Source of the DNA: a virus
Virus record (IMG/VR): IMGVR_UViG_3300017917_005112
Span: 1 to 55,586 of that record
Direction: 5' to 3' (one strand)
DNA: 55,586 bases
The notes under the pieces were generated by a model. That model was given only the letters and a program-made list of their open reading frames with translations. It ran no database searches and had not been told where the DNA came from. Positions 1-55,586 of this stretch are shown here, in pieces (within the stretch, counting starts at the first letter, position 1; each line of letters begins with the position of its first letter). A program made the position numbers and the translations under genes.

Positions 1-705
1 ACCACACCAACTCCAAGCCCAACACCAACTCCAAGCCCAACACCAACTCCAAGCCCAACACCAACTCCAAGCCCAACACCAAGTTCAGGCGAATGTTTCC
101 TTTATACTTGCGTGTATAAATGTGTTGGTGGACTTTGGATGATATTTACTAATGCTTGTGGTGATGCGCCTATTGAAGGTGGTTGTCGTTGTCCAACAGA
201 ATCAGCCCCAAGTGGTCCTTGTCAAAATAATCAAACTGTTGCGTTAGGATGTGTTCCAACAGGAGGAGGAGGAGGACAACCATTTGCTCCTCAAAATCAT
301 GATATTGTTTCTAAGTTAACTATAAACAACAACAGAAATAAATATTTAGACGAAAATGACAATTCAAATATAACAATAATTGAAGATAAAAATAATAAAT
401 CATTGATTATTACAGAAAAACCAAAAACAGAAGAATTAAAGATAATAAATCATAATAATAGAAACAATATGATAACAATTAAAAAAGAAAAAAACGATGA
501 ATATGTAAACTTCACTCCTATAAATCTTGGTTTAAAAGATGATATAAATTTTGATATTACAAAACCAGTAGATATTCAAATTGATGTTCCAAAAGAAGAA
601 ACAAATATTGGTGATAACATAAGAAAATTAGAAGAGATTAAGAAAAAATTGTCATTCGATCAAATACCAAAGGAAGAAAAAATAAATTCACCTCTAAGTG
701 AATAG
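1..705 (+). CDS. Virion-type protein with Pro-Thr-Ser linker (5' partial)
   Basis: The frame is open from the left edge, so the gene is cut by the window start; a GTG at 112 is internal. The first ~27 residues are a TPTPSP repeat, then a Cys-rich stretch (about residues 31-84, with C-x3-C and GGCRC motifs) ending in a poly-Gly turn (GGGGG). The remaining ~120 residues are hydrophilic, Lys/Asn/Glu-rich and probably extended. A Pro-Thr linker joining domains is common in phage adhesins and fibres and in secreted enzymes, but no known domain is recognised. It is followed by the gene at 707 with a tight junction, suggesting co-transcription. Function is inferred only as a structural or surface-exposed protein. 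Confidence 0.6.
   Translation, partial: TTPTPSPTPTPSPTPTPSPTPTPSPTPSSGECFLYTCVYKCVGGLWMIFTNACGDAPIEGGCRCPTESAPSGPCQNNQTVALGCVPTGGGGGQPFAPQNHDIVSKLTINNNRNKYLDENDNSNITIIEDKNNKSLIITEKPKTEELKIINHNNRNNMITIKKEKNDEYVNFTPINLGLKDDINFDITKPVDIQIDVPKEETNIGDNIRKLEEIKKKLSFDQIPKEEKINSPLSE
7..78 (+). repeat. 18-bp tandem repeat, 4 copies
   Basis: Four perfect copies of CCAACTCCAAGCCCAACA run from 7 to 78 and encode the TPTPSP linker of the partial gene. It probably continues left of the window. Confidence 0.95.
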
Positions 706-706
706 T

Positions 707-1597
707 ATGTCAAAAATAATTAATTATCAAGTAAACACTTCAGATAATTCAAAACTAGATATAACAATAAAAAATCATAAAAATTTGAATGATTATTTTT
801 ACACAACATCAAATTTATGGATTAGAAATTTTGCTAAGAAAAACTGTCTACCAAAAGATATTAATTATTTGTATCAGAAAAAAGAAATTGATATGCTTTT
901 AAAGAACGAAATAGAGAATAAAAAAGCCCACTATACAGATTTTTTTACTGAAAATTTTAAATATAGAAAAGCAATTATTATTTCAGATGGATTTGGTTGG
1001 GACAAAAACAAATTTTTCATTGATGATTTGCCAGAAGATATTGCAATAATAACAATACATGGTGCTTGTAGATTTTGGACAAACGATAGATTGCCTAATT
1101 TTTATTTGCTTACTAATCCATATGAAAATTCAACAAATCTATTTTTTCCTAATGAAGTCTTTCCATTTTTAATTGCAAGCAATAGAGCATCATCAAGATT
1201 TTTAGAGCGATGGCCAAATAATAAGTATACATATAATTCAACTCCAGATGAATATTACGAAAGTTCTGTAAGTAAAGGTAGTAGTTTTTATGTTGACGAG
1301 TATAGAAATGCTGTGGCAGCTGCAATAAACCTAGCTTATTACATGAATGTAGAAGACTTGGCACTTTGCTATCCAATAGATGCTTACAAAGATTACAGAG
1401 AAGGAACTACTAGGTACGGCGATGCATTCATTTATCCACAACAGCAAATATCAGCGTCTATAATAGATGGTATGTTGTTTTGGTATAGGAATAATAATCC
1501 AGATTGTAAAATAATTTATTGTGGAATTGATAAAATATTACAATTTGCTGCATATGTATCAGAAGAAGAAATAGTTAAGGTCTTTCATGAACAGTAA
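707..1597 (+). CDS. DUF115 / MptE-like Rossmann protein (putative)
   Basis: About 296 residues. The centre has KAIIISDGFGWDKN, then a strand-turn region (AIITIHGACRFW) and PNFYLLTN, followed by SVSKGSSFYVDEYRNAVAAA and the strand ALCYPIDAYKDY. This order (candidate nucleotide-binding loop, 'where are you' strand, then a helix with a conserved polar start) resembles the DUF115/MAF-flag10 family, which acts in sugar attachment or in 6-hydroxymethylpterin phosphorylation. The match is from memory of the family and is moderate. ATG 707 is preferred to GTG 698, which overlaps the previous gene. It overlaps the next gene by 11 bp. Role is unproven; with the other sugar genes here, a glycan role is the better guess. 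Confidence 0.55.
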   Translation: MSKIINYQVNTSDNSKLDITIKNHKNLNDYFYTTSNLWIRNFAKKNCLPKDINYLYQKKEIDMLLKNEIENKKAHYTDFFTENFKYRKAIIISDGFGWDKNKFFIDDLPEDIAIITIHGACRFWTNDRLPNFYLLTNPYENSTNLFFPNEVFPFLIASNRASSRFLERWPNNKYTYNSTPDEYYESSVSKGSSFYVDEYRNAVAAAINLAYYMNVEDLALCYPIDAYKDYREGTTRYGDAFIYPQQQISASIIDGMLFWYRNNNPDCKIIYCGIDKILQFAAYVSEEEIVKVFHEQ

Positions 1598-1862
1598 TAA
1601 ATTTATAAATAACTTTCGCACATGGTTAAATCAACAATCAGAAAAATCAATAGATGAATTAATTGGGGCAGAAGTTTTTCCAACAATAACAACTAAAAAT
1701 TTTTGTGAAACTGTAGATGTTGTTAAAGGGAATATGATACTTGTTGCTAAATGTTTTAAAAATGAGGGTGGAGTAGTTGAATCAATTTGTGATAATCAAG
1801 CATTAGTAAATTGTAGAAAAGGTACATTTTATATCGACACAAGAGACATAAAAAAAAGCTAA
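1587..1862 (+). CDS. Small protein with capsid-targeting-like N-terminus
   Basis: 91 residues. After a short extension the N-terminus reads NNFRTWLNQQSEKSIDE, which fits the F-x-x-W-L plus hydrophobic-x-Glu tag seen throughout the right half of the window (candidate cleavage after SIDE). The rest (VVKGNMILVAKCFKNEGG, ALVNCRKGTFYI) alternates hydrophobic and polar residues like a small beta-barrel. It starts inside the end of the previous gene (11-bp overlap), so translation is probably coupled. Function unknown; possibly a packaged internal head protein. Confidence 0.6.
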   Translation: MNSNKFINNFRTWLNQQSEKSIDELIGAEVFPTITTKNFCETVDVVKGNMILVAKCFKNEGGVVESICDNQALVNCRKGTFYIDTRDIKKS

Positions 1863-1885
1863 CCGATATTTAAATCGGTTAGCTT
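1856..1885 (-). terminator. Intrinsic terminator between convergent genes
   Basis: A perfect 12-bp inverted repeat AAGCTAACCGAT / ATCGGTTAGCTT with a 6-nt loop. On the minus strand it is followed by a run of T (1851-1855), so it serves the minus-strand gene at 1904-2422. The T tract on the plus side is absent, so plus-strand use is less certain. It overlaps the last codons of the plus-strand gene. Confidence 0.85.
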
Positions 1886-1903
1886 GATTATGAAAATCTG
1901 TAA

Positions 1904-2422
1904 TTATTTTTGGTTTTGTATTGCTGGTTGTTGATCATTGATTGCTTTTGGTTCAGTTTTTGGTTTTTCACTTGATTTAGAATCTTTTTTATTCGCAGCT
2001 GGGAAGATTGTACCATCAACTGACTGTGGTGCATTTTTAGCTGTGCAGTTACCATCTTCAGTTGCTTTGTGGTAGCCTTGTTCATATGCAGATGCTATTT
2101 GTTGTTCTGATGTATTGTTGCCAGCATAGTAACCGCTGTGCCAAATCGCGGTATATTCGTTGCCTTCAGGAAGTTGCATATTGTTAATAACGGCTAACAT
2201 ACCTTCAATTTTACCTTGACCTTTAATTGTTTCCATGTTGTTATTTCGCACATCTGAAATAGCGTTCCATAAGTTTTCGTTTAGTTGGTCACTATTGATT
2301 CTACTTCTTTCAATAGCACAGTCACGCAGAAATTCTAGTTTTTTAATTTGATTGTATTGATAAATGTTGAAACCAAAAAGCAAAGCAAGAAAAACTCCAC
2401 CAGCAACGATCTTAGTGTTCAT
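1904..2422 (-). CDS. Single-pass membrane protein, unknown
   Basis: About 172 residues. Residues ~5-22 (KIVAGGVFLALLFGFNIY) form one transmembrane helix or uncleaved signal anchor. Then comes a helical segment, a middle part with IWHSGYYAGNNTSEQ, and a Lys/Pro/Ser/Gln-rich tail. The start at 2422 is chosen because GGAG lies 7 nt before that ATG; an upstream in-frame ATG at 2437 overlaps the GGAG itself. The topology (short N-inside, long outside domain) would fit a membrane-bound lysis or superinfection protein, but nothing specific is recognised. It is followed by the hairpin at 1856. Confidence 0.65.
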   Translation of the reverse strand: MNTKIVAGGVFLALLFGFNIYQYNQIKKLEFLRDCAIERSRINSDQLNENLWNAISDVRNNNMETIKGQGKIEGMLAVINNMQLPEGNEYTAIWHSGYYAGNNTSEQQIASAYEQGYHKATEDGNCTAKNAPQSVDGTIFPAANKKDSKSSEKPKTEPKAINDQQPAIQNQK

Positions 2423-2483
2423 AAGAACTCCATTCAAAAGGTTATACCACCCATGTCCACGATCAAGATAAGTTAAGCAGAAT

Positions 2484-2657
2484 CTAATTGCAAGTATTTT
2501 TTCCAGAATTTTTCTTATTCATCAAAATAGATATAATTTCTTCAATTATAATTTCACTTACTAAGTCATTTTTACCTAGACTTAGACTAAGGTTCAGTAT
2601 AGCTTTATCAATCTCTGTTTGATCTAGATTTGAATTATTTTCATTAGGAGTTTTCAA
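2484..2657 (-). CDS. Small acidic protein, start uncertain
   Basis: About 57 residues from a TTG at 2657. The interior (ILNLSLSLGKNDLVSE, then IIIEEIISILMNKK) looks like a real helical protein and no other gene occupies 2484-2656. The frame is open up to an ATG at 2693, but that would overlap the plus-strand gene starting at 2657 by 37 bp. An AAGG lies upstream of the TTG. Function unknown. Confidence 0.35.
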   Translation of the reverse strand: MKTPNENNSNLDQTEIDKAILNLSLSLGKNDLVSEIIIEEIISILMNKKNSGKNTCN

Positions 2658-3271
2658 TGAGCAAAAGCCTTTCTCAAGTAAGAAAAATATCAAAAAATTA
2701 TTGTATTTACATTCTCAAAAATATGTACGACAGAGTGTATCAATTAAATTTATTAAAAAATAATTTTAAATCTAAATTTGATGGTTTGAATATTAAATTT
2801 GCAGTTCCAAGTGAGTGTAAAGAATTCTTTAATTTAGATGATGATTTTATTACACTTGAAAATCTCGAAAAAGATCGAGATAATTTTATGGTTTGCGAAG
2901 AACTGAAACATGAACCTAAAAAAAACTTATTAGAAGATTATTGTCTGAAAAATGGTATTTCAGTAGAAGTAAACAGAGAAAAACCATATGGTTCTGGCTC
3001 TGAAATAGTTGTTTTTACAAATTCAAAGAATTCTAATTATAATTTGACTGAAATACAAATGGAAAAAATTAGAAGGATATTTGGTGTCACACTCACAATT
3101 AATCCTGAAGATTTTTTAATAAATCCAAGAGGCAAATTTGTTGTAGGTTGTGAGTGTTGGCAAATTTTTTATTCAGCACAAAAAAAATTACCTACATATA
3201 TAATAACTAATAATGAAGGACTTACATTATTTGAAAAAATGTTTCCTTTGCAAAAAAAATTAAATTTGTGA
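2657..3271 (+). CDS. Hypothetical protein
   Basis: 204 residues, preceded by TAGGAG 6 nt before the ATG, so the start is firm. Basic N-terminus, acidic middle, and a C-terminal half with PYGSGSEIVVFTNSKN and GKFVVGCECWQIFYSAQKK. No family recognised. It stands alone on the plus strand, with the next transcription unit starting at 3321 with its own strong ribosome site. Confidence 0.65.
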   Translation: MSKSLSQVRKISKNYCIYILKNMYDRVYQLNLLKNNFKSKFDGLNIKFAVPSECKEFFNLDDDFITLENLEKDRDNFMVCEELKHEPKKNLLEDYCLKNGISVEVNREKPYGSGSEIVVFTNSKNSNYNLTEIQMEKIRRIFGVTLTINPEDFLINPRGKFVVGCECWQIFYSAQKKLPTYIITNNEGLTLFEKMFPLQKKLNL

Positions 3272-3320
3272 ATATATACAGTGTAGATTATTAGCTAATA
3301 TCTATTATAGGAGATAAAAA

Positions 3321-3908
3321 ATGAGCGTATTTAAAGTAAAACTTAATCAAGGTGATCAGGGCAATTTGGATATTAATCCAGCTACTGGCCTTGAATTTAC
3401 CACTTCAGTTCAGAGAACCATGTATGTTGCTGGACCTAATGGCAAGATTCGTGAAGTTGTCGATGGTACAACTTTTACAGATTGCAATTATTGGAAAAGA
3501 TTTGCAGTTCCTGCTGTTTCTGCTGATTCTGCATTTATCGAAGTCCTTACTGATGACGGATCTGTTTACAGCGATATTCCTTCAGAAAATACTTATCCTG
3601 TAAGTACTTCCAAGACAGTAACTTCTGGTGAAGACTACGATGATAACTTTATTGACATCTTGGGCGATACTGGCAACTTTGCTGCTTTCGTTCAACTTAC
3701 CAATACAGGATCAACTAGCCCAGATGATGATGTTCTTGTACAACTCAATGGAACAGCTGTTTTCACTTTAGTTGCAGGCACCACCCAAGTATTCAATGCT
3801 GGCGATGTTGCTGTAACTTCAGTAGGCATAAAACCAGTCGCTTCTGGTTTCGTTGGCCCAGCCGTTGTAGATGTTCTTTATTCTGTTCTTTCTCAATGTA
3901 ACAGCTAA
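3321..3908 (+). CDS. Virion structural / decoration-like protein
   Basis: 195 residues, rich in Thr, Ser, Val, Gly and Asp and poor in Lys, unlike its neighbours. It is nearly all predicted beta, with an Ig-like C-terminal part (FVQLTNTGSTSPDDD, then VLVQLNGTAVFTLVAG). GC content and C-ending codons are higher than in the flanking genes, a pattern expected for a very abundant protein. It has a strong GGAGA site 6 nt before ATG and a strong terminator directly after, so it is a single-gene, high-output unit. Most likely a head decoration or tail-associated virion protein; the exact role cannot be read from sequence. Confidence 0.65.
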   Translation: MSVFKVKLNQGDQGNLDINPATGLEFTTSVQRTMYVAGPNGKIREVVDGTTFTDCNYWKRFAVPAVSADSAFIEVLTDDGSVYSDIPSENTYPVSTSKTVTSGEDYDDNFIDILGDTGNFAAFVQLTNTGSTSPDDDVLVQLNGTAVFTLVAGTTQVFNAGDVAVTSVGIKPVASGFVGPAVVDVLYSVLSQCNS

Positions 3909-3929
3909 CAAATAATATAACTTAAATTT

Positions 3930-3963
3930 AAGTTGCCCGATCATGTCGGGCAACTTTTTTTTT
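3930..3963 (+). terminator. Strong intrinsic terminator
   Basis: Stem AAGTTGCCCGA / TCGGGCAACTT with loop TCATG, followed by a run of nine T. It ends the highly expressed structural gene at 3321. Confidence 0.95.
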
Positions 3964-3976
3964 ACTAACTTATTTT

Positions 3977-4942
3977 GTGAAAGTATTCAATTTGCCACAA
4001 AGAAACCATTCAAGTGGAATAGGTAGTTACTACAAATCAAAAAATAATGTATGCATACTGAGGAAATCTGGAGGTTTAGGAGATTTATTACTAGCCAGAG
4101 TATTGTTTGAAAATTTAAAAAATCAATATCCTGAATTTAATTATACATTTGCTATTCCGAATTCTTATCAGGAACTTGGTAAAAATCATCCATATATCTC
4201 AAATGTTATTGATTATAATTCATATAATTCTGATGATTATGTAACAACTTTTGATATTACTACATGTTGTGCTAAATATGAATCAATAAATAGAATAGAT
4301 GCAGTTTTAAATCGTTGTGAAATATGGGCTAATCATATAGGTGTAAATATTGAAAAGTTTAACATGTTTTTACCTAATTTTATAAATAACAAACAAAAAT
4401 TTTATGAAAAACTAAAAATGCTAGGCTATAAAGATGGTCAAAAAATAGTAGCTTTTTCACCATATAGTGCTGTTCCTATTAGAAATCTTACTTCTGAAGT
4501 TATCAAAAACATTATTGAAGTTTTTTCTCATAAGGATATTTTTTTATTTGTTTTGAATCACATACCAATTTTAGAATTAAATTTTTTACCATTTATAAAA
4601 GGATTTAATTTTTTAGAAGTTATGTTGTATGTTCAATTATCAGATGCAATTATAACAACAGATACGGGTATTTTGCATTGTGCTGGAGGATATGAGAAAA
4701 ATACGATTGGTATTTTTAATTATACAAATGGCAAGGTTGTAGGTAAATTTTATAAAAATATGATATTGGTGCAAAAGAACAGTGATAATGACAAAGATTG
4801 GAAGTGTGGACCTTGCAATGATTATAATTTATGTAAATATCCCGTTGTTAATCACACATTAGAATGTGCAAGACAAATAAACAAAAAAATGATAGATGAA
4901 GCTGCTGTAAGACTTTATGAAAAATTGAGCATAAAACACTAA
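3977..4942 (+). CDS. GT9-like (ADP-heptose LPS transferase family) glycosyltransferase
   Basis: 321 residues from a GTG start. The N-terminal GGLGDLLLARVLFENLK matches the glycine-rich G-x-G-D-x-L loop of family 9 glycosyltransferases. The C-terminal LSDAIITTDTGILHCAGG matches the nucleotide-sugar site 'D-(S/T)-G-x-x-H-x-A' of the same GT-B fold. A Cys-rich tail (WKCGPCNDYNLCKYP) resembles the end of bacterial family members. The enzyme would transfer a sugar from a nucleotide donor; in a phage the target could be host LPS, DNA or a virion protein. It lies just after the 3930 terminator and is followed after 8 bp by a small gene of the actin-like operon. Confidence 0.7.
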   Translation: MKVFNLPQRNHSSGIGSYYKSKNNVCILRKSGGLGDLLLARVLFENLKNQYPEFNYTFAIPNSYQELGKNHPYISNVIDYNSYNSDDYVTTFDITTCCAKYESINRIDAVLNRCEIWANHIGVNIEKFNMFLPNFINNKQKFYEKLKMLGYKDGQKIVAFSPYSAVPIRNLTSEVIKNIIEVFSHKDIFLFVLNHIPILELNFLPFIKGFNFLEVMLYVQLSDAIITTDTGILHCAGGYEKNTIGIFNYTNGKVVGKFYKNMILVQKNSDNDKDWKCGPCNDYNLCKYPVVNHTLECARQINKKMIDEAAVRLYEKLSIKH

Positions 4943-4950
4943 ATTAATAT

Positions 4951-5199
4951 GTGGCGCAATTATTAAAACCATCTGATGTAAAAATTATAACTAAAGATGG
5001 TGAATTAGAAATAACATTGAAGCTTGAAATTAACATTAATGTTAATCAAAGTGATATTGTTGTAAAAAACTTATCATCAGATAGTAGGTCATCTGAAACT
5101 AAATTACAATCAAACAAAGATAGTAATGTTTCTTTTGAGATTCCTGATTTTGGGCCATCACCAAAATTGAAGTTTGGAAAGCAAGGGGGGAATGTATGA
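4951..5199 (+). CDS. Small protein upstream of actin-like ATPase
   Basis: 82 residues from GTG, with beta-rich N-terminus (ITKDGELEITLKLEINI) and a Ser/Lys-rich disordered tail ending DFGPSPKLKFG. Its stop overlaps the ATG of the actin-like gene (ATGA), so the two are translationally coupled. By position it could be an adaptor for the filament, but it does not resemble ParR, and no family is recognised. Confidence 0.55.
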   Translation: MAQLLKPSDVKIITKDGELEITLKLEININVNQSDIVVKNLSSDSRSSETKLQSNKDSNVSFEIPDFGPSPKLKFGKQGGNV

Positions 5200-6200
5200 G
5201 CATTGCAGTAGATTGTGGAACATATAATTTGGTTGCATGTAAAAGAGGCAAAAATGGAAAAGAGGAATATAAGCGTGAAGTAAACGCATTTATTGAGTTG
5301 CCTTTAGAAAATAGATTTGTTTTTAATATGATGAAAAATGCTGGTGTTCCATTAATTGAAAGAGATAATGTTGCATATGCATTAGGTGAAGCTGCAGTCA
5401 ATATGGCTTATACTATGGCAGCTTTAGAACTTAAAAGACCTATGCGAGATGGGTGTGTAAACCCAAAAGAAAAAGATGCTTTCCAAATTATGTCAATTAT
5501 GATACATTCTCTTATTGATCCAGTAACAAAGGATGGGGAAAGATTGTATTATAGCATACCTGCAAATGCTGTAAATCAAGAAACAGATGCTGATTATCAT
5601 AGCAAGATACTTGAAGCAATATTTAAGAGTTATCAATCAGAGGAAGGTTATAGAGTTGATGCCAGGCCAATTAATGAAGCATTGGCGTTGGTATATGCAG
5701 AATTAGCAAGCAAAGCATATACTGGTATTGGAATTTCATGCGGGTCTGGCATGGTAAATGTTTGTTATGCCATGTACGGAAATCCTATTTTCACTTTTGC
5801 TATTGTTAATTCAGGTGATTGGATAGATAAACAGTCAGCCAAAGCAACAGGAGAAAGTGTTGCTTTTATCAATAAAGAAAAAGAAAAGGTGGATTTATTA
5901 GCACCCCCTAGCAATCTTGTAGAAAGAGCTATAAACACTCAATATAGGCTGATGATTGAGAAAACTGTCAGTGGTATAAAAAACGGATTTTTGAATGCAA
6001 AATCAGCAGTTAAAACTAAAGATCCAATAGATGTTATTGTAGCTGGCGGAACTTCTTGTGCTAAAGGTTTTGACACATTATTTAAAGAATGTTTGTTGGA
6101 AGCAAAAATTGGTATTGATGTTGGTAGTGTTACAAGACCTAATGATGCATTATACAGTGTAGCCAAGGGATGCTTACTAGCTGCGGAGAACGCTGCATGA
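5196..6200 (+). CDS. Actin/Hsp70-fold ATPase (ParM/MreB-like)
   Basis: 334 residues with the full actin-superfamily motif set in order: phosphate-1 AVDCGTYNLV (residues 4-13), connect-1 INEALALVYAELA (~163-175), phosphate-2 GIGISCGSGMVNVCY (~182-196) and adenosine motif VIVAGGTSCAKGF (~283-295). Length fits ParM, Alp and phage actin homologues. It would bind and hydrolyse ATP and may polymerise to position DNA or replication centres, or act as a plasmid-like partition motor. It is the middle gene of a three-gene operon joined by ATGA overlaps on both sides. Whether it forms filaments cannot be told from sequence. Confidence 0.8.
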   Translation: MSIAVDCGTYNLVACKRGKNGKEEYKREVNAFIELPLENRFVFNMMKNAGVPLIERDNVAYALGEAAVNMAYTMAALELKRPMRDGCVNPKEKDAFQIMSIMIHSLIDPVTKDGERLYYSIPANAVNQETDADYHSKILEAIFKSYQSEEGYRVDARPINEALALVYAELASKAYTGIGISCGSGMVNVCYAMYGNPIFTFAIVNSGDWIDKQSAKATGESVAFINKEKEKVDLLAPPSNLVERAINTQYRLMIEKTVSGIKNGFLNAKSAVKTKDPIDVIVAGGTSCAKGFDTLFKECLLEAKIGIDVGSVTRPNDALYSVAKGCLLAAENAA

Positions 6201-6622
6201 TCAAGGAAATTAAAGATATAGGCATTGCTGCTTATTTAATATTACATGGATTTAAACTTTCACTTAAGAGAGATAAATTATTTGTTTTTGAAATAAAAAG
6301 TGAACAAGAAAAAGAATTTGAAGATCTCAAAGTTAGTTATTTAGCAAGTGAATTTCATCATTTTGATAGTTGTATCATGAGTCTGAAAAAATTAGAGGAT
6401 CACCCTTTTAATATAAATTCAAATTGTTTTACTTTTGACTTAGGTTGTGCTGCTTATCTCCTTTTACATAGATTTAGACTTTTGGGCAGAAAAGGTAAAT
6501 GTTTTTATTATGATGTAAGTAGTGATGAGGAAGAAGCTCAATTTAGAGATACAATTTATCAATATTCAAGTTCTGAGTTTCATGACTTTGACGCAAAATT
6601 GATGAGTATAAAAAAGATTTAA
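6197..6622 (+). CDS. Tandem DUF5659-like protein
   Basis: About 141 residues from the ATG at 6197 that overlaps the stop of the actin-like gene (ATGA). It contains two copies of a ~60-residue unit: DIGIAAYLILHGFKL...SEFHHFDSCIMSLKKL and DLGCAAYLLLHRFRL...SEFHDFDAKLMSIKKI. The 'aayLl-hgf' pattern is that of the small DUF5659 family, usually present once. Function is unknown. The coupling to the actin-like ATPase suggests a shared process. Its stop overlaps the stop of the convergent gene at 6619 by 4 bp. Confidence 0.65.
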   Translation: MIKEIKDIGIAAYLILHGFKLSLKRDKLFVFEIKSEQEKEFEDLKVSYLASEFHHFDSCIMSLKKLEDHPFNINSNCFTFDLGCAAYLLLHRFRLLGRKGKCFYYDVSSDEEEAQFRDTIYQYSSSEFHDFDAKLMSIKKI

Positions 6623-6975
6623 CTGAATTTTTTCATAAGTTCTTCAGCATCTTGTACACTTTCTGGGCTATTGTCTAGTTCTGAATCAAGAACTGCAATT
6701 ACATCATTTTGATTTTCGTTTTCTTCTTGAATTTCCTTTTCAGATACAACTTCTTCTTCAGAAATTGATATTAAGTGGTCAAAATTTATAAAATTTAATT
6801 TACCTTTGTAGCCATAATAAAATATACCATCATCAGTAACTTCATCTATAGTGCCAGTAAAATATAAAATATCTGTTTCTGGTGTGAAGAAATTACTTTT
6901 AGAATGATTCATTACAAAAAATGATACTGGTTTTCCTTTAAATTTTTCATAGATGATTTTTTTATTCTTCACCAT
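6619..6975 (-). CDS. Hypothetical protein with acidic tail
   Basis: 118 residues. The N-terminal ~70 residues (KGKPVSFFVMNHSKSN, then LYFTGTIDEVTDDGIFYYGY) look like a small beta-barrel; the last ~45 are Glu/Asn/Asp-rich and probably disordered. ATG 6975 overlaps the end of the primase gene (ATGGTGA), with GAGG a few bases before. Acidic-tailed small barrels in phages are often single-stranded-DNA-binding or partner-binding proteins; the primase link makes this plausible but unproven. Confidence 0.6.
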   Translation of the reverse strand: MVKNKKIIYEKFKGKPVSFFVMNHSKSNFFTPETDILYFTGTIDEVTDDGIFYYGYKGKLNFINFDHLISISEEEVVSEKEIQEENENQNDVIAVLDSELDNSPESVQDAEELMKKFS

Positions 6976-7931
6976 GTTTCTTCCTCAGTCTTGTTGATGT
7001 ATGCTTTTAGTACTGCCTGGCCATGTTTAACAAGAAACTCATTCCAATCTTTAATAGATTCAGGTGGACATACTTTTGAAACAGTGCATCCAAATTTCTC
7101 AAGAATTTTTCTACATGCCTCTATTGAACTTTTACCAGCTTCATCATTATCAAATGCAAGACAAATCTTCCTATTTGATAATATAGTTGCCTGAATAATT
7201 GAAACAAATTTACCACCAACAGCACAACCACAAAAACCTGATATATTTAATGAAACTGCATCAAACTCTCCTTCACATAAATATACTTTTTCTCCATTAG
7301 TAAACCAATTCTGTATAAAAACTACATCTGACTTGCCAACACCAATTTCTTTGGACGGACCTAAATATCTTAAATTTGTTTGATATATTGCCCTTCCGTT
7401 GTAGTAAATTAAATTTCTGTTTTGGTCATAGTACGGAATTAAAATTCTATTTTTATACTTATCTTTTGTTCCTAAATAAAAATATTCAGGAGGTATGCTT
7501 CTCGCGCTTAAATAGTTTTTAATTAAATTCTTTTGATAATTATCGCATGAATCGTACGATAAACAACCTTCTGGAAATTCAAGTACTTTAAAAGTGTCTT
7601 GCGGTAAAATATTTGAAACTTCTTCGTCATCATAAAAATCAATATGTTCTTTTGGTCTAACTCGTTCGCTAAGTCCAAGAATTTCCAGTGCATCCAAAAA
7701 ACTACAACTCTCAACTTCTCTGACTAAACTTACAAGTGTTCCTCTATGATTAGATTTCCAGCATTGATACACTCCAAATTTTATTTTTGATTTGCCTCCA
7801 CTAAGATTACAATACAAATGATGATTGCTATCTTCTTTCCAAATTGAATTGAATCTTATTTCATGTCCAGCTTCAATATGAGTACCCAATCTTTTTTTTG
7901 CCCATTCAAGAAATTTGGTTTTGTCAATCAT
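6969..7931 (-). CDS. DnaG-type DNA primase (toprim domain)
   Basis: About 320 residues. The N-terminal part has a degenerate zinc-ribbon-like segment (HLYCNLSGGKSK, then VYQCWKSNHRGTLVSLV). The toprim domain follows: VYLCEGEFDAVSL with the catalytic Glu, and KICLAFDNDEAGKSS with the metal-binding D-x-D. This is the arrangement of small phage primases that make RNA primers for the lagging strand. It lacks a helicase domain. ATG 7931 is preferred to TTG 7943 because a GGA lies 8 nt before it. Downstream the small acidic-tailed gene overlaps. The divergent nuclease gene at 7985 shares the 50-bp promoter space. Confidence 0.8.
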   Translation of the reverse strand: MIDKTKFLEWAKKRLGTHIEAGHEIRFNSIWKEDSNHHLYCNLSGGKSKIKFGVYQCWKSNHRGTLVSLVREVESCSFLDALEILGLSERVRPKEHIDFYDDEEVSNILPQDTFKVLEFPEGCLSYDSCDNYQKNLIKNYLSARSIPPEYFYLGTKDKYKNRILIPYYDQNRNLIYYNGRAIYQTNLRYLGPSKEIGVGKSDVVFIQNWFTNGEKVYLCEGEFDAVSLNISGFCGCAVGGKFVSIIQATILSNRKICLAFDNDEAGKSSIEACRKILEKFGCTVSKVCPPESIKDWNEFLVKHGQAVLKAYINKTEEETW

Positions 7932-7984
7932 AGTAATTTCCAATCACTATATTAATATAACACAAAAAAAAGATTGGAGCAAGA

Positions 7985-8758
7985 TTGTTAATTGAACATA
8001 TTTCCATTTCTCGTTCAGGTCTGTTTCATGAATGTCAGCAAAAATATAAATATAGATATCACTTAAAGGTAATATCTGATAAACCTGAAGCACCTTGGTT
8101 TGTTTATGGTAAATTTATTCACAGGGTTGCCGAATTATATGTAATAGACAAAGGTGCTACAGATATTTTTTCAATTGCGACAAATATTATAAATGAAAAT
8201 ATTGAATTTGAAGATATAGAAAAATTTAAAAAACTTGATAGCCACTACAAAAATAAAATAAAAACACATCTCATTAATGTTGAAAAAATATCAAAAAAAC
8301 TTGGATTTGAAGGTGAAGTAGAACATGAAGTTAAACTTGATCTTGATGAACCAAATCAAAAATTTCTTTTAGGATATATTGATAGATTGTTCTTCAAGGA
8401 TAATAAAGCTTTCATTCTTGACTACAAAACAACTAAAATTGGAATCTATAGAAAAACTAAAGAAACAATAAAAAAAGATTTACAACTTAGAGCATACGCA
8501 TACTATGTTCACAAAAAGTTTAATGTTCCTCCAGAGGATATTCACACAGCTCTTTATTATCTCGATGATTCAAAATTTATTTCTGCCAAGTATAACCTCC
8601 AAGAAATTTATGAAGCAAAAGACGAGTTAAAAAAAGATTACATTACAATAATGAACTTGCATGAAAATTCTGTTCATGGTAATGTAGGTTCCCATTGTAA
8701 AAGATGTGATTATGAAAATGTTTGTCCTTTTTATGCTTCTCAAAGGGCTTATTTGTAA
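7985..8758 (+). CDS. PD-(D/E)XK exonuclease with Fe-S cluster (Cas4/RecB family)
   Basis: 257 residues. Motifs in order: N-terminal Cys (FHECQQKYKYRY), GKFIHRVAE with the motif His, GYIDRLFF, FILDYKTTK with catalytic D-x-K, QLRAYAYYV (motif IV Gln), and a C-terminal cluster HCKRCDYENVCPFY. The four Cys positions match the 4Fe-4S cluster of Cas4 and AddB-type nucleases. The protein would degrade or trim DNA ends, probably in phage recombination or replication; there is no CRISPR array in the window, so adaptation is unlikely. The TTG start is chosen for GGAG 5 nt before it. The next gene overlaps by TAATG. Confidence 0.75.
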   Translation: MLIEHISISRSGLFHECQQKYKYRYHLKVISDKPEAPWFVYGKFIHRVAELYVIDKGATDIFSIATNIINENIEFEDIEKFKKLDSHYKNKIKTHLINVEKISKKLGFEGEVEHEVKLDLDEPNQKFLLGYIDRLFFKDNKAFILDYKTTKIGIYRKTKETIKKDLQLRAYAYYVHKKFNVPPEDIHTALYYLDDSKFISAKYNLQEIYEAKDELKKDYITIMNLHENSVHGNVGSHCKRCDYENVCPFYASQRAYL

Positions 8759-9141
8759 TGAAAATTTATAATCATCTTATTGTTTTAAGCAAAGATAATG
8801 TTAATGACCTTTTAGCTGGGAAAGATACTGAAGTTAATGGCTTTATGACTTGTGTAGATAAAGCATTCAAGAAAATAGTTTATAGCGATATTGAAGAAGT
8901 TATCTGTACTTACAAAATTCACTTTTCTATTTATAAAGAAAAAATTACTTATAATGATGAATTAATTGAAATTTTTTTAGATAATACAAATGATGAATTT
9001 TATGACTACCTATTGAATATGGCAAATGAAAAAGAAACAGAGCCAAATTACTATAATTTTAAGATTAAATCAGAAAAAGAAAATCATCATATTTCAATCA
9101 CAGTTATGGAAGTTTTTGAACAAAGTAAATTATTAAGTTAA
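8758..9141 (+). CDS. Hypothetical protein
   Basis: About 127 residues from the ATG in TAATG at 8758, coupled to the nuclease gene. It opens with MKIYNHLIVLSKDNV, has a Cys-containing middle (GFMTCVDKAFKKIV) and a charged C-terminal half. No family recognised. The stop overlaps the convergent fibre gene end (9138). Confidence 0.6.
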   Translation: MKIYNHLIVLSKDNVNDLLAGKDTEVNGFMTCVDKAFKKIVYSDIEEVICTYKIHFSIYKEKITYNDELIEIFLDNTNDEFYDYLLNMANEKETEPNYYNFKIKSEKENHHISITVMEVFEQSKLLS

Positions 9142-9665
9142 CAATTTTTCAATGTCATAGCGAATCTGACACTTACACTTTCTCCAGTATTAACAATTAA
9201 TGACTTATTCAAAGTTGCGCTGCTATAAAGCTGACCTGATGTACCTGAACTTACATTACATAAAAATAAATTGCTAACTGGCCCCCAGGAGTTTGTTGTA
9301 GCAGAAAATAAGGTTACATTACTACGCGCCTGGACAGTATTTGTTGATACTATTAAATTGAAACCTGTGGAACTTGAAACAGGTTGTCTTGCATATCCAA
9401 ATCCACTAGGTTCACCAACTAAACTGGCAAGAGTATCACTAATGCTTAATGTTGCTCTATTGTCAAGTCCTAGATAATAGTTTGCTGGAATATAAGTATT
9501 GTTTACTGGCCCACCAAGAAAAACTGATGATAAAATTCTTTCTTCACCCTCTAAATGTAGAATATTGTATATGTCGTTTTCTTTATAAAGAATATTGCCT
9601 GAAGAATCTAAATGTAATAATTCTTCAATTTTCATTATGCCGTGCCAAATTTTTGAGTCTTTCAT
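9138..9665 (-). CDS. Fibre-like virion protein
   Basis: 175 residues, or about 165 if the second ATG (9635) is used; neither has a clear ribosome site. The N-terminal segment DSSGNILYKENDIYNILHLE resembles a short module that tops several phage fibre proteins. The C-terminal two thirds are Ser/Thr/Asn/Gly-rich beta (PSGFGYARQPVSSSTGFNL, TLFSATTNSWGPVSN). Composition is unlike the Lys-rich neighbours and fits an external virion part such as a fibre tip or neck decoration. Confidence 0.6.
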   Translation of the reverse strand: MKDSKIWHGIMKIEELLHLDSSGNILYKENDIYNILHLEGEERILSSVFLGGPVNNTYIPANYYLGLDNRATLSISDTLASLVGEPSGFGYARQPVSSSTGFNLIVSTNTVQARSNVTLFSATTNSWGPVSNLFLCNVSSGTSGQLYSSATLNKSLIVNTGESVSVRFAMTLKNC

Positions 9666-9680
9666 ACAGTATATACAGTT

Positions 9681-9872
9681 ATGAAATTTAAAAACTGGAT
9701 AAAACTTAGAGAAATTGCAATAAATACTTGGCTTCCGCCAGAACTAGATTCATTTAAAAATACTATTAAATCAGGACAGAACACACCTTTGGAGGGTGTG
9801 TTCTCAACAGATGAATTACCTTTTACAAGCAGAAGGAAAATAAAAAAAATTAGCAAGAAAAATCATCAATAA
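9681..9872 (+). CDS. Small basic protein with tag-like N-terminus
   Basis: 63 residues beginning MKFKNWIKLREIA, which fits the F-x-x-W-I plus L-x-Glu tag described for the right half (candidate cleavage after KLRE). The C-terminus is very basic (SRRKIKKISKKNHQ), as expected of a DNA-associated internal head protein. A 9-bp hairpin (9779-9803) lies inside the frame. It ends exactly where the convergent acidic gene ends. Confidence 0.5.
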   Translation: MKFKNWIKLREIAINTWLPPELDSFKNTIKSGQNTPLEGVFSTDELPFTSRRKIKKISKKNHQ

Positions 9873-10193
9873 TTATTCATCATCATCATCTTCATCAAAA
9901 TCATCCTCTTCTTCTTCCCAATCTTCTTCTTCATCATCCCAACCTTCATCTTCGTCCTCGTCTTCCCATGACTCATCTTCATCCTCGTCTTCCCATGACT
10001 CATCTTCATCTTCCCATGACTCATCTTCTTCGTCTTCTTCGTCTTCTTCGTCTTCTTCGTCATCATCATAAGTTGAAACATTATAAATATAATCTTCGTC
10101 ATCATAATCATCTTCATCTGATTCTAAAATATCATCAACTTCTGGACGAGTAGCAAAAATTTGATCAACTAAATCTTCTTCAATTTCGTACAT
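9873..10193 (-). CDS. Extremely acidic repeat protein
   Basis: About 106 residues. From about residue 25 on, nearly every residue is Asp or Glu, with imperfect units DESWEDEDE and EEDEEDEE. ATG 10193 is chosen because GAGGT precedes it by 5 nt and it starts just after the stop of the peptidase gene. Highly acidic phage proteins can mimic DNA (Ocr, Gam types) or serve as scaffold; the low-complexity repeats here make a DNA-mimic or chaperone-like tail both possible, neither proven. Confidence 0.65.
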   Translation of the reverse strand: MYEIEEDLVDQIFATRPEVDDILESDEDDYDDEDYIYNVSTYDDDEEDEEDEEDEEDESWEDEDESWEDEDEDESWEDEDEDEGWDDEEEDWEEEEDDFDEDDDDE

Positions 10194-10195
10194 AT

Positions 10196-11776
10196 TTACC
10201 TCACTTGACATGCACTTGTGCGGGTATTAGCACACTTTATAGTATAGTTTGCTCCACAGAAATTTTTTACTGGCGTTTCAATTTTTTTTTGTTCTGGAGG
10301 ACAGCCATAAGGACCACCACAACCACAACCACTTATTCTGTATTTCCAACATTTATTATATTCTGGTTGGCCTGGTATAGTACAATTATTTACAAATCCA
10401 TCACATCTTACATATTGTCTTTCTAAAACACCTTCTTCATTAACTGTCCAAACTGTCCCCAACATATTTTTATCAATAATTAAATTCAATGCGTCAGTAG
10501 CACATTGAACTGAAGATGTCATATCAGAAATGTGAGGGCCAAATCCGAAACTATTATTTTTAAACTCTATATCATCCGAAGGTATTCTAATTTTTACACC
10601 TTCTAAACACTTATGTTTGTCTGTTTTTATAATGTCATCTACAGAAACTATATGATCGTAATTTCTAATAACAAAATTTTCATAATCATATTCATTAATC
10701 ATCATTCTGCAAGTATTATCTACGCAGGCATCAATATTCATGGACATTTGAAGTAGTTTTCTTGCATTTAAAACATTGTAAACATAAGTGGCATATTTTT
10801 GATTTGTTGCTAAAGCAATATTGTATAAAATTTTTGAAAAGCCAATAAAAAAGTTTGATGTTGCAGGAGTTTGTTGTGATGCTTTTAAAAATATGTTTCT
10901 TGTAAAATCTCTAGCAGCAATAAAAGCTTGTTTGTTTTTACCTTCTCCATTATATATTTCAGCAAAAATTCTGTATACTGCGCCACTTATAACTCTGCTG
11001 AAATTATGAGGTTCCTTAGTAAGAGTTTCAGGATTATCAGAATAGCTTGGAAGATTAACTGGATTAACATAACTTAAATCATTATCAACATTTCTTAAAT
11101 AACCTCCTAATCCTAAACTCATCCCAAACTGTTCGCCTATTTTGCTTGCTAAATTTGTTTCAAATAAGTTACCTTTAGTTTCACTTAAAATATAATTAAT
11201 TATTTCATCATGGTGAATTGAACACAAGAAAGCAAATATATCTCCAAAACCTTCATGAAATGCAAAGATTTCAACACTTACTGTATTCCAGAAATCAGGT
11301 CTTAAAAAATCTAGTACAGCATGACCTAGTTCATGACTAACAATATCTGCACTTGAAGCTGTGTAAATATTTGCTTTATTTGCAACAAAATAAAAGAATT
11401 GTAAAGACCTTCTGTCATAAAATGCATTTGCCATTTTTCCAGCTAATGGGAGTACACTTAAATAAGGTGCTGCTGCCCATTTTGTAATTTTAGAATCAGC
11501 AAATTTATTATAAACTTGCAATAAGTTAAAACCCAAAATAGCTTGGCAGTTTGAGGCTAGTCCTGCATTTGTTGTAAAGTTTGTATTTGGCCCCGTATAA
11601 CCATCAATTCTAAATAATGGAGTTGCCACATCAGTTACATTGATACTAGATGTTAGTGAAGGAGATGTTGGGTCATTAAGTAAATATGTAATTTTTTGAA
11701 CTACTTTAGTTGCTGGTGGTTTGCTTGGAGCCTTAGATACTAAATTTTTTGATCCGTTATTAAATTTTTTAGCCAT
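10196..11776 (-). CDS. Zinc metallopeptidase, gluzincin (M4/M36-like)
   Basis: 526 residues. Residues ~145-190 carry DIVSHELGHAVLDF (HExxH) and, ~20 residues on, IFAFHEGFGDIFAFL, whose E-x-F-x-D fits the third zinc ligand and the following Asp of M4/M36 peptidases. The C-terminal ~100 residues are Cys-rich (CGCGGPYGCPP and several paired Cys), suggesting a disulfide or metal-stabilised domain, odd for a cytosolic protein. No signal peptide is seen; the N-terminus is Lys/Ser/Pro-rich. AAGGAG lies 6 nt before the ATG. It is co-transcribed with the acidic gene. It could be a virion-associated protease acting on host surface proteins. Confidence 0.8.
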   Translation of the reverse strand: MAKKFNNGSKNLVSKAPSKPPATKVVQKITYLLNDPTSPSLTSSINVTDVATPLFRIDGYTGPNTNFTTNAGLASNCQAILGFNLLQVYNKFADSKITKWAAAPYLSVLPLAGKMANAFYDRRSLQFFYFVANKANIYTASSADIVSHELGHAVLDFLRPDFWNTVSVEIFAFHEGFGDIFAFLCSIHHDEIINYILSETKGNLFETNLASKIGEQFGMSLGLGGYLRNVDNDLSYVNPVNLPSYSDNPETLTKEPHNFSRVISGAVYRIFAEIYNGEGKNKQAFIAARDFTRNIFLKASQQTPATSNFFIGFSKILYNIALATNQKYATYVYNVLNARKLLQMSMNIDACVDNTCRMMINEYDYENFVIRNYDHIVSVDDIIKTDKHKCLEGVKIRIPSDDIEFKNNSFGFGPHISDMTSSVQCATDALNLIIDKNMLGTVWTVNEEGVLERQYVRCDGFVNNCTIPGQPEYNKCWKYRISGCGCGGPYGCPPEQKKIETPVKNFCGANYTIKCANTRTSACQVR

Positions 11777-11823
11777 ATTATCTCCTTATTCATTATTTAT
11801 TAATTGACATCAAGATTATAGAT

Positions 11824-12372
11824 ATGTTACTTAATTATTTTATGGAAACTGAAGATCAAATTAAATTGTTAAGACTTACTGAGGCTCAAAGTAATAATTA
11901 TTTTGGGCCAAACTCAAAATTTGTTTATATAGCAAAAGTATTAGGTCAAGAAATTATACAAGATAATTTTCCAGAAGATTCATCATTGCCTTCTTATGAT
12001 GATTTTTGGGAAGAAAATAATACAAATAGTGAGGAAACTAAGATAGGAGAATTTTCAGATGATCATTCAACTACTATAGTTGGTTATCAATATGATGGAC
12101 TAAGATTCGGAATACCTCTTGAAATCATATATAAAGAAAATGTTAATTCAGTTACAGTATATTGGCAAGGAAGAATTGTATATCAAGAGCAATATGAAGA
12201 ATTAGAAAGATATGTAAGTTTAAAAGAGTGGGAAAGTAAAATTGAGGATTTGTATAAAAAAACTGAATCAAAATTAAAAGCACTAAAAATGAATGCTGAA
12301 AAAACAAATGTTAAATCAAACACTGTTGATTATGAAGTTCAAAAAATAAGAGAAAAGTGGGGAATAAAATAA
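11824..12372 (+). CDS. Hypothetical protein
   Basis: 182 residues; a second in-frame ATG at 11842 (METEDQIK) is an alternative start and neither has a good ribosome site. The middle has an aromatic beta stretch (TTIVGYQYDGLRFGIPLEII, TVYWQGRIVYQEQYEE) and the C-terminus is a Lys/Glu-rich helix. No family recognised. Confidence 0.55.
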   Translation: MLLNYFMETEDQIKLLRLTEAQSNNYFGPNSKFVYIAKVLGQEIIQDNFPEDSSLPSYDDFWEENNTNSEETKIGEFSDDHSTTIVGYQYDGLRFGIPLEIIYKENVNSVTVYWQGRIVYQEQYEELERYVSLKEWESKIEDLYKKTESKLKALKMNAEKTNVKSNTVDYEVQKIREKWGIK

Positions 12373-12380
12373 ATTTGATC

Positions 12381-12408
12381 TTGTTTTATGTTTTGAGCAA
12401 ATTATAAT
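12381..12408 (+). promoter_or_regulatory. Sigma-70-like promoter
   Basis: TTGTTT, a 16-nt spacer and a perfect TATAAT (12403-12408) upstream of the gene at 12442. The -35 is weak. Confidence 0.45.
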
Positions 12409-12441
12409 TGAGTGGGTGACTTTTTCATACAGGAGGCATTT

Positions 12442-12768
12442 ATGAAAGTTTATGCTAGACAAGGCGACATTTTATTTAAAATAGTTGAAAAAATTCCTGA
12501 AAAACTCATAGCAAAAAGCGATTCAATCCTTGCCTATGGTGAAACAACAGGCCACTCACATAAGATCATGACACCAAGCATTAGTGAAATGTCAAGTTAT
12601 GTTGACGAACAAGGTGATATTTATATTCTTTCTGAAGAGCAAGACATTGTTATCGGACATGACGAACACGATTCAATCACTTTACCCAAGAATAAATGGA
12701 TTTGCGTAAGCCGACAAAGAGAGTATGATCCCCTTAGTGCCGAAAAACAAAGACTCGTAGCTGATTAA
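12442..12768 (+). CDS. GxTGHxH small protein family
   Basis: 108 residues starting MKVYARQGDILF; AGGAGG lies 6 nt before the ATG, which rules out an earlier in-frame GTG. The features LAYGETTGHSHKI, VIGHDEHDSITLPKNKW and CVSRQREYDPL are those of a small all-beta family I recall from bacteria and phages, where it can lie near DUF6745 genes; both occur in this window (DUF6745 at 16187). The two His pairs may bind metal. Biochemical function is unknown. It is followed after 13 bp by another small gene with a strong ribosome site, so this is a well-expressed two-gene unit. Confidence 0.65.
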   Translation: MKVYARQGDILFKIVEKIPEKLIAKSDSILAYGETTGHSHKIMTPSISEMSSYVDEQGDIYILSEEQDIVIGHDEHDSITLPKNKWICVSRQREYDPLSAEKQRLVAD

Positions 12769-12781
12769 GGAGGTACAAGTC

Positions 12782-13093
12782 ATGGCCAAAAAATACTTTT
12801 CTAGGGTTTCGCCTGAGAAGTGTTCTGGCAACAATATGTCTGCCGTGTTAAATGAATATATTGGTCAACCGATAGCAGTATTGTGTGCTAGGTTTAATTA
12901 TCGCGGTATTCTCTCTAAAGTTTGCGAAGATTGTATCATATTAGCACAAGCAAGAGCAGTTGAATCAAGTGGTGCTTCTAATTCAGATAGACCTAATAGC
13001 GAAGATACAATAGGTAGTAGTGTTGTTATTAGTTTAAATGCAGTAGAGTTAATTTACCAACCATTTTGGGCTTCAGCTCCATTAGATGATTAA
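12782..13093 (+). CDS. Sm/SH3-like small barrel protein
   Basis: 103 residues with AAGGAGG before the ATG. The core YIGQPIAVLCARFNYRGIL, then IILAQARAVE and a long loop, then VVISLNAVELIYQP, has the strand order of a small SH3/Sm-like barrel. I recall similar proteins as uncharacterised singletons next to the GxTGHxH family. A nucleic-acid or ribosome-related role is conceivable but unsupported. Ends at a bidirectional hairpin. Confidence 0.6.
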   Translation: MAKKYFSRVSPEKCSGNNMSAVLNEYIGQPIAVLCARFNYRGILSKVCEDCIILAQARAVESSGASNSDRPNSEDTIGSSVVISLNAVELIYQPFWASAPLDD

Positions 13094-13107
13094 TGTAATT
13101 TTTTATA

Positions 13108-13139
13108 ATAAGCCGTATTATTTGTTCAATACGGCTTAT
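13108..13139. terminator. Bidirectional hairpin between convergent genes
   Basis: Stem ATAAGCCGTATT / AATACGGCTTAT with an 8-nt loop between two convergent gene ends. T tracts on the exit sides are short, so strength is uncertain. Confidence 0.65.
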
Positions 13140-13140
13140 A

Positions 13141-13737
13141 TTACATCATTAATTTGAATTTATACTTTCCTTCATTTTTAATGTCAAAAATTTCAGGCCA
13201 AATTCTTTCCATACTCCAAGGTTCGTGCCCTAACCATCTATAACTATCTAAAATTCTTTTATAAAAATTTTTAGGTTTACTTTTTATATTTTTTATATTT
13301 ACTGCATACTGTGCGCCGTTTGCATAATGAAACCAGACTTTTGGAGTAGTAAAAAACTTATCATATACATCTTGATGGTAAACATGAACTTTGGCTGTAA
13401 ATTTTTGATTTTCTGTGAAGAATCTATCGGATAATGCATAACATCCTTCACCAAATTGTTTCATGTTAATGAAATTATAAGGAATGTTGTTTATTTTATA
13501 TAGAGTGTCTTTGCAATGGTCAAATGGATTACCTTGACAAAAAACAGTCCACTCCTTTAATTCATTGTAATTTTTAATTATATGATGAAGATATGTGTGT
13601 GCTTCTCTACCAATATTTTTTAAACGAATATATTTATAATTTGTATGATTTCCTTTGTTATAAATAGTAGTTTGATGTAACAAGTCTTTTGTCCAACCTA
13701 AATCTTCTCTGAATCTGGAAACAACAACCTCTACCAT
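13141..13737 (-). CDS. DUF3431 family protein (paralogue 1)
   Basis: 198 residues. It has the family landmarks VEVVVSRFREDLGWTK at the start, KNIGREAHTYLHHIIKNY, EWTVFCQGNPFDH and the end GHEPWSMERIWPEIFDI. DUF3431 proteins are uncharacterised but are predicted to be glycosyltransferase-like. The next gene upstream is a full-length paralogue of the same length; identity is concentrated at the motifs above. A TATAAATA box lies 10 nt upstream of the ATG (13747-13754), so it has its own promoter. Likely part of the sugar-modification set. Confidence 0.7.
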   Translation of the reverse strand: MVEVVVSRFREDLGWTKDLLHQTTIYNKGNHTNYKYIRLKNIGREAHTYLHHIIKNYNELKEWTVFCQGNPFDHCKDTLYKINNIPYNFINMKQFGEGCYALSDRFFTENQKFTAKVHVYHQDVYDKFFTTPKVWFHYANGAQYAVNIKNIKSKPKNFYKRILDSYRWLGHEPWSMERIWPEIFDIKNEGKYKFKLMM

Positions 13738-13746
13738 AATAAAATA

Positions 13747-13754
13747 TATTTATA
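13747..13754 (-). promoter_or_regulatory. T4-late-like TATAAATA box
   Basis: Perfect TATAAATA on the minus strand, 9 nt before the ATG at 13737. A T4-type late -10 element would place the transcript start close to the ATG. Confidence 0.5.
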
Positions 13755-13758
13755 ATTA

Positions 13759-14355
13759 TCAAATTAATTGTTTATATTTAAATTTACCTAGATTTCTAAT
13801 ATCAAAAATTTCTGGCCAAATTCTTTCAATGCTCCAAGGTTCATGATCATTCCATGAATATGAACTTAAAATTCTTTTATAAAAACTTAAAGGTTTTGCT
13901 TGTATGTTTGAAATATGAATTGCATATTGCGCACCACATGCAAAATGAAATCTACTTTTTGGTGTGCTAAAAAATTTTTTGTAGAAGTCTTGATGCCATA
14001 CATTAAGTCTTTGCACATCTTGTTGGGTTTCATTTAAATATCTATCTGCTATACCATAACATCCTTCACAGTATTTGTGTAAATTATCAAAACTTATTGG
14101 TATTTTGTTTAGTATTGATATTGCATTTTTACAATGGTCAAATGGATGACCTTGACAAAGTATTGTCCATTCTGGTAATTTGTTGTAATTTTCTATAATA
14201 TGAAAAAGATATGTTTGCGCTTCTCTTCCTATGTTTGGAAGGGATATACATGGAAAATTACAATCTGGGCCTTTATTATAAACTATAATTTTATGATTTA
14301 TTTCTTTTAACCAAGATATATCTTCTTTATATCTTGCAACTACAACCTCTACCAT
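13759..14355 (-). CDS. DUF3431 family protein (paralogue 2)
   Basis: 198 residues, same length and layout as the gene at 13141: VEVVVARYKEDISWLK, PNIGREAQTYLFHII, EWTILCQGHPFDHCK, then HEPWSIERIWPEIFDI. It has an extra conserved CEGCYGIADRY that also occurs in the partner as GEGCYALSDRF. The tandem pair arose by duplication and has diverged well, so both are probably used. Upstream is TAGTAAATATATAATT, a weak late-type box. Confidence 0.7.
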   Translation of the reverse strand: MVEVVVARYKEDISWLKEINHKIIVYNKGPDCNFPCISLPNIGREAQTYLFHIIENYNKLPEWTILCQGHPFDHCKNAISILNKIPISFDNLHKYCEGCYGIADRYLNETQQDVQRLNVWHQDFYKKFFSTPKSRFHFACGAQYAIHISNIQAKPLSFYKRILSSYSWNDHEPWSIERIWPEIFDIRNLGKFKYKQLI

Positions 14356-14453
14356 ATAATTATATATTTACTAAAATCTATAAAATCAGACTTGTTTTTC
14401 AAATCAAATTTATTATAATTTTTAATAAGTCTTTCTTTAAAAGATTTAAGTGT

Positions 14454-16175
14454 ATGTCAATAAAAAAACACTTCAGAAGACCCATGCCATCAGGTAAATC
14501 TTACTCTGATCGCTTGGAAAGAGAATTGTCGCTAATTAAAAAGTTCAACTTTGAAAATACATTTATACAAGTAAGAGAAATTTTAGATCTAGCTCCAGAA
14601 TTTAAACATATAACACGAGGATCTGCTGGATGTAGCCTTGTTGGATTTTTGTTAGGCATACATGACATGGACCCTGTTGCTAGAAATTTTGTTTTAAGTA
14701 GATTTATGCATGAAAATAGACCTGACTTGCCAGATATTGATTTAGACTTTGCATACAATCAAAGAGACGAAGTTATTGAAAGGGTAAAAAGAAAATATTA
14801 TGGCAGAGTAGCTAGAATCTCTAATCATGTTAATTTCAAAACATCTTCTTCTGTAAGGCAATCGTTAAGAGAACATGGATATAGAAAATTTTTGCCTAAA
14901 TATTTTGATTTGCAAGAAATAGCAGGATCTAGATATGATTCAATTATTGAAAGAGCAAAACAAATTGATGGAACATTTAAAAATTTTTCTTTGCATTGTG
15001 GGGGAATAGTAATTTTTCCTGACAAAATACCTGACGAATTTAAATTGAAAGATGATCAGATAATTTTAAACAAAGACCAAATTGAACAAAAAGGTTTGTT
15101 TAAGATTGATTTGCTTTGTAATAGAGCTATGGCACAATTTAATGAATTATCCAACCGTGACATTTTAGATTATTCTTATCAAGATTTATCTACTTCAAAA
15201 TTATTTCAAAGTGGTAATTCTTGGGGAGTTACATTTGCTGAAAGTCCTGCACAAAGAAAACTACACGCAGACATTTTGCCAAGAAACAGAGATGATATTA
15301 TATTTAGTTTAGCTTTAATAAGACCTTTACCATCAGCGGACGGACGAAGATTAAGAGTTTTAGATCAGTTTAACGCTCATAGAAATCATCGTGGTCATCT
15401 GGTATATGATGATGATGGAATTATGTTTATTCAAGATTTATTAAAGTGTACAGAAAGTGAAGCTGAACTATACAGGAAGGCTTTTGGAAAGAAAAACCAG
15501 GACAAAATATTGGAATTTGCAAAAAAAATTGAAAATCATCCAGAACAAGACAAAATTTTAAAAGAATTAGGATATTTTAGTCTTTATAGTTTTTGTCATG
15601 CACACGCTTCTAGTTATGGAAATTTAGTTTGGGCTTTAGCTTTTGAAAAAACAAGACAGCCAAAGAAGTTTTGGTTGGCAGCTTTAAATCATGCTCAAAG
15701 TCAGTATAATAGTTGGGTTCATATTCAAGAAGCTAAGTATGCTGGTCTTAAATTTGCTTGTTTTGGCAAAGGCCCGTGGAAATTGATAGGTGATGAGTTA
15801 CATCCAAATTCTCCAGAACCATTTTTAGATGGATGGAATCAATTCAAACATAGAGGTTATTGGACTAGTCAAAGATTTATGCCAGGTATGTATCTTGAAG
15901 ATGATGGATATAAAGTTAAATTCAAAGGATTGATAGCTACTGGTAGACATCATACAGTAGATGGAAAAGAAATAACTTTTGTCACAATAGGAACAGGATG
16001 GAAACAATATATTGATTTAATCATACCAGGCTTGCATGAATTTGACAAATTTGATATTGTTTCTGGAATTGGCAATTGGTCGAAGAAAAATTCTTTGGCA
16101 GTCAATAGTTTTTGTTTTTCAAATATAAAATATGAAACTGGACAAAGATTTTTGTTTGACACACACTCAAGTTGA
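14454..16175 (+). CDS. Compact family-C DNA polymerase (DnaE/PolC-like, no PHP domain)
   Basis: 573 residues from ATG 14454. The palm has TRGSAGCSLVGFLLGI (bacterial 'GRGSAAGSLVAYLLGI'), LPDIDLDF with two catalytic Asp, and LFKIDLLCNRAMAQF with the third. The fingers carry FGKKNQDKILEF and YSFCHAHASSYGNLVWA, matching the DnaE 'SFNKSHAAAYA' helix. A C-terminal segment (VKFKGLIATGRHH...ITFVTIG) looks like the OB fold. The N-terminal PHP domain (~270 residues) is absent and the whole is half the usual ~1,160 residues; no 3'-5' exonuclease is visible. An upstream in-frame ATG (14334) would add 40 atypical residues inside the divergent gene. It would be the replicative polymerase or a specialised one. 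Confidence 0.8.
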   Translation: MSIKKHFRRPMPSGKSYSDRLERELSLIKKFNFENTFIQVREILDLAPEFKHITRGSAGCSLVGFLLGIHDMDPVARNFVLSRFMHENRPDLPDIDLDFAYNQRDEVIERVKRKYYGRVARISNHVNFKTSSSVRQSLREHGYRKFLPKYFDLQEIAGSRYDSIIERAKQIDGTFKNFSLHCGGIVIFPDKIPDEFKLKDDQIILNKDQIEQKGLFKIDLLCNRAMAQFNELSNRDILDYSYQDLSTSKLFQSGNSWGVTFAESPAQRKLHADILPRNRDDIIFSLALIRPLPSADGRRLRVLDQFNAHRNHRGHLVYDDDGIMFIQDLLKCTESEAELYRKAFGKKNQDKILEFAKKIENHPEQDKILKELGYFSLYSFCHAHASSYGNLVWALAFEKTRQPKKFWLAALNHAQSQYNSWVHIQEAKYAGLKFACFGKGPWKLIGDELHPNSPEPFLDGWNQFKHRGYWTSQRFMPGMYLEDDGYKVKFKGLIATGRHHTVDGKEITFVTIGTGWKQYIDLIIPGLHEFDKFDIVSGIGNWSKKNSLAVNSFCFSNIKYETGQRFLFDTHSS

Positions 16176-16186
16176 AAGGGCAGGAG

Positions 16187-16774
16187 ATGAAAAATAGTAA
16201 TTTTGATAAGTGGTTAATGCGTTTAAAGTTTTTCAAAAGTGAATATCCTTTTGGCCCAATAAAAAAAATTACTAATGAATTAGGTCTTTTACATTGTGAT
16301 GATGGGCCAGCACTTATTTCACCTACCAGAGTTACTTGGTATAAAAATGGTAAAAAACATGGAGTTGATGTTGATATACATGGATCAATAAATTACTACT
16401 TTGAAAACATTAGAATCCCAAGTAGTTATTATCTCCAACCAGAAAAACTTAAAATTGATGATGTTTTGAAACATCCAAATAGTGAAGTAAGATATGTAGG
16501 AATGAAACTTATTGGATTAGACAAAATTATGAAACATCCAAAAACAGAAGTAATTGATATAGATCCTATTAAAGATATGGTTTTGTTTCAAATTCCTGGT
16601 ATTTTTGAAGAACCTGTTTGTTATATTAAAGTTGTAAATTCAACTGCAGAAATAGATGGAACATATAAAAATTATTATTTATGTGTTCCGCCAAATATGA
16701 AATCATGTAGAGAAGCTGTGGCATGGACATTTTTTTGTGAGGAAAAAGACTATAATCCAATTTATGAAACTTAG
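16187..16774 (+). CDS. DUF6745-like protein, short form
   Basis: About 195 residues. The C-terminal half (VRYVGMKLIGLDKIM, IKVVNSTAEIDGTYKNYYL, CREAVAWTFFCEEKDY, then NPIYET) is the signature end of DUF6745. The N-terminal half has HCDDGPALISP and WYKNGKKHG, the toast-rack-like 'GPA-wy-nGk-h' pattern. Bacterial members are usually longer. The start NFDKWLMRLKFFKSE also fits loosely the F-x-x-W-L tag. An upstream TTG at 16172 is an alternative start, because AGGAG directly abuts ATG 16187. The family function is unknown. Confidence 0.6.
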   Translation: MKNSNFDKWLMRLKFFKSEYPFGPIKKITNELGLLHCDDGPALISPTRVTWYKNGKKHGVDVDIHGSINYYFENIRIPSSYYLQPEKLKIDDVLKHPNSEVRYVGMKLIGLDKIMKHPKTEVIDIDPIKDMVLFQIPGIFEEPVCYIKVVNSTAEIDGTYKNYYLCVPPNMKSCREAVAWTFFCEEKDYNPIYET

Positions 16775-16795
16775 TTAGTAAAAGAAGAGGTTCTT

Positions 16796-16975
16796 ATGAT
16801 TCATACATTTTTTAATCCAAGTCAATTTAGTTTTCATGAAAATAGTTTTTGTAGAGCCTTTAAATTACATTCATTCTCAGTTCATGGATTGCTCAAACAT
16901 AGTTCAAGCATGACATGGGGAAACTTTGCTTTTCATGAAAAACAAAACAGTATTTTTAATACTGGTAAAATTTAG
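16796..16975 (+). CDS. Small Phe/His-rich protein
   Basis: 59 residues, MIHTFFNPSQFSFHENSF at the start, with AAGAGG 5 nt before the ATG. It contains three similar pieces: FSFHENSF, HSFSVHGLLKH and FAFHEKQNS. No family is recognised. The frame fills the gap after the DUF6745 gene and its stop overlaps the convergent gene end by 4 bp, a spacing typical of real genes here. Confidence 0.5.
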   Translation: MIHTFFNPSQFSFHENSFCRAFKLHSFSVHGLLKHSSSMTWGNFAFHEKQNSIFNTGKI

Positions 16976-17796
16976 ACAGGCGAGATTAAATCACCGCTAA
17001 CAATCACATGAGGTATTTGGCATATACCTATAAGATCGCTTCCTGAATATTCATAAGTAGTTTTGAATGCTGCATCACCTAAAGATGCTCCAGCTGGATA
17101 TTTTATTTCTGTATGTATGAATCCGCTTTGATATGTTCTTTTTGTGAACATATATTGATCATTTGCACCTTTTAGTAATTGCCAATCAGGAGTCGGACTT
17201 AAAGGAGAATAACCTGCTGCTGTTATATAATCACTTTCTATAGAATTTGATAAAGGCTCTAGTAGAAGTAATCGCTCAACATAATCTGGATAATCAAATC
17301 TATTTTGAATTGCATATCTTTCAAAATAAGTAGGAAGTTCTGCAATTGGTGCGTTTTTGTTGAATCCTAGTTTAGATTCGGCAGAACTATTTTCAACATA
17401 TGCCTTAAAATTAGTTTTTGATTTATTTGATTTAATAAGCACCTTTTTTGGCACCATAGGATTTTGACTTGTTGAAAAAACTTGTGCAATAAAAAAGTCC
17501 TTAAATGTAGAATCAGAATTAAGTGCAGCTACTACTTCTAAAGCACTAGTTGCAGATGCTGTTGATCCAGCTATATTAATAGAGATGGTTGAATAATTAT
17601 TAAATTTTGAATCAAAACAGTATACTAAAGTCAAAGTATCACTAGAAGATAAGTCAAATGGTTCAGAAAGCCCACTTAACATATAATCTGATCTATTAAC
17701 ATTTGCTTTAATGTTAAAATTAGGAGTATATGTTCTGTCGGCAGATAATAAACTACCTCTGAATTCAAAGTCGAAAACATTCATGAAAAATGACAT
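16972..17796 (-). CDS. Virion structural protein (putative)
   Basis: 274 residues, Ser/Thr/Asn/Asp-rich with alternating beta pattern (SLLSADRTYTPNFNIK, DTLTLVYCFDSKFNNY, STISINIAGSTASATS). GAGGT lies 6 nt before the ATG. Composition and the lack of catalytic motifs favour a virion part such as a baseplate, neck or fibre-connector protein. It lies downstream of the ferritin-like gene and upstream of no other minus gene. Confidence 0.55.
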   Translation of the reverse strand: MSFFMNVFDFEFRGSLLSADRTYTPNFNIKANVNRSDYMLSGLSEPFDLSSSDTLTLVYCFDSKFNNYSTISINIAGSTASATSALEVVAALNSDSTFKDFFIAQVFSTSQNPMVPKKVLIKSNKSKTNFKAYVENSSAESKLGFNKNAPIAELPTYFERYAIQNRFDYPDYVERLLLLEPLSNSIESDYITAAGYSPLSPTPDWQLLKGANDQYMFTKRTYQSGFIHTEIKYPAGASLGDAAFKTTYEYSGSDLIGICQIPHVIVSGDLISPV

Positions 17797-17818
17797 TTTT
17801 ACCTCAAATCTATAAAAA

Positions 17819-18262
17819 TTATTTCAATAACTTATTATATTTATCAACATCGGCTCTAGATTTTTTCAATTGATCTTCATAAAATATAATTAACCATGAT
17901 TTAGTAGATAGATCAATATCATCACTGTTTTCAAGTTCAAGAATTCTAGATGCATAATTATCTACAACCTCCTCCTCATAATTTCTTGCTGCTTTCAAAG
18001 CTTCTTTAACATCAGTGTGTATTTCAAAAATTGGAGAACTGTATGATTCTGCTAAATTACCGCCACATCCAACAATAAGATTCTGAAATTCATTTACATG
18101 TTCCAACTCTTCTTTTGATGATTCTAAAAATAATTCTGAATACTCTTCTGATAAAAGACCAGTTATACTTCCTGCATTTGTTAAATAAAATAATAAGTGT
18201 TTTCTCTCATTTTTAAGATCTTCATATATTTTAGATAAAATTCTTTGATTAAGAGTTGGCAT
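17819..18262 (-). CDS. Ferritin-like four-helix diiron protein
   Basis: 147 residues, almost all helical. Helix A has YEDLKNERKHLLFYLTN, helix B SSKEELEHVNEFQNLIVG (E-x-x-H), helix C ARNYEEEVVDNYASRI, helix D WLIIFYEDQLKKSRADV. The E / E-x-x-H / E / E pattern is that of ferritin and bacterioferritin-like proteins of about this length. The helix D His is not seen (EDQLKK), so the metal site may be incomplete. It might store or oxidise iron, or protect DNA like Dps; in a phage it is unusual. GGAG precedes the ATG. Adjacent to the terminase on the opposite strand. Confidence 0.65.
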   Translation of the reverse strand: MPTLNQRILSKIYEDLKNERKHLLFYLTNAGSITGLLSEEYSELFLESSKEELEHVNEFQNLIVGCGGNLAESYSSPIFEIHTDVKEALKAARNYEEEVVDNYASRILELENSDDIDLSTKSWLIIFYEDQLKKSRADVDKYNKLLK

Positions 18263-18318
18263 AATATCACTCCATTAGTATTGTTAACATAGTAAATATA
18301 TTATGGAAATGAACTAAA

Positions 18319-20091
18319 ATGAGCGTTTGGGAAAAAAAATATAAATCACTGAAAGAATATTATAAAAATAAATATTCATCAGAATTTTATGATTTAGATA
18401 ATTATCAGATTGAAATAAATCCAGATGAAACCGAAGATCAAGTAAATTCATACACAAAAGAAAAACAAGAAGAAGAAATTATAAAATGCACAAATTCTTT
18501 TTCGTACTTTTGTCACAAATACATTAAAATTTTGCATCCAACTCAAGGTTTAATTCCATTTGTCATATTCAAATACCAAAGTCGTGTAATTAAAGATTAC
18601 GAAGATCATAGATTCAATATAATTTCAAAATTTAGACAGGGAGGTCTAACAACAGTAACATTGCTTTATTGTTTATACAAATGTTTATTTTCATTAGACT
18701 ATTCTACAATGTTAATTTCAAAATCTGATAGAGAAGCAGTAGAAGCTGGTTATATAGTTGACAGAGCAGTTGAATATTTACCATCTTGGCTAAAACCTGT
18801 AAAAGATGGCAAATGGAATGACCATCTTAAACAAATTACTGAAACTGGTGGTAGTCTTAGATTTTTCTCACCTGAAGCTGCTCGTGGTAAGTCAGTTGCT
18901 TTTATTTGTATTGATGAGGCAGCGTTTATTAATGACATGGAAACGCATTGGAAAGCTATGTATCCTGTGCTTGCTACTGGTGGTCGTTGCGCTATAGTTT
19001 CAACTGTTAATGGTACAGCAAATCATTATTACGAAATGTATATGGGAGCCAAAGAAGGTAGAAACAAATTTCATATTATTGATATTGATTATGATGAACA
19101 CCCATTTTATAACACCAAAATTAATCCAGAGTGGGCCGAAGAACAGAAAGCTCAGTTAGGCGAAAAAGGATTTTTACAAGAAATTCTGCGTGTTTTTCTT
19201 GGTTCAGGAGAAACTTACATTCCAGGCAAAGAGTTATCTCGTCTTGATCAAGAATTGAAAAACTCATATCCAAAAAGAAAGTTATTTTCAAAATATCAAA
19301 ATCAAGAAAGAAATGATGATCCTGATATAAATGATTCGAATAAAGGTGCTTTGTGGATTTGGCAAGAACCTGTAAGTGGTCATGAATACTTCTTTGGAAT
19401 TGATTGTAGCGAAGGAGTAGGCGCGGATAACTCTTGCATACAAATTATTGATACAGATACTCTAGAACAAGTTGGTGAGTTTTACAGTAATATTATAACT
19501 CCATACGAATTTGCACAGGTAGTTTATGAACTTGCGATATTTTATAATAACGCTTTGTTAATTATTGAAGATGCGTCTGCTGGATTATCAGTAATAAACA
19601 CACTGCAAAATGAGCTTTTTTACGAAAACTTTTATTACAGCCAAAGTAATACAAAAAATCCTAAAGTTGGAATTAAAACTACTGTAAGCACAAGACCACT
19701 TATACTTACATCTTTTCAAACTTGTATATTGCAAAAGACTTTAAAACTTAATTCAATTAGAGTTGTAAATGAAATGAAAACATTTGAATACAATTCTGTT
19801 ACTAAAAAACCAGAAGCACACAAAGGCAAACATGATGATGCAATTATGGCTCTAGCTATTGCCATGTATGTAATAAATTCACAAGGAAAAAATAATCCTG
19901 CCGGTTATAGTGAGTCTAGCAAAATAAAATCAAATAGTTTAATTCATCAACTTAAAAATGAAATTCACGAACAAAATTTACCTATTAGTAATTCTACAAA
20001 TGATCAAAATAAAATCAACTCAGAAAATATGGAAGAACTAATAAAGCTTTATAGACCCAAAGATTCTCTACTTAAAGAATTTGGTTGGTGA
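18319..20091 (+). CDS. Terminase large subunit
   Basis: 590 residues. ATPase: ISKFRQGGLTTVTL is the Walker-A region (Arg-Gln-x-Gly-x-T-T type), VAFICIDEAAFIND the Walker B with its catalytic Glu, and AIVSTVNGTANHYYE the coupling motif. Nuclease: FFGIDCSEGVGADNSCIQII carries the first Asp, LLIIEDASAGLSVINTL the second acidic site and KGKHDDAIMALAIAM the third. Length and order match T4 gp17 (610 residues). It pumps DNA into the prohead and cuts it. It is followed 2 bp later by the TPR-glycosyltransferase gene. No small terminase gene is seen nearby. Confidence 0.9.
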   Translation: MSVWEKKYKSLKEYYKNKYSSEFYDLDNYQIEINPDETEDQVNSYTKEKQEEEIIKCTNSFSYFCHKYIKILHPTQGLIPFVIFKYQSRVIKDYEDHRFNIISKFRQGGLTTVTLLYCLYKCLFSLDYSTMLISKSDREAVEAGYIVDRAVEYLPSWLKPVKDGKWNDHLKQITETGGSLRFFSPEAARGKSVAFICIDEAAFINDMETHWKAMYPVLATGGRCAIVSTVNGTANHYYEMYMGAKEGRNKFHIIDIDYDEHPFYNTKINPEWAEEQKAQLGEKGFLQEILRVFLGSGETYIPGKELSRLDQELKNSYPKRKLFSKYQNQERNDDPDINDSNKGALWIWQEPVSGHEYFFGIDCSEGVGADNSCIQIIDTDTLEQVGEFYSNIITPYEFAQVVYELAIFYNNALLIIEDASAGLSVINTLQNELFYENFYYSQSNTKNPKVGIKTTVSTRPLILTSFQTCILQKTLKLNSIRVVNEMKTFEYNSVTKKPEAHKGKHDDAIMALAIAMYVINSQGKNNPAGYSESSKIKSNSLIHQLKNEIHEQNLPISNSTNDQNKINSENMEELIKLYRPKDSLLKEFGW

Positions 20092-20093
20092 TT

Positions 20094-21452
20094 ATGAACC
20101 AAATTATAAAAAAAATTTATAATGAAGTTCAAAGACTAAAACAAGAAAATAAAAATCATGAAGCATATAAATTCTTAAAAGATTTGTCTGTTGATCTTTT
20201 AATGTATTTATATGATGTTTGTTATTCAGAAAAAATCTATGACGAAGCCAAAAAAATACTCGACATGATTGATAAGTTAGAACCAAATATTTGGCAAATT
20301 GCAGTTAACAAGTGTGATTTTCATTATAAAAAATTAGATTTTGATTGTGCCTCAAAGTATATTGAAAAAGCAATAATGTGTCCAGAAGGTAATAATAAAC
20401 TTGATGTTTTATACAACTATGCCGTGATTATGGCTGAATCTGGAAAAAAACACCAAGCGATTGATATGTACAGACAAATTCTTAAAAGTTGTCCTGATCA
20501 CAAAAGTTCACTTTATAATCTATCATCAGAATTAATTATAACAAATCAGTGGGATGAAGGTTGGAAATTATACGAGAAAAGATTTTATTGTTATAAACAT
20601 TTACAAGAAGTTAAAAATAGATTTGAAGGATTTAAATATTATGATGGAGAAAATCTAAAAGGTAAAAAAATAATTGTATTTAATGAACAAGGAGCAGGTG
20701 ATTATTTTAATTTTGTAAGATTTATAAATGATTTAAAAAATGTACAAGTTGTTTTAACATGCAATCCTCACTCTGAAAAACTATTCAGAAATTCCCCATT
20801 AAATACATACGATATAGTTACAGATATGGATGTTTTAAGAAAAAAACATTCTAATGCAAACTATGTTGTTTCTGTTTGTTCTCTACCTATGTTTTGTAAT
20901 ATTAAGAATGATACAAACTTATTTCAAAAACAGTATTTAAACACAAACAAGAAAATAAAAATAAAATCACTTTCAACAACTAAACCTAATGTTGGTTTAG
21001 TTTACTATGGAAGTCCACACCATCCTTTAGACTACAAAAGAAGTATGAAAGCATCACAAGTAAAGATATTAGAAAAATGCACAAATGTAAATGTTTTATC
21101 TTTGCAATTGTCAAATGAAAGAGTCAGAGTTCATAATGGTTTAACTGTAGATATGGAAGATGAACAATTGAATATAGAGAACATTTCCAAACATATTAAA
21201 ACATATGAAGATACTGCTTCAATTTTGAAACAATTAGATTTACTTATAACTATAGATTCATCTATTGCTCATGTTGCTGGAGGATTGGGAATTAAAACAT
21301 GGTTACTTCTTGATTATAATAATGACTTTAGATGGGGAACAAATGGCAATACAACAAATTGGTATCCATCTTTTGAGATTATAAGGCAACAAAATATTTA
21401 TGATTGGGATTCAGTAGCCAATCAAGTTTGCGAGAAACTTTCTGCATTTTAA
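20094..21452 (+). CDS. TPR protein with GT-B glycosyltransferase domain
   Basis: About 452 residues. The N-terminal ~150 residues are helical repeats of TPR type (YNYAVIMAESGKKHQAIDMY, LYNLSSELIITNQWDEGW). The C-terminal domain has VFNEQGAGDYFNFVRFI, equivalent to the 'EQGLGD' loop, and LDLLITIDSSIAHVAGGLGI, the donor site D-(S/T)-x-x-x-H-x-A of GT9/GT41-like enzymes. Such fusions are common in bacteria, often modifying protein or surface glycans. ATG 20094 is preferred to TTG 20085, which overlaps the terminase. Together with 3977 it gives two GT-B enzymes in the window. Confidence 0.7.
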   Translation: MNQIIKKIYNEVQRLKQENKNHEAYKFLKDLSVDLLMYLYDVCYSEKIYDEAKKILDMIDKLEPNIWQIAVNKCDFHYKKLDFDCASKYIEKAIMCPEGNNKLDVLYNYAVIMAESGKKHQAIDMYRQILKSCPDHKSSLYNLSSELIITNQWDEGWKLYEKRFYCYKHLQEVKNRFEGFKYYDGENLKGKKIIVFNEQGAGDYFNFVRFINDLKNVQVVLTCNPHSEKLFRNSPLNTYDIVTDMDVLRKKHSNANYVVSVCSLPMFCNIKNDTNLFQKQYLNTNKKIKIKSLSTTKPNVGLVYYGSPHHPLDYKRSMKASQVKILEKCTNVNVLSLQLSNERVRVHNGLTVDMEDEQLNIENISKHIKTYEDTASILKQLDLLITIDSSIAHVAGGLGIKTWLLLDYNNDFRWGTNGNTTNWYPSFEIIRQQNIYDWDSVANQVCEKLSAF

Positions 21453-21457
21453 CAAAT

Positions 21458-22633
21458 TTAGATTACATCATCAACATGAGTAATGTAAGGACTGTAGAAT
21501 TTGTTGTACAAATCCTCCAAACAAACAAATATAAAAGATTCCAATCCTGCTTTATAAAACAAACATAAAACTTTATAATATCTGTCACAAGACATATTTG
21601 GATTTCCATACAAGAAAAATCCTTTTATTCTTTTATAATCTTTTTTAGAAAATATTTTATTTTTCTCATATGCATCATATTCAGATGTACCTCTATATCC
21701 AGGTAATAAATTTGTCAATAACACAATTTTATCACCATAAATTTTTGCTGGTGATGAAAATATCTTAACAAAAATTTTTGTTTTAGGATCAGCCATTTTC
21801 TGCTTATACAACTCTGGATCTTTTTCTTTTATTGTTTCAATAATCCTTGCAAATACATTTGTGTTCATTTGTGTTGAAATAATAGGAACATAAATATCAA
21901 CTAACATTTGGTTTTTAATCGAACTATTTATTTTAGCCACAGAAAACTGTAAGCATTCATAAAAATTATCTTGTTTAAGAAATGAGTCGAATATATTATC
22001 GTCAAAATGCCTTTCAATAAATCTTTCCAAAGCGTGTGTCGAAAAAGCTATTTCGTACTGCTTATTTTCATGATTAATAAGTTTTTTATTGTGTACAGTA
22101 AATATTCCTCCATTTTCAGTTTTGTGACGATGCAACTTGTAAAAAATTATGTTAATCTGATTATTTGAAAACATAATTCTAAACCATTCAAATGGAAGAT
22201 ATTTCTTTTTCATATCCATGCCAATTTTTTCATGAATATAACTTCCAATAAACAATATTAAACTATGTAAAAATCTACTGCTGCAAACATTAGTTTCAAT
22301 ATTTAATTCAAGATTGTTTATATACAAATTACCTTCTATGTAATTAACATTTTTGTTACTAAGTTTTTTCAATTGATCCATAGCATCGTGAATGCCGTAC
22401 TTTCTCAAATTTTTCAGAAAGTCAACATAGTGAACATTTTGGGGAGATTTTGCAATTAAATAATTTGAAAATTGAATAAGATTAAGTGTTTTTTCAATAG
22501 CTTCTTTCAAGTCTTGATTTACTAATTGCTCATTCGCAAAAACAACTTTAGGATACAAGTTGTTTAGAGAATCAATGTGTTTTTGCTTTCTTATCCTTTC
22601 TGCTCTTTCCTTTTTTTTAGCAGCACTTCCCAT
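21458..22633 (-). CDS. Large hypothetical protein
   Basis: 391 residues with basic N-terminus (GSAAKKKERAERIRKQKH). Near the middle is FSTHALERFIERHFD, reminiscent of the 'HALERxxER' motif seen in some RNase-type toxins, but other motifs are missing. The C-terminus is rich in aromatic and Cys residues. GGAGG lies about 10 nt before the ATG. It is transcribed toward the TPR-glycosyltransferase and ends 5 bp from it. No reliable function. Confidence 0.6.
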   Translation of the reverse strand: MGSAAKKKERAERIRKQKHIDSLNNLYPKVVFANEQLVNQDLKEAIEKTLNLIQFSNYLIAKSPQNVHYVDFLKNLRKYGIHDAMDQLKKLSNKNVNYIEGNLYINNLELNIETNVCSSRFLHSLILFIGSYIHEKIGMDMKKKYLPFEWFRIMFSNNQINIIFYKLHRHKTENGGIFTVHNKKLINHENKQYEIAFSTHALERFIERHFDDNIFDSFLKQDNFYECLQFSVAKINSSIKNQMLVDIYVPIISTQMNTNVFARIIETIKEKDPELYKQKMADPKTKIFVKIFSSPAKIYGDKIVLLTNLLPGYRGTSEYDAYEKNKIFSKKDYKRIKGFFLYGNPNMSCDRYYKVLCLFYKAGLESFIFVCLEDLYNKFYSPYITHVDDVI

Positions 22634-22727
22634 GATCCAATTCCTCCATACCTTATTTTAATTCCGAAACCCACTAAAAAAAGGCCAATGAATTGACATA
22701 TGTGCTTATTTGAGATAGGGTTCATGT

Positions 22728-23423
22728 ATGGAAAACAACAAGCCTAAATTTGGTGATCTTCGTGATGATGGACTGTATTATGCAGGCCGTAAAAAAAGTC
22801 AAGAAATGTGGATTACAAAAGAGCAATTAGACAGAAGAATAGCATCCAGAAAGGCTTATAGAAGAATTTGTTCTATTGAATATAAAAAAAGACAACTAGA
22901 AAAAAACATTATGGATAGAAATTATGTAGGTAAATATAATTTTAGCACAAATAAGTACTTTATAAGGGTGACAGGTTCTGGCAAAGAAGTATGGGGTAAT
23001 GAAGAACAACTTAATGCTTATAGAGAAAAAATAAGAAAATCTTCCCGAAGAAGATATTCTAAACTTAAACAACTTACAAAAACTTCATTACGAGTAGGCG
23101 ATCAAAATCCAGACAATCCATTAGAGTATGTTTGTTATATATCTGGCAACAGACCTTATTTTGGCACTAAACAACAACTGCTGAACAATATAGAAAGAAG
23201 AAATATAGCTTACAGAAAAAGAAATCAAAAAAACAGAAAAATAAGACAAGACAAATTACAAAAATTAACAAATATAATTAAAAGAGGGACAGAATCTACA
23301 GAAACTAATTTGGTTTTTTGGCAATATAATCAAAGAGGCGAAGAAAGATGGGTTACTAAAGAACAATATCAACACTTTATAGAAAAAGAAAAACAAAGAA
23401 AATCAAGATCTGCCAATAAATAG
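22728..23423 (+). CDS. Basic four-repeat, probably DNA-binding protein
   Basis: 231 residues, strongly basic. Four related units of ~45-60 residues each start with a short Gly turn, then an aromatic strand and a helix: DDGLYYAGRKKSQEMWITKE, then NKYFIRVTGSGKEVWGNEEQ, LEYVCYISGNRPYFGTKQQ, and NLVFWQYNQRGEERWVTKEQ. Each is followed by a Lys/Arg-rich helix. The pattern resembles the small DNA-contacting repeats found beside some phage HNH endonucleases, without the HNH core. A perfect TTGACA lies upstream (22693) but its -10 is poor. Role is likely DNA-associated. Confidence 0.6.
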   Translation: MENNKPKFGDLRDDGLYYAGRKKSQEMWITKEQLDRRIASRKAYRRICSIEYKKRQLEKNIMDRNYVGKYNFSTNKYFIRVTGSGKEVWGNEEQLNAYREKIRKSSRRRYSKLKQLTKTSLRVGDQNPDNPLEYVCYISGNRPYFGTKQQLLNNIERRNIAYRKRNQKNRKIRQDKLQKLTNIIKRGTESTETNLVFWQYNQRGEERWVTKEQYQHFIEKEKQRKSRSANK

Positions 23424-23427
23424 TTTT

Positions 23428-23886
23428 ATGGATGGGTTTAAGGAATTTTACTTACTAAACGAAAGACAGCAATTTGGAAAGTCAATGCTTTATCCTTTAG
23501 GGTATGGTGGATTAGGAAATTATCCTCCTTCATATATGATTCCAAGCCAAGCTGATGCAATTACTTACTTAACCGATGATGCTCGTCTATGGTCAATTTG
23601 GGAAAAAGCTCCATTCCCTATACATCATATAAAACCACATCCAGTTGCTCCTAAACCTCCAAAACTTGATGGTGAAATAATTCCTTGGAAAGATCACAAG
23701 AAGTTTCTCGCTAATGGTATGGTTGGTATTGAATCTGATATGCCTCCCGGCGAAGTTATTCCTTGGAATAAAAAAGACTGTTTACCTTGCACAGTTAAAG
23801 CCCCAGAAACACTTGATCCTCGACTTTGTGGAAAGAAAGCCGAGGATTCAGTGTGCAAGCATATGTGGAAGATGCCACCTTATTAA
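23428..23886 (+). CDS. Hypothetical protein with tag-like N-terminus
   Basis: 152 residues beginning MDGFKEFYLLNERQQF, which fits F-x-x-F plus L-x-Glu (candidate cleavage after LLNE). The body is Pro/Trp-rich with two similar pieces (DGEIIPWKDHKK and PGEVIPWNKKD) and six Cys near the C-terminus in pairs (CLPC, LCGKK, VCKHMW). A virion or packaged protein is plausible. No ribosome site is seen before the ATG. It ends 4 bp inside the convergent fibre gene. Confidence 0.55.
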   Translation: MDGFKEFYLLNERQQFGKSMLYPLGYGGLGNYPPSYMIPSQADAITYLTDDARLWSIWEKAPFPIHHIKPHPVAPKPPKLDGEIIPWKDHKKFLANGMVGIESDMPPGEVIPWNKKDCLPCTVKAPETLDPRLCGKKAEDSVCKHMWKMPPY

Positions 23887-25688
23887 ACAATTTCAAACCA
23901 TGACAAATCAGCTAAAACCTTAGTATTTGCTGATGTTGGTGCCATTGCTACAGTAAATACATCAGCAACGCCATTTATTGTTCTGCCTAATTGGAAATTA
24001 AATTCATTAATGTTTGTAATATCCAAAGCACCTTGTTTGTTTATATAACCACCAACTATATTGTTTCCGCTTCCACTTATTAGGCCAGTAGCAGATGTAT
24101 CGTATTGAACATTACCATTATAATGAGTAACCCAAGTTGCGCCACTAAGAGTCGGATTTAAAATAATTCTATATTGAATATCTTGATTGCTTGTTACAAT
24201 AGCATTTAAATTTGACGGGACAATAATTGAATCCAATCTTCCTGAAGCAAGACGAATTGAAATTATTGGATATAAAACATTATCAGTTGCCAAATTTTTT
24301 GCAGTTGTTCCCAAATCAACATTATATCTTCTGCTGAATCCTTCATAACCAGCTTCAGAAATAACACTGTTACAAATTTGTTTCAAATTACCAGATCTTG
24401 TAACTGCTGTTGTATTTGTAATTTCATATCTTAAAGGCAAACAAGCTGTTGTCATATATGTGCCACTAATTGGGCTTGTGCTAACAGGTGTATGCTTAAA
24501 TGTGTGACAGGAAACATATTGACCATTCAATACGAATCCTACTCTTACATCACCAACACCTAACCATTCAATATCGATGAAAAATATCATTGAACTGCTG
24601 AAATCATTTAGGGTGTAGCCACTAGGACCGTTTCCATTTAAGTTGTCAACATTCCAACTGCCTTTTGGCACTCTTTCTTCTGTCACGCTACCAGAAACGC
24701 TAGTTCTTAGTACGAAAGTTGGTGTTGTACCATTCATTTCAAAATAAATGCCATTATCGTCTCCGAAATAACCGCATCTCTGTCTCTGTCCTGTTTGTCC
24801 AGAACACATGGTAAAAGTGCTATAAATAAGCAATGATTTTCCGGGTTGGTAAGGCATAACTCGTTTGGTTTCTGTGACAACACTTGCACCAGATGTCAGA
24901 CTGGTGTTCATATTAACTAAACTTCCATTAATATCATAAGAAAAAGAACCGCCACCGCTTGTTACATAATCCCACTTATCATTAATTTGATAACGATGTT
25001 GGCTATCAAATAGAGTAAAAGGATTGCTTACTCTAAGTCTTCCAAAAGCATCAGTGCTTCCTCCTGCAAAAGTAACAGGAATGCCATTTCCACCAATTGA
25101 TCCTGAATTAATAGAAACAGGTAATGGATTTGTCGGACTTACTACTGCACCGCTATTAAGCAAAGTAATATTGCCAGATAAAACTCTTATATTGCCGGAA
25201 TTTACTACCGCATTAATGTTACCTGAGTTTATTACTGCATTTATATTACCTGAATTTATAGATGCAGTAACATTACCGGATGTAACAAATGCATTAATGT
25301 TGCCAGAGTTTACAACTGCGTTAATATTACCACTGTTTACAACAGCATTTATTTGACCAGACATCACATGGACTTCACCAGAATTTAGTCCAATCATTCC
25401 ACCAATTGGAAAAGGGTTGTTATAACCAACTGCACCGCTGGCTGTATAAATTGATGTATTGCCTGACAATAAAGCAAATGTGCCAGATGCAAAATTTACA
25501 TTCAAAGATCCTGAACTTAAAGTAACACTAGCTGAACCGATGTTGACAGGAAGTGGATTAGCATTGCTGACTTCTGTAGCCTCATCATTATCACCAAAAG
25601 CCATCTTTGTCTTTAGCCATTTAACATTACCGATTTGATCAGCAGCTAAAGGCATATCATGATCTGTTGCACGAAATGTATCTGCCAT
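23883..25688 (-). CDS. Large virion fibre / structural protein
   Basis: 601 residues. Residues ~110-175 are an 8-residue repeat (NSGNINAVV and variants) that probably forms a beta-helix or coiled shaft. It is followed by DAFGRLRVSNPFTLFDSQHR, a motif I recall in structural proteins of marine myophages. The C-terminal ~380 residues are Gly/Ser/Thr-rich beta. No Lys-rich bias, in contrast to the neighbours. AAGGTG lies upstream and a TTAATAAATA late-type box lies further up. Most likely a tail-associated fibre or head-neck protein. Confidence 0.75.
   Translation of the reverse strand: MADTFRATDHDMPLAADQIGNVKWLKTKMAFGDNDEATEVSNANPLPVNIGSASVTLSSGSLNVNFASGTFALLSGNTSIYTASGAVGYNNPFPIGGMIGLNSGEVHVMSGQINAVVNSGNINAVVNSGNINAFVTSGNVTASINSGNINAVINSGNINAVVNSGNIRVLSGNITLLNSGAVVSPTNPLPVSINSGSIGGNGIPVTFAGGSTDAFGRLRVSNPFTLFDSQHRYQINDKWDYVTSGGGSFSYDINGSLVNMNTSLTSGASVVTETKRVMPYQPGKSLLIYSTFTMCSGQTGQRQRCGYFGDDNGIYFEMNGTTPTFVLRTSVSGSVTEERVPKGSWNVDNLNGNGPSGYTLNDFSSSMIFFIDIEWLGVGDVRVGFVLNGQYVSCHTFKHTPVSTSPISGTYMTTACLPLRYEITNTTAVTRSGNLKQICNSVISEAGYEGFSRRYNVDLGTTAKNLATDNVLYPIISIRLASGRLDSIIVPSNLNAIVTSNQDIQYRIILNPTLSGATWVTHYNGNVQYDTSATGLISGSGNNIVGGYINKQGALDITNINEFNFQLGRTINGVADVFTVAMAPTSANTKVLADLSWFEIV
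25170..25363 (-). repeat. 24-bp tandem repeats coding for NSGNINAVV units
   Basis: About eight imperfect 24-bp units within the fibre gene, read on the minus strand as Asn-Ser-Gly-Asn-Ile-Asn-Ala-Val. Boundaries are approximate. Confidence 0.8.
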
Positions 25689-25721
25689 ATTTCACCTTTT
25701 TTATTATATTTATTAATAAAA

Positions 25722-25820
25722 TCAATTTTTACTATCTTTTTTATTTTTTATATTTGTCCTGACAATTTTTCTACTTCTTGGAGTAGGAGGTTTTTTTGAA
25801 TTTTTTCTACCACAACACAT
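25722..25820 (-). CDS. Tiny basic protein starting MCCGRK
   Basis: 32 residues: a Cys-Cys-Gly start, then Lys/Arg/Pro/Asn-rich (KKPPTPRSRKIVRTNIK). AGGA lies 6 nt before the ATG, and the frame fills the gap upstream of the fibre gene on the same strand. Short MCCG-starting basic proteins seem to recur in phages from memory. Function unknown. Confidence 0.45.
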   Translation of the reverse strand: MCCGRKNSKKPPTPRSRKIVRTNIKNKKDSKN

Positions 25821-25850
25821 TTGACATCCTTTCTAGCACTAATTTATAGT

Positions 25851-26465
25851 ATGCCTTATAGTTATCCTAAAGAACAACTTGGTAAAAATATATATGTTTA
25901 TCTTGTTAAAGAAAAAAATAATCAAAAACATTACAGAATAAAACATTACAATAAAACAAAAATATATTTTATTGTTGATAACTTGAAAATTACTTATTTA
26001 AAGATTAAACAAGAAAAATACAAAAAATATTTATTGGCCTGGATTACATTTAATAAAGAAATTACGATAGAAAATTGTGGTAATCTTACATTAAGCAAGG
26101 CAGAGTTATTACTTTTGAAAGATAAAATGTCTTGTAATGAATTGTTTAATCAAAGTTTAAAAAACAAGAATAGAAAATTAGTAGATTATTCTGTAAGTTT
26201 AGGAGTTTCAAATTTTGAATACATTTTACTTTGTAATTGTGAAGCCAAATATACTTTAGTTTCAAAACTCATGAAAAACAATATATTGCTTATTGAAAAA
26301 TTTTTTGAAAGATCAATTTACTGTAAAAATTATGACTTTATAAAAAATGCTGTTCACAAAATACAAAATATTGATAGGTTCATCGTTTTGGCTAATGCTT
26401 TAGGTTATAATGATATATTTACTTTTCTGATTAATTCCAAGATCAAAAAAGGATCAAATAAGTAA
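25851..26465 (+). CDS. Hypothetical protein
   Basis: About 204 residues from ATG 25851 (MPYSYPKEQLGKN); an earlier in-frame TTG at 25821 is possible. The N-terminal half is beta-rich and basic. The C-terminal ~100 residues look like short helical pairs (SLKNKNRKLVDYSVSLG, ALGYNDIFTFLINS), distantly like ankyrin repeats. No family recognised. Followed after 18 bp by a glycosyltransferase. Confidence 0.55.
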   Translation: MPYSYPKEQLGKNIYVYLVKEKNNQKHYRIKHYNKTKIYFIVDNLKITYLKIKQEKYKKYLLAWITFNKEITIENCGNLTLSKAELLLLKDKMSCNELFNQSLKNKNRKLVDYSVSLGVSNFEYILLCNCEAKYTLVSKLMKNNILLIEKFFERSIYCKNYDFIKNAVHKIQNIDRFIVLANALGYNDIFTFLINSKIKKGSNK

Positions 26466-26483
26466 TATATAAAATAATTACTT

Positions 26484-27323
26484 ATGTACAATAATAAAAG
26501 AATTGTAATTGTTACTCCTGCAGGTAGAAAAAGGTATTTGAATATACTTAAGAAATATATTTTTGCTTCGAAAATTGTAGACGAATGGAAAATATGGCAA
26601 AACACATTAAATTTAGAGGATATCAATTACATAAAAGAAATTTCATTAGAAGATAAAAGAGTTGTTGTAGAAAACAGACCGTTACCTTTAGGAACATCTT
26701 ACTGCATTCATAAATTTTTTAATAATTGTATAGAAAATAATACAGTTTATATAAGATTTGATGATGATATTATTTGGATGAAAGATGATGCAATAGAAAA
26801 TTTAGCAAAATTTAGAATTGAAAATCCAAAATATTTTTTAGTTTATGGAAATATAGTTAACAACTCAATATGTGATCATTTACATCAAAGGTGTAATGAC
26901 ATATATCATGCATTTCCAATTACTTACAATTGCATGGATCATAATGCGTGGAAAAATGTTATACTTGCAGAAAGAAAACACAAAATCCTAATTGAAAATA
27001 TAAAAAAGAATAATTTTAAAGGTTATAATATTTTAAATTGGACTTTGCATGATTATGAAAGAGTTAGCATTAATGTTATTAGTTGGTTAGGTGAAGAATT
27101 TAAAAAATTTAATGGAGTAGTTGGAGTTGATGAAGAAGCATGGCTATCTTGTGTTAAACCACAAGAACTTCAAAAAAAGTCTTGCATATGTGGAAATGCT
27201 TTATTTGCTCATTTTGCTTTTTACACACAGAGGCATCATCTTGATCAAACAAATTTAATAGAAATTTACGAAGATATTTCTTCCTGCAAAAAACATGCAA
27301 GTCCTATAAAAAAATTGTTTTAG
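26484..27323 (+). CDS. GT-A-fold glycosyltransferase
   Basis: 279 residues. It begins RIVIVTPAGRKRYLNIL, followed by IVDEWKIWQNTLN and the metal/nucleotide-sugar motif TVYIRFDDDIIWM (D-x-D). FLVYGNIVNNSICDHLHQ then HAFPITYNCMDH follow. This layout occurs in an uncharacterised GT-A group of phages and bacteria. The enzyme would add a sugar to DNA, a protein or a surface glycan. Part of the window's sugar gene set (707, 3977, 13141, 13759, 20094). TATATAAAATAATT lies upstream as a possible promoter. Confidence 0.7.
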   Translation: MYNNKRIVIVTPAGRKRYLNILKKYIFASKIVDEWKIWQNTLNLEDINYIKEISLEDKRVVVENRPLPLGTSYCIHKFFNNCIENNTVYIRFDDDIIWMKDDAIENLAKFRIENPKYFLVYGNIVNNSICDHLHQRCNDIYHAFPITYNCMDHNAWKNVILAERKHKILIENIKKNNFKGYNILNWTLHDYERVSINVISWLGEEFKKFNGVVGVDEEAWLSCVKPQELQKKSCICGNALFAHFAFYTQRHHLDQTNLIEIYEDISSCKKHASPIKKLF

Positions 27324-27361
27324 CTTAAATTTTAGTGAGTAGTTCTTACTATATCCATAGT

Positions 27362-27697
27362 ATGGAATTTAAATCTTGCCGTACATGCAAAGAAGAGAAA
27401 TGTATTGATAATTTTCCAAAATTTTCAACAGGAGAAGGTCGTAAGAATACTTGTAAAGATTGCACATATAAGTTATCAGAACTTAGAAAAAAACTTAAAA
27501 GTGAAAATCCTCCTCCACCACCTGGGCCATGTCCGATTTGTGAAATAAATACAAATAATTGGATTCTTGATCATTGTCACTTTTCAAACAATTTTCGAGG
27601 ATATATTTGCAACAGTTGTAATTTAGCGATAGGTAGATTTAATGATGATCCAAACTTATTACTTAAAGCTGTAAACTACCTTAATACATTATTATAA
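27362..27697 (+). CDS. Recombination endonuclease VII (T4 gp49-like)
   Basis: 111 residues from ATG 27362. A zinc site is built by CRTCKEEK...CKDC and CPIC...CNSC. The catalytic core ILDHCHFSNNFRGYICNSC is the signature of endonuclease VII (D-H-C-H ... R-G-x-x-C-x-x-C-N). It resolves branched DNA before packaging. The N-terminal zinc-knuckle part followed by a PPPPPG linker is typical of phage forms. A GTG at 27335 would add nine residues without a motif. Confidence 0.85.
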   Translation: MEFKSCRTCKEEKCIDNFPKFSTGEGRKNTCKDCTYKLSELRKKLKSENPPPPPGPCPICEINTNNWILDHCHFSNNFRGYICNSCNLAIGRFNDDPNLLLKAVNYLNTLL

Positions 27698-28080
27698 AAC
27701 AAAGTCATCACATAAAAATAGTGAACAAACATTTGAAGAATATTTGAAATGATATGATGTAGGAATATTAGAAATCCATGTCCCGTAAAAATTATTATTC
27801 CATCGCCTTAAATTTCTTTCTATTTTGAAAAAACACTTTGAAGTAGAAGTTTTACCATTAGCAAAAATCATATCTCTCTGCTCCAGCAAATACTTTTCTC
27901 TGAATAAGTAAAGAAAAACTTTTGTTTACATAAATTTTGAGGTATTTTTATAAACCACATTTTTTCATAAATCCAAGAGTGGGATTTATTTATATTAGCA
28001 CACCAACATCTTACTTCAGATTCTGATTTGCTTCTGAGTATCATCAGGATTATATAGTAAAAATTAAAATAAATAATCAT
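27692..28080 (-). pseudogene. Frameshifted gene in two frames
   Basis: The upstream part, from 28080, reads NKSHSWIYEKMWFIKIPQN, then FFFTYSEKSICWSREI and stop (27868). The neighbouring frame continues the thread from about 27890 as EKYLLEQRDMIFANGKTS and KCFFKIERNLRRWNNNFY to a stop at 27692. Joining them at TYSEK gives one continuous ~125-residue protein, so a 1-nt indel around 27880-27900 is the simplest reading. It may be a sequencing error, a decayed gene or programmed frameshifting. Nothing else fills this 400-bp stretch. Family not recognised. Confidence 0.35.
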
Positions 28081-28098
28081 ACTGTATATAATTTTAAG

Positions 28099-28566
28099 AT
28101 GTTTCCTAATTTGCTTACATATGGCGCAATTGGACTTGGATTATCGTTAGCAATTTTAACATACAGATTAATACAATTTGAACAAACAAAACCATTGCCA
28201 AGATCACTAATAATAAAAACAACATATGCCTACATGGTACTGACAATAGTTTTATCACTTACAGGTTTCATTTCAGAATCATATAACGAAAAAGAAAAAA
28301 TTAAAAATATTACACAAACACTTTTTGAATTTCAAAAAGAAAATGAAAATCTTAAAGTTTCGATATTTAAACTTAAAGAAACAACTTATAAATTTGAAAA
28401 AATTAAACACGCTTTAGATTCTTTAACTAATCATAAAACAAGTCTTCTTAAAGATTGGAAAAGCATGGATCAATCAGACCCAGCATATATTAAAGTAATA
28501 CGACAGATAAGATCAGAATTAATAAATTTAAATTCAGCCATACAAAAAGAATTAGATAACTATTAA
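28099..28566 (+). CDS. Two-TM membrane protein with coiled coil
   Basis: 155 residues. Two hydrophobic helices, TYGAIGLGLSLAILTYRLI (~7-25) and YAYMVLTIVLSLTGFI (~43-58), are joined by a short loop. A long Lys/Glu-rich coiled coil follows (KIKNITQTLFEFQKENENL, HALDSLTNHKTSLLKDW). This is the shape of a lysis-related or membrane-docking protein; a holin-like role is conceivable but the long cytosolic coil is atypical. Followed by a tagged gene with its own TATAAATA. Confidence 0.6.
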   Translation: MFPNLLTYGAIGLGLSLAILTYRLIQFEQTKPLPRSLIIKTTYAYMVLTIVLSLTGFISESYNEKEKIKNITQTLFEFQKENENLKVSIFKLKETTYKFEKIKHALDSLTNHKTSLLKDWKSMDQSDPAYIKVIRQIRSELINLNSAIQKELDNY

Positions 28567-28567
28567 A

Positions 28568-28575
28568 TATAAATA
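28568..28575 (+). promoter_or_regulatory. T4-late-like TATAAATA box
   Basis: Perfect TATAAATA just after the stop of the membrane gene and 15 nt before the next ATG, leaving room for the AAGGA ribosome site at 28580-28584. Confidence 0.6.
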
Positions 28576-28590
28576 TCAAAAAGGATTGTT

Positions 28591-28872
28591 ATGCAAAACT
28601 TTAAAAAATTTATAAAGATAAATGAAACTATTGAATTGTTAAGAAGAACAAATGTAGATGAAAAGATTATATCAAAACTAACATTAATTATGTATAAAGT
28701 TAACAACTTAGATGAATTTGTAAGAGAACTTGAAGTTAATCTTGCAAATAAACTTCATGGCATGGAAGAAACATTACTTGACCTAGAAGAAAAGCTACAT
28801 GATCCTGATAGAACTAAAAGACCAAGAAACCTTTTAGGATATTTTACTAAACCAGGAAAAATAGCTTCATAA
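28591..28872 (+). CDS. Small tagged protein (putative internal head protein)
   Basis: 93 residues beginning MQNFKKFIKINETIELL: F-x-x-F-I plus I-N-Glu, the shared tag with candidate cleavage after KINE. The rest is one long helix (KIISKLTLIMYKVNNLDEFV, ANKLHGMEETLLDLEEKLH) and a basic tail. Preceded by TATAAATA and AAGGA. Unknown function; probably packaged if the tag hypothesis is right. Confidence 0.6.
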   Translation: MQNFKKFIKINETIELLRRTNVDEKIISKLTLIMYKVNNLDEFVRELEVNLANKLHGMEETLLDLEEKLHDPDRTKRPRNLLGYFTKPGKIAS

Positions 28873-28935
28873 AAGATTTATAATTACTTCATTTAATATT
28901 CATAAAGTATTATGAAATAAATATTTATATATTAT

Positions 28936-29094
28936 ATGAATAGTTTATGTGATATTTTTTTGTTAGCGATACATCCTAATCCAGCTACTCCATATGATCA
29001 AAATGAAATGATTTTTTTCATGTTTGTAATATTATTTTTACCAGCCATTGCATATTATTCTTTTTCTTTTTGTAAAGAAATTTTTTGTGATTGA
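28936..29094 (+). CDS. Small single-TM protein
   Basis: 52 residues, MNSLCDIFLLAIHPNPATPY at the start, then a hydrophobic stretch of about 20 residues ending VILFLPAIAYYSFSF. It sits alone in the gap between two tagged genes, behind an AT-rich AAATAAATATTTATA element. No ribosome site is evident. Possibly a lysis or membrane peptide; low certainty. Confidence 0.35.
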   Translation: MNSLCDIFLLAIHPNPATPYDQNEMIFFMFVILFLPAIAYYSFSFCKEIFCD

Positions 29095-29118
29095 TTATAA
29101 AATTAATATATAATTATA

Positions 29119-30132
29119 ATGAACAGTAGAATGCTGAATTTCAAAATTTGGTTGGAAAATAATCAAGATATTGAAGTTACTATTGATTACACAAGTTTTT
29201 TAAATAAATTACAAGATATTTATGAAAATTCAGTTCAATCAATTCAAGATAGAATTGAAGAATTATCTAATTTTGACAGAGAAAAATTTTTATCTGATTT
29301 AAAATCTCAATCAATAGATTATGAAAATATTGATCTGCTTATAAATGCATTAAAAACTAAGAACTACACAGAAGTTCGTAGACTGCGTAAAAATTATTTT
29401 GATTGGATTAAAAAAAATGACAAATACGAAAAGAATTTTAAACTGTATCGTATGATTGGCGACTACCTAGAATCTTTAGAACCAGAAAGTTTTGATTTTG
29501 TATCACACAAACAACATTATGATAATACGGTAATAAAATCAAAAGAGGAATGTGAAAATTTGAAGACATTAATAAAAAATATAATTTTAGATTTGCCTGA
29601 TTTTAGTTCTAATGTAAAAATAATTCCAGATGTTGTAATTGATGAATCAAACCATGAAATAATCGAGATACCAAATTCTTTTACTGTTGAACTTGGTAAC
29701 AAAGAAAATTTCAATTCACAGTTTTCTTTATATAAACATAATGATCAAATAGAAATTGATGATATTTTAGAAGGTGGAGATACAGACTTTTTTACCAACA
29801 ATCAAGAGCAAAATGATTATTTCATGTTAATTCAAAAATTAAAATCTGAACCAAATAAAATAATAACTGTTTATACAGCCAGGCCAACTAAAGACAGAGA
29901 ATTTTATTCATCAACAAAAACATTACCAAAAAATATTTTTTTAACAACAGATTTTGAAGATGCATATGGTAGAATATCAGATTATGGACAACCAAGAGAC
30001 ATTTGGAAAGTTTTGATAAATACAAAATATTTAATGAAAACTCTTGATGAACAAAAAATTAAGCACTATCAAGTTGTTGCTGATAATGCTACAGTGGATA
30101 AAATAGAACCTTATTATTTGTATCAGTCTTAA
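29119..30132 (+). CDS. Tagged protein, possible ADP-ribosyltransferase
   Basis: 337 residues; the second ATG (29131) gives MLNFKIWLENNQDIEVTID, the F-x-x-W-L-E tag. The middle is helical and charged. The C-terminal ~110 residues contain NKIITVYTARPTKDREFYSS, then KNIFLTTDFEDAYGRISDYG and DIWKVLINTKYLMK. The 'vYrarp ... gd-vtls-d-yA' order resembles ART-like domains of phages, with the Arg of TARP and TTD as candidate first two triad positions; a clear catalytic Glu pair is not seen. T4 packages the ART protein Alt in its head, so a tagged ART would be a parallel. The family call is tentative. Confidence 0.5.
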   Translation: MNSRMLNFKIWLENNQDIEVTIDYTSFLNKLQDIYENSVQSIQDRIEELSNFDREKFLSDLKSQSIDYENIDLLINALKTKNYTEVRRLRKNYFDWIKKNDKYEKNFKLYRMIGDYLESLEPESFDFVSHKQHYDNTVIKSKEECENLKTLIKNIILDLPDFSSNVKIIPDVVIDESNHEIIEIPNSFTVELGNKENFNSQFSLYKHNDQIEIDDILEGGDTDFFTNNQEQNDYFMLIQKLKSEPNKIITVYTARPTKDREFYSSTKTLPKNIFLTTDFEDAYGRISDYGQPRDIWKVLINTKYLMKTLDEQKIKHYQVVADNATVDKIEPYYLYQS

Positions 30133-30353
30133 TATTTTTTACTTGCACTTCTTAAACTTTGTTGTAGTATCTCATACTTTTTAAGATTTTTACAGCAAGG
30201 ATCAAATTTACACAAGCAACTTGCTGTATCACACCAGCACTTCATCCTTCTTCTTTCACACTCACATTGATTTTCGTCACAAGCAACGCAACAATAAAAA
30301 TTAGTTGCACATCCGCAAAAAAACAAAGACAATAACAAAAATAAATTTTTCAT
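30129..30353 (-). CDS. Small Cys-rich lipoprotein (putative)
   Basis: 74 residues. MKNLFLLLSLFFCGCATN is a signal peptide with a lipobox-like Cys at position 13 or 15, followed by 14 Cys in the next ~40 residues (CVACDENQCECERRRMKCWC). GGAG lies upstream. Such proteins could be spanin-like lysis parts or outer-membrane exclusion lipoproteins. The Cys density suggests disulfides formed after export. Function not assigned. Confidence 0.6.
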   Translation of the reverse strand: MKNLFLLLSLFFCGCATNFYCCVACDENQCECERRRMKCWCDTASCLCKFDPCCKNLKKYEILQQSLRSASKKY

Positions 30354-30419
30354 AAATTTGACTCCAATCTTGGTCGAAATTATAAACAGAAACTTAATTT
30401 TTGCAATAGTGTTTTATAA

Positions 30420-30782
30420 TTATTCTTTAACTCTATAGACATCTTTATCTTCGTGATGTGTTGAAGTTTCAAAAACATATGAGTCAACAACAGCAACTAG
30501 TCGATGTCTTAACTTAGGCTTGATTCTAAATGCATCTCCAACTTCTAAAAATGCCTTAGCAGCCCCAACTTCATCATCCTTATCACTATAAACAATATCA
30601 ACCATGCCACTTTGGACATAAATAACTTCATCTTTTAACTTGTGATAATGAAAACTTGTCTGTAATCCTTTTTTTATAAACAGAATTTTGCCACAATATT
30701 TTCCATTGTAAATCCAATCTTCCCAACCCCATCTTTTACTTACAAATACTCTTTTGTCGGGATATATTGGACCGTTTGGCAT
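30420..30782 (-). CDS. Cupin-fold protein
   Basis: 120 residues. GLQTSFHYHKLKDEVIYVQSG is the first cupin motif (H-x-H-x3-K-x-E), and LEVGDAFRIKPKLRHRLVA the second (G-D-x-x-x-x-P-x-x-x-H). The start GWEDWIYNGKYCGKILFIKK resembles sugar-phosphate isomerase and WxcM-type cupins. It would bind a metal at two His, Glu and His. AGGAGG before the ATG. May act with the glycosyltransferases of the window on a nucleotide sugar. Confidence 0.7.
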   Translation of the reverse strand: MPNGPIYPDKRVFVSKRWGWEDWIYNGKYCGKILFIKKGLQTSFHYHKLKDEVIYVQSGMVDIVYSDKDDEVGAAKAFLEVGDAFRIKPKLRHRLVAVVDSYVFETSTHHEDKDVYRVKE

Positions 30783-30822
30783 AAATCCTCCTATGAATAA
30801 AATAGTTTGGATGATATAAAAT

Positions 30823-31779
30823 TTAATCTATTAGAACTTTGCCACGACTTTTCTGTAGTAAATCATGAAAAAGTGCTTCTATGTCAGAAAGTAAGGCGTT
30901 TATAGAAGTCTTAATTACGCCTCTATTGATAGGCTCTACATGATACTTTTCTGAAAAATTACTTATTTGTTCGATGTGTTCTTCATCAACTCTTGGTAAT
31001 TTACATCCGTTAAACATAAACCAAGTAAACACTTCGTACACAAATTCTTCTTTATTAATTAGTGGAGCAAATGATCTATCTAGTGGCATGTATGAATGCA
31101 TAGATATGTCAAATGTTTTTGCAGATCTAAATCTAAAAATATTTGACAAAAACATATTTCTTAATAATAGAAAATTTGGTAATTCTTCAACATTTTTAAA
31201 ATTTGGATTTTTATGTAAATACATAATTACACGATCATGATCTGGATAAAACCTTGCCGGTGCTAAAATATAATCAATTATTTCAGGATATGGTATAAAT
31301 ATATCTAGAAAATTAGAGTACATTCCTTGGATTTTACTCAGGTATTGTTTGGCATATCTAAATAAAGCATGACCCAAACCATGTATTATAATCCAGGGTT
31401 TCCAAACATCTCCACCACTTACTTGTTTAACATACACAATATCTTGTGGCGGTATTTTTTGAATATTAAAAAAATAATCCATGTATAATTTTTTCAGTAT
31501 ATTAATTTCTGTAATGTCTTGAGTTCTAACTATTTTTTTTGCGTCATTCTTAATTCCAAAATATATGTGAATAGGATAATCAGTATTTCTGTTTAATACT
31601 TCCACAAGTTTTGGTATAATTTTTGACTTTGCAAATTTTTTGAAATAATTTTTATTTGCTGTCACTTGTTTTTTATTTGCATATAAGTCTTGTTTCATAT
31701 TTAAAAATGACCACCCAGGAGTGATTGAAGCACCCCCATGACTTTGCAAACTTTCTAAAAACTCATAAAAATTTTTCAT
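30823..31779 (-). CDS. Tagged HGxxH paralogue family, member 1
   Basis: 318 residues. Tag: MKNFYEFLESLQSHGG with candidate cleavage after FLE. It is followed by GASITPGWSFLNMKQDLYA, HIYFGIKNDAKKIV, DIVYVKQVSGGDVWKPWIII, HGLGHALFRYAKQYL, then NKEEFVYEVFTWFMFNG and a C-terminal SRGKVLID. Five homologues occur in the window. HGLGH replaces the HExxH of gluzincins, losing the catalytic Glu but keeping both His, and the later E-x-x-x-E-V-F-T-W may hold a third ligand. Probably a metal-binding, non-peptidase or altered enzyme. It starts just 1 nt from the stop of the next gene upstream, so they form an operon. Confidence 0.65.
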   Translation of the reverse strand: MKNFYEFLESLQSHGGASITPGWSFLNMKQDLYANKKQVTANKNYFKKFAKSKIIPKLVEVLNRNTDYPIHIYFGIKNDAKKIVRTQDITEINILKKLYMDYFFNIQKIPPQDIVYVKQVSGGDVWKPWIIIHGLGHALFRYAKQYLSKIQGMYSNFLDIFIPYPEIIDYILAPARFYPDHDRVIMYLHKNPNFKNVEELPNFLLLRNMFLSNIFRFRSAKTFDISMHSYMPLDRSFAPLINKEEFVYEVFTWFMFNGCKLPRVDEEHIEQISNFSEKYHVEPINRGVIKTSINALLSDIEALFHDLLQKSRGKVLID

Positions 31780-31780
31780 A

Positions 31781-32602
31781 TTATTTTACTAAATTTGGGT
31801 TTATTACTTTCTTTTCAATTTTTTCAATAATTTCATTTCTAATCAATTCACTAAGTTCTTTTGATGTTTGCATGATCTTGATGTTGCTCTCATGTTCTTT
31901 TTCAATCATTTTATTAAATTTCTTTATGTAATTTCTTAAATCTTCATAAGTTTTGACTGTATTTATATCCCATCTAGAAATATAATTTTCTATTATGCTT
32001 TCATGATTGTCAAAATCAAATAATGAGGCAAGTTTTTGTGAATGGATATAAGGAACAAATTCATTGTTTGTTAAATTGTTATCTGCTACTGCAATTAAAT
32101 CATCTATTGTTTTTGGCTTATTATCAGGTTTTATCTTCCTGACAGCTGGACTATCAAGTAAATTATTGTACCATGCCATATAGTAAAATTCTTTGCTATT
32201 AGATTCTAACAAATTTATAAGAGAAGATAAATCACGAGAACAACACTCATCAAAAATTTTTAAATCATATTCAAATTTTTGTCTAAATAGATCATTTGTG
32301 TCTAGCTTATCACTATACTTGCCAATTAAATCCTGAATCACTTTAGATTTTACTTCATTAAAATTTTTATTTATAGATGGCCTTATTGCAGTATTAAAAA
32401 ATGACTTAGCTTCATTTGCAAATTTTTCAGGTGATGGGGTAGATTTGCTTACTTGCATACTAACGATTCTGTCTTTGGATGTTGTTGCTGGTTCCGATAA
32501 ATCTGAGCCAAGTATTTTTGAAGCTAACAATAATGCCAATCCTAATGATGATTCGTTTATTGTGTCTTTTTTATATTTTTTCCACTCAGAAAACTTTCTC
32601 AT
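31781..32602 (-). CDS. Tagged protein, unknown body
   Basis: About 273 residues from ATG 32602 (GAGGT before it; an upstream TTG is less likely). The tag is MRKFSEWKKYKKDTINESSL: F-x-x-W then I-N-Glu-Ser, with candidate cleavage after TINE. The following LGLALLLASKILG is hydrophobic, perhaps a membrane-active segment. The rest is helical and charged. A TACTAAATA box lies ~25 nt upstream. First gene of an operon with the HGxxH paralogue (1 bp apart). Confidence 0.6.
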   Translation of the reverse strand: MRKFSEWKKYKKDTINESSLGLALLLASKILGSDLSEPATTSKDRIVSMQVSKSTPSPEKFANEAKSFFNTAIRPSINKNFNEVKSKVIQDLIGKYSDKLDTNDLFRQKFEYDLKIFDECCSRDLSSLINLLESNSKEFYYMAWYNNLLDSPAVRKIKPDNKPKTIDDLIAVADNNLTNNEFVPYIHSQKLASLFDFDNHESIIENYISRWDINTVKTYEDLRNYIKKFNKMIEKEHESNIKIMQTSKELSELIRNEIIEKIEKKVINPNLVK

Positions 32603-32670
32603 ATTTAACCTCAATGTATTTAGTAAAAAATATTACTTTTTACATTATGTGTTAATCAAGTATATAATTT

Positions 32671-33321
32671 ATGCCAAACTATTTCGGAACTAATGAAGTG
32701 TATCAAGGAATTAATCCATCTGGTAACAAAAAAGTTACAGGATGGAATAGTAGAAGCCCTATATTTGGCAAATTAATTGAATATGTGAAACCAAATGTTA
32801 TTATCGAAGTAGGTTCGTGGCTTGGAGCATCTGCAATTCAAATGGCCACACAATGTAAAAAATTATCACTAAAAACAAAAATATATTGTGTTGATACATG
32901 GCTCGGAGCAGAAGAATTTTGGACAACAGGAAAAGATCATAGTGCAAGAGATTTAAAACTTAAAAATGGATATCCGCAAGTTTATACTGAATTTCTTTCT
33001 AATATTGTTGAGTTTGGTTTTCAAGATGTGATAGTACCAATTCCAAACACAAGTTATATAGGTTCGATAATTTTCAAATATTATAAAATTAAAGCGGATT
33101 TAATTTATATTGACGCATCTCATGAATACGAAGATGTTAAAAGTGATATAAAAAGTTATCTAAAATTATTAAATCCAAATGGAGTAATTTTTGGTGATGA
33201 TATGACATGGCCAAGTGTAAGAAAAGCAGTAAATGAAGTCTTGCCAAATGAGTATGATTTATATGACAATAACTTTTGGATTTATGTAAAACCATCAATA
33301 ACAAAATACACTTTTGTTTAA
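32671..33321 (+). CDS. Class I SAM-dependent methyltransferase
   Basis: 216 residues. VIIEVGSWLGASAIQMATQ is motif I (E-x-G-x-x-x-G), IYCVDTWLGAEEFW motif II, ADLIYIDASHEYEDVKSDI motif III/IV, and LLNPNGVIFGDDMTWPSV the motif after it. This is the Methyltransf_24 arrangement (CmcI/sugar-methyltransferase group). Likely acts on a small molecule or sugar; it fits the glycan gene set. No tag at the N-terminus. Convergent with the tagged TGT-like gene (4-bp overlap). Confidence 0.75.
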   Translation: MPNYFGTNEVYQGINPSGNKKVTGWNSRSPIFGKLIEYVKPNVIIEVGSWLGASAIQMATQCKKLSLKTKIYCVDTWLGAEEFWTTGKDHSARDLKLKNGYPQVYTEFLSNIVEFGFQDVIVPIPNTSYIGSIIFKYYKIKADLIYIDASHEYEDVKSDIKSYLKLLNPNGVIFGDDMTWPSVRKAVNEVLPNEYDLYDNNFWIYVKPSITKYTFV

Positions 33322-34721
33322 TGAGGCATTATACCTCGTTTCCTATAATCTATTGCCAATTTATTTACTTCTTTCTCGTATTCAGGATCAACAGTAATTG
33401 TGTTATCTCTGACAGGATATTCTGGATGATAAGTTGATCTTGGCTCATATGAAAAATTATTTAAATACAATCTACGAAACAACTCATCATTTCTTGCAGG
33501 ATATCCGTTTTCATCTAATACTATGTTTCCATCTTTGTCAAATAGTACTACATCTTCAAAAGGTTCTCCAACATGATGCTTTGGCATAAATCTATCAAGT
33601 TCATACAAACTATCGCGATTAAGTTTAACACCATCTCTTAAAAGTTTTTTTATGTAGATATATCTTTTCTCATAAATATTTTGTGTTTGAATATCAACAA
33701 TTTTGTCAATTAAATGATCAACAACTTCTTTTTCTGTAATATGATTTTTTCTTAAAGATCCTTGTTTGTCTTTTTCTGTATAAGATCCATTAAACAACCT
33801 CTTAATTCTTTCATCATATTGTTTATCACTTTCTGATGGCATTCTTGGATGTTCTTTTATAATTTTAAATATTACTTCAGTTAGTTTGTATTTTAGAGTT
33901 GTCCCATCGACAGTTCCAACTCTCATAATACTAGCTTTATTCATTCTTTGTAATGTGTTCACTCTCCCCATGTGTACAGGCATATTTCTTTTCCTAGCTG
34001 CCTTGACAATTTCACGAACTTCATCTCCAGTTTTCCAGTCAGTACTTCCACCTATAAATATCGCATCAATTCCATCCCAAGGTATATTCCCAACATCTGC
34101 GCCATCTTGAACGCATAAAGCAGCAGGGGCACCAATTTGCCTAAGTTTATCAACATCTTTCTTGTGAGCATGATATTTTGTCAAAGTAGCTTTCCAATCA
34201 AATGGCTGATCAGGTATGGCAAAAAATTGTAAAGAATCCAAAACACCAACTTTAACTTGTGCCATAGCAAATTTTATCATTTTTTTATAAATATCCCAAT
34301 CAAAGTTTTCTCTTCCCGCTTCAGAAAACATTCCATTATCAATCCCTATAGCATCATAATTTTTTAATACCTTTGAATACAAATATCTATAAGTCAAAGG
34401 AGTTACTAACAAACCAAGATAGCTTTTACCTGTTTCCTCTCTTCTATTATCAGATGCTTTTGCCAATGCTTCCGAATGTTGACCACTTAAATATACAGTT
34501 GGATCACCTAATTTAGCAGGATAAACAAATTCTTCTTTATGAGTATGCGGAGCTAATAATTTAACATAATCAGATAATAATGAATTAAATTTTTCCTGTG
34601 TAACGCTTGGATTCTTAATAGAATCTAAAATTATATCTTCGAGTGTTTTTTCAGCTGGAGAAACTGATTCTATCAAAGCAACTTTATTTCCATTTTTAAT
34701 CCAGTCAAAGAAATTTTTCAT
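33318..34721 (-). CDS. Tagged TGT/DpdA-like protein
   Basis: 467 residues. Tag: MKNFFDWIKNGNKVALIESV, F-x-x-W-I then L-I-Glu-Ser. The central ~200 residues look like a TIM barrel related to tRNA-guanine transglycosylase and phage DpdA: YDAIGIDNGMFSEAG, LQFFAIPDQPFDWKATLTKY, PAALCVQDGADVGNIPWDG, DAIFIGGSTDWKTG and MPVHMGRVNTLQRM, ending VGTVDGTTLKY. DpdA inserts 7-deazaguanine bases in DNA. The C-terminal ~150 residues are unassigned, and no preQ0 genes are in the window. TATATAAAG abuts the ATG and no ribosome site is seen. Alternatively a sugar-cleaving barrel paralogue. Confidence 0.65.
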   Translation of the reverse strand: MKNFFDWIKNGNKVALIESVSPAEKTLEDIILDSIKNPSVTQEKFNSLLSDYVKLLAPHTHKEEFVYPAKLGDPTVYLSGQHSEALAKASDNRREETGKSYLGLLVTPLTYRYLYSKVLKNYDAIGIDNGMFSEAGRENFDWDIYKKMIKFAMAQVKVGVLDSLQFFAIPDQPFDWKATLTKYHAHKKDVDKLRQIGAPAALCVQDGADVGNIPWDGIDAIFIGGSTDWKTGDEVREIVKAARKRNMPVHMGRVNTLQRMNKASIMRVGTVDGTTLKYKLTEVIFKIIKEHPRMPSESDKQYDERIKRLFNGSYTEKDKQGSLRKNHITEKEVVDHLIDKIVDIQTQNIYEKRYIYIKKLLRDGVKLNRDSLYELDRFMPKHHVGEPFEDVVLFDKDGNIVLDENGYPARNDELFRRLYLNNFSYEPRSTYHPEYPVRDNTITVDPEYEKEVNKLAIDYRKRGIMPH

Positions 34722-34746
34722 ACTTTATATAGTTCATTAAATAAAA

Positions 34747-34779
34747 AAACCCCTAGTACAATTAAGATACTAGGGGTTT
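34747..34779 (-). terminator. Strong terminator, minus strand
   Basis: Stem AAACCCCTAGTA / TACTAGGGGTTT with a 9-nt loop; on the minus strand it is followed by a run of T. It ends the structural gene at 34802. Confidence 0.9.
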
Positions 34780-34801
34780 AATTTATGAAATTAAACTAAA
34801 A

Positions 34802-35470
34802 TTAACGAGCAATTTCAGTAATTGTCAAAAGAGCTTGTGACTTGTTTACAGTAATAGTATCATCAGACACTAGAGGTGCAGCTTGGACAGCAATAGTTGT
34901 TGTAGCTGTTGTTGAGTTGGTATAAACATAAGAAATTGGGAATAAAACATTTCCACGCATTGAAGTACCAACAGAACCAGAAAAAAGTGATTGATCTCTT
35001 GTGATAATTGGATTGCCAGAAACAACAATTCTTGACCTAAAACTATCGTTTCCAGAACCATTCATTGAGAAGCCAGCATCAAAGCTAACAATAATATTAG
35101 AATGATTGTAAACAGGAGTATAATTAATTGACATGATGTCAGTAAAAGTTCCGCTAGCACTATTAGTATAAGTTCCGCTGCTTGCATTAACGGAAACATT
35201 CATTAACTGACCAGCAGCAGTACCCCTAATGTAACCAGTAGCTACAATGTTGCCTGTTACCTCTGTATCGCCATATACGCCTAAACTTCCACTTGCATAA
35301 ATATTAGTACCATGAATCTCGCCACGATTCATCAAAGCATTAATATCACCATGATAATTTTGAAGTGCTTGTGGTTGAACATTACCGGCATTCACAGCGC
35401 CATTTAAAATTTTTGGCTTAATATTGTCCGCTGCTCCCGGCCCTGTTCCCTCTGTAGTTGTTGCCCCCAT
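34802..35470 (-). CDS. Virion structural protein (putative)
   Basis: 222 residues, Gly/Thr/Asn/Ser-rich. The N-terminal third (NGAVNAGNVQPQALQNYHGD) is followed by a short repeat-like strand region (GSLGVYGDTEVTGNIVATGY), then a C-terminal beta domain (NIIVSFDAGFSMNGSGNDSF). Higher GC than the neighbours, AGGAG 8 nt before the ATG, an AATAAATAAA box upstream and a strong terminator after: an abundant late protein, likely a fibre or neck piece. Confidence 0.65.
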   Translation of the reverse strand: MGATTTEGTGPGAADNIKPKILNGAVNAGNVQPQALQNYHGDINALMNRGEIHGTNIYASGSLGVYGDTEVTGNIVATGYIRGTAAGQLMNVSVNASSGTYTNSASGTFTDIMSINYTPVYNHSNIIVSFDAGFSMNGSGNDSFRSRIVVSGNPIITRDQSLFSGSVGTSMRGNVLFPISYVYTNSTTATTTIAVQAAPLVSDDTITVNKSQALLTITEIAR

Positions 35471-35555
35471 AATTTTTCTCCTAAAAGAGTTTACTTTATT
35501 TATTATGATCTCACAGTTTTTTGTAAAAATAATATAAAAATATCAAATTTGTGTC

Positions 35556-35583
35556 TTGCACTTGATTTTGTGTTCGTTATAAT
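35556..35583 (+). promoter_or_regulatory. Sigma-70-like promoter of the sigma gene
   Basis: TTGCAC, 16-nt spacer and perfect TATAAT (35578-35583), 29 nt before the ATG of the sigma factor, which has GGAGG. A host-type promoter would let the host polymerase start the late sigma. Confidence 0.6.
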
Positions 35584-35612
35584 GCCTCAACAAACTTCAT
35601 GGAGGATTTACG

Positions 35613-36452
35613 ATGCTATTAAAAAAAAACCTCAATATATCTAGTTTAGTTGATTTTGAAAGATTAAGAAAAAGCAATGATCTTTGTCAAAAATGGGCCA
35701 AAAGATTCAAAATCAAGAAAAATTTCTATGTAGGTTTTATTACAAAATTACATAAAGATCCAAATTCGTTTCTAAGTAAAGTTAGTTCAAGATACAAAAA
35801 TCAATATATTAAAGACTGTAATGCTATGTTTTATGCTGCAGAAGTTGAAGAATTATTATTAGAACAATTCGCACCAATGATTATATATGTTTTTAAAAGA
35901 TTGCGTGTATCTTATGATTTACATGATGAATTAACTACTTGGGGATATTTAGCAATTAGATCAGCTGTTTGGCAATTTAGATCACATGAATCCAATGCTT
36001 CATTTCAAACTTTTGTATTTAATTCAATTTACATGAGAATTAAGGGCGTACTTCACAAAATGAGCAAAAAAACAAAATCTCGTAAATATAAAATCTATTA
36101 TGAATCAGAAATTGTCAAACAAAATTGCGAAATTGAATTTTTAGGAATGTCTAAAGACTATTCAAAAAATCTTGAGAACATTAGTGAACAAGTAAAAGAA
36201 ATTGCTAAAAAATGTTGTTTGACTGAACAAGAAACATTGCTATTGATGCTTTTCGTTAATAAAAGAAAAGATGAACCCGTTTGGTATGGTGAATATAGAA
36301 AAAAATACATTAATGAAAAAACTAAAAAACAATTAAGCAGACAATCAATTCACAATCATCTAAAAATTGTTCATGATAAAGTTCTAAACTATTTTAAACA
36401 AATTAAATTTGTTAGTGAAGATTATTCACCATTTCAAAATAAAGCTGTGTAA
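35613..36452 (+). CDS. Divergent sigma factor (T4 gp55-like late sigma candidate)
   Basis: 279 residues. Region 2 is visible at ~85-160: LLLEQFAPMIIYVFKRLRVS, then DELTTWGYLAIRSAVWQF, and ASFQTFVFNSIYMRIKGVL, matching 'eDLiqeGylgLirAvekFD...FsTYa...Irgai' in sigma-70. Region 4 may be LTEQETLLLMLFVN followed by the helix-turn-helix QLSRQSIHNHLKIVHDKVL. T4 gp55 is shorter (~185 residues) and has no standard region 4; here the added part may be a real or remnant region 4. It likely directs RNA polymerase to TATAAATA-type promoters. It has its own TATAAT promoter and GGAGG site. Confidence 0.75.
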   Translation: MLLKKNLNISSLVDFERLRKSNDLCQKWAKRFKIKKNFYVGFITKLHKDPNSFLSKVSSRYKNQYIKDCNAMFYAAEVEELLLEQFAPMIIYVFKRLRVSYDLHDELTTWGYLAIRSAVWQFRSHESNASFQTFVFNSIYMRIKGVLHKMSKKTKSRKYKIYYESEIVKQNCEIEFLGMSKDYSKNLENISEQVKEIAKKCCLTEQETLLLMLFVNKRKDEPVWYGEYRKKYINEKTKKQLSRQSIHNHLKIVHDKVLNYFKQIKFVSEDYSPFQNKAV

Positions 36453-36462
36453 TTGTTTGCCT

Positions 36463-37854
36463 TTATGATCTTTCATCCCACCTTGGATTTAATTCTCTGG
36501 TTCTCACATATGATCCAAATGAATTTCTATCGCCACGAACAACTGTATCGTAATAGTCTAATAGTTCATCCAAATATTCCTTTCTCTCATCTTTATTCAA
36601 TTCAAAATAAAAATCTAATAAACTTTCAGCATCATGATTTTTAGATCTAAGATCAGCACAAATATCTCTTCTTACATCAATAAAAATATTAGCTAATCTT
36701 TCTTTAATATTTTCTGGTACATCTTTGAACTTTTCTTCAACATATCTATTTGGACTAAAAATAAAAGTTAACATTTCTTTTTCACTATCTGGATAATGTT
36801 TGTACATGGTTTCTTTAACAAAAATTTCTGGCCCAATTATTCTGGCTCTTACAACCAAATCATTCATATTCATGTGTTTGAATGTTATTTTTTCTCTAGG
36901 AGATAAACCATCAATTTTTTCCAACCTTTCAACTTCATGTACAGCATTACTTACCCATAATGTAGGATTAGGATTTAAAAGAATTGATTTTAAATCATTC
37001 TCTTTATGAGGAACGCCATAAAACAATATGTCATCTATCGGCTTCTTACTAGACATTATTTCATCTTTGTGTGAATTAATTTTTTCATGAATCAGTTTTT
37101 TTGTCTGATCATTCAAAAGATTCTTTATAGCTGCTAACCTTACACCAATTTCATAAGGTGCTTGCATATATTGTTTGTGACCTTCTGGAGTACTAGTTGG
37201 GCCTTTTAAATGATGTCTTCTATGTTTTGGCGTTTTACTCAATTCTTGTGTTGTGTGCCTTAACTCATGAGCCAATGCTTCTGCTCCACGTTTAGTTAAT
37301 AAACCATCGTTTGTTTCTGTGGGCAAAATATTATACGCGCTTTTAGGCATAACTATATAATAACCTGATGATGAAGCATAAGCATAAGCATCAGGGTGCC
37401 TTTTTTTTAAAGCCTCATCTGTAACAACAAACAAAGTTACTGGCTTCATAAACTTATATTTCCATGTAGAAAAGCCAATATCTTTATCAGGAGGTTTTAA
37501 ATTCTCAAAATCTCTATCAAATTTCTTAGGATCACTCTGCGCTGATCTTATCAAATCATATGGAACGACATTCTCTTTCCTGAAAACCAACTCATCTTCA
37601 TTAAATGCAGAAGAAGGAGAGGAAGGAGAAGAAGGAGAAGAAGGAGAAGAAGGAGAAACATTCGTAACACTAGGTTTTAGCTTTGGTTTATTATAAGCCT
37701 GATAACCACTACCCAATACAGCAGCACCCATACCCAAAGCTGCTACAGGCCCAGCAATACTACCAAGCTTCTCAGTAGTATTAAAAAAAGTTTCATCCAA
37801 TAATTCACAAAAATTAGGATCTACATCAAGTAGAAATTCAGAAAATGTATTCAT
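36463..37854 (-). CDS. Tagged HExxH metallopeptidase
   Basis: 463 residues. Tag: MNTFSEFLLDVDPNF...ELLDETF, F-x-x-F-L with candidate cleavage after LLDE. Then a hydrophobic stretch (GSIAGPVAALGMGAAVLGSG), and a Ser-Pro repeat linker encoded by 9-bp repeats (37610-37660). The catalytic part has AEALAHELRHTTQELSKTP (HExxH) and APYEIGVRLAAIKN, a candidate third ligand. The C-terminal ~200 residues are helical. The hydrophobic segment could insert in the inner membrane on ejection. A GATAAATA box lies 7 nt before the ATG and there is no ribosome site. Confidence 0.7.
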   Translation of the reverse strand: MNTFSEFLLDVDPNFCELLDETFFNTTEKLGSIAGPVAALGMGAAVLGSGYQAYNKPKLKPSVTNVSPSSPSSPSSPSSPSSAFNEDELVFRKENVVPYDLIRSAQSDPKKFDRDFENLKPPDKDIGFSTWKYKFMKPVTLFVVTDEALKKRHPDAYAYASSSGYYIVMPKSAYNILPTETNDGLLTKRGAEALAHELRHTTQELSKTPKHRRHHLKGPTSTPEGHKQYMQAPYEIGVRLAAIKNLLNDQTKKLIHEKINSHKDEIMSSKKPIDDILFYGVPHKENDLKSILLNPNPTLWVSNAVHEVERLEKIDGLSPREKITFKHMNMNDLVVRARIIGPEIFVKETMYKHYPDSEKEMLTFIFSPNRYVEEKFKDVPENIKERLANIFIDVRRDICADLRSKNHDAESLLDFYFELNKDERKEYLDELLDYYDTVVRGDRNSFGSYVRTRELNPRWDERS

Positions 37855-37861
37855 AATAAAC

Positions 37862-37869
37862 TATTTATC
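37862..37869 (-). promoter_or_regulatory. Late-type box GATAAATA
   Basis: Minus-strand GATAAATA with 7 nt to the ATG at 37854. The gap would leave no room for a leader or ribosome site. Confidence 0.45.
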
Positions 37870-37953
37870 ACTAAAACAAAATTAATTCACATCATCAGTC
37901 TTTGTAATCAATATTTAATATAAAAATTATCAACTATCCTTGATTAATAGTTT

Positions 37954-39213
37954 TTACATAAAGAACCAACTTTTTGCTTCATGTTTTGGCGTTCCATAAC
38001 TAGATTCTTCGCTTTTGGTTTCCATCGTCTTAGTGTCTATGTATTCTATAAACATTTTAGCAGTATCTCTGATAACTTGGTCATTTTTGCTGATGTTGTC
38101 TGGATCGGAAACCCAAATTGACAAATACACTTCTGCATGACCAACTGGCAAACCATAGTGATGACAAACAAGATAAGCAACTCCTTCAGCTTGAAGTTCC
38201 ATGACTTCTTTAGACAGCGTTCTTCTTTTCTCTGCTGTGTGAAGTAATTCATGTGCCAATTCATGAATCATAGTGCTAATATTTTCTTGTAGCAATTGAA
38301 TTTCACCTTTTCGTGACACACCTCTGGCACCATGCAAACCCTCTGCGCTTACTGAATATTGAATATTGTGTTCTTTTGCAAATTCAATTAGAGCATCATA
38401 AATGTAACGAGTAACATTATCGGGTGTATCTTCACTAAACCAAGTTGGCTCTTTCACATTGTAAAGATTTTCTTTGCCTGGAATTGGCTCTGTATCAGCG
38501 ACATCAAAAACATTACCGAGAATGAAACCTGTTGGATGCTTGACTTCATCTTGATTAGTGTCATGCTCAGGAGCATCTTCTGTAGCTTTGTCTTTACTTG
38601 ATGCATATATGATAGGAACCCAAATCTTAATGGCCTTCGCACCTTTTTTGACTTTTCTGCCAAATTTCTCTCTCCAAGTCTTCATGCCCTCGACTTGTGT
38701 TGCGTTCATGCGTTGAGAATAGATGAGCAGTTTATTATTAAAACTTCTTTTGGTAAACCTGAGTGAAAATTCAAGAAATTGCCGAACTTCAGGATCATCT
38801 TTTTTCTCAACAATCTTTTTCTTGAGTTGTTCAAATACTTCCTTCAGTCTATCAATTACGCCTAGTTCTGTGTATTCTTCAAGTTCTGCAGATAATTGAA
38901 CAAAAGTTGCTGGATCAAAATCAGCATTAATGGCGTGAACTTTTCTCCTCAATTCAGGCATCTTATTATTGAATTCTACGGGATCAAGTGCTTCTGGTGA
39001 AATCCATTTGCTCAGATTTCTGTCCCACACAAAACCAAGAGATTTGATTTTGTCTTTATTTTTGTAGGTTTCGTTGCCTGCCATTTTTTTGTCTTCTATA
39101 TCACTATCAACTACAAATTGAGCCTTGCCGTCAGGGTTTGTCCTTTTTTTAAGCACAAGACTTTCATCAATCTGCTTGTACTTTAACCAATTGATAAATG
39201 ATTTAAGTGACAT
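37954..39213 (-). CDS. Tagged ArdC-like antirestriction protein
   Basis: 419 residues. Tag: MSLKSFINWLKYKQIDESLV, F-x-x-W-L then I-D-Glu-Ser, candidate cleavage after QIDE. The ArdC N-terminal ssDNA-binding domain is recognisable in FTKRSFNNKLLIYSQRMNAT, GMKTWREKFGRKVKKGAKA and IKIWVPIIYA. The C-terminal zinc peptidase domain has STMIHELAHELLHT (HExxH) and KEVMELQAEGVAYLVCHHYG (third ligand Glu), the IrrE/ImmA pattern. Plasmid ArdC enters with conjugated DNA and protects it from restriction. In a phage, a packaged copy would act like T4 IPI* or P1 Dar proteins. 4 bp upstream is another tagged gene. Confidence 0.75.
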   Translation of the reverse strand: MSLKSFINWLKYKQIDESLVLKKRTNPDGKAQFVVDSDIEDKKMAGNETYKNKDKIKSLGFVWDRNLSKWISPEALDPVEFNNKMPELRRKVHAINADFDPATFVQLSAELEEYTELGVIDRLKEVFEQLKKKIVEKKDDPEVRQFLEFSLRFTKRSFNNKLLIYSQRMNATQVEGMKTWREKFGRKVKKGAKAIKIWVPIIYASSKDKATEDAPEHDTNQDEVKHPTGFILGNVFDVADTEPIPGKENLYNVKEPTWFSEDTPDNVTRYIYDALIEFAKEHNIQYSVSAEGLHGARGVSRKGEIQLLQENISTMIHELAHELLHTAEKRRTLSKEVMELQAEGVAYLVCHHYGLPVGHAEVYLSIWVSDPDNISKNDQVIRDTAKMFIEYIDTKTMETKSEESSYGTPKHEAKSWFFM

Positions 39214-39217
39214 AATA

Positions 39218-39748
39218 TTACCTTTGAATTTTCCTGCTTTTTTTTATAAACTCTTGTCGTAAAAAATTTAATTCTATCATTTCGTGGGCAGAAAGTTCGC
39301 CAATTTTAAATAATTCTTCTATAGCGTTTAATGCATTATGGCAATCCGACAACTCTATATTTGCTTGATCAATAAATGCTTCTACTTGATGCTCGCCGTT
39401 TACAAATATACAAGACCAAACATTTTTTGTTTTATTGGTCATGTCTTCTAAAATTTCTGCTAAAAAAAACGTATGTGCTGCTTCTTCATTTTCACATATG
39501 ATTCTTATAAGTATACTAGCCAGAAATTCTCCTTCTTTCTCCAAACAATCAGCTAACACACCTAGTTGCCATAATTCATCAGGATTAGATAGTACATAAC
39601 CAGTTTTAGGTCTTTCATGTAAATTTTCATCCCAAGGAACAAAAGCATCATTTAGAATCTTGTTAATTATTGCTACCCGAGTATTGTTTGCACTTTCTTT
39701 GATGATGTTATTTTCAATGTTTTTAATATATTCTTTAAAATTTTTCAT
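39218..39748 (-). CDS. Tagged protein, unknown body
   Basis: 176 residues. Tag: MKNFKEYIKNIENNIIKESA, F-x-x-Y-I then I-K-Glu-Ser. The body is helical with several Cys and Glu-rich segments (ELWQLGVLADCLEKEGEFL, NEEAAHTFFLAEILEDM). Overlaps the promoter space of nothing else; it starts the operon that continues into the ArdC-like gene (4-bp gap). A TGTAAATA box lies about 28 nt upstream. Function unknown; coupling with ArdC suggests a partner role in protecting the incoming genome. Confidence 0.6.
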   Translation of the reverse strand: MKNFKEYIKNIENNIIKESANNTRVAIINKILNDAFVPWDENLHERPKTGYVLSNPDELWQLGVLADCLEKEGEFLASILIRIICENEEAAHTFFLAEILEDMTNKTKNVWSCIFVNGEHQVEAFIDQANIELSDCHNALNAIEELFKIGELSAHEMIELNFLRQEFIKKSRKIQR

Positions 39749-39799
39749 AATATTTTAATATCTTTCTAAACTATTTACAACTTAAGTCTCATCTTTAGG

Positions 39800-40324
39800 C
39801 TAAGATTTAGTGCGAGGTGGTCTTCTTTCTATTTCAATTTCAGGTTCAGATGAAGTTTCAGGTTTAGTAGAATTTCTGGATTTTGATCTTAAAGTATTTC
39901 CATCATTTATTATAATTCTATTAGTTCTCGTAGCAAACCTTTGCAATATGGCATCCCAAGCACCTTTTGCTTTAGGAAACAAACTAAGTAATTCATTCCT
40001 TACTTGACTAATAAAAATATCTTTATCGCGATGCGCACTTGAATTAATAATATTTATTCTATGGAACAACTCATTCCCCATCCAATCCATAAGTTTCTTA
40101 TCTAAAATAAGACTGCGTTCTTCTTGATCAGTAAATCTTGTTTTAGGGTTTGCTCTTACCAAATTTTCTAAAATATTTAAACCACGATCAGAAAATCTGA
40201 TTGTTATATGATGCTTGCCAATATATGTTTCGAAGAATTTTGTACCAGGAATATATTTATCATCAAACAATTCATTAAAAACATTCGCATCCCTATTGTG
40301 TAGCCATTCGTTAAAAGTTGACAT
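39800..40324 (-). CDS. Tagged protein, unknown body
   Basis: About 174 residues from ATG 40324, which has GGAG 6 nt before it; an earlier ATG is ignored. Tag: MSTFNEWLHNRDANVFNELF, almost the same as the tag of 49759 (KNTFNELFE), with candidate cleavage after FNE. The body has KFFETYIGKHHITIRFSDRG and a Lys/Arg/Pro-rich tail ending ERRPPRTKS, perhaps DNA-associated. A GTAAATA box lies ~30 nt upstream. Confidence 0.6.
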   Translation of the reverse strand: MSTFNEWLHNRDANVFNELFDDKYIPGTKFFETYIGKHHITIRFSDRGLNILENLVRANPKTRFTDQEERSLILDKKLMDWMGNELFHRINIINSSAHRDKDIFISQVRNELLSLFPKAKGAWDAILQRFATRTNRIIINDGNTLRSKSRNSTKPETSSEPEIEIERRPPRTKS

Positions 40325-40403
40325 ATATTTCTCCAGAATTAGATTCAAATATATTTACTTATACAAATTAAATTTTACATCTTTGAAAAAAATGAAAATT
40401 ATG

Positions 40404-40411
40404 TATAAATA
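40404..40411 (+). promoter_or_regulatory. TATAAATA box, 5 nt before ATG
   Basis: Perfect late-type TATAAATA with only 5 nt to the ATG at 40417 and no ribosome site. Best example of the possible leaderless pattern. Confidence 0.55.
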
Positions 40412-40416
40412 ATTTC

Positions 40417-41337
40417 ATGCTAGATTTTTATAATTTTTTGGAAGCACTTAAAAGTGTTGGAGGATTTGGTATAACTCCTGGTTGGAATCCTGAGACAAAA
40501 AATTTACATCCAGATAAATATACTGATCCAGTGCAGGTAAAACACTTCTTGGCTATGGCAAAAAAACCAAGTGAAGAAAAAGGAATTATAGCAAAACTAG
40601 ATGACATATTTCAAAGAAAAGGTCACATAGAACAAAAAGATTTAGATATTCATATTTATTTTGGTTCTATGAGCTTAAATTCCTTTCCAGAAGAAGTTAA
40701 AGGCAGAAGTCTTTATCAAAAATACCAAAACTATTTTTTTAATTATCTTAAAATACCTAAAACAGATATTGTATACATAAAAACTGTACCAGGTGGTGAT
40801 GTTTGGAAACCTTGGATTGTTATTCATGGTTTAGCACACGCAATTTATTATGATAAAGTTGTGAATAATCATCTAGAACTTACTAAAATATATTCGATTT
40901 ACAATTTATTTAATGACTTTTTTAGTAATTTAATGCCTCCATTATTTTTTGATAAACTCAAAAAACGAGGTTATTATTCTGATTTACTTGATCAAATGAT
41001 CGTTGATGTAAGCACTCGTATAGATTTTATTGCTCCTGTATTTAAATTTAAATCAGCACAACAAAGTGAAATAAGTGGTCCAGGTGAACCCAAAAAATTT
41101 GGTGGTTTAACAGACAAACAAGAATTTATTTTTGAAGTTTTTACTTGGTACATATGGAATGGACAAAAATTACCAAGGCCTCAGATTTCAGATTTCGTAA
41201 AAAGTAAGTATTCAACTCTTTTCGATTATAAAAGCCCAGAACAATTTGTGGAAGCATTTAACGAACTATTCACTCAATTAGAAGATATATTCAGAAGTGA
41301 TTTAGATAAAATAAAAGGTCATGTTGTCATAGATTGA
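40417..41337 (+). CDS. Tagged HGxxH paralogue family, member 2
   Basis: 306 residues. Tag: MLDFYNFLEALKSVGG, then FGITPGWNPETKNLH. Conserved blocks: DIHIYFGSMSLNSF, DIVYIKTVPGGDVWKPWIVI, HGLAHAIYYDKVV, KQEFIFEVFTWYIWNGQKLP and KIKGHVVID. The HGLAH motif holds two His with Gly in place of the catalytic Glu. It has diverged from member 1 mainly in the central helices. Read from a TATAAATA box 5 nt before the ATG. Function unknown. Confidence 0.65.
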   Translation: MLDFYNFLEALKSVGGFGITPGWNPETKNLHPDKYTDPVQVKHFLAMAKKPSEEKGIIAKLDDIFQRKGHIEQKDLDIHIYFGSMSLNSFPEEVKGRSLYQKYQNYFFNYLKIPKTDIVYIKTVPGGDVWKPWIVIHGLAHAIYYDKVVNNHLELTKIYSIYNLFNDFFSNLMPPLFFDKLKKRGYYSDLLDQMIVDVSTRIDFIAPVFKFKSAQQSEISGPGEPKKFGGLTDKQEFIFEVFTWYIWNGQKLPRPQISDFVKSKYSTLFDYKSPEQFVEAFNELFTQLEDIFRSDLDKIKGHVVID

Positions 41338-41381
41338 AAAACCATTCATTTAAAACAACCAATCCAAGTTTTAAACTCTAA

Positions 41382-41651
41382 TTATCTAACATTCTCATCA
41401 AATTGAATTCTTGTTCTTCCCAATCTTCCAATCAATCCATTAAGCATGTCTTCCGTTGATTGTACATCGCTAAGTAATTCACCAAGCTTTTTTGAATATT
41501 TTTTAATAGATGCTAAGTACTTTCCAGCGTCATCACATCTTTTTTAAAGTTTTTCAAGTGATTCATCATCTCCCCGAACCCTATAATACTCATTACGAAT
41601 ATCTTGCAATTCATTAGCCACAGCTGATAAACTTTTTAATATTTTATCCAT
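41382..41651 (-). pseudogene. Coiled-coil gene with in-frame stop
   Basis: Reading from ATG 41651 gives SAVANELQDIRNEYYRVRG, then a TAA at 41544-41546, and the same frame continues with coding character (KRCDDAGKYLASIKKYSKK, LIGRLGRTRIQFDENV) to a TAA at 41382. Total 89 codons. The frame stays in phase and is rich in Lys/Glu heptads, so a nonsense change of a once-intact gene is the likely story. Re-initiation, readthrough or error are alternatives. No other gene is seen in 41338-41704. Confidence 0.6.
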
Positions 41652-41704
41652 ATTGATTATTTATAATATCAACAAAAAAATATATCAAATCAGTAAATAT
41701 TATT

Positions 41705-42406
41705 ATGATTGATTTTTATAGTTTCTTAAAAAATATTGTTGATTTTCAAGAAGTAAGATATGCTGTTATACCACATACAAAACTTAAAGATTTAGGTCAT
41801 CATAATTTGACCTCTGATGATGAAAAAAATGGTGCCTTTATTGATTTAGATAATTCAAGAATAGCACCAGCATCAAACATGAATGTAGATCAAAAACAAA
41901 AATTTGACCAAACTTTGAATAACAAAATATTTAAATCAGGAAGCATAACTAGCGGAACATTTAGCACTGAAGATGGTAATAAAAAAATTCAACCAGCAAA
42001 TGCACAAGCACATGAAGAAATTATAGATGCTGATGAAATTAAAAACATATATAAGAAAAGAAGTGGAAGACAAATTAGAATCAATTTATTAAGAAAAGAA
42101 AGATTCAGATACGCAACAAATAAACAATTTCAATTTCAGAATATAGTATCAGTTCAATCTGGGTCAAAACATTATTTTGCACATAAAGTTATATTGAAAA
42201 CTCCACATCGTTTATCTTCAATTAAATCTCGAGCCGAACCCAGAAATAGAGTCGTTGTACCCAGAGGCAGTATTTCTGGTTTATTGCCAGACGAAATTTC
42301 CATGAATATTTGCTCTAATAATGTTGATAATTACCCCAATGTTTTAACTTGTATTAAAATAGCTAAAAAATTACATATTCTTTATGATACTTTGACAGTT
42401 GAGTAA
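41705..42406 (+). CDS. Tagged protein, unknown body
   Basis: 233 residues. Tag: MIDFYSFLKNIVDFQEVRYA, F-x-x-F-L then F-Q-Glu. Central part is Asn/Lys-rich (KKIQPANAQAHEEIIDADE). C-terminal part has basic patches and IVSVQSGSKHYFAHKVILK, then VVVPRGSISGLLPDE. A metal- or nucleic-acid-related role is not evident. AGTAAATA lies 5 nt before the ATG, no ribosome site. Confidence 0.6.
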   Translation: MIDFYSFLKNIVDFQEVRYAVIPHTKLKDLGHHNLTSDDEKNGAFIDLDNSRIAPASNMNVDQKQKFDQTLNNKIFKSGSITSGTFSTEDGNKKIQPANAQAHEEIIDADEIKNIYKKRSGRQIRINLLRKERFRYATNKQFQFQNIVSVQSGSKHYFAHKVILKTPHRLSSIKSRAEPRNRVVVPRGSISGLLPDEISMNICSNNVDNYPNVLTCIKIAKKLHILYDTLTVE

Positions 42407-42409
42407 TTT

Positions 42410-42493
42410 ATGTATTATTCTCACAAAAAAAACCAAGAATTCACTTGTGCTTTACCAGTTTTTTGGGATAATAGTATCAGGCACAAGGTCTAA
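42410..42493 (+). CDS. Tiny ORF of uncertain reality
   Basis: 27 residues (MYYSHKKNQEFTCALPVFW...), between the previous stop and the HNH gene. There is no ribosome site or known family; it could be noise. Confidence 0.15.
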   Translation: MYYSHKKNQEFTCALPVFWDNSIRHKV

Positions 42494-42496
42494 ACC

Positions 42497-42772
42497 ATGA
42501 ACAAAGAGTCTGATAAAGATAAAAAAGTAAAAAAATCTGTTTTGTCCTATAGAGATAAAATTAAATTTTTGTTGAGAGAAATTAAAATAAAAAAAGGATG
42601 TACTGTATGTGGCTATAAAGAACATTGGGCTTCGTTGGATTTTCACCACAGAAACCCAAAAACAAAATTATTCACAATTTCACAAGGCAAAAATATAGCA
42701 AAGAAAAAAATATTACAAGAAATTAAAAAGTGTGACATTCTTTGCGCTAATTGCCACAGGAGAATAAGATGA
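42497..42772 (+). CDS. HNH endonuclease
   Basis: 91 residues. Core: CTVCGYKEHWASLDFHHRNP (C-x2-C zinc pair, H-H pair) and ILQEIKKCDILCANCHRRI, the zinc-binding end with the last His. This is the compact HNH of many phages. Basic N-terminus. Its stop overlaps the ATG of the next gene (ATGA), which encodes a degenerate relative. Likely a homing nuclease or a packaging nuclease. Confidence 0.8.
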   Translation: MNKESDKDKKVKKSVLSYRDKIKFLLREIKIKKGCTVCGYKEHWASLDFHHRNPKTKLFTISQGKNIAKKKILQEIKKCDILCANCHRRIR

Positions 42773-43200
42773 ACAAGACCTGTAGAGCTTGTAGTATCAG
42801 CAAAAATGAAGAATGTTTTGCTAAGAAAAAAACCAGATCTGATGGTTCCATTCTTCGTGTTACTATTTGTAAAGAATGCCAAAAAGAAGTATCCAAAAGA
42901 CATTATCGAGAAAATAAAAAAGATTATATTATTAAAAACAAGAACAAAAAAATTGAACTAAGAAAACTTGTTAATTGCATAAAATCTAATTCTAAATGTG
43001 ATAGGTGTGGTATCTCTGGAGAAGATATGCCCGAAAGTATGGATTTTAAATACAAAAATCCAAATGATAAGAAAAGAAAAATTTCAGAGTTCATAAGCTA
43101 TAGCAAAAAAATAATCTTACAAGAAATAGCCAAATGTAATGTATTTTGTGCTAACTGCCAAAGAATTGTTGATCTTGAAAGAAGCTCTGCAACAACATAA
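42769..43200 (+). CDS. Degenerate HNH-type protein
   Basis: 143 residues from ATG 42769 (ATGA overlap). N-terminal zinc knuckle CRACSISKNEECFAKKK and KECQKEVSKRHYREN is of the kind found before phage HNH cores. Core: KCDRCGISGEDMPESMDFKY then NPNDKKRKI, and CNVFCANCQRIVDLER. MDFKYKNP stands where the intact neighbour has LDFHHRNP, so the catalytic His pair is gone and the final His is Gln. Probably a non-catalytic DNA-binding paralogue. A broken copy of the same C-terminus is at 53033. Confidence 0.7.
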   Translation: MNKTCRACSISKNEECFAKKKTRSDGSILRVTICKECQKEVSKRHYRENKKDYIIKNKNKKIELRKLVNCIKSNSKCDRCGISGEDMPESMDFKYKNPNDKKRKISEFISYSKKIILQEIAKCNVFCANCQRIVDLERSSATT

Positions 43201-43314
43201 ATTATTTTTAATAAAACTAAAATTATAATTGGCTAGATAACCTGTAAACTTATTGTCTATTTTTATCAAGTTTATTTGACTTTGTATTATATCATCTAGC
43301 TTTGCCATTAAATC

Positions 43315-43398
43315 TTAATTTTCTTGACTACCAGCACTACCAGCTATCATAGTAGTAGCCGATTCCCTCATAGCAAACCATTTTTTGAATCTTTTCAT
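43315..43398 (-). CDS. Mini-ORF made of the tag only
   Basis: 27 residues: MKRFKKWFAMRESATTMIAG and SAGSQEN. It is the shared tag (F-x-x-W-F, then M-R-Glu-Ser) with a very short remainder. It starts at a divergent intergenic element with the promoter of the HAD gene. Another frame (MAKLDDIIQSQINL, start 43308) begins 6 nt after its stop and runs into the HNH gene; it could be a second small gene. Either a small packaged peptide or the remnant of a larger tagged gene. Confidence 0.4.
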   Translation of the reverse strand: MKRFKKWFAMRESATTMIAGSAGSQEN

Positions 43399-43476
43399 AA
43401 TAAATATATATCCACAACCCAACCGAAACATTTCATCCTTAAGCTGTGAATTTTAATTATACTACTAAATATAACC
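43399..43476. repeat. Intergenic element copy 1 (divergent)
   Basis: Between the divergent mini-tag ORF and the HAD gene: AATAAATATATATCCACAAC, then CCAACCGAAACATTTCATCC, ending ACTAAATATAACC before the ATG. It shares the AACC-CCGAAAC core with copies 2-5. Confidence 0.55.
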
Positions 43477-43968
43477 ATGAAAGTAATCGCATTCGATACA
43501 TTCGGCACCGTATTTAATACCAGCCATATATCCAACCAAGATATTTCCTATTACGCCAATATCATCAGCCAACCAACATGGCAACCACTTGACCTACCAC
43601 CCTCCTTCCATAACCTCCAAGCCCATCCAGACGCACCAGAAGGTATCGCTAAACTAAGACAAAATTACCAAGTAGTTACTTGCAGCAATTGTCCTATCAA
43701 AATTCTCACCAAACTCTCCAAAGATAATCACATCACTTGGGACACAATTATCCCATTAGAATGCTACAAAGTCTATAAACCAAATCGTAAAGCCTACCTA
43801 GCAATCGCAGAACTCATGGGAGTTAATCCTCAAGATATTATGATGGTTACTGCTAATCCAACTTTCGGTGACATTGAAGCAGCACAAGAACTCAATATGA
43901 TCCCACAAATAATCAGACACCACCCACACCCAAATACTATTAGCGATCTTGCCAATATGCTTGTTTAA
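43477..43968 (+). CDS. HAD-superfamily hydrolase (haloacid dehalogenase-like)
   Basis: 163 residues. Motif I FDTFGTVFNT (nucleophile Asp 7), motif II VVTCSN, motif III YKVYKPNRKAY, motif IV MMVTANPTFGDIEAA. This is the haloacid-dehalogenase type, short for the family (~200-220), with a small cap. Likely a phosphatase or dehalogenase on a small molecule. C-rich codons differ from the neighbours, suggesting transfer. ACTAAATA lies 5 nt before the ATG, no ribosome site. A truncated second copy is at 50438. Confidence 0.75.
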   Translation: MKVIAFDTFGTVFNTSHISNQDISYYANIISQPTWQPLDLPPSFHNLQAHPDAPEGIAKLRQNYQVVTCSNCPIKILTKLSKDNHITWDTIIPLECYKVYKPNRKAYLAIAELMGVNPQDIMMVTANPTFGDIEAAQELNMIPQIIRHHPHPNTISDLANMLV

Positions 43969-44042
43969 ATTATTTAAACAATAAGCAATAGTTATTTTAA
44001 ATCATATCTTATGAATTTTATAAACAAACATAAATAAATATT

Positions 44043-45206
44043 ATGAAAACATTTTATACTTGGTTAGAATCAAAACTTCACGAAGTCCTAGGTTCAGTCG
44101 GAGGATATCCAGTACAACACGCAATTACTCAAAAACTAGCCAACGAACCACCTCAAGATGATTATTCTTGGTCATCACAATTCGGACCAAATTATGATGA
44201 CGAATACAGAAAACATATGCCACCAATACAAAACATAAACAAAGATGCAGTAATAAAAAGATTCGGGAAAAATGCTTGGGATCACGGTTTTAAAGATTCT
44301 GATCAGAAAATAATCGAAAATCCCAGAAACTTTGAACTAATAATGTCCAAACTTGAAAAAAAATTGGCAAAACTCGATTTTGCTAACATACACTTTTATT
44401 TTGGCAGACCCGTCGATGAAAGGTTTAGAGACTTTGATAAAACAGAAAATGGATATAGACTAATTCAAAATTATTTTTTCGGTCGTGATGGATTAAACAT
44501 ACCAGAAAATGACATCGTTTATATCAAATTAGGAACTATTGCCGATCCACTAACACCTTGGCTCATATTACATACATTCGCTCATGGCATAATGGACACA
44601 AGAAACTATGAATTCAGAAATTATAGATTCAAAGAAGATGTAAGAGATGCATTTGATATGGTTAGAAAATTTTTTATGGATATTATTCCAAAAAGTTTTC
44701 AAGAACACCCATCCCTTGAACTTCAAGCTAAAATAGATTATCACAAAAAAGAATTGGAAGATTTAAGATCAAGACCAGAAAGAAACCCAGAAATATACAA
44801 AAATAATGTAAATTATGCTAAACAAGAATTTTTAAGAACCATAAGCCCTTCTGTAAAATTTTCAGAAGTTCTATACACATTGTTTCCAAAAATTTGGAGC
44901 TTCGCAGAACTACACAAAATTGCAAGCAACGCCAGCAATTATAAATTTATAAAATCAAAAATGGACTTATACGGATCATTGAACATGAATGAAATTACTT
45001 TTGAAATATTCGTATACTGGCTACAATCTGGTGGACAATTTTTGATAAATGGCGCACAAGTCAAAAACAAATTAAAAGAATTAGCATCAGAAGTAAATTT
45101 CGATTTTATTGATAATAATTTAGAAAAACAATTAAATAATATTTCAAATCAATTCAGACAAATTATAGAACATTGCAAAGGCGAAGTAATATATGATAAA
45201 AGATAA
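44043..45206 (+). CDS. Tagged HGxxH-family, divergent branch member 3
   Basis: 387 residues. Tag: MKTFYTWLESKLHEVLGSVG, F-x-x-W-L then L-H-Glu. Family blocks: NIHFYFGRPVDERF, DIVYIKLGTIADPLTPWLIL, HTFAHGIMDTRNY, MNEITFEIFVYWLQSGGQFL and CKGEVIYD. HTFAH replaces HGLxH. It forms a tandem pair with 45269, identical over about 50 bp in places (e.g. around 44330-44380), so the duplication is recent or homogenised by gene conversion. CATAAATA ends 6 nt before the ATG. Confidence 0.65.
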   Translation: MKTFYTWLESKLHEVLGSVGGYPVQHAITQKLANEPPQDDYSWSSQFGPNYDDEYRKHMPPIQNINKDAVIKRFGKNAWDHGFKDSDQKIIENPRNFELIMSKLEKKLAKLDFANIHFYFGRPVDERFRDFDKTENGYRLIQNYFFGRDGLNIPENDIVYIKLGTIADPLTPWLILHTFAHGIMDTRNYEFRNYRFKEDVRDAFDMVRKFFMDIIPKSFQEHPSLELQAKIDYHKKELEDLRSRPERNPEIYKNNVNYAKQEFLRTISPSVKFSEVLYTLFPKIWSFAELHKIASNASNYKFIKSKMDLYGSLNMNEITFEIFVYWLQSGGQFLINGAQVKNKLKELASEVNFDFIDNNLEKQLNNISNQFRQIIEHCKGEVIYDKR

Positions 45207-45268
45207 TAAATAATACATAAAAATTATGAAAATATATATTGATGAATTTAATTTTTTTTTGGAACCTT

Positions 45269-46387
45269 ATGAAAACATTCTATAATTGGCTGGAATTAAA
45301 ACTTCATGAAGTCCTCGGTTCAGTAGGAGGATATCCAGTACAACACGCACTAGCACTAAAAGCAGCAAACGAACCACCTCGAGATTATTCTAGGGTATCA
45401 TACTTCGGACCAAATTATCATGATGAACATGAAAAAATAAAAGAAATAGATAAAGATGCAGTAATAGATAGATTCGGGAAGAATGCATGGGATCATGGTT
45501 TTAAAGGTCCAGATAAAAAAATAATTGAAAATCCCAGAAACTTTGAACTAATAATGTCCAAACTTGAAAAAAAATTGGCAAAACTTGATTTTGTCAATAT
45601 ACACTTTTTTTTCGGAGAACCAGTTGATAAAAGATTTGCATATTTTTACACAAGAGAAGAAGGATACAGAGAAACTGAAAATTACTTTTTTGGTCATGAC
45701 GGATTAAACATATCCAAAAACGATATTGTTTATATTAAACCAAATACTGCTGCCGATCCACTAACACCTTGGCTAATATTACATACATTTGTACATGGTA
45801 TGATGGATTTAACACAGTTTAGAGATCTTAATCATAAACGGGATGCAAATGACGCACATCGTTTAGTATGTGAATTTATTGACAAAATTCTTGCAAAAAT
45901 GGTAATAGGTAACCCAGCTAGACAACTTCAATCTGCAATAGATGATCACAAAAAAGATTCAAAATACTTTAATTATTATGTTAATCCCGATGCTCTTATA
46001 AAAGATTTCAAATATAGTATAAAAGATTATGTGAAATTTTCTGAAGTTTTATACATACTTTTCCCAAAAATCTGGAGTTTTGCAGAATTCCACAAAATTG
46101 CAAGCAATGCTATTAATTATAAATTCATAAAATCAAAAATGAGATTATACAATTCGTTAGATAACCGTGAAATTACTGTCGAATTATTTGTGTATTGGTT
46201 GCAAAATGGAGGAAAATTACCAATAATTGATGCTGATTATAAGAACAAACTAAAACAAGTAGTAGATTCAAAAGGATTCGATTTTATTGATAATGATTTA
46301 GAAAAAGAATTAAATAATATTTCAAATCAATTCAGAAAAATTATAGAACATTCTAGAGGCAAAGTAATATATGATTCAAGAGAATAA
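45269..46387 (+). CDS. Tagged HGxxH-family, divergent branch member 4
   Basis: 372 residues from ATG 45269 (an in-frame ATG at 45239 is less likely: GGAAC precedes 45269). Tag: MKTFYNWLELKLHEVLGSVG. Blocks as in member 3: NIHFFFGEPVDKRF, DIVYIKPNTAADPLTPWLIL, HTFVHGMMDLTQF, NREITVELFVYWLQNGGKLP and SRGKVIYD. HTFVH keeps both His of the motif. Tandem duplicate of 44043 with patchy near-identity. Confidence 0.65.
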   Translation: MKTFYNWLELKLHEVLGSVGGYPVQHALALKAANEPPRDYSRVSYFGPNYHDEHEKIKEIDKDAVIDRFGKNAWDHGFKGPDKKIIENPRNFELIMSKLEKKLAKLDFVNIHFFFGEPVDKRFAYFYTREEGYRETENYFFGHDGLNISKNDIVYIKPNTAADPLTPWLILHTFVHGMMDLTQFRDLNHKRDANDAHRLVCEFIDKILAKMVIGNPARQLQSAIDDHKKDSKYFNYYVNPDALIKDFKYSIKDYVKFSEVLYILFPKIWSFAEFHKIASNAINYKFIKSKMRLYNSLDNREITVELFVYWLQNGGKLPIIDADYKNKLKQVVDSKGFDFIDNDLEKELNNISNQFRKIIEHSRGKVIYDSRE

Positions 46388-46420
46388 AACAACCATAACT
46401 TAAAATTTTTCTCAAACTAT

Positions 46421-47869
46421 TTATCCAAAAGCCCTTATGTCATATAAAAATGTATAAAGTCCCTCAAAGCCTTTACGATAATTGTTACTCATCACAATTT
46501 CTCCTAATGAAGACAAACCACCATTAAACGGTTGATCATGAGTATTAGAAGTAATATCACTTAGTTTTTTGTTTTTATATTGATTAACAATATTTAACAC
46601 CGACCTAAATTTACTGCCAAGCCACAAAGCGGTACGATTCAAATTATTATTTTCAGCATATTTGTATTTAGAATAATTGTCACTAAAAGTAAAATAAGGA
46701 ACTTCATTTTCCTCCAAATATCGCAATAAATAATCTTTCAAATCCCCAACAGTCCTGTCTTTTAAGTAATCAACTATTCTCTGCTCTTTCATCGCCCTGA
46801 ATCTTTGCATCAACGAAGGGGGCAATTGTTTTCTTGTATCTGAAATATTTCCTTTCTCATATGGAACTGGCTTATCAGAAATTCTTATCCTGTTACCAGA
46901 CATTCTTGTAAAATACACTTCGCTAATATTCGACTGACTGAAAACACCTCTCAAATTTTCTGTGAATTTTATTTGCATCTTACTACGAGCCAACCTAGGA
47001 AGCATAAGATAATATTGAATCATTTCAATAAATTTTTTTGGATTATTAATTATTTCACTACTTAAATACCTAAACTCAATAGTTCCATTAGTCACAAAAG
47101 ATTTTAAATTCGTTCCACCATACTTACTTAAACCATAATTACCCCGTGAAAAATCAAAAATATTCCTCATAACACTATCTGAAACAATTATGTTAGATAA
47201 ATCAAAATCTTTTTTTATAATTCCTTTTGTGTAAAGCTGATCCATAATTACATTTAAAACTGTTCCCCTATCTTTTGTCCATCTAATATCACGATCAGCA
47301 CCAGCTACCTCATATGCACTCTCTTCATCAATTAAATTCAATGTCGCTAATGCATCAAACGCATTCATATCATCAAAATGCTGCAACCCAATATGAACAT
47401 GAGCAGAACATGATGGACTCAAGGAAAGATATCTTTTGTTTTGACCATATATTGCTATTCCCTCTGTTACACATTCTTTTATTTCTTCCAAAATGTTCAA
47501 CAAATCAGGAATATCTTTTGTAGTTAAGTATTTGCTTCTAACCTCAGTATTTGAAACATCAGGTCCAATTCCCCATGTAGTCTCAGAACCCTCTTCCCCC
47601 TCAACCTCTTGATTATTCATTACCAAAATTTTTCTTAAAATTTTAATATTATCTGCATGGTTGTATAACACATCATTGGGAATAGAAGGATTTCTCAAAT
47701 CTCTTTTTGTAACACCTTCATTAACATCAGCCGGAAACTCCAACTCAATTCCAAATGTTCCCGGACTATAACCACCACTTTTTCTTATGGCACGACGAAC
47801 TCTACTAGCAGAAGATAATTTAATTACTTCATCAAATCTGAATTTAAAATAATCATAAAAATTATTCAT
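46421..47869 (-). CDS. Tagged amidoligase-like enzyme
   Basis: 482 residues. Tag: MNNFYDYFKFRFDEVIKLSS, F-x-x-Y-F then F-D-Glu. The catalytic core has the three marks of the amidoligase (COOH-NH2 ligase) family: TFGIELEFPAD (E-x-E near the start), CSAHVHIGLQHF (H-x-H), and NGTIEFRYLSSEI (E-F-R). Such enzymes join carboxylates to amines, in phages perhaps crosslinking peptides or cell-wall parts. The C-terminal ~190 residues are unassigned. If tagged and injected, a cell-wall or protein modification after entry would be the idea. No ribosome site seen. Confidence 0.75.
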   Translation of the reverse strand: MNNFYDYFKFRFDEVIKLSSASRVRRAIRKSGGYSPGTFGIELEFPADVNEGVTKRDLRNPSIPNDVLYNHADNIKILRKILVMNNQEVEGEEGSETTWGIGPDVSNTEVRSKYLTTKDIPDLLNILEEIKECVTEGIAIYGQNKRYLSLSPSCSAHVHIGLQHFDDMNAFDALATLNLIDEESAYEVAGADRDIRWTKDRGTVLNVIMDQLYTKGIIKKDFDLSNIIVSDSVMRNIFDFSRGNYGLSKYGGTNLKSFVTNGTIEFRYLSSEIINNPKKFIEMIQYYLMLPRLARSKMQIKFTENLRGVFSQSNISEVYFTRMSGNRIRISDKPVPYEKGNISDTRKQLPPSLMQRFRAMKEQRIVDYLKDRTVGDLKDYLLRYLEENEVPYFTFSDNYSKYKYAENNNLNRTALWLGSKFRSVLNIVNQYKNKKLSDITSNTHDQPFNGGLSSLGEIVMSNNYRKGFEGLYTFLYDIRAFG

Positions 47870-47887
47870 ATCCCTACCCCAGAAGGT

Positions 47888-47965
47888 TTAATTACAAGCT
47901 AATAAACTTCTTTTTTCATCCAATAATTCATGATGATTTAATTCCAACCACTCACGAAAACTCAT
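47888..47965 (-). CDS. Mini-ORF made of the tag only
   Basis: 25 residues: MSFREWLELNHHELLDEKRS then LLACN. It is the tag alone (F-x-x-W-L, then L-L-D-Glu). It overlaps the stop of the basic gene upstream (ATGA) so it is translationally coupled. Like 43315, it may be a packaged peptide or the leftover of a decayed cargo gene. Confidence 0.45.
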   Translation of the reverse strand: MSFREWLELNHHELLDEKRSLLACN

Positions 47966-48162
47966 AAACCCTCCACAGAATCATTCAGCCTATTCTCAAT
48001 ATAACGCCTAGATCCTCCACCACCCCTATTCTTCCTACTATCCCTGTGAACTCCACCACCACTCACTCTACGAATACCCATCCTGCCACCAGTAACAGGA
48101 ACACTACCCTTAATACTCTCCTCACCACCCTTAATTGGCTTATTATCCTTTATCCTCTTCAT
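47962..48162 (-). CDS. Small basic Gly-rich protein
   Basis: About 66 residues from ATG 48162 with AGGAG before it. Gly/Arg/Lys-rich (VTGGRMGIRRVSGGGVHRDS, RKNRGGGGSRRYIE). Basic composition suggests nucleic-acid contact. The mini-tag ORF overlaps its stop. C-rich on the plus strand compared with the neighbours. Confidence 0.45.
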   Translation of the reverse strand: MKRIKDNKPIKGGEESIKGSVPVTGGRMGIRRVSGGGVHRDSRKNRGGGGSRRYIENRLNDSVEGL

Positions 48163-48238
48163 AACCAATCTCCTTTACTAATCACTAATATTTACAGAAC
48201 TAAAATTAAAAATTAAAACTAAATATCTTATAAGAGAT

Positions 48239-48397
48239 GTGCGTGAATCTCTAAAAACACAAGGATATGATTGGGCCAAAGTAGCAGAAGATTATCCGCA
48301 CGACACTATTACTTGGCAACCAATAAGCGAAAAAGCCGTTGATTCAATAGAATTAATAGAATTAATAGAATTAATAGAATTAATAGAACATATTTGA
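48239..48397 (+). pseudogene. 3' remnant of an unidentified gene
   Basis: Reading from GTG 48239: VRESLKTQGYDWAKVAED, then YPHDTITWQPISEKAVD, then four IEL repeats and a stop. The same frame is open further back to 48182. No ribosome site is seen. A second remnant (48455-48512, RLYNAIMKALDELKS) follows in the same gap, after a C-rich tract. Both look like 3' ends that lost their genes. Confidence 0.35.
48347..48391 (+). repeat. 9-bp tandem repeat ATAGAATTA
   Basis: Four perfect copies of ATAGAATTA (48347-48382) and a fifth ending ATAGAACAT, coding for Ile-Glu-Leu repeats in the remnant ORF. Confidence 0.9.
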
Positions 48398-48400
48398 TAA

Positions 48401-48432
48401 ACCCCACCCCCACCACCAAAAAATCCCCCCAG
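48401..48432. other. C-rich tract with G-quadruplex potential on the minus strand
   Basis: ACCCCACCCCCACCACC then AAAAAATCCCCCC. The complement has four G runs (G6, GG, G5, G4), rare in a genome this AT-rich. Confidence 0.5.
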
Positions 48433-48532
48433 CGCATTCATATCAAAAAAGAAAACTAAATCAAAGACTTTATAATGCAATCATGAAAGCACTTGATGAA
48501 TTAAAAAGTTAAAAATTATATATTTTATAAAA

Positions 48533-49576
48533 CTACAAACTTTGATCACCTTGTTTTGATCTTTTCCTATATTCATCTACATAAAACTTAATTAAATCAT
48601 CACTCATAGGTTGCATGAAGTTTTTATGTATTTGTTTTAAATAATATTTCTTTATTTCTTCTGAAATATTATAATCTCTACCTTCAATAAAAGGCAATAA
48701 ACGCCAAATAGGATACTTCTTGAAAAACTCGTATTTGTTTAAAGAATTGTTTAAATAATTCTTTATAAAATTTTCATCTTCTAAATTTTTCAGAAATTGT
48801 TCATAACTGTCATGTGTTTTCAATCTTAATTCATTAAGCATCTTTGTAACATACTTTCTTTCTAGTCTTCTAAAGTTTGAATTTAAATTTGTTTGAAATT
48901 CTACTGGTCTTAACGAATGCTGAATCTTTTGTCTCAAATATGGGTGATACAGATGTCTTCTATTACGACCTGAATATTCTTCTCCTCGCATATAAAGATG
49001 TCCTAATTTATCAACTCCATATTCCTTAGAATGTCTTATAGTATCTCTTGCTTTAAATGCACCAATATTCATAGCCTGATCTCTATGCCAATCAAAACCT
49101 TTTCTATTTTTGGAAAATAACCAAACATCAAACGCCAAAATATCCTGCACAAAATGTAAAACTTCATGCTCAATAAGTGAATAAATTTCTACTGGAGATC
49201 TCTGCATACCTAAAACAATTGTTCCATGTAAAGTTACTTCTTTACTTTCAGTAATTTCTTTTCTTGATTCAAGTTGGCCAGATGAAAAAAGTGGTAATCT
49301 TTTCATGTCACCATGTTCGTTAAGGTAATATACACTAAATTTATGGGGTGAATAGTATGCTGCATATTCAGGATTATCATCTTCTTTTTTTGTACCACAA
49401 GCAAGATCAACTTCGTAATTTCTCTTAAATTCAAATCCAGATTTACTTAGATCCAATTTAATAATTTTTTCATCTTCTCTATTACTATCAAAATAATAAT
49501 CTATAACAGGCTTGATAAACTCCATAGGCAATTTCATCATGCCTTCATTCAATATCATCCACTTCTTAAATTCCAT
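48533..49576 (-). CDS. Tagged HExxH metallopeptidase (second)
   Basis: 347 residues. Tag: MEFKKWMILNEGMMKLP, F-x-x-W then L-N-Glu. Catalytic part: YSLIEHEVLHFVQDILAFD (H-E-x-x-H) and SLRPVEFQTNLNSNFRRL, with E as possible third ligand. This spacing (H-E-x-x-H then R-P-x-E-x-Q) differs from gluzincins of the 10196 gene. The rest is helical. Read from a divergent promoter element (copy 2). GAATAGATATTTATT lies before the ATG and no ribosome site is seen. Confidence 0.65.
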   Translation of the reverse strand: MEFKKWMILNEGMMKLPMEFIKPVIDYYFDSNREDEKIIKLDLSKSGFEFKRNYEVDLACGTKKEDDNPEYAAYYSPHKFSVYYLNEHGDMKRLPLFSSGQLESRKEITESKEVTLHGTIVLGMQRSPVEIYSLIEHEVLHFVQDILAFDVWLFSKNRKGFDWHRDQAMNIGAFKARDTIRHSKEYGVDKLGHLYMRGEEYSGRNRRHLYHPYLRQKIQHSLRPVEFQTNLNSNFRRLERKYVTKMLNELRLKTHDSYEQFLKNLEDENFIKNYLNNSLNKYEFFKKYPIWRLLPFIEGRDYNISEEIKKYYLKQIHKNFMQPMSDDLIKFYVDEYRKRSKQGDQSL

Positions 49577-49650
49577 AATAAATATCTATTCAAAACCCCA
49601 CCGAAATAAATTAATCTTATCTACAACTATTTTTTAACATCACTATCAAT
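49577..49650. repeat. Intergenic element copy 2
   Basis: CTATTCAAAACCCCACCGAA then ATCTACAACTATTTTTTAAC. It lies between the start of the 48533 gene and a GNAT remnant. Confidence 0.55.
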
Positions 49651-49710
49651 AGATATGAATTTGAAAAAACAGGCGAATCAGATAACATGGTAAGAAAACC
49701 AAAAACATAA
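49651..49710 (+). pseudogene. 3' remnant of a GNAT gene
   Basis: The frame reads RYEFEKTGESDNMVRKPKT before TAA. The intact GNAT gene at 54409 ends GFTKEKDSDNMVRKPK, so this is the leftover C-terminus of a second copy, sitting directly after intergenic element copy 2. Confidence 0.6.
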
Positions 49711-49724
49711 AAAATGTTTTATTG

Positions 49725-49732
49725 TATAAATA
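49725..49732 (+). promoter_or_regulatory. TATAAATA box with leader
   Basis: Perfect TATAAATA 26 nt before the ATG at 49759, with CTGGAG for ribosome binding in between. Confidence 0.55.
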
Positions 49733-49758
49733 ATTAAAATACATTTACTGGAGCGATA

Positions 49759-50433
49759 ATGAAAAATTTCACAGAATGGCTTTCTCAAATTAATAAAAAC
49801 ACATTTAACGAACTATTTGAACCAGATGACTATAATCAAACAGTTGCACCCCATGAGAAACTGGCTCCTAACAAAGTTAATGTAAGTGAATTATTTCAAG
49901 CAAAAATTAAACAAGCAGATATTAATTCATTCTTATTACAACTTTCCGATGCAGGAACCGCTTTTATAAGAAATAAATTTGTTCCAGTAATTGAAAAAGC
50001 AGATAGACTTGGCAAAGGAATAAATGATCATTTGTCTATGATTGATGCAAAATATGATGGAGTTCTGATTATAGGCTCTTCAATATTATTTTATGTTAAG
50101 ACAAATGTGTTAGGCAGAGGCCAGAATCCTATTGTTAATGCAATTTCAAGATTCGCCAATCAACATAATTTAGTATTTTTGAAATTTGGTAAAAATTATA
50201 TAGTTTTCAGCGAAGCTGGATATGAAAGATTAAAAGATATATTGGGAGACAAAATATCGGAAATTTTCGATGTTCATAAATATACTCCCGGCATGAATGT
50301 GAAAGAAATTGCAGCCAAACAACAAAGACTGGCAAGTGCTAGAAAAATCATAGGCAAAACAAAAGAAGAAACATCTGTTTCCAACATACCAACATTTGCT
50401 GAATTAAGAGGACAAACTTCTGCAACTCAATAA
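49759..50433 (+). CDS. Tagged protein, unknown body
   Basis: 224 residues. Tag: MKNFTEWLSQINKNTFNELF, F-x-x-W-L with candidate cleavage after FNE and almost identical to the tag of 39800. Body has VLIIGSSILFYVKTNVLGRG and VFLKFGKNYIVFSEAG, beta strands of unknown fold, then a Lys/Glu-rich tail. TATAAATA and GGAG precede it. Unlike the leaderless group it has a full leader. Confidence 0.6.
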   Translation: MKNFTEWLSQINKNTFNELFEPDDYNQTVAPHEKLAPNKVNVSELFQAKIKQADINSFLLQLSDAGTAFIRNKFVPVIEKADRLGKGINDHLSMIDAKYDGVLIIGSSILFYVKTNVLGRGQNPIVNAISRFANQHNLVFLKFGKNYIVFSEAGYERLKDILGDKISEIFDVHKYTPGMNVKEIAAKQQRLASARKIIGKTKEETSVSNIPTFAELRGQTSATQ

Positions 50434-50437
50434 TTCA

Positions 50438-50581
50438 ATGAAAATCATCGCATTTGACACATTCGGAACTGTATTTAACACAAACCATATATCCAACCAA
50501 GACATTTCCTACTACGCAAACATCATCATATTCACACATCCAACTGTCCGTATCAGATACAATCAATCTACCACAACATGA
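50438..50581 (+). pseudogene. Truncated copy of the HAD gene
   Basis: MKIIAFDTFGTVFNTNHISN and QDISYYANII match the first 30 residues of the HAD protein at 43477 with 2 differences. After this it turns into unrelated IFTHPTVRIRYNQSTTT and a stop inside the convergent gene end. The DNA copies differ at several third positions, so the duplication is not very recent. The join is near 50528. Confidence 0.75.
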
Positions 50582-51480
50582 CCACGACAATCTTTAAGAT
50601 TTTCCTTAAACATTAAAATTAAATTTTCAAAAAGTTCTAATATTAAATTTTTTATTTCACCCATTTCAATTACTATTCCATCACTTGCTAAATATTCATG
50701 TATTTCTTTTATTTCATTTTCACTCGGCAAAGGTAATTTCTCGCCATTATATAAAAACCATGTAAATATTTCATGAACTAACTCGGTGAATGAACCAACT
50801 GGCACAAATTTACCCGCACTAAAAGAATGTCTGCCAACATTATCATAAGTTCTCGCTGAACTAAACTTAAATATTTTTGATAACAAAAACTTTCTCGCTT
50901 CTATAGCTTTAGGAATATCTTTAATATCTAAAGAATTTATATACAAAACTTTATTCAAAATATCATTACCAAAATTTAAATAAAAATCATTAAATAAATC
51001 CCTAAATTTTATTGAATCGTATTTAACACTAAATGTTTTAGGATTATCAAGTATAGCATGAGATAAACCATGTAACACTATCCAAGGCTTCCAAACATCG
51101 CCACCACCTTGCTCCTTCACATAAACAATATCAGTCTTGGGAATTTTTAACTTCCTAAAGAAATATTCTTCATAATGAGAAATAATTTCTTCTTTACTCA
51201 ATTTCCATTTTCCCATATTGGTATTATAGGTGTTTCTGCCAAAATAAATATGAATATCTGTGCTACCCCTTTCTAACACATCATACAACTTGGGCACAAC
51301 TATATTTTTAGCAGCAGAACTAAAATAAGAAATGTTAGTATCTATATCCTTTCTACCCGTTGCTTCATCTTCACTAACATCCAACCATCTCCAACTAGGC
51401 GTAAGACCAACGCCACCCACACTCTTCAATGATTCATGAAACTTTCCTCTTGCCTCTAAATATTCAACAAATGTTTTCAT
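50563..51480 (-). CDS. Tagged HGxxH paralogue family, member 5
   Basis: 305 residues. Tag: MKTFVEYLEARGKFHESLKS, F-x-x-Y-L then F-H-Glu-Ser. Blocks: STDIHIYFGRNTYNT, DIVYVKEQGGGDVWKPWIVL, HGLSHAILDNPKTFS, FTELVHEIFTWFLYNGEKLP and CRGHVVVD. Closest to members 1 and 2. Two His in HGLSH, and the catalytic Glu absent. GAATAGATAGGTATT abuts the ATG and there is no ribosome site. Divergent from 51559. Confidence 0.65.
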   Translation of the reverse strand: MKTFVEYLEARGKFHESLKSVGGVGLTPSWRWLDVSEDEATGRKDIDTNISYFSSAAKNIVVPKLYDVLERGSTDIHIYFGRNTYNTNMGKWKLSKEEIISHYEEYFFRKLKIPKTDIVYVKEQGGGDVWKPWIVLHGLSHAILDNPKTFSVKYDSIKFRDLFNDFYLNFGNDILNKVLYINSLDIKDIPKAIEARKFLLSKIFKFSSARTYDNVGRHSFSAGKFVPVGSFTELVHEIFTWFLYNGEKLPLPSENEIKEIHEYLASDGIVIEMGEIKNLILELFENLILMFKENLKDCRGHVVVD

Positions 51481-51558
51481 AATACCTATCTATTCACAAC
51501 CCCGGCGAAACATTCCATCTCCCGCTACAAATTAAATATCCAACCACTAAATACAACC
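51481..51558. repeat. Intergenic element copy 3 (divergent)
   Basis: CTATTCACAACCCCGGCGAA, then ACATTCCATCTCCCGC, ending ACTAAATACAACC before the ATG. Same ends as copy 1 (ACTAAATATAACC). Confidence 0.6.
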
Positions 51559-51837
51559 ATGAAACTTAAATATAAAGCTACCATCAAAACAAATTTTCCA
51601 GAAGCTGACTTTTGGATCGTTCGCAGAGGATCAGAACATGATGTCGGCAAACCTACCAAAAAATTTAGCGAATATCACATAGGAATTAAAGTCACATCTG
51701 ATGACCTATTACCAAATTATCTCTATTACGCAATGACATATCTACACAACCAAGGATACTTCAAAAGATTAGCCACAGGAATGTCAAGCTTGGTAAACAT
51801 CCAAGTTAAAGATGTTAAAAATATTCAAATTGACTAA
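51559..51837 (+). CDS. HsdS-like (half TRD) small protein
   Basis: 92 residues: FWIVRRGSEHDVGKP, then EYHIGIKVTSDDLLPNYLYY, and GMSSLVNIQVKDVKNIQID. The order 'd-vivRrGs-vGk ... vt-d...y-yy ... G-s...i--kdv-ni-i' resembles the target-recognition half of a type I restriction specificity subunit. A lone half TRD could be a decoy or a regulator; alternatively it is a general fold similarity. No ribosome site; ACTAAATA lies 5 nt before the ATG, as for the HAD gene. Confidence 0.45.
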   Translation: MKLKYKATIKTNFPEADFWIVRRGSEHDVGKPTKKFSEYHIGIKVTSDDLLPNYLYYAMTYLHNQGYFKRLATGMSSLVNIQVKDVKNIQID

Positions 51838-51909
51838 AAATAAACCCCGCGAAACATTTTACTCTTCTCTACCACCAATTTTTAATACCAATATCAATAA
51901 ATAATTATT
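51838..51909 (+). repeat. Intergenic element copy 4
   Basis: AAATAAACCCCGCGAAACAT, CTCTACCACCAATTTTTAAT, ending AATAAATAATTATT before the ATG. Confidence 0.55.
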
Positions 51910-52935
51910 ATGAACTTTAAACTCTGGCTTGAATCAAACGAAGAAGAATACTCAAACCAACTAACAAATGAACTATGCAAATTTATAAAAGATAACGACA
52001 GATTACCACTAGCACAAAATACTCCAATACTAGGAGGACACACTTCACCAGCAGCTACAAGAATAGGATATAATGTCGAAATCACAGAACTCAAACTATT
52101 CCAACACCTACAAGAACTTAAAGATCATATTAAATTTAATTCTGATAAAGAAATACTAAAATCTCATGACTTGGAAAATATAATAGAAAAACCAATGTCA
52201 AAAGAAGAAATAAGTAGACAAAATGTAAGAGATTTAGCAAAATTTTATAAAGATAATAATGGAATATATCCCTCAAGAAGAAGTCATATACCAGAAGAAA
52301 GAAGATTAGGAAACTGGCTCCATATCAAAAGATCATCCAAAAAAGGATATGGACATGGTAAAATATATCCCGGTGAAGAAGAATATGGTATCTCTCTAGG
52401 ACTACCAACCAACTGGCTCGATTCGCAAACAGATGTTGTAGAAGAAAGAAATAAAAAAATTAGTGAAGAAAATGTCAGAAAATTAGCAGAATTCTATAAA
52501 AAAAATATAAGATATCCTTCTGATGAAGAAGAAAAAGAATTAGCGAGTTGGCTCCGTCAAAAAAGATCATCCAAAAAAGGATATGGACATAATAAAATAT
52601 ATCCTGGCGAAGAAGAATATGGCATCTCTCTAGGACTACCAACCAACTGGCTCGATTCGCAAGCAGATGTTGTAGAAGAAAGAAATAAAAAAATTAGTGA
52701 AGAAAATGTCAGAAAATTAGCAAAATTCTATGAAGATCATGAAAGAAAATATCCGTCTAAAAGAAGTCATATACCAGAAGAAAAAGAATTAGCAATTTGG
52801 CTCATTACTAAAAGACAAGCCAAAAGAGGATCAACATTAGTTAGAACTCGTATACTTTATCCCGGTGAAGAAGAGTTAGGTATATCTCTAGGACTACCAA
52901 CCAACTGGCTTAATCCAAGGCAACCCAAAGAATAA
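51910..52935 (+). CDS. Tagged protein with three helicase-associated-type DNA-binding repeats
   Basis: 341 residues. Tag: MNFKLWLESNEEEYSNQL, F-x-x-W-L-E. A ~95-residue linker precedes three ~78-residue units, each with NVRDLAKFYKDN / NVRKLAEFYKKN / NVRKLAKFYEDH, then RLGNWLHIKRSSKKGYGHG and GEEEYGISLGLPTNWLDSQ. The pattern (helix with W/F-y-x-x-n...P, then W-l-x-x-x-R) is that of 'helicase associated' domains, which bind DNA. Units 1 and 2 are nearly identical in DNA, so the array grew recently. AATAAATA is 6 nt before the ATG and no ribosome site is seen. Probably a packaged DNA-binding protein. Confidence 0.65.
   Translation: MNFKLWLESNEEEYSNQLTNELCKFIKDNDRLPLAQNTPILGGHTSPAATRIGYNVEITELKLFQHLQELKDHIKFNSDKEILKSHDLENIIEKPMSKEEISRQNVRDLAKFYKDNNGIYPSRRSHIPEERRLGNWLHIKRSSKKGYGHGKIYPGEEEYGISLGLPTNWLDSQTDVVEERNKKISEENVRKLAEFYKKNIRYPSDEEEKELASWLRQKRSSKKGYGHNKIYPGEEEYGISLGLPTNWLDSQADVVEERNKKISEENVRKLAKFYEDHERKYPSKRSHIPEEKELAIWLITKRQAKRGSTLVRTRILYPGEEELGISLGLPTNWLNPRQPKE
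52196..52920 (+). repeat. Intragenic tandem repeats, ~234 bp unit, 3 copies
   Basis: AAAAGATCATCCAAAAAAGG starts at 52327 and again at 52561 (period 234 bp). The third unit is longer (249 bp, AAAAGACAAGCC at 52810). Units share long identical stretches. Confidence 0.85.
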
Positions 52936-53032
52936 TTTATACTATTAATAAAATAAATCAAACCCCGCCGAAACTATTTTATTTTCTCTACAACTATTTT
53001 TTAATACAACTATTAATTTTAGATTATCTAAT
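52936..53032 (+). repeat. Intergenic element copy 5
   Basis: AATCAAACCCCGCCGAAACT then CTCTACAACTATTTTTTAAT, ending in an HNH remnant. Confidence 0.55.
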
Positions 53033-53140
53033 AGCAAAAAAATTATCATGGAAGAAATTGATAAATATAATATTTATTGTGCTAATTGTCAACGAATTGT
53101 TGACGCAGAAAGAAAACATGGACATCATAAGAAAAAGTAG
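53033..53140 (+). pseudogene. 3' remnant of an HNH gene
   Basis: The frame reads SKKIIMEEIDKYNIYCANCQ, RIVDAERKHGHHKKK and a stop. This is closest to the end of the degenerate HNH protein at 42769 (SKKIILQEIAKCNVFCANCQ). The start is missing; it follows intergenic element copy 5. Confidence 0.7.
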
Positions 53141-53699
53141 CGAGTTTGAATATTTGCACTCTTTTTGGATACATCAAATAAAAAAAGGCGCATGGACACA
53201 TGATTTGCCTTCACCAAGCCAACAAAAACAAATTATTATTGAAAATAAATGGAATAAATTTCCAGAAAATGATGAGAAAAAATTAAGTTGGTATTTATGT
53301 GAAATTAACAGTCTAAAAGAATTAGAAAATATTGAAATGTCAAGCGAGGATATATCTAATGAAAATTGGTTAAAAAAGTACAATATATGGAATGGATCTT
53401 TTAAACTAAAAGATATTGCTAAAGAATCAATTAAGAAGCAATTTTTTTACGATGAAAAAAACAATCATTTGATTTTGCTGCGTAATTATCATTGTTGGAA
53501 AAATGGAGAACTTTTTGGAATATTAGATGGTGACGAAAAAATAACTTTAAAAAATGGCGGAAAAAAAATCATTATATTTGATGGCTTTGGCAGGCTGCTT
53601 CCTTATTTAACATTAATATTAGGTGAAAATAAAAAATTTTATCCGTTTCAAGCTTATGTTTTTTTTGTTGAATCTTTTCCTAAAAAAGTATTCATTTAA
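53118..53699 (+). CDS. Hypothetical protein
   Basis: 193 residues from ATG 53118, overlapping the HNH remnant in another frame. MDIIRKSSEFEYLHSFWIHQ at the start, then helical, then beta with NHLILLRNYHCWKNGELFGI and GKKIIIFDGFGRLLPYLTL. No tag. The gene is Lys/Asn-rich like the left part. No family recognised. Confidence 0.6.
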   Translation: MDIIRKSSEFEYLHSFWIHQIKKGAWTHDLPSPSQQKQIIIENKWNKFPENDEKKLSWYLCEINSLKELENIEMSSEDISNENWLKKYNIWNGSFKLKDIAKESIKKQFFYDEKNNHLILLRNYHCWKNGELFGILDGDEKITLKNGGKKIIIFDGFGRLLPYLTLILGENKKFYPFQAYVFFVESFPKKVFI

Positions 53700-53712
53700 A
53701 TTATTTTTTTAA

Positions 53713-53783
53713 TCCTCCTGCCAAGAATCGAACTTAGGGCGCAACTGTATAAGAATTGCTGAATCTGCCAGATCCACAGGAGA
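53713..53783 (-). tRNA. Probable tRNA-Ile (anticodon UAU)
   Basis: 71 nt. Acceptor TCTCCTG / CAGGAGG, discriminator A. T arm CTAAG-TTCGATT-CTTGG with the invariant TTCGA. Anticodon stem CAATT / AGTTG with loop CTTATAC, giving UAU for the AUA codon that AT-rich genomes use often. The D arm is irregular (GGAT / ATTC, or GATC / GATT with a longer anticodon stem). No CCA is encoded. A predictor or tRNA sequencing would be decisive. It could also be a decayed tRNA. Confidence 0.6.
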
Positions 53784-53832
53784 TATATAATCACTATAGG
53801 GTTTCTTAAAAAAAATTTTGTAAATTTGATGG

Positions 53833-53946
53833 TTAATGAAAATCGTGATTTTTGCTTTCTCTCCTAACTACTTTAGCTTCTTCTTTCTTTTCTTTAACTT
53901 CTTCTTTTGCCTCTGCCTCTGGATCATCTTCTAATGGTTCGTCCAA
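53833..53946 (-). CDS. Short acidic/Lys-rich ORF, start uncertain
   Basis: About 37 residues from TTG 53946: LDEPLEDDPEAEAKEEVKE, KKEEAKVVRRESKNHDFH. Charged low-complexity sequence, between the tRNA and the tagged gene at 53995. The frame also runs further upstream. Not strongly supported. Confidence 0.3.
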   Translation of the reverse strand: MDEPLEDDPEAEAKEEVKEKKEEAKVVRRESKNHDFH

Positions 53947-53994
53947 ATTATTATTTAACCATAAAACATTTGCCTTAATTAATAAATACCTATA

Positions 53995-54402
53995 ATGAAA
54001 ACATTCTATCAATTTATAAAACAAAAAAATATTCAAGAAAGTTATAAAGATATAGCTCTAAATATCGCTGACGCACTCACAGGACTAGCAGGAATAGATG
54101 CAAATTCATTAACCAACTCAGCAGCAAATACAAACCTAAATAATATAAAAACAGCTCTCCAACATATGTATAACCAAGTTTCACCACACCTATTTCTAAC
54201 ACCTAAAGAAAAAATTACACTTACGAATACTTGCTTCTCTGAACTACAACCAGGCAAAAATTTTCTTCAAGACAAAACAAATATGATAAATGCCTGCAAA
54301 AGACTATGCGATGTAGAAAAAAATGTAAAAGCTTGCGCCAAAGTAGGTATCAAAGTAGACTCAAGAGGAAGAAGAAAAATAACAAACCCATTAAATAAAT
54401 AA
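53995..54402 (+). CDS. Tagged protein, unknown body
   Basis: 135 residues. Tag: MKTFYQFIKQKNIQESYKDI, F-x-x-F-I then I-Q-Glu-Ser, candidate cleavage after NIQE. The body is helical and small, with NIADALTGLAGIDANSL and four Cys near the C-terminus (TCFSELQPG, ACKRLCDVEKNVKACAK) that might form two disulfides. AATAAATA ends 6 nt before the ATG. Confidence 0.6.
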   Translation: MKTFYQFIKQKNIQESYKDIALNIADALTGLAGIDANSLTNSAANTNLNNIKTALQHMYNQVSPHLFLTPKEKITLTNTCFSELQPGKNFLQDKTNMINACKRLCDVEKNVKACAKVGIKVDSRGRRKITNPLNK

Positions 54403-54408
54403 AATAAT

Positions 54409-54867
54409 ATGATTACATTCAGACAATTTATAGAAAATGATGAAGAACCTTTCAGAATCATCCTCCGTAAATCGAATTCAAATCAAGATAATGAAAGCCA
54501 AAAATTTATAAAAGAATTCATCAGCGAAATGGGAGCAATAGAAAGCCCATTAGAAGATAATACCTATTCTTATGACCAAGATGGCACTCAAGTAATCTTT
54601 AACTTAACAATAGGTATAAACTCTCCAAATGAAGTAATATTGAAAGAAATTAGAACAAATCCACCAGCAACAGGAGCAGGCTCTATCTTTATGAAAAAGT
54701 TATGCAAAAAAGCTGATGAATCACAAATCACTCTATTATTACAAGCCGTACCCCTAAAACTAAGAAATAGAAAAAATATACCAAAAACCAAACTAATTGA
54801 ATTCTATGAAAGATTCGGATTTACAAAAGAAAAAGATTCAGATAATATGGTGAGAAAACCAAAATGA
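54409..54867 (+). CDS. Tagged GNAT-family acetyltransferase
   Basis: 152 residues. Tag: MITFRQFIENDEEPFRIIL, F-x-x-F-I-E. GNAT motif A: ILKEIRTNPPATGAGSIFMK (the acetyl-CoA P-loop R-x-x-G-x-G/A region), motif B: KLIEFYERFGFTKEKDS. Length fits the domain alone. Could acetylate a host protein or a toxin; the target is unknown. AATAAATA lies 7 nt before the ATG, with no ribosome site. A 3' remnant of a second copy is at 49651. Confidence 0.7.
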   Translation: MITFRQFIENDEEPFRIILRKSNSNQDNESQKFIKEFISEMGAIESPLEDNTYSYDQDGTQVIFNLTIGINSPNEVILKEIRTNPPATGAGSIFMKKLCKKADESQITLLLQAVPLKLRNRKNIPKTKLIEFYERFGFTKEKDSDNMVRKPK

Positions 54868-54898
54868 ATCTAAATAACCGCACTTCAACAACAAAACT

Positions 54899-55534
54899 TT
54901 ACCCATACACTAAACTGTCAATACGCTTATATTTTATATTAAAAGCATTCATCAGTAATTCCACTTCACGCAAACATTCATTTCTACCACCACCCATGAT
55001 ATATGCTTTATTAAATTTACGCAACTGCCCAACACTTATCCAATTTACACTTAATGGATCTCCGTTCATCTCTTCTATAGCTTCTCGTATCTCTATCTGA
55101 ATCGGTGTTAGTTCTTTTACATCATCAGAAAAAACTAGTTCTCTTGAATCACTTTTTCTTTGAGCATATAATTCCCTTATCGTAGCAATTATAATTCTAC
55201 TATCTATACCTCTATCCATCCAACTGCGTAAATAACCATAACCCTTGTCTACAATTTCAAACCTATCCCAATTTATTGGACTCTCATCTTCATAATTACC
55301 AGATAATTCTCTGGCAGTCTCTTCCCAATATTCCTTAATGCTAGATATTGTGTCTCCACTATATCCAAGATCCTCAGCATTTACAAACATCAAAACAGGA
55401 CCAGTTTGCTTGTTCACAAATGATATAATTTTCTCACAACGGCTTCCACAGAATTTAGAATATTCTGGTTGCATATCTACAACAATACATGGGTGACTTC
55501 TACCTTCCAATAACCATTCATTAAATTTTTTCAT
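54899..55534 (-). CDS. Tagged isochorismatase-like cysteine hydrolase
   Basis: 211 residues. Tag: MKKFNEWLLEGRSHPC, F-x-x-W-L-L-Glu, candidate cleavage after LLE. The hydrolase core has CIVVDMQPEYSKFCG (the 'vvDmQ' opening with the catalytic Asp), GPVLMFVNAEDLGYSGD, and GGGRNECLREVELLMNAF with the catalytic Cys in the position of isochorismatase-fold enzymes. No catalytic Lys can be assigned with certainty. Substrate unknown; nicotinamidase-type chemistry would fit an attack on host NAD metabolism. Read from the right edge. Confidence 0.65.
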   Translation of the reverse strand: MKKFNEWLLEGRSHPCIVVDMQPEYSKFCGSRCEKIISFVNKQTGPVLMFVNAEDLGYSGDTISSIKEYWEETARELSGNYEDESPINWDRFEIVDKGYGYLRSWMDRGIDSRIIIATIRELYAQRKSDSRELVFSDDVKELTPIQIEIREAIEEMNGDPLSVNWISVGQLRKFNKAYIMGGGRNECLREVELLMNAFNIKYKRIDSLVYG

Positions 55535-55586
55535 AATAACACACCCAATCGTTTTATCTATATATTTAAATATTTGAAAAACCCCC

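Follow-up and report, generated by a model that had tools for sequence, protein, structure and literature searches.

A phage ArdC with a T4-like N-terminal leader is a candidate virion-packaged anti-restriction protein

Introduction

Can an ArdC anti-restriction protein travel in the head of a phage? The question is raised by a gene in IMG/VR virus record IMGVR_UViG_3300017917_005112, whose product had been predicted to be an ArdC-like protein bearing a head tag. We analyzed this record over 55,586 nucleotides, a stretch hereafter called the window.

Packaged anti-restriction proteins are already known from T4 and P1. T4 packages the anti-restriction proteins Ip1-3 (PMC12373910). The leaders of the T4 internal proteins, 10-20 residues in length, bring the cargo into the core and are removed by gp21 (PMC5694885, PMC9026906), which cleaves after L/I-X-E (PMC9026906). 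The packaged anti-restriction proteins of P1 are DarA and DarB, the latter with a packaging signal at its N-terminus (PMC9024508). Iyer et al. 2017 also predicted that phage polyvalent proteins are packaged and injected, and listed ArdC-N among their domains, mainly for conjugative elements (PMC5512222). In the open-access literature searched, we came across no ArdC described with a capsid targeting leader of the T4 type.

Plasmid ArdC represents another strategy. The R388 protein targets HsdRMS, does not need protease activity for anti-restriction, and must be expressed in the recipient; ArdC produced in the donor gave no help, with export not ruled out in that study (PMC7213743). The original prediction had taken it as established that plasmid ArdC enters the recipient during conjugation, a point that proves to be disputed when the R388 data (PMC7213743) are read with Iyer et al. 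(PMC5512222).

Results and Discussion

The window gene encodes an ArdC with an N-terminal extension

The predicted open reading frame lies exactly at 37954..39213 on the minus strand and encodes 419 amino acids from an ATG start (first residues MSLKSFINWLKYKQIDES). This start codon agrees with the alignment to relatives that keep the leader in the same position. By sequence, the product is an ArdC. The ArdC-N DNA-binding domain (PF08401) covers residues 123-225 (38539..38847, minus strand) with a score of 24.6 bits against the Pfam cut-off of 22.6, and the same model matches 10 of the 11 extended forms tested. A zincin metallopeptidase domain follows at about residues 266-400 (38014..38418, minus strand). 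It was aligned to R388 ArdC (6SNA/6I89) through a family profile of 38 sequences (alignment A3), which matches these crystal structures at 1.7e-9 and pairs the HELAH zinc motif at residues 317-321 (38251..38265, minus strand) with HEATH of R388 ArdC. Within A3, His317, Glu318 and His321, as well as the later Glu339 and Glu343, are invariant. PHROG 7245, annotated as an anti-restriction protein, matches residues 145-402 (E=2.5e-10), and by tblastn 2,016 plasmid records contain similar proteins, the best E among the matches listed being 9e-26. The family assignment of the original prediction thus holds, based on the ArdcN score, the HELAH motif and the profile match to R388 ArdC.

Other searches were less informative. 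Peptidase_M78 matches weakly over HELAH, under its Pfam cut-off; an NCBIfam search returned a chance match only; and an earlier profile of five sequences matched no ArdC structure. The first structure model (five sequences) was poor, with a pLDDT of 48, and had R388 ArdC 6SNA as its top PDB match (E=0.048). A second model reached a pLDDT of 80, and there was no ArdC among the 50 PDB matches listed for it.

Two elements precede the known domains. Residues 1-17 (MSLKSFINWLKYKQIDE; 39163..39213, minus strand) form the proposed capsid targeting sequence, with cleavage predicted after Glu17, at IDE/S (QIDE/S, the slash marking the cut), from the L/I-X-E motif described for T4 (PMC9026906). Residues 18 to about 95 (38929..39162, minus strand), starting with SLVLKKR, form an extra domain that has no match in Pfam and was seen only in leader-bearing phage ArdCs. 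The chain contains two known domains plus this extra one. It resembles polyvalent proteins in combining ArdC-N with an MPTase domain, whereas leaders, protease sites and T4-like carriers are not mentioned in the passages of Iyer et al. 2017 consulted.

The original prediction had proposed looking for a tagless version in plasmids, and this comparison was carried out. In an alignment with the window protein, three plasmid ArdCs and one from a Gordonia phage begin at its residues 94-113 or thereabouts, lacking both the leader and the extra domain of ~75 residues. Likewise, none of the best 80 cellular relatives aligns before residue 99. The window protein shares with the R388/pSa type the order of ArdC-N and zincin domain and the HExxH motif with its later Glu (6SNA/6I89 at about 2e-9), and differs from the aligned plasmid ArdCs, which come from other plasmids, in its leader and ~75-residue domain. 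Plasmid ArdC also differs in being delivered by, or expressed after, conjugation.

A common leader opens many genes of the window and of a related contig

The window is AT-rich (30% GC). A terminase large subunit at 18319..20091 on the plus strand (PHROG 2, 4.6e-45) indicates a tailed phage, and the relatives of a virion structural protein at 23883..25688 on the minus strand (PHROG 1645) are found chiefly in Synechococcus phages and cyanophages. Genes for gp21 and gp23 were not found in this 55.6 kb window, which is a fragment.

From a gene list made by hand (69 ORFs, with starts mostly placed at the first ATG), we derived the tag pattern [FY]..[WFY][LIMVF] shortly after the N-terminal Met. 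This pattern opens 21 of the 69 window genes, compared with 2.6% of internal positions in the same proteins (binomial p=3e-17), and it follows an internal Met in 3 of 234 cases. The pattern was picked after viewing the window, and a test in an independent sequence therefore carries weight. Such a test was provided by contig G007, which was located through the structural protein at 23883..25688 (its counterpart is 80% identical). In the fetched parts of G007, the unchanged pattern opens 20 of 88 ORFs (p=5e-17). G007 encodes gp21 and gp23, and the ORFs near them resemble the T4-like gp20-gp21-gp22-gp23 order, with gp20 and gp22 assigned by size and place only. Although related to the window phage, this contig was returned by none of the ArdC scans.

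The tags have the same shape as the leaders of T4 internal proteins, which in NC_000866 read MKTFKEFTSTTTPVSTITE for ipI and MKTYQEFIAE for ipII and ipIII. Several of the leaders in the window close with I-x-E-S or a similar sequence (IDES in ArdC, then INES, IKES, IQES and LIES), and [LIAV]xE[SATNKLGD] occurs within residues 8-24 of 8 of the 21 tagged leaders (p=0.054). The T4-type late-promoter motif TAAATA is weakly enriched before tagged genes (p=0.058 in the window, p=0.002 in G007). Behind the tags, the protein bodies mostly have no detectable similarity to one another, the exception being one family of five paralogues. The original prediction is supported as regards an ArdC-family protein whose leader looks like a T4-type capsid targeting sequence; the proposed partner gene found no support, and the premise on plasmid transfer is disputed.

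The supposed partner (39218..39748, minus strand, start MKNFKEYIKNIENNIIKES) lies 4 bp upstream of the ArdC gene, is tagged, and is likely co-transcribed with it, yet none of the loci retrieved around other ArdCs was found to contain a homologue. Further tagged genes on the minus strand are found at 39800..40324 (start MSTFNEWLHNRDANVFNE); at 36463..37854 (start MNTFSEFLLDVDPNFCELLDE), downstream of ArdC and carrying HELRH; at 33318..34721 (start MKNFFDWIKNGNKVALIES; PHROG 15826, of unknown function); and at 46421..47869 (start MNNFYDYFKFRFDE), whose product is amidoligase-like. The gene at 31781..32602 (minus strand, start MRKFSEWKKYKKDTINES) was recognized by eye and falls narrowly outside the pattern, and that at 53995..54402 on the plus strand (start MKTFYQFIKQKNIQES) has a form near T4 ipI.

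The window-derived pattern is lineage-specific. It opens 3 of 93 ORFs in contig G001, the leaders of which it does not describe; a second motif, fitted by eye to G001 and hence of descriptive value only, opens 6 of 93 (p=0.001).

Extended ArdCs retain a cleavage-type site while their leaders diverge

The comparison with relatives gives the strongest evidence on the leader. The closest relatives of the tagged ArdC, on IMG/VR contigs of up to 144 kb, are 56% identical to it, and their leader MSFYEFYNSIINE/NLVLKKR can be set against MSLKSFINWLKYKQIDE/SLVLKKR of the window protein, with the body starting at the same place. A wider scan yielded 75 viral loci, 33 of which align from residue 35 or before. 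For closer comparison we used a set of 18 extended ArdCs, comprising the window protein and 17 from phage contigs. The sequence [ILVM]-x-E stands directly ahead of the conserved strand in 18 of 18, compared with a background of 2.3% of positions inside these proteins, but because the 18 are related sequences, per-sequence site probabilities cannot be multiplied into a p-value. The site Glu has an entropy of 0 and P3 is always L, I, V or M, whereas the remaining leader positions range from 2.4 to 3.2 bits. The leaders, 11-88 residues long, have diverged past alignment, and the site has been retained. Four relatives with 41-88 residues before the site may have wrongly assigned starts or leaders of another kind. 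Because the conserved strand follows immediately, a structural reason for the invariance of this Glu is conceivable.

A protease that might act at this site is encoded by related phages. Peptidase_S77 (gp21) was found in G001, G003, G005, G007, G016, G018, G021, G024, G027 and G028, with a partial copy in G002; leaving the partial copy aside, the prohead-protease gene is present in several ArdC carriers. When major capsid proteins are aligned to locate their cleavage site, the LTE of T4 falls roughly at FNE in G007 and has no obvious counterpart in G001. As a positive control, we looked among the tagged proteins of the relatives for an established virion enzyme of the Alt kind, and none was found. 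Neither an isolated or cultured phage with an extended ArdC, in the phage collection searched, nor existing virion proteomics of a carrier was found.

ArdC leaders resemble other N-termini of the same phage

In several carriers, proteins encoded near ArdC open with the leader that ArdC has. Across 12 phages, the ArdC leader matches the N-termini of 7.4% of ORFs in its own phage and 3.2% in other phages (permutation p=0.005). The match is clear for the window, G015, G016, G017 and G023, and is missing for others (G020, G021, G028), perhaps partly because only 20 kb were read for most phages. In G017, the ArdC leader MKIRLTESQINYLVENIKDIDE has neighbors that begin with MKKIKITENQLKKLVENKNKKAIQE, MKKIILTESQVKSVINNFINE and MKKYIFTENQIKKIINHQLNE, examples of this type being MKIRLTESQ, MKKIKITENQ and MKKIILTESQ. 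Similarly, MRDVDTIILENLYKELL of the G015 ArdC recurs as MRDNDTLILETLYRDILLLE in a neighbor, and MKYIKLFEQW of the G023 ArdC as MKYIKLFENY.

A model for packaging and delivery, and its alternatives

These features (ArdC membership, the common leader, the conserved L/I-x-E-type site, a gp21 gene in relatives and the own-phage leaders) can be read in the sequences themselves. From them we infer packaging, cleavage, injection and an anti-restriction function: with a probability of about two in three, the window protein is an internal head protein of the T4 IPI type that has an ArdC for its body, is cut by gp21 and enters the cell by injection to counter restriction. The 17-residue leader would take ArdC into the prohead scaffold core, and a gp21-type prohead protease would then cut behind Glu17. 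Mature ArdC, of about 402 residues, would remain among the packaged DNA and be ejected together with it. The ArdC-N domain would bind the entering DNA and guard it against the restriction enzymes of the host, with perhaps the largest effect while the DNA is single-stranded or in early replication. As in R388 ArdC, protection may not need the zincin domain, which might alternatively act on a host protein.

The last point leads to another reading, in which ArdC is packaged and cleaved in the same way but, once injected, acts as a zinc metalloprotease on a host protein, either of defence or of housekeeping, and provides no DNA shield. In keeping with this reading, the HExxH motif and later Glu are invariant in A3, and HExxH is also present in the window genes at 36463 and 48533, which have tag-like starts. 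Moreover, effector proteases are allowed for among polyvalent-protein domains by Iyer et al. 2017 (PMC5512222), and the ArdC-like proteases of some jumbo phages have been proposed to cleave host proteins (PMC7824862). We nonetheless judge a purely proteolytic role less likely, since the extended members keep the DNA-binding domain as well, as judged by the ArdcN matches above, and anti-restriction by R388 ArdC does without the protease (PMC7213743).

Less probable still is that the leader serves as some other sorting or assembly tag, or as a structural helix, and that ArdC is active only within the infected cell after late expression. The tag does sit on many proteins of unassigned function, and in G001 a protein that opens with the leader type of that contig looks endolysin-like. 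However, the leaders are similar to those of T4 internal proteins, the L/I-x-E-type site is present throughout the extended set, gp21 is found in related phages, and leaders change with the phage while bodies stay similar. Chance, or shared descent of AT-rich genes, might also give a common N-terminus without any role, given that hydrophobic starts are frequent in a genome of this composition. We consider this explanation close to negligible: it is refuted by the counts in the window and in the independent contig G007, with positions inside these proteins as the baseline, and most tagged bodies, apart from the five paralogues, show no detectable similarity.

The packaged anti-restriction factor that we favor would be closest in kind to T4 IPI, IPII and IPIII. 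These also have a short leader (M-K-T-F/Y-x-E-F) with an L/I-x-E site, unrelated bodies behind a common leader, several members per phage, and an anti-restriction role, which for the window ArdC is proposed. The T4 proteins differ in their small size and in specifically inhibiting type IV GmrSD enzymes, whereas the window body has ~400 residues and consists of an ArdC-N and a zincin domain. T4 Alt is likewise a large enzyme that is packaged and injected by the route proposed here, but it is an ADP-ribosyltransferase with another function. P1 DarA and DarB are head-borne anti-restriction proteins acting on injected DNA, as is proposed for the window ArdC; DarB, by contrast, is a methylase-helicase of about 250 kDa, and P1 is not T4-like and uses a different signal.

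More broadly, we lean slightly towards the view that T4-like and jumbo phages carry one ArdC lineage as a dedicated cargo of their virions, its body and cleavage site being kept and its leader swapped for the private code of each phage, and that the window phage delivers some twenty proteins, including ArdC, by the same code. If so, one protein would combine two ways of resisting restriction, the ArdC of plasmids and the head-borne proteins of T4, and large T4-like phages would carry DNA protection in the particle, ahead of any gene expression. A packaged ArdC would be on hand from the start, whereas R388 ArdC needs expression in the recipient. Leader and x-E site are readable in sequence, and genomes alone might therefore suffice to list the proteins that uncultured phages inject.

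Additional tagged and ArdC-containing proteins

The window gene at 48533-49576 combines its tag-like start with HEVLH. Together with HELRH at 36463-37854, this suggests that the proposed cargo may hold several metallopeptidases. The five paralogous tagged proteins (30823-31779, 40417-41337, 44043-45206, 45242-46387 and 50563-51480), which are 24-64% identical, constitute the largest tagged family of the window.

Six loci (L062, L072, L076, L077, L079 and L081) encode proteins of 821-1088 aa that have ArdC in the C-terminal part and starts like MKKIKITKEQYNRIAGLLTE. Their contigs reach 362 kb, and two of them carry gp21. At five others (L130, L134, L135, L137 and L139), the neighbor of the fused ArdC has a start resembling MDKxIIKxxLxxRFxxE, which may be a further type of leader in these phages. 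Directly behind the ArdC gene of G001, the ORF at L001:11244-12080 begins much as a leader does (MKSFENFYENYTNES), and its C-terminal part resembles an endolysin (PHROG 7, 9.6e-11).

In G007, three tandem paralogous ORFs at L042:7651-13422 (567, 621 and 725 aa) carry M[RH]FK[QE]WLLLSE, a leader of the head type. Pfam identifies the first as an ankyrin-repeat protein, and the trio may therefore be packaged ankyrin proteins. Tandem paralogues are also seen in the window at 13141-13737 and 13759-14355, which encode proteins of 198 aa each that are 57% identical.
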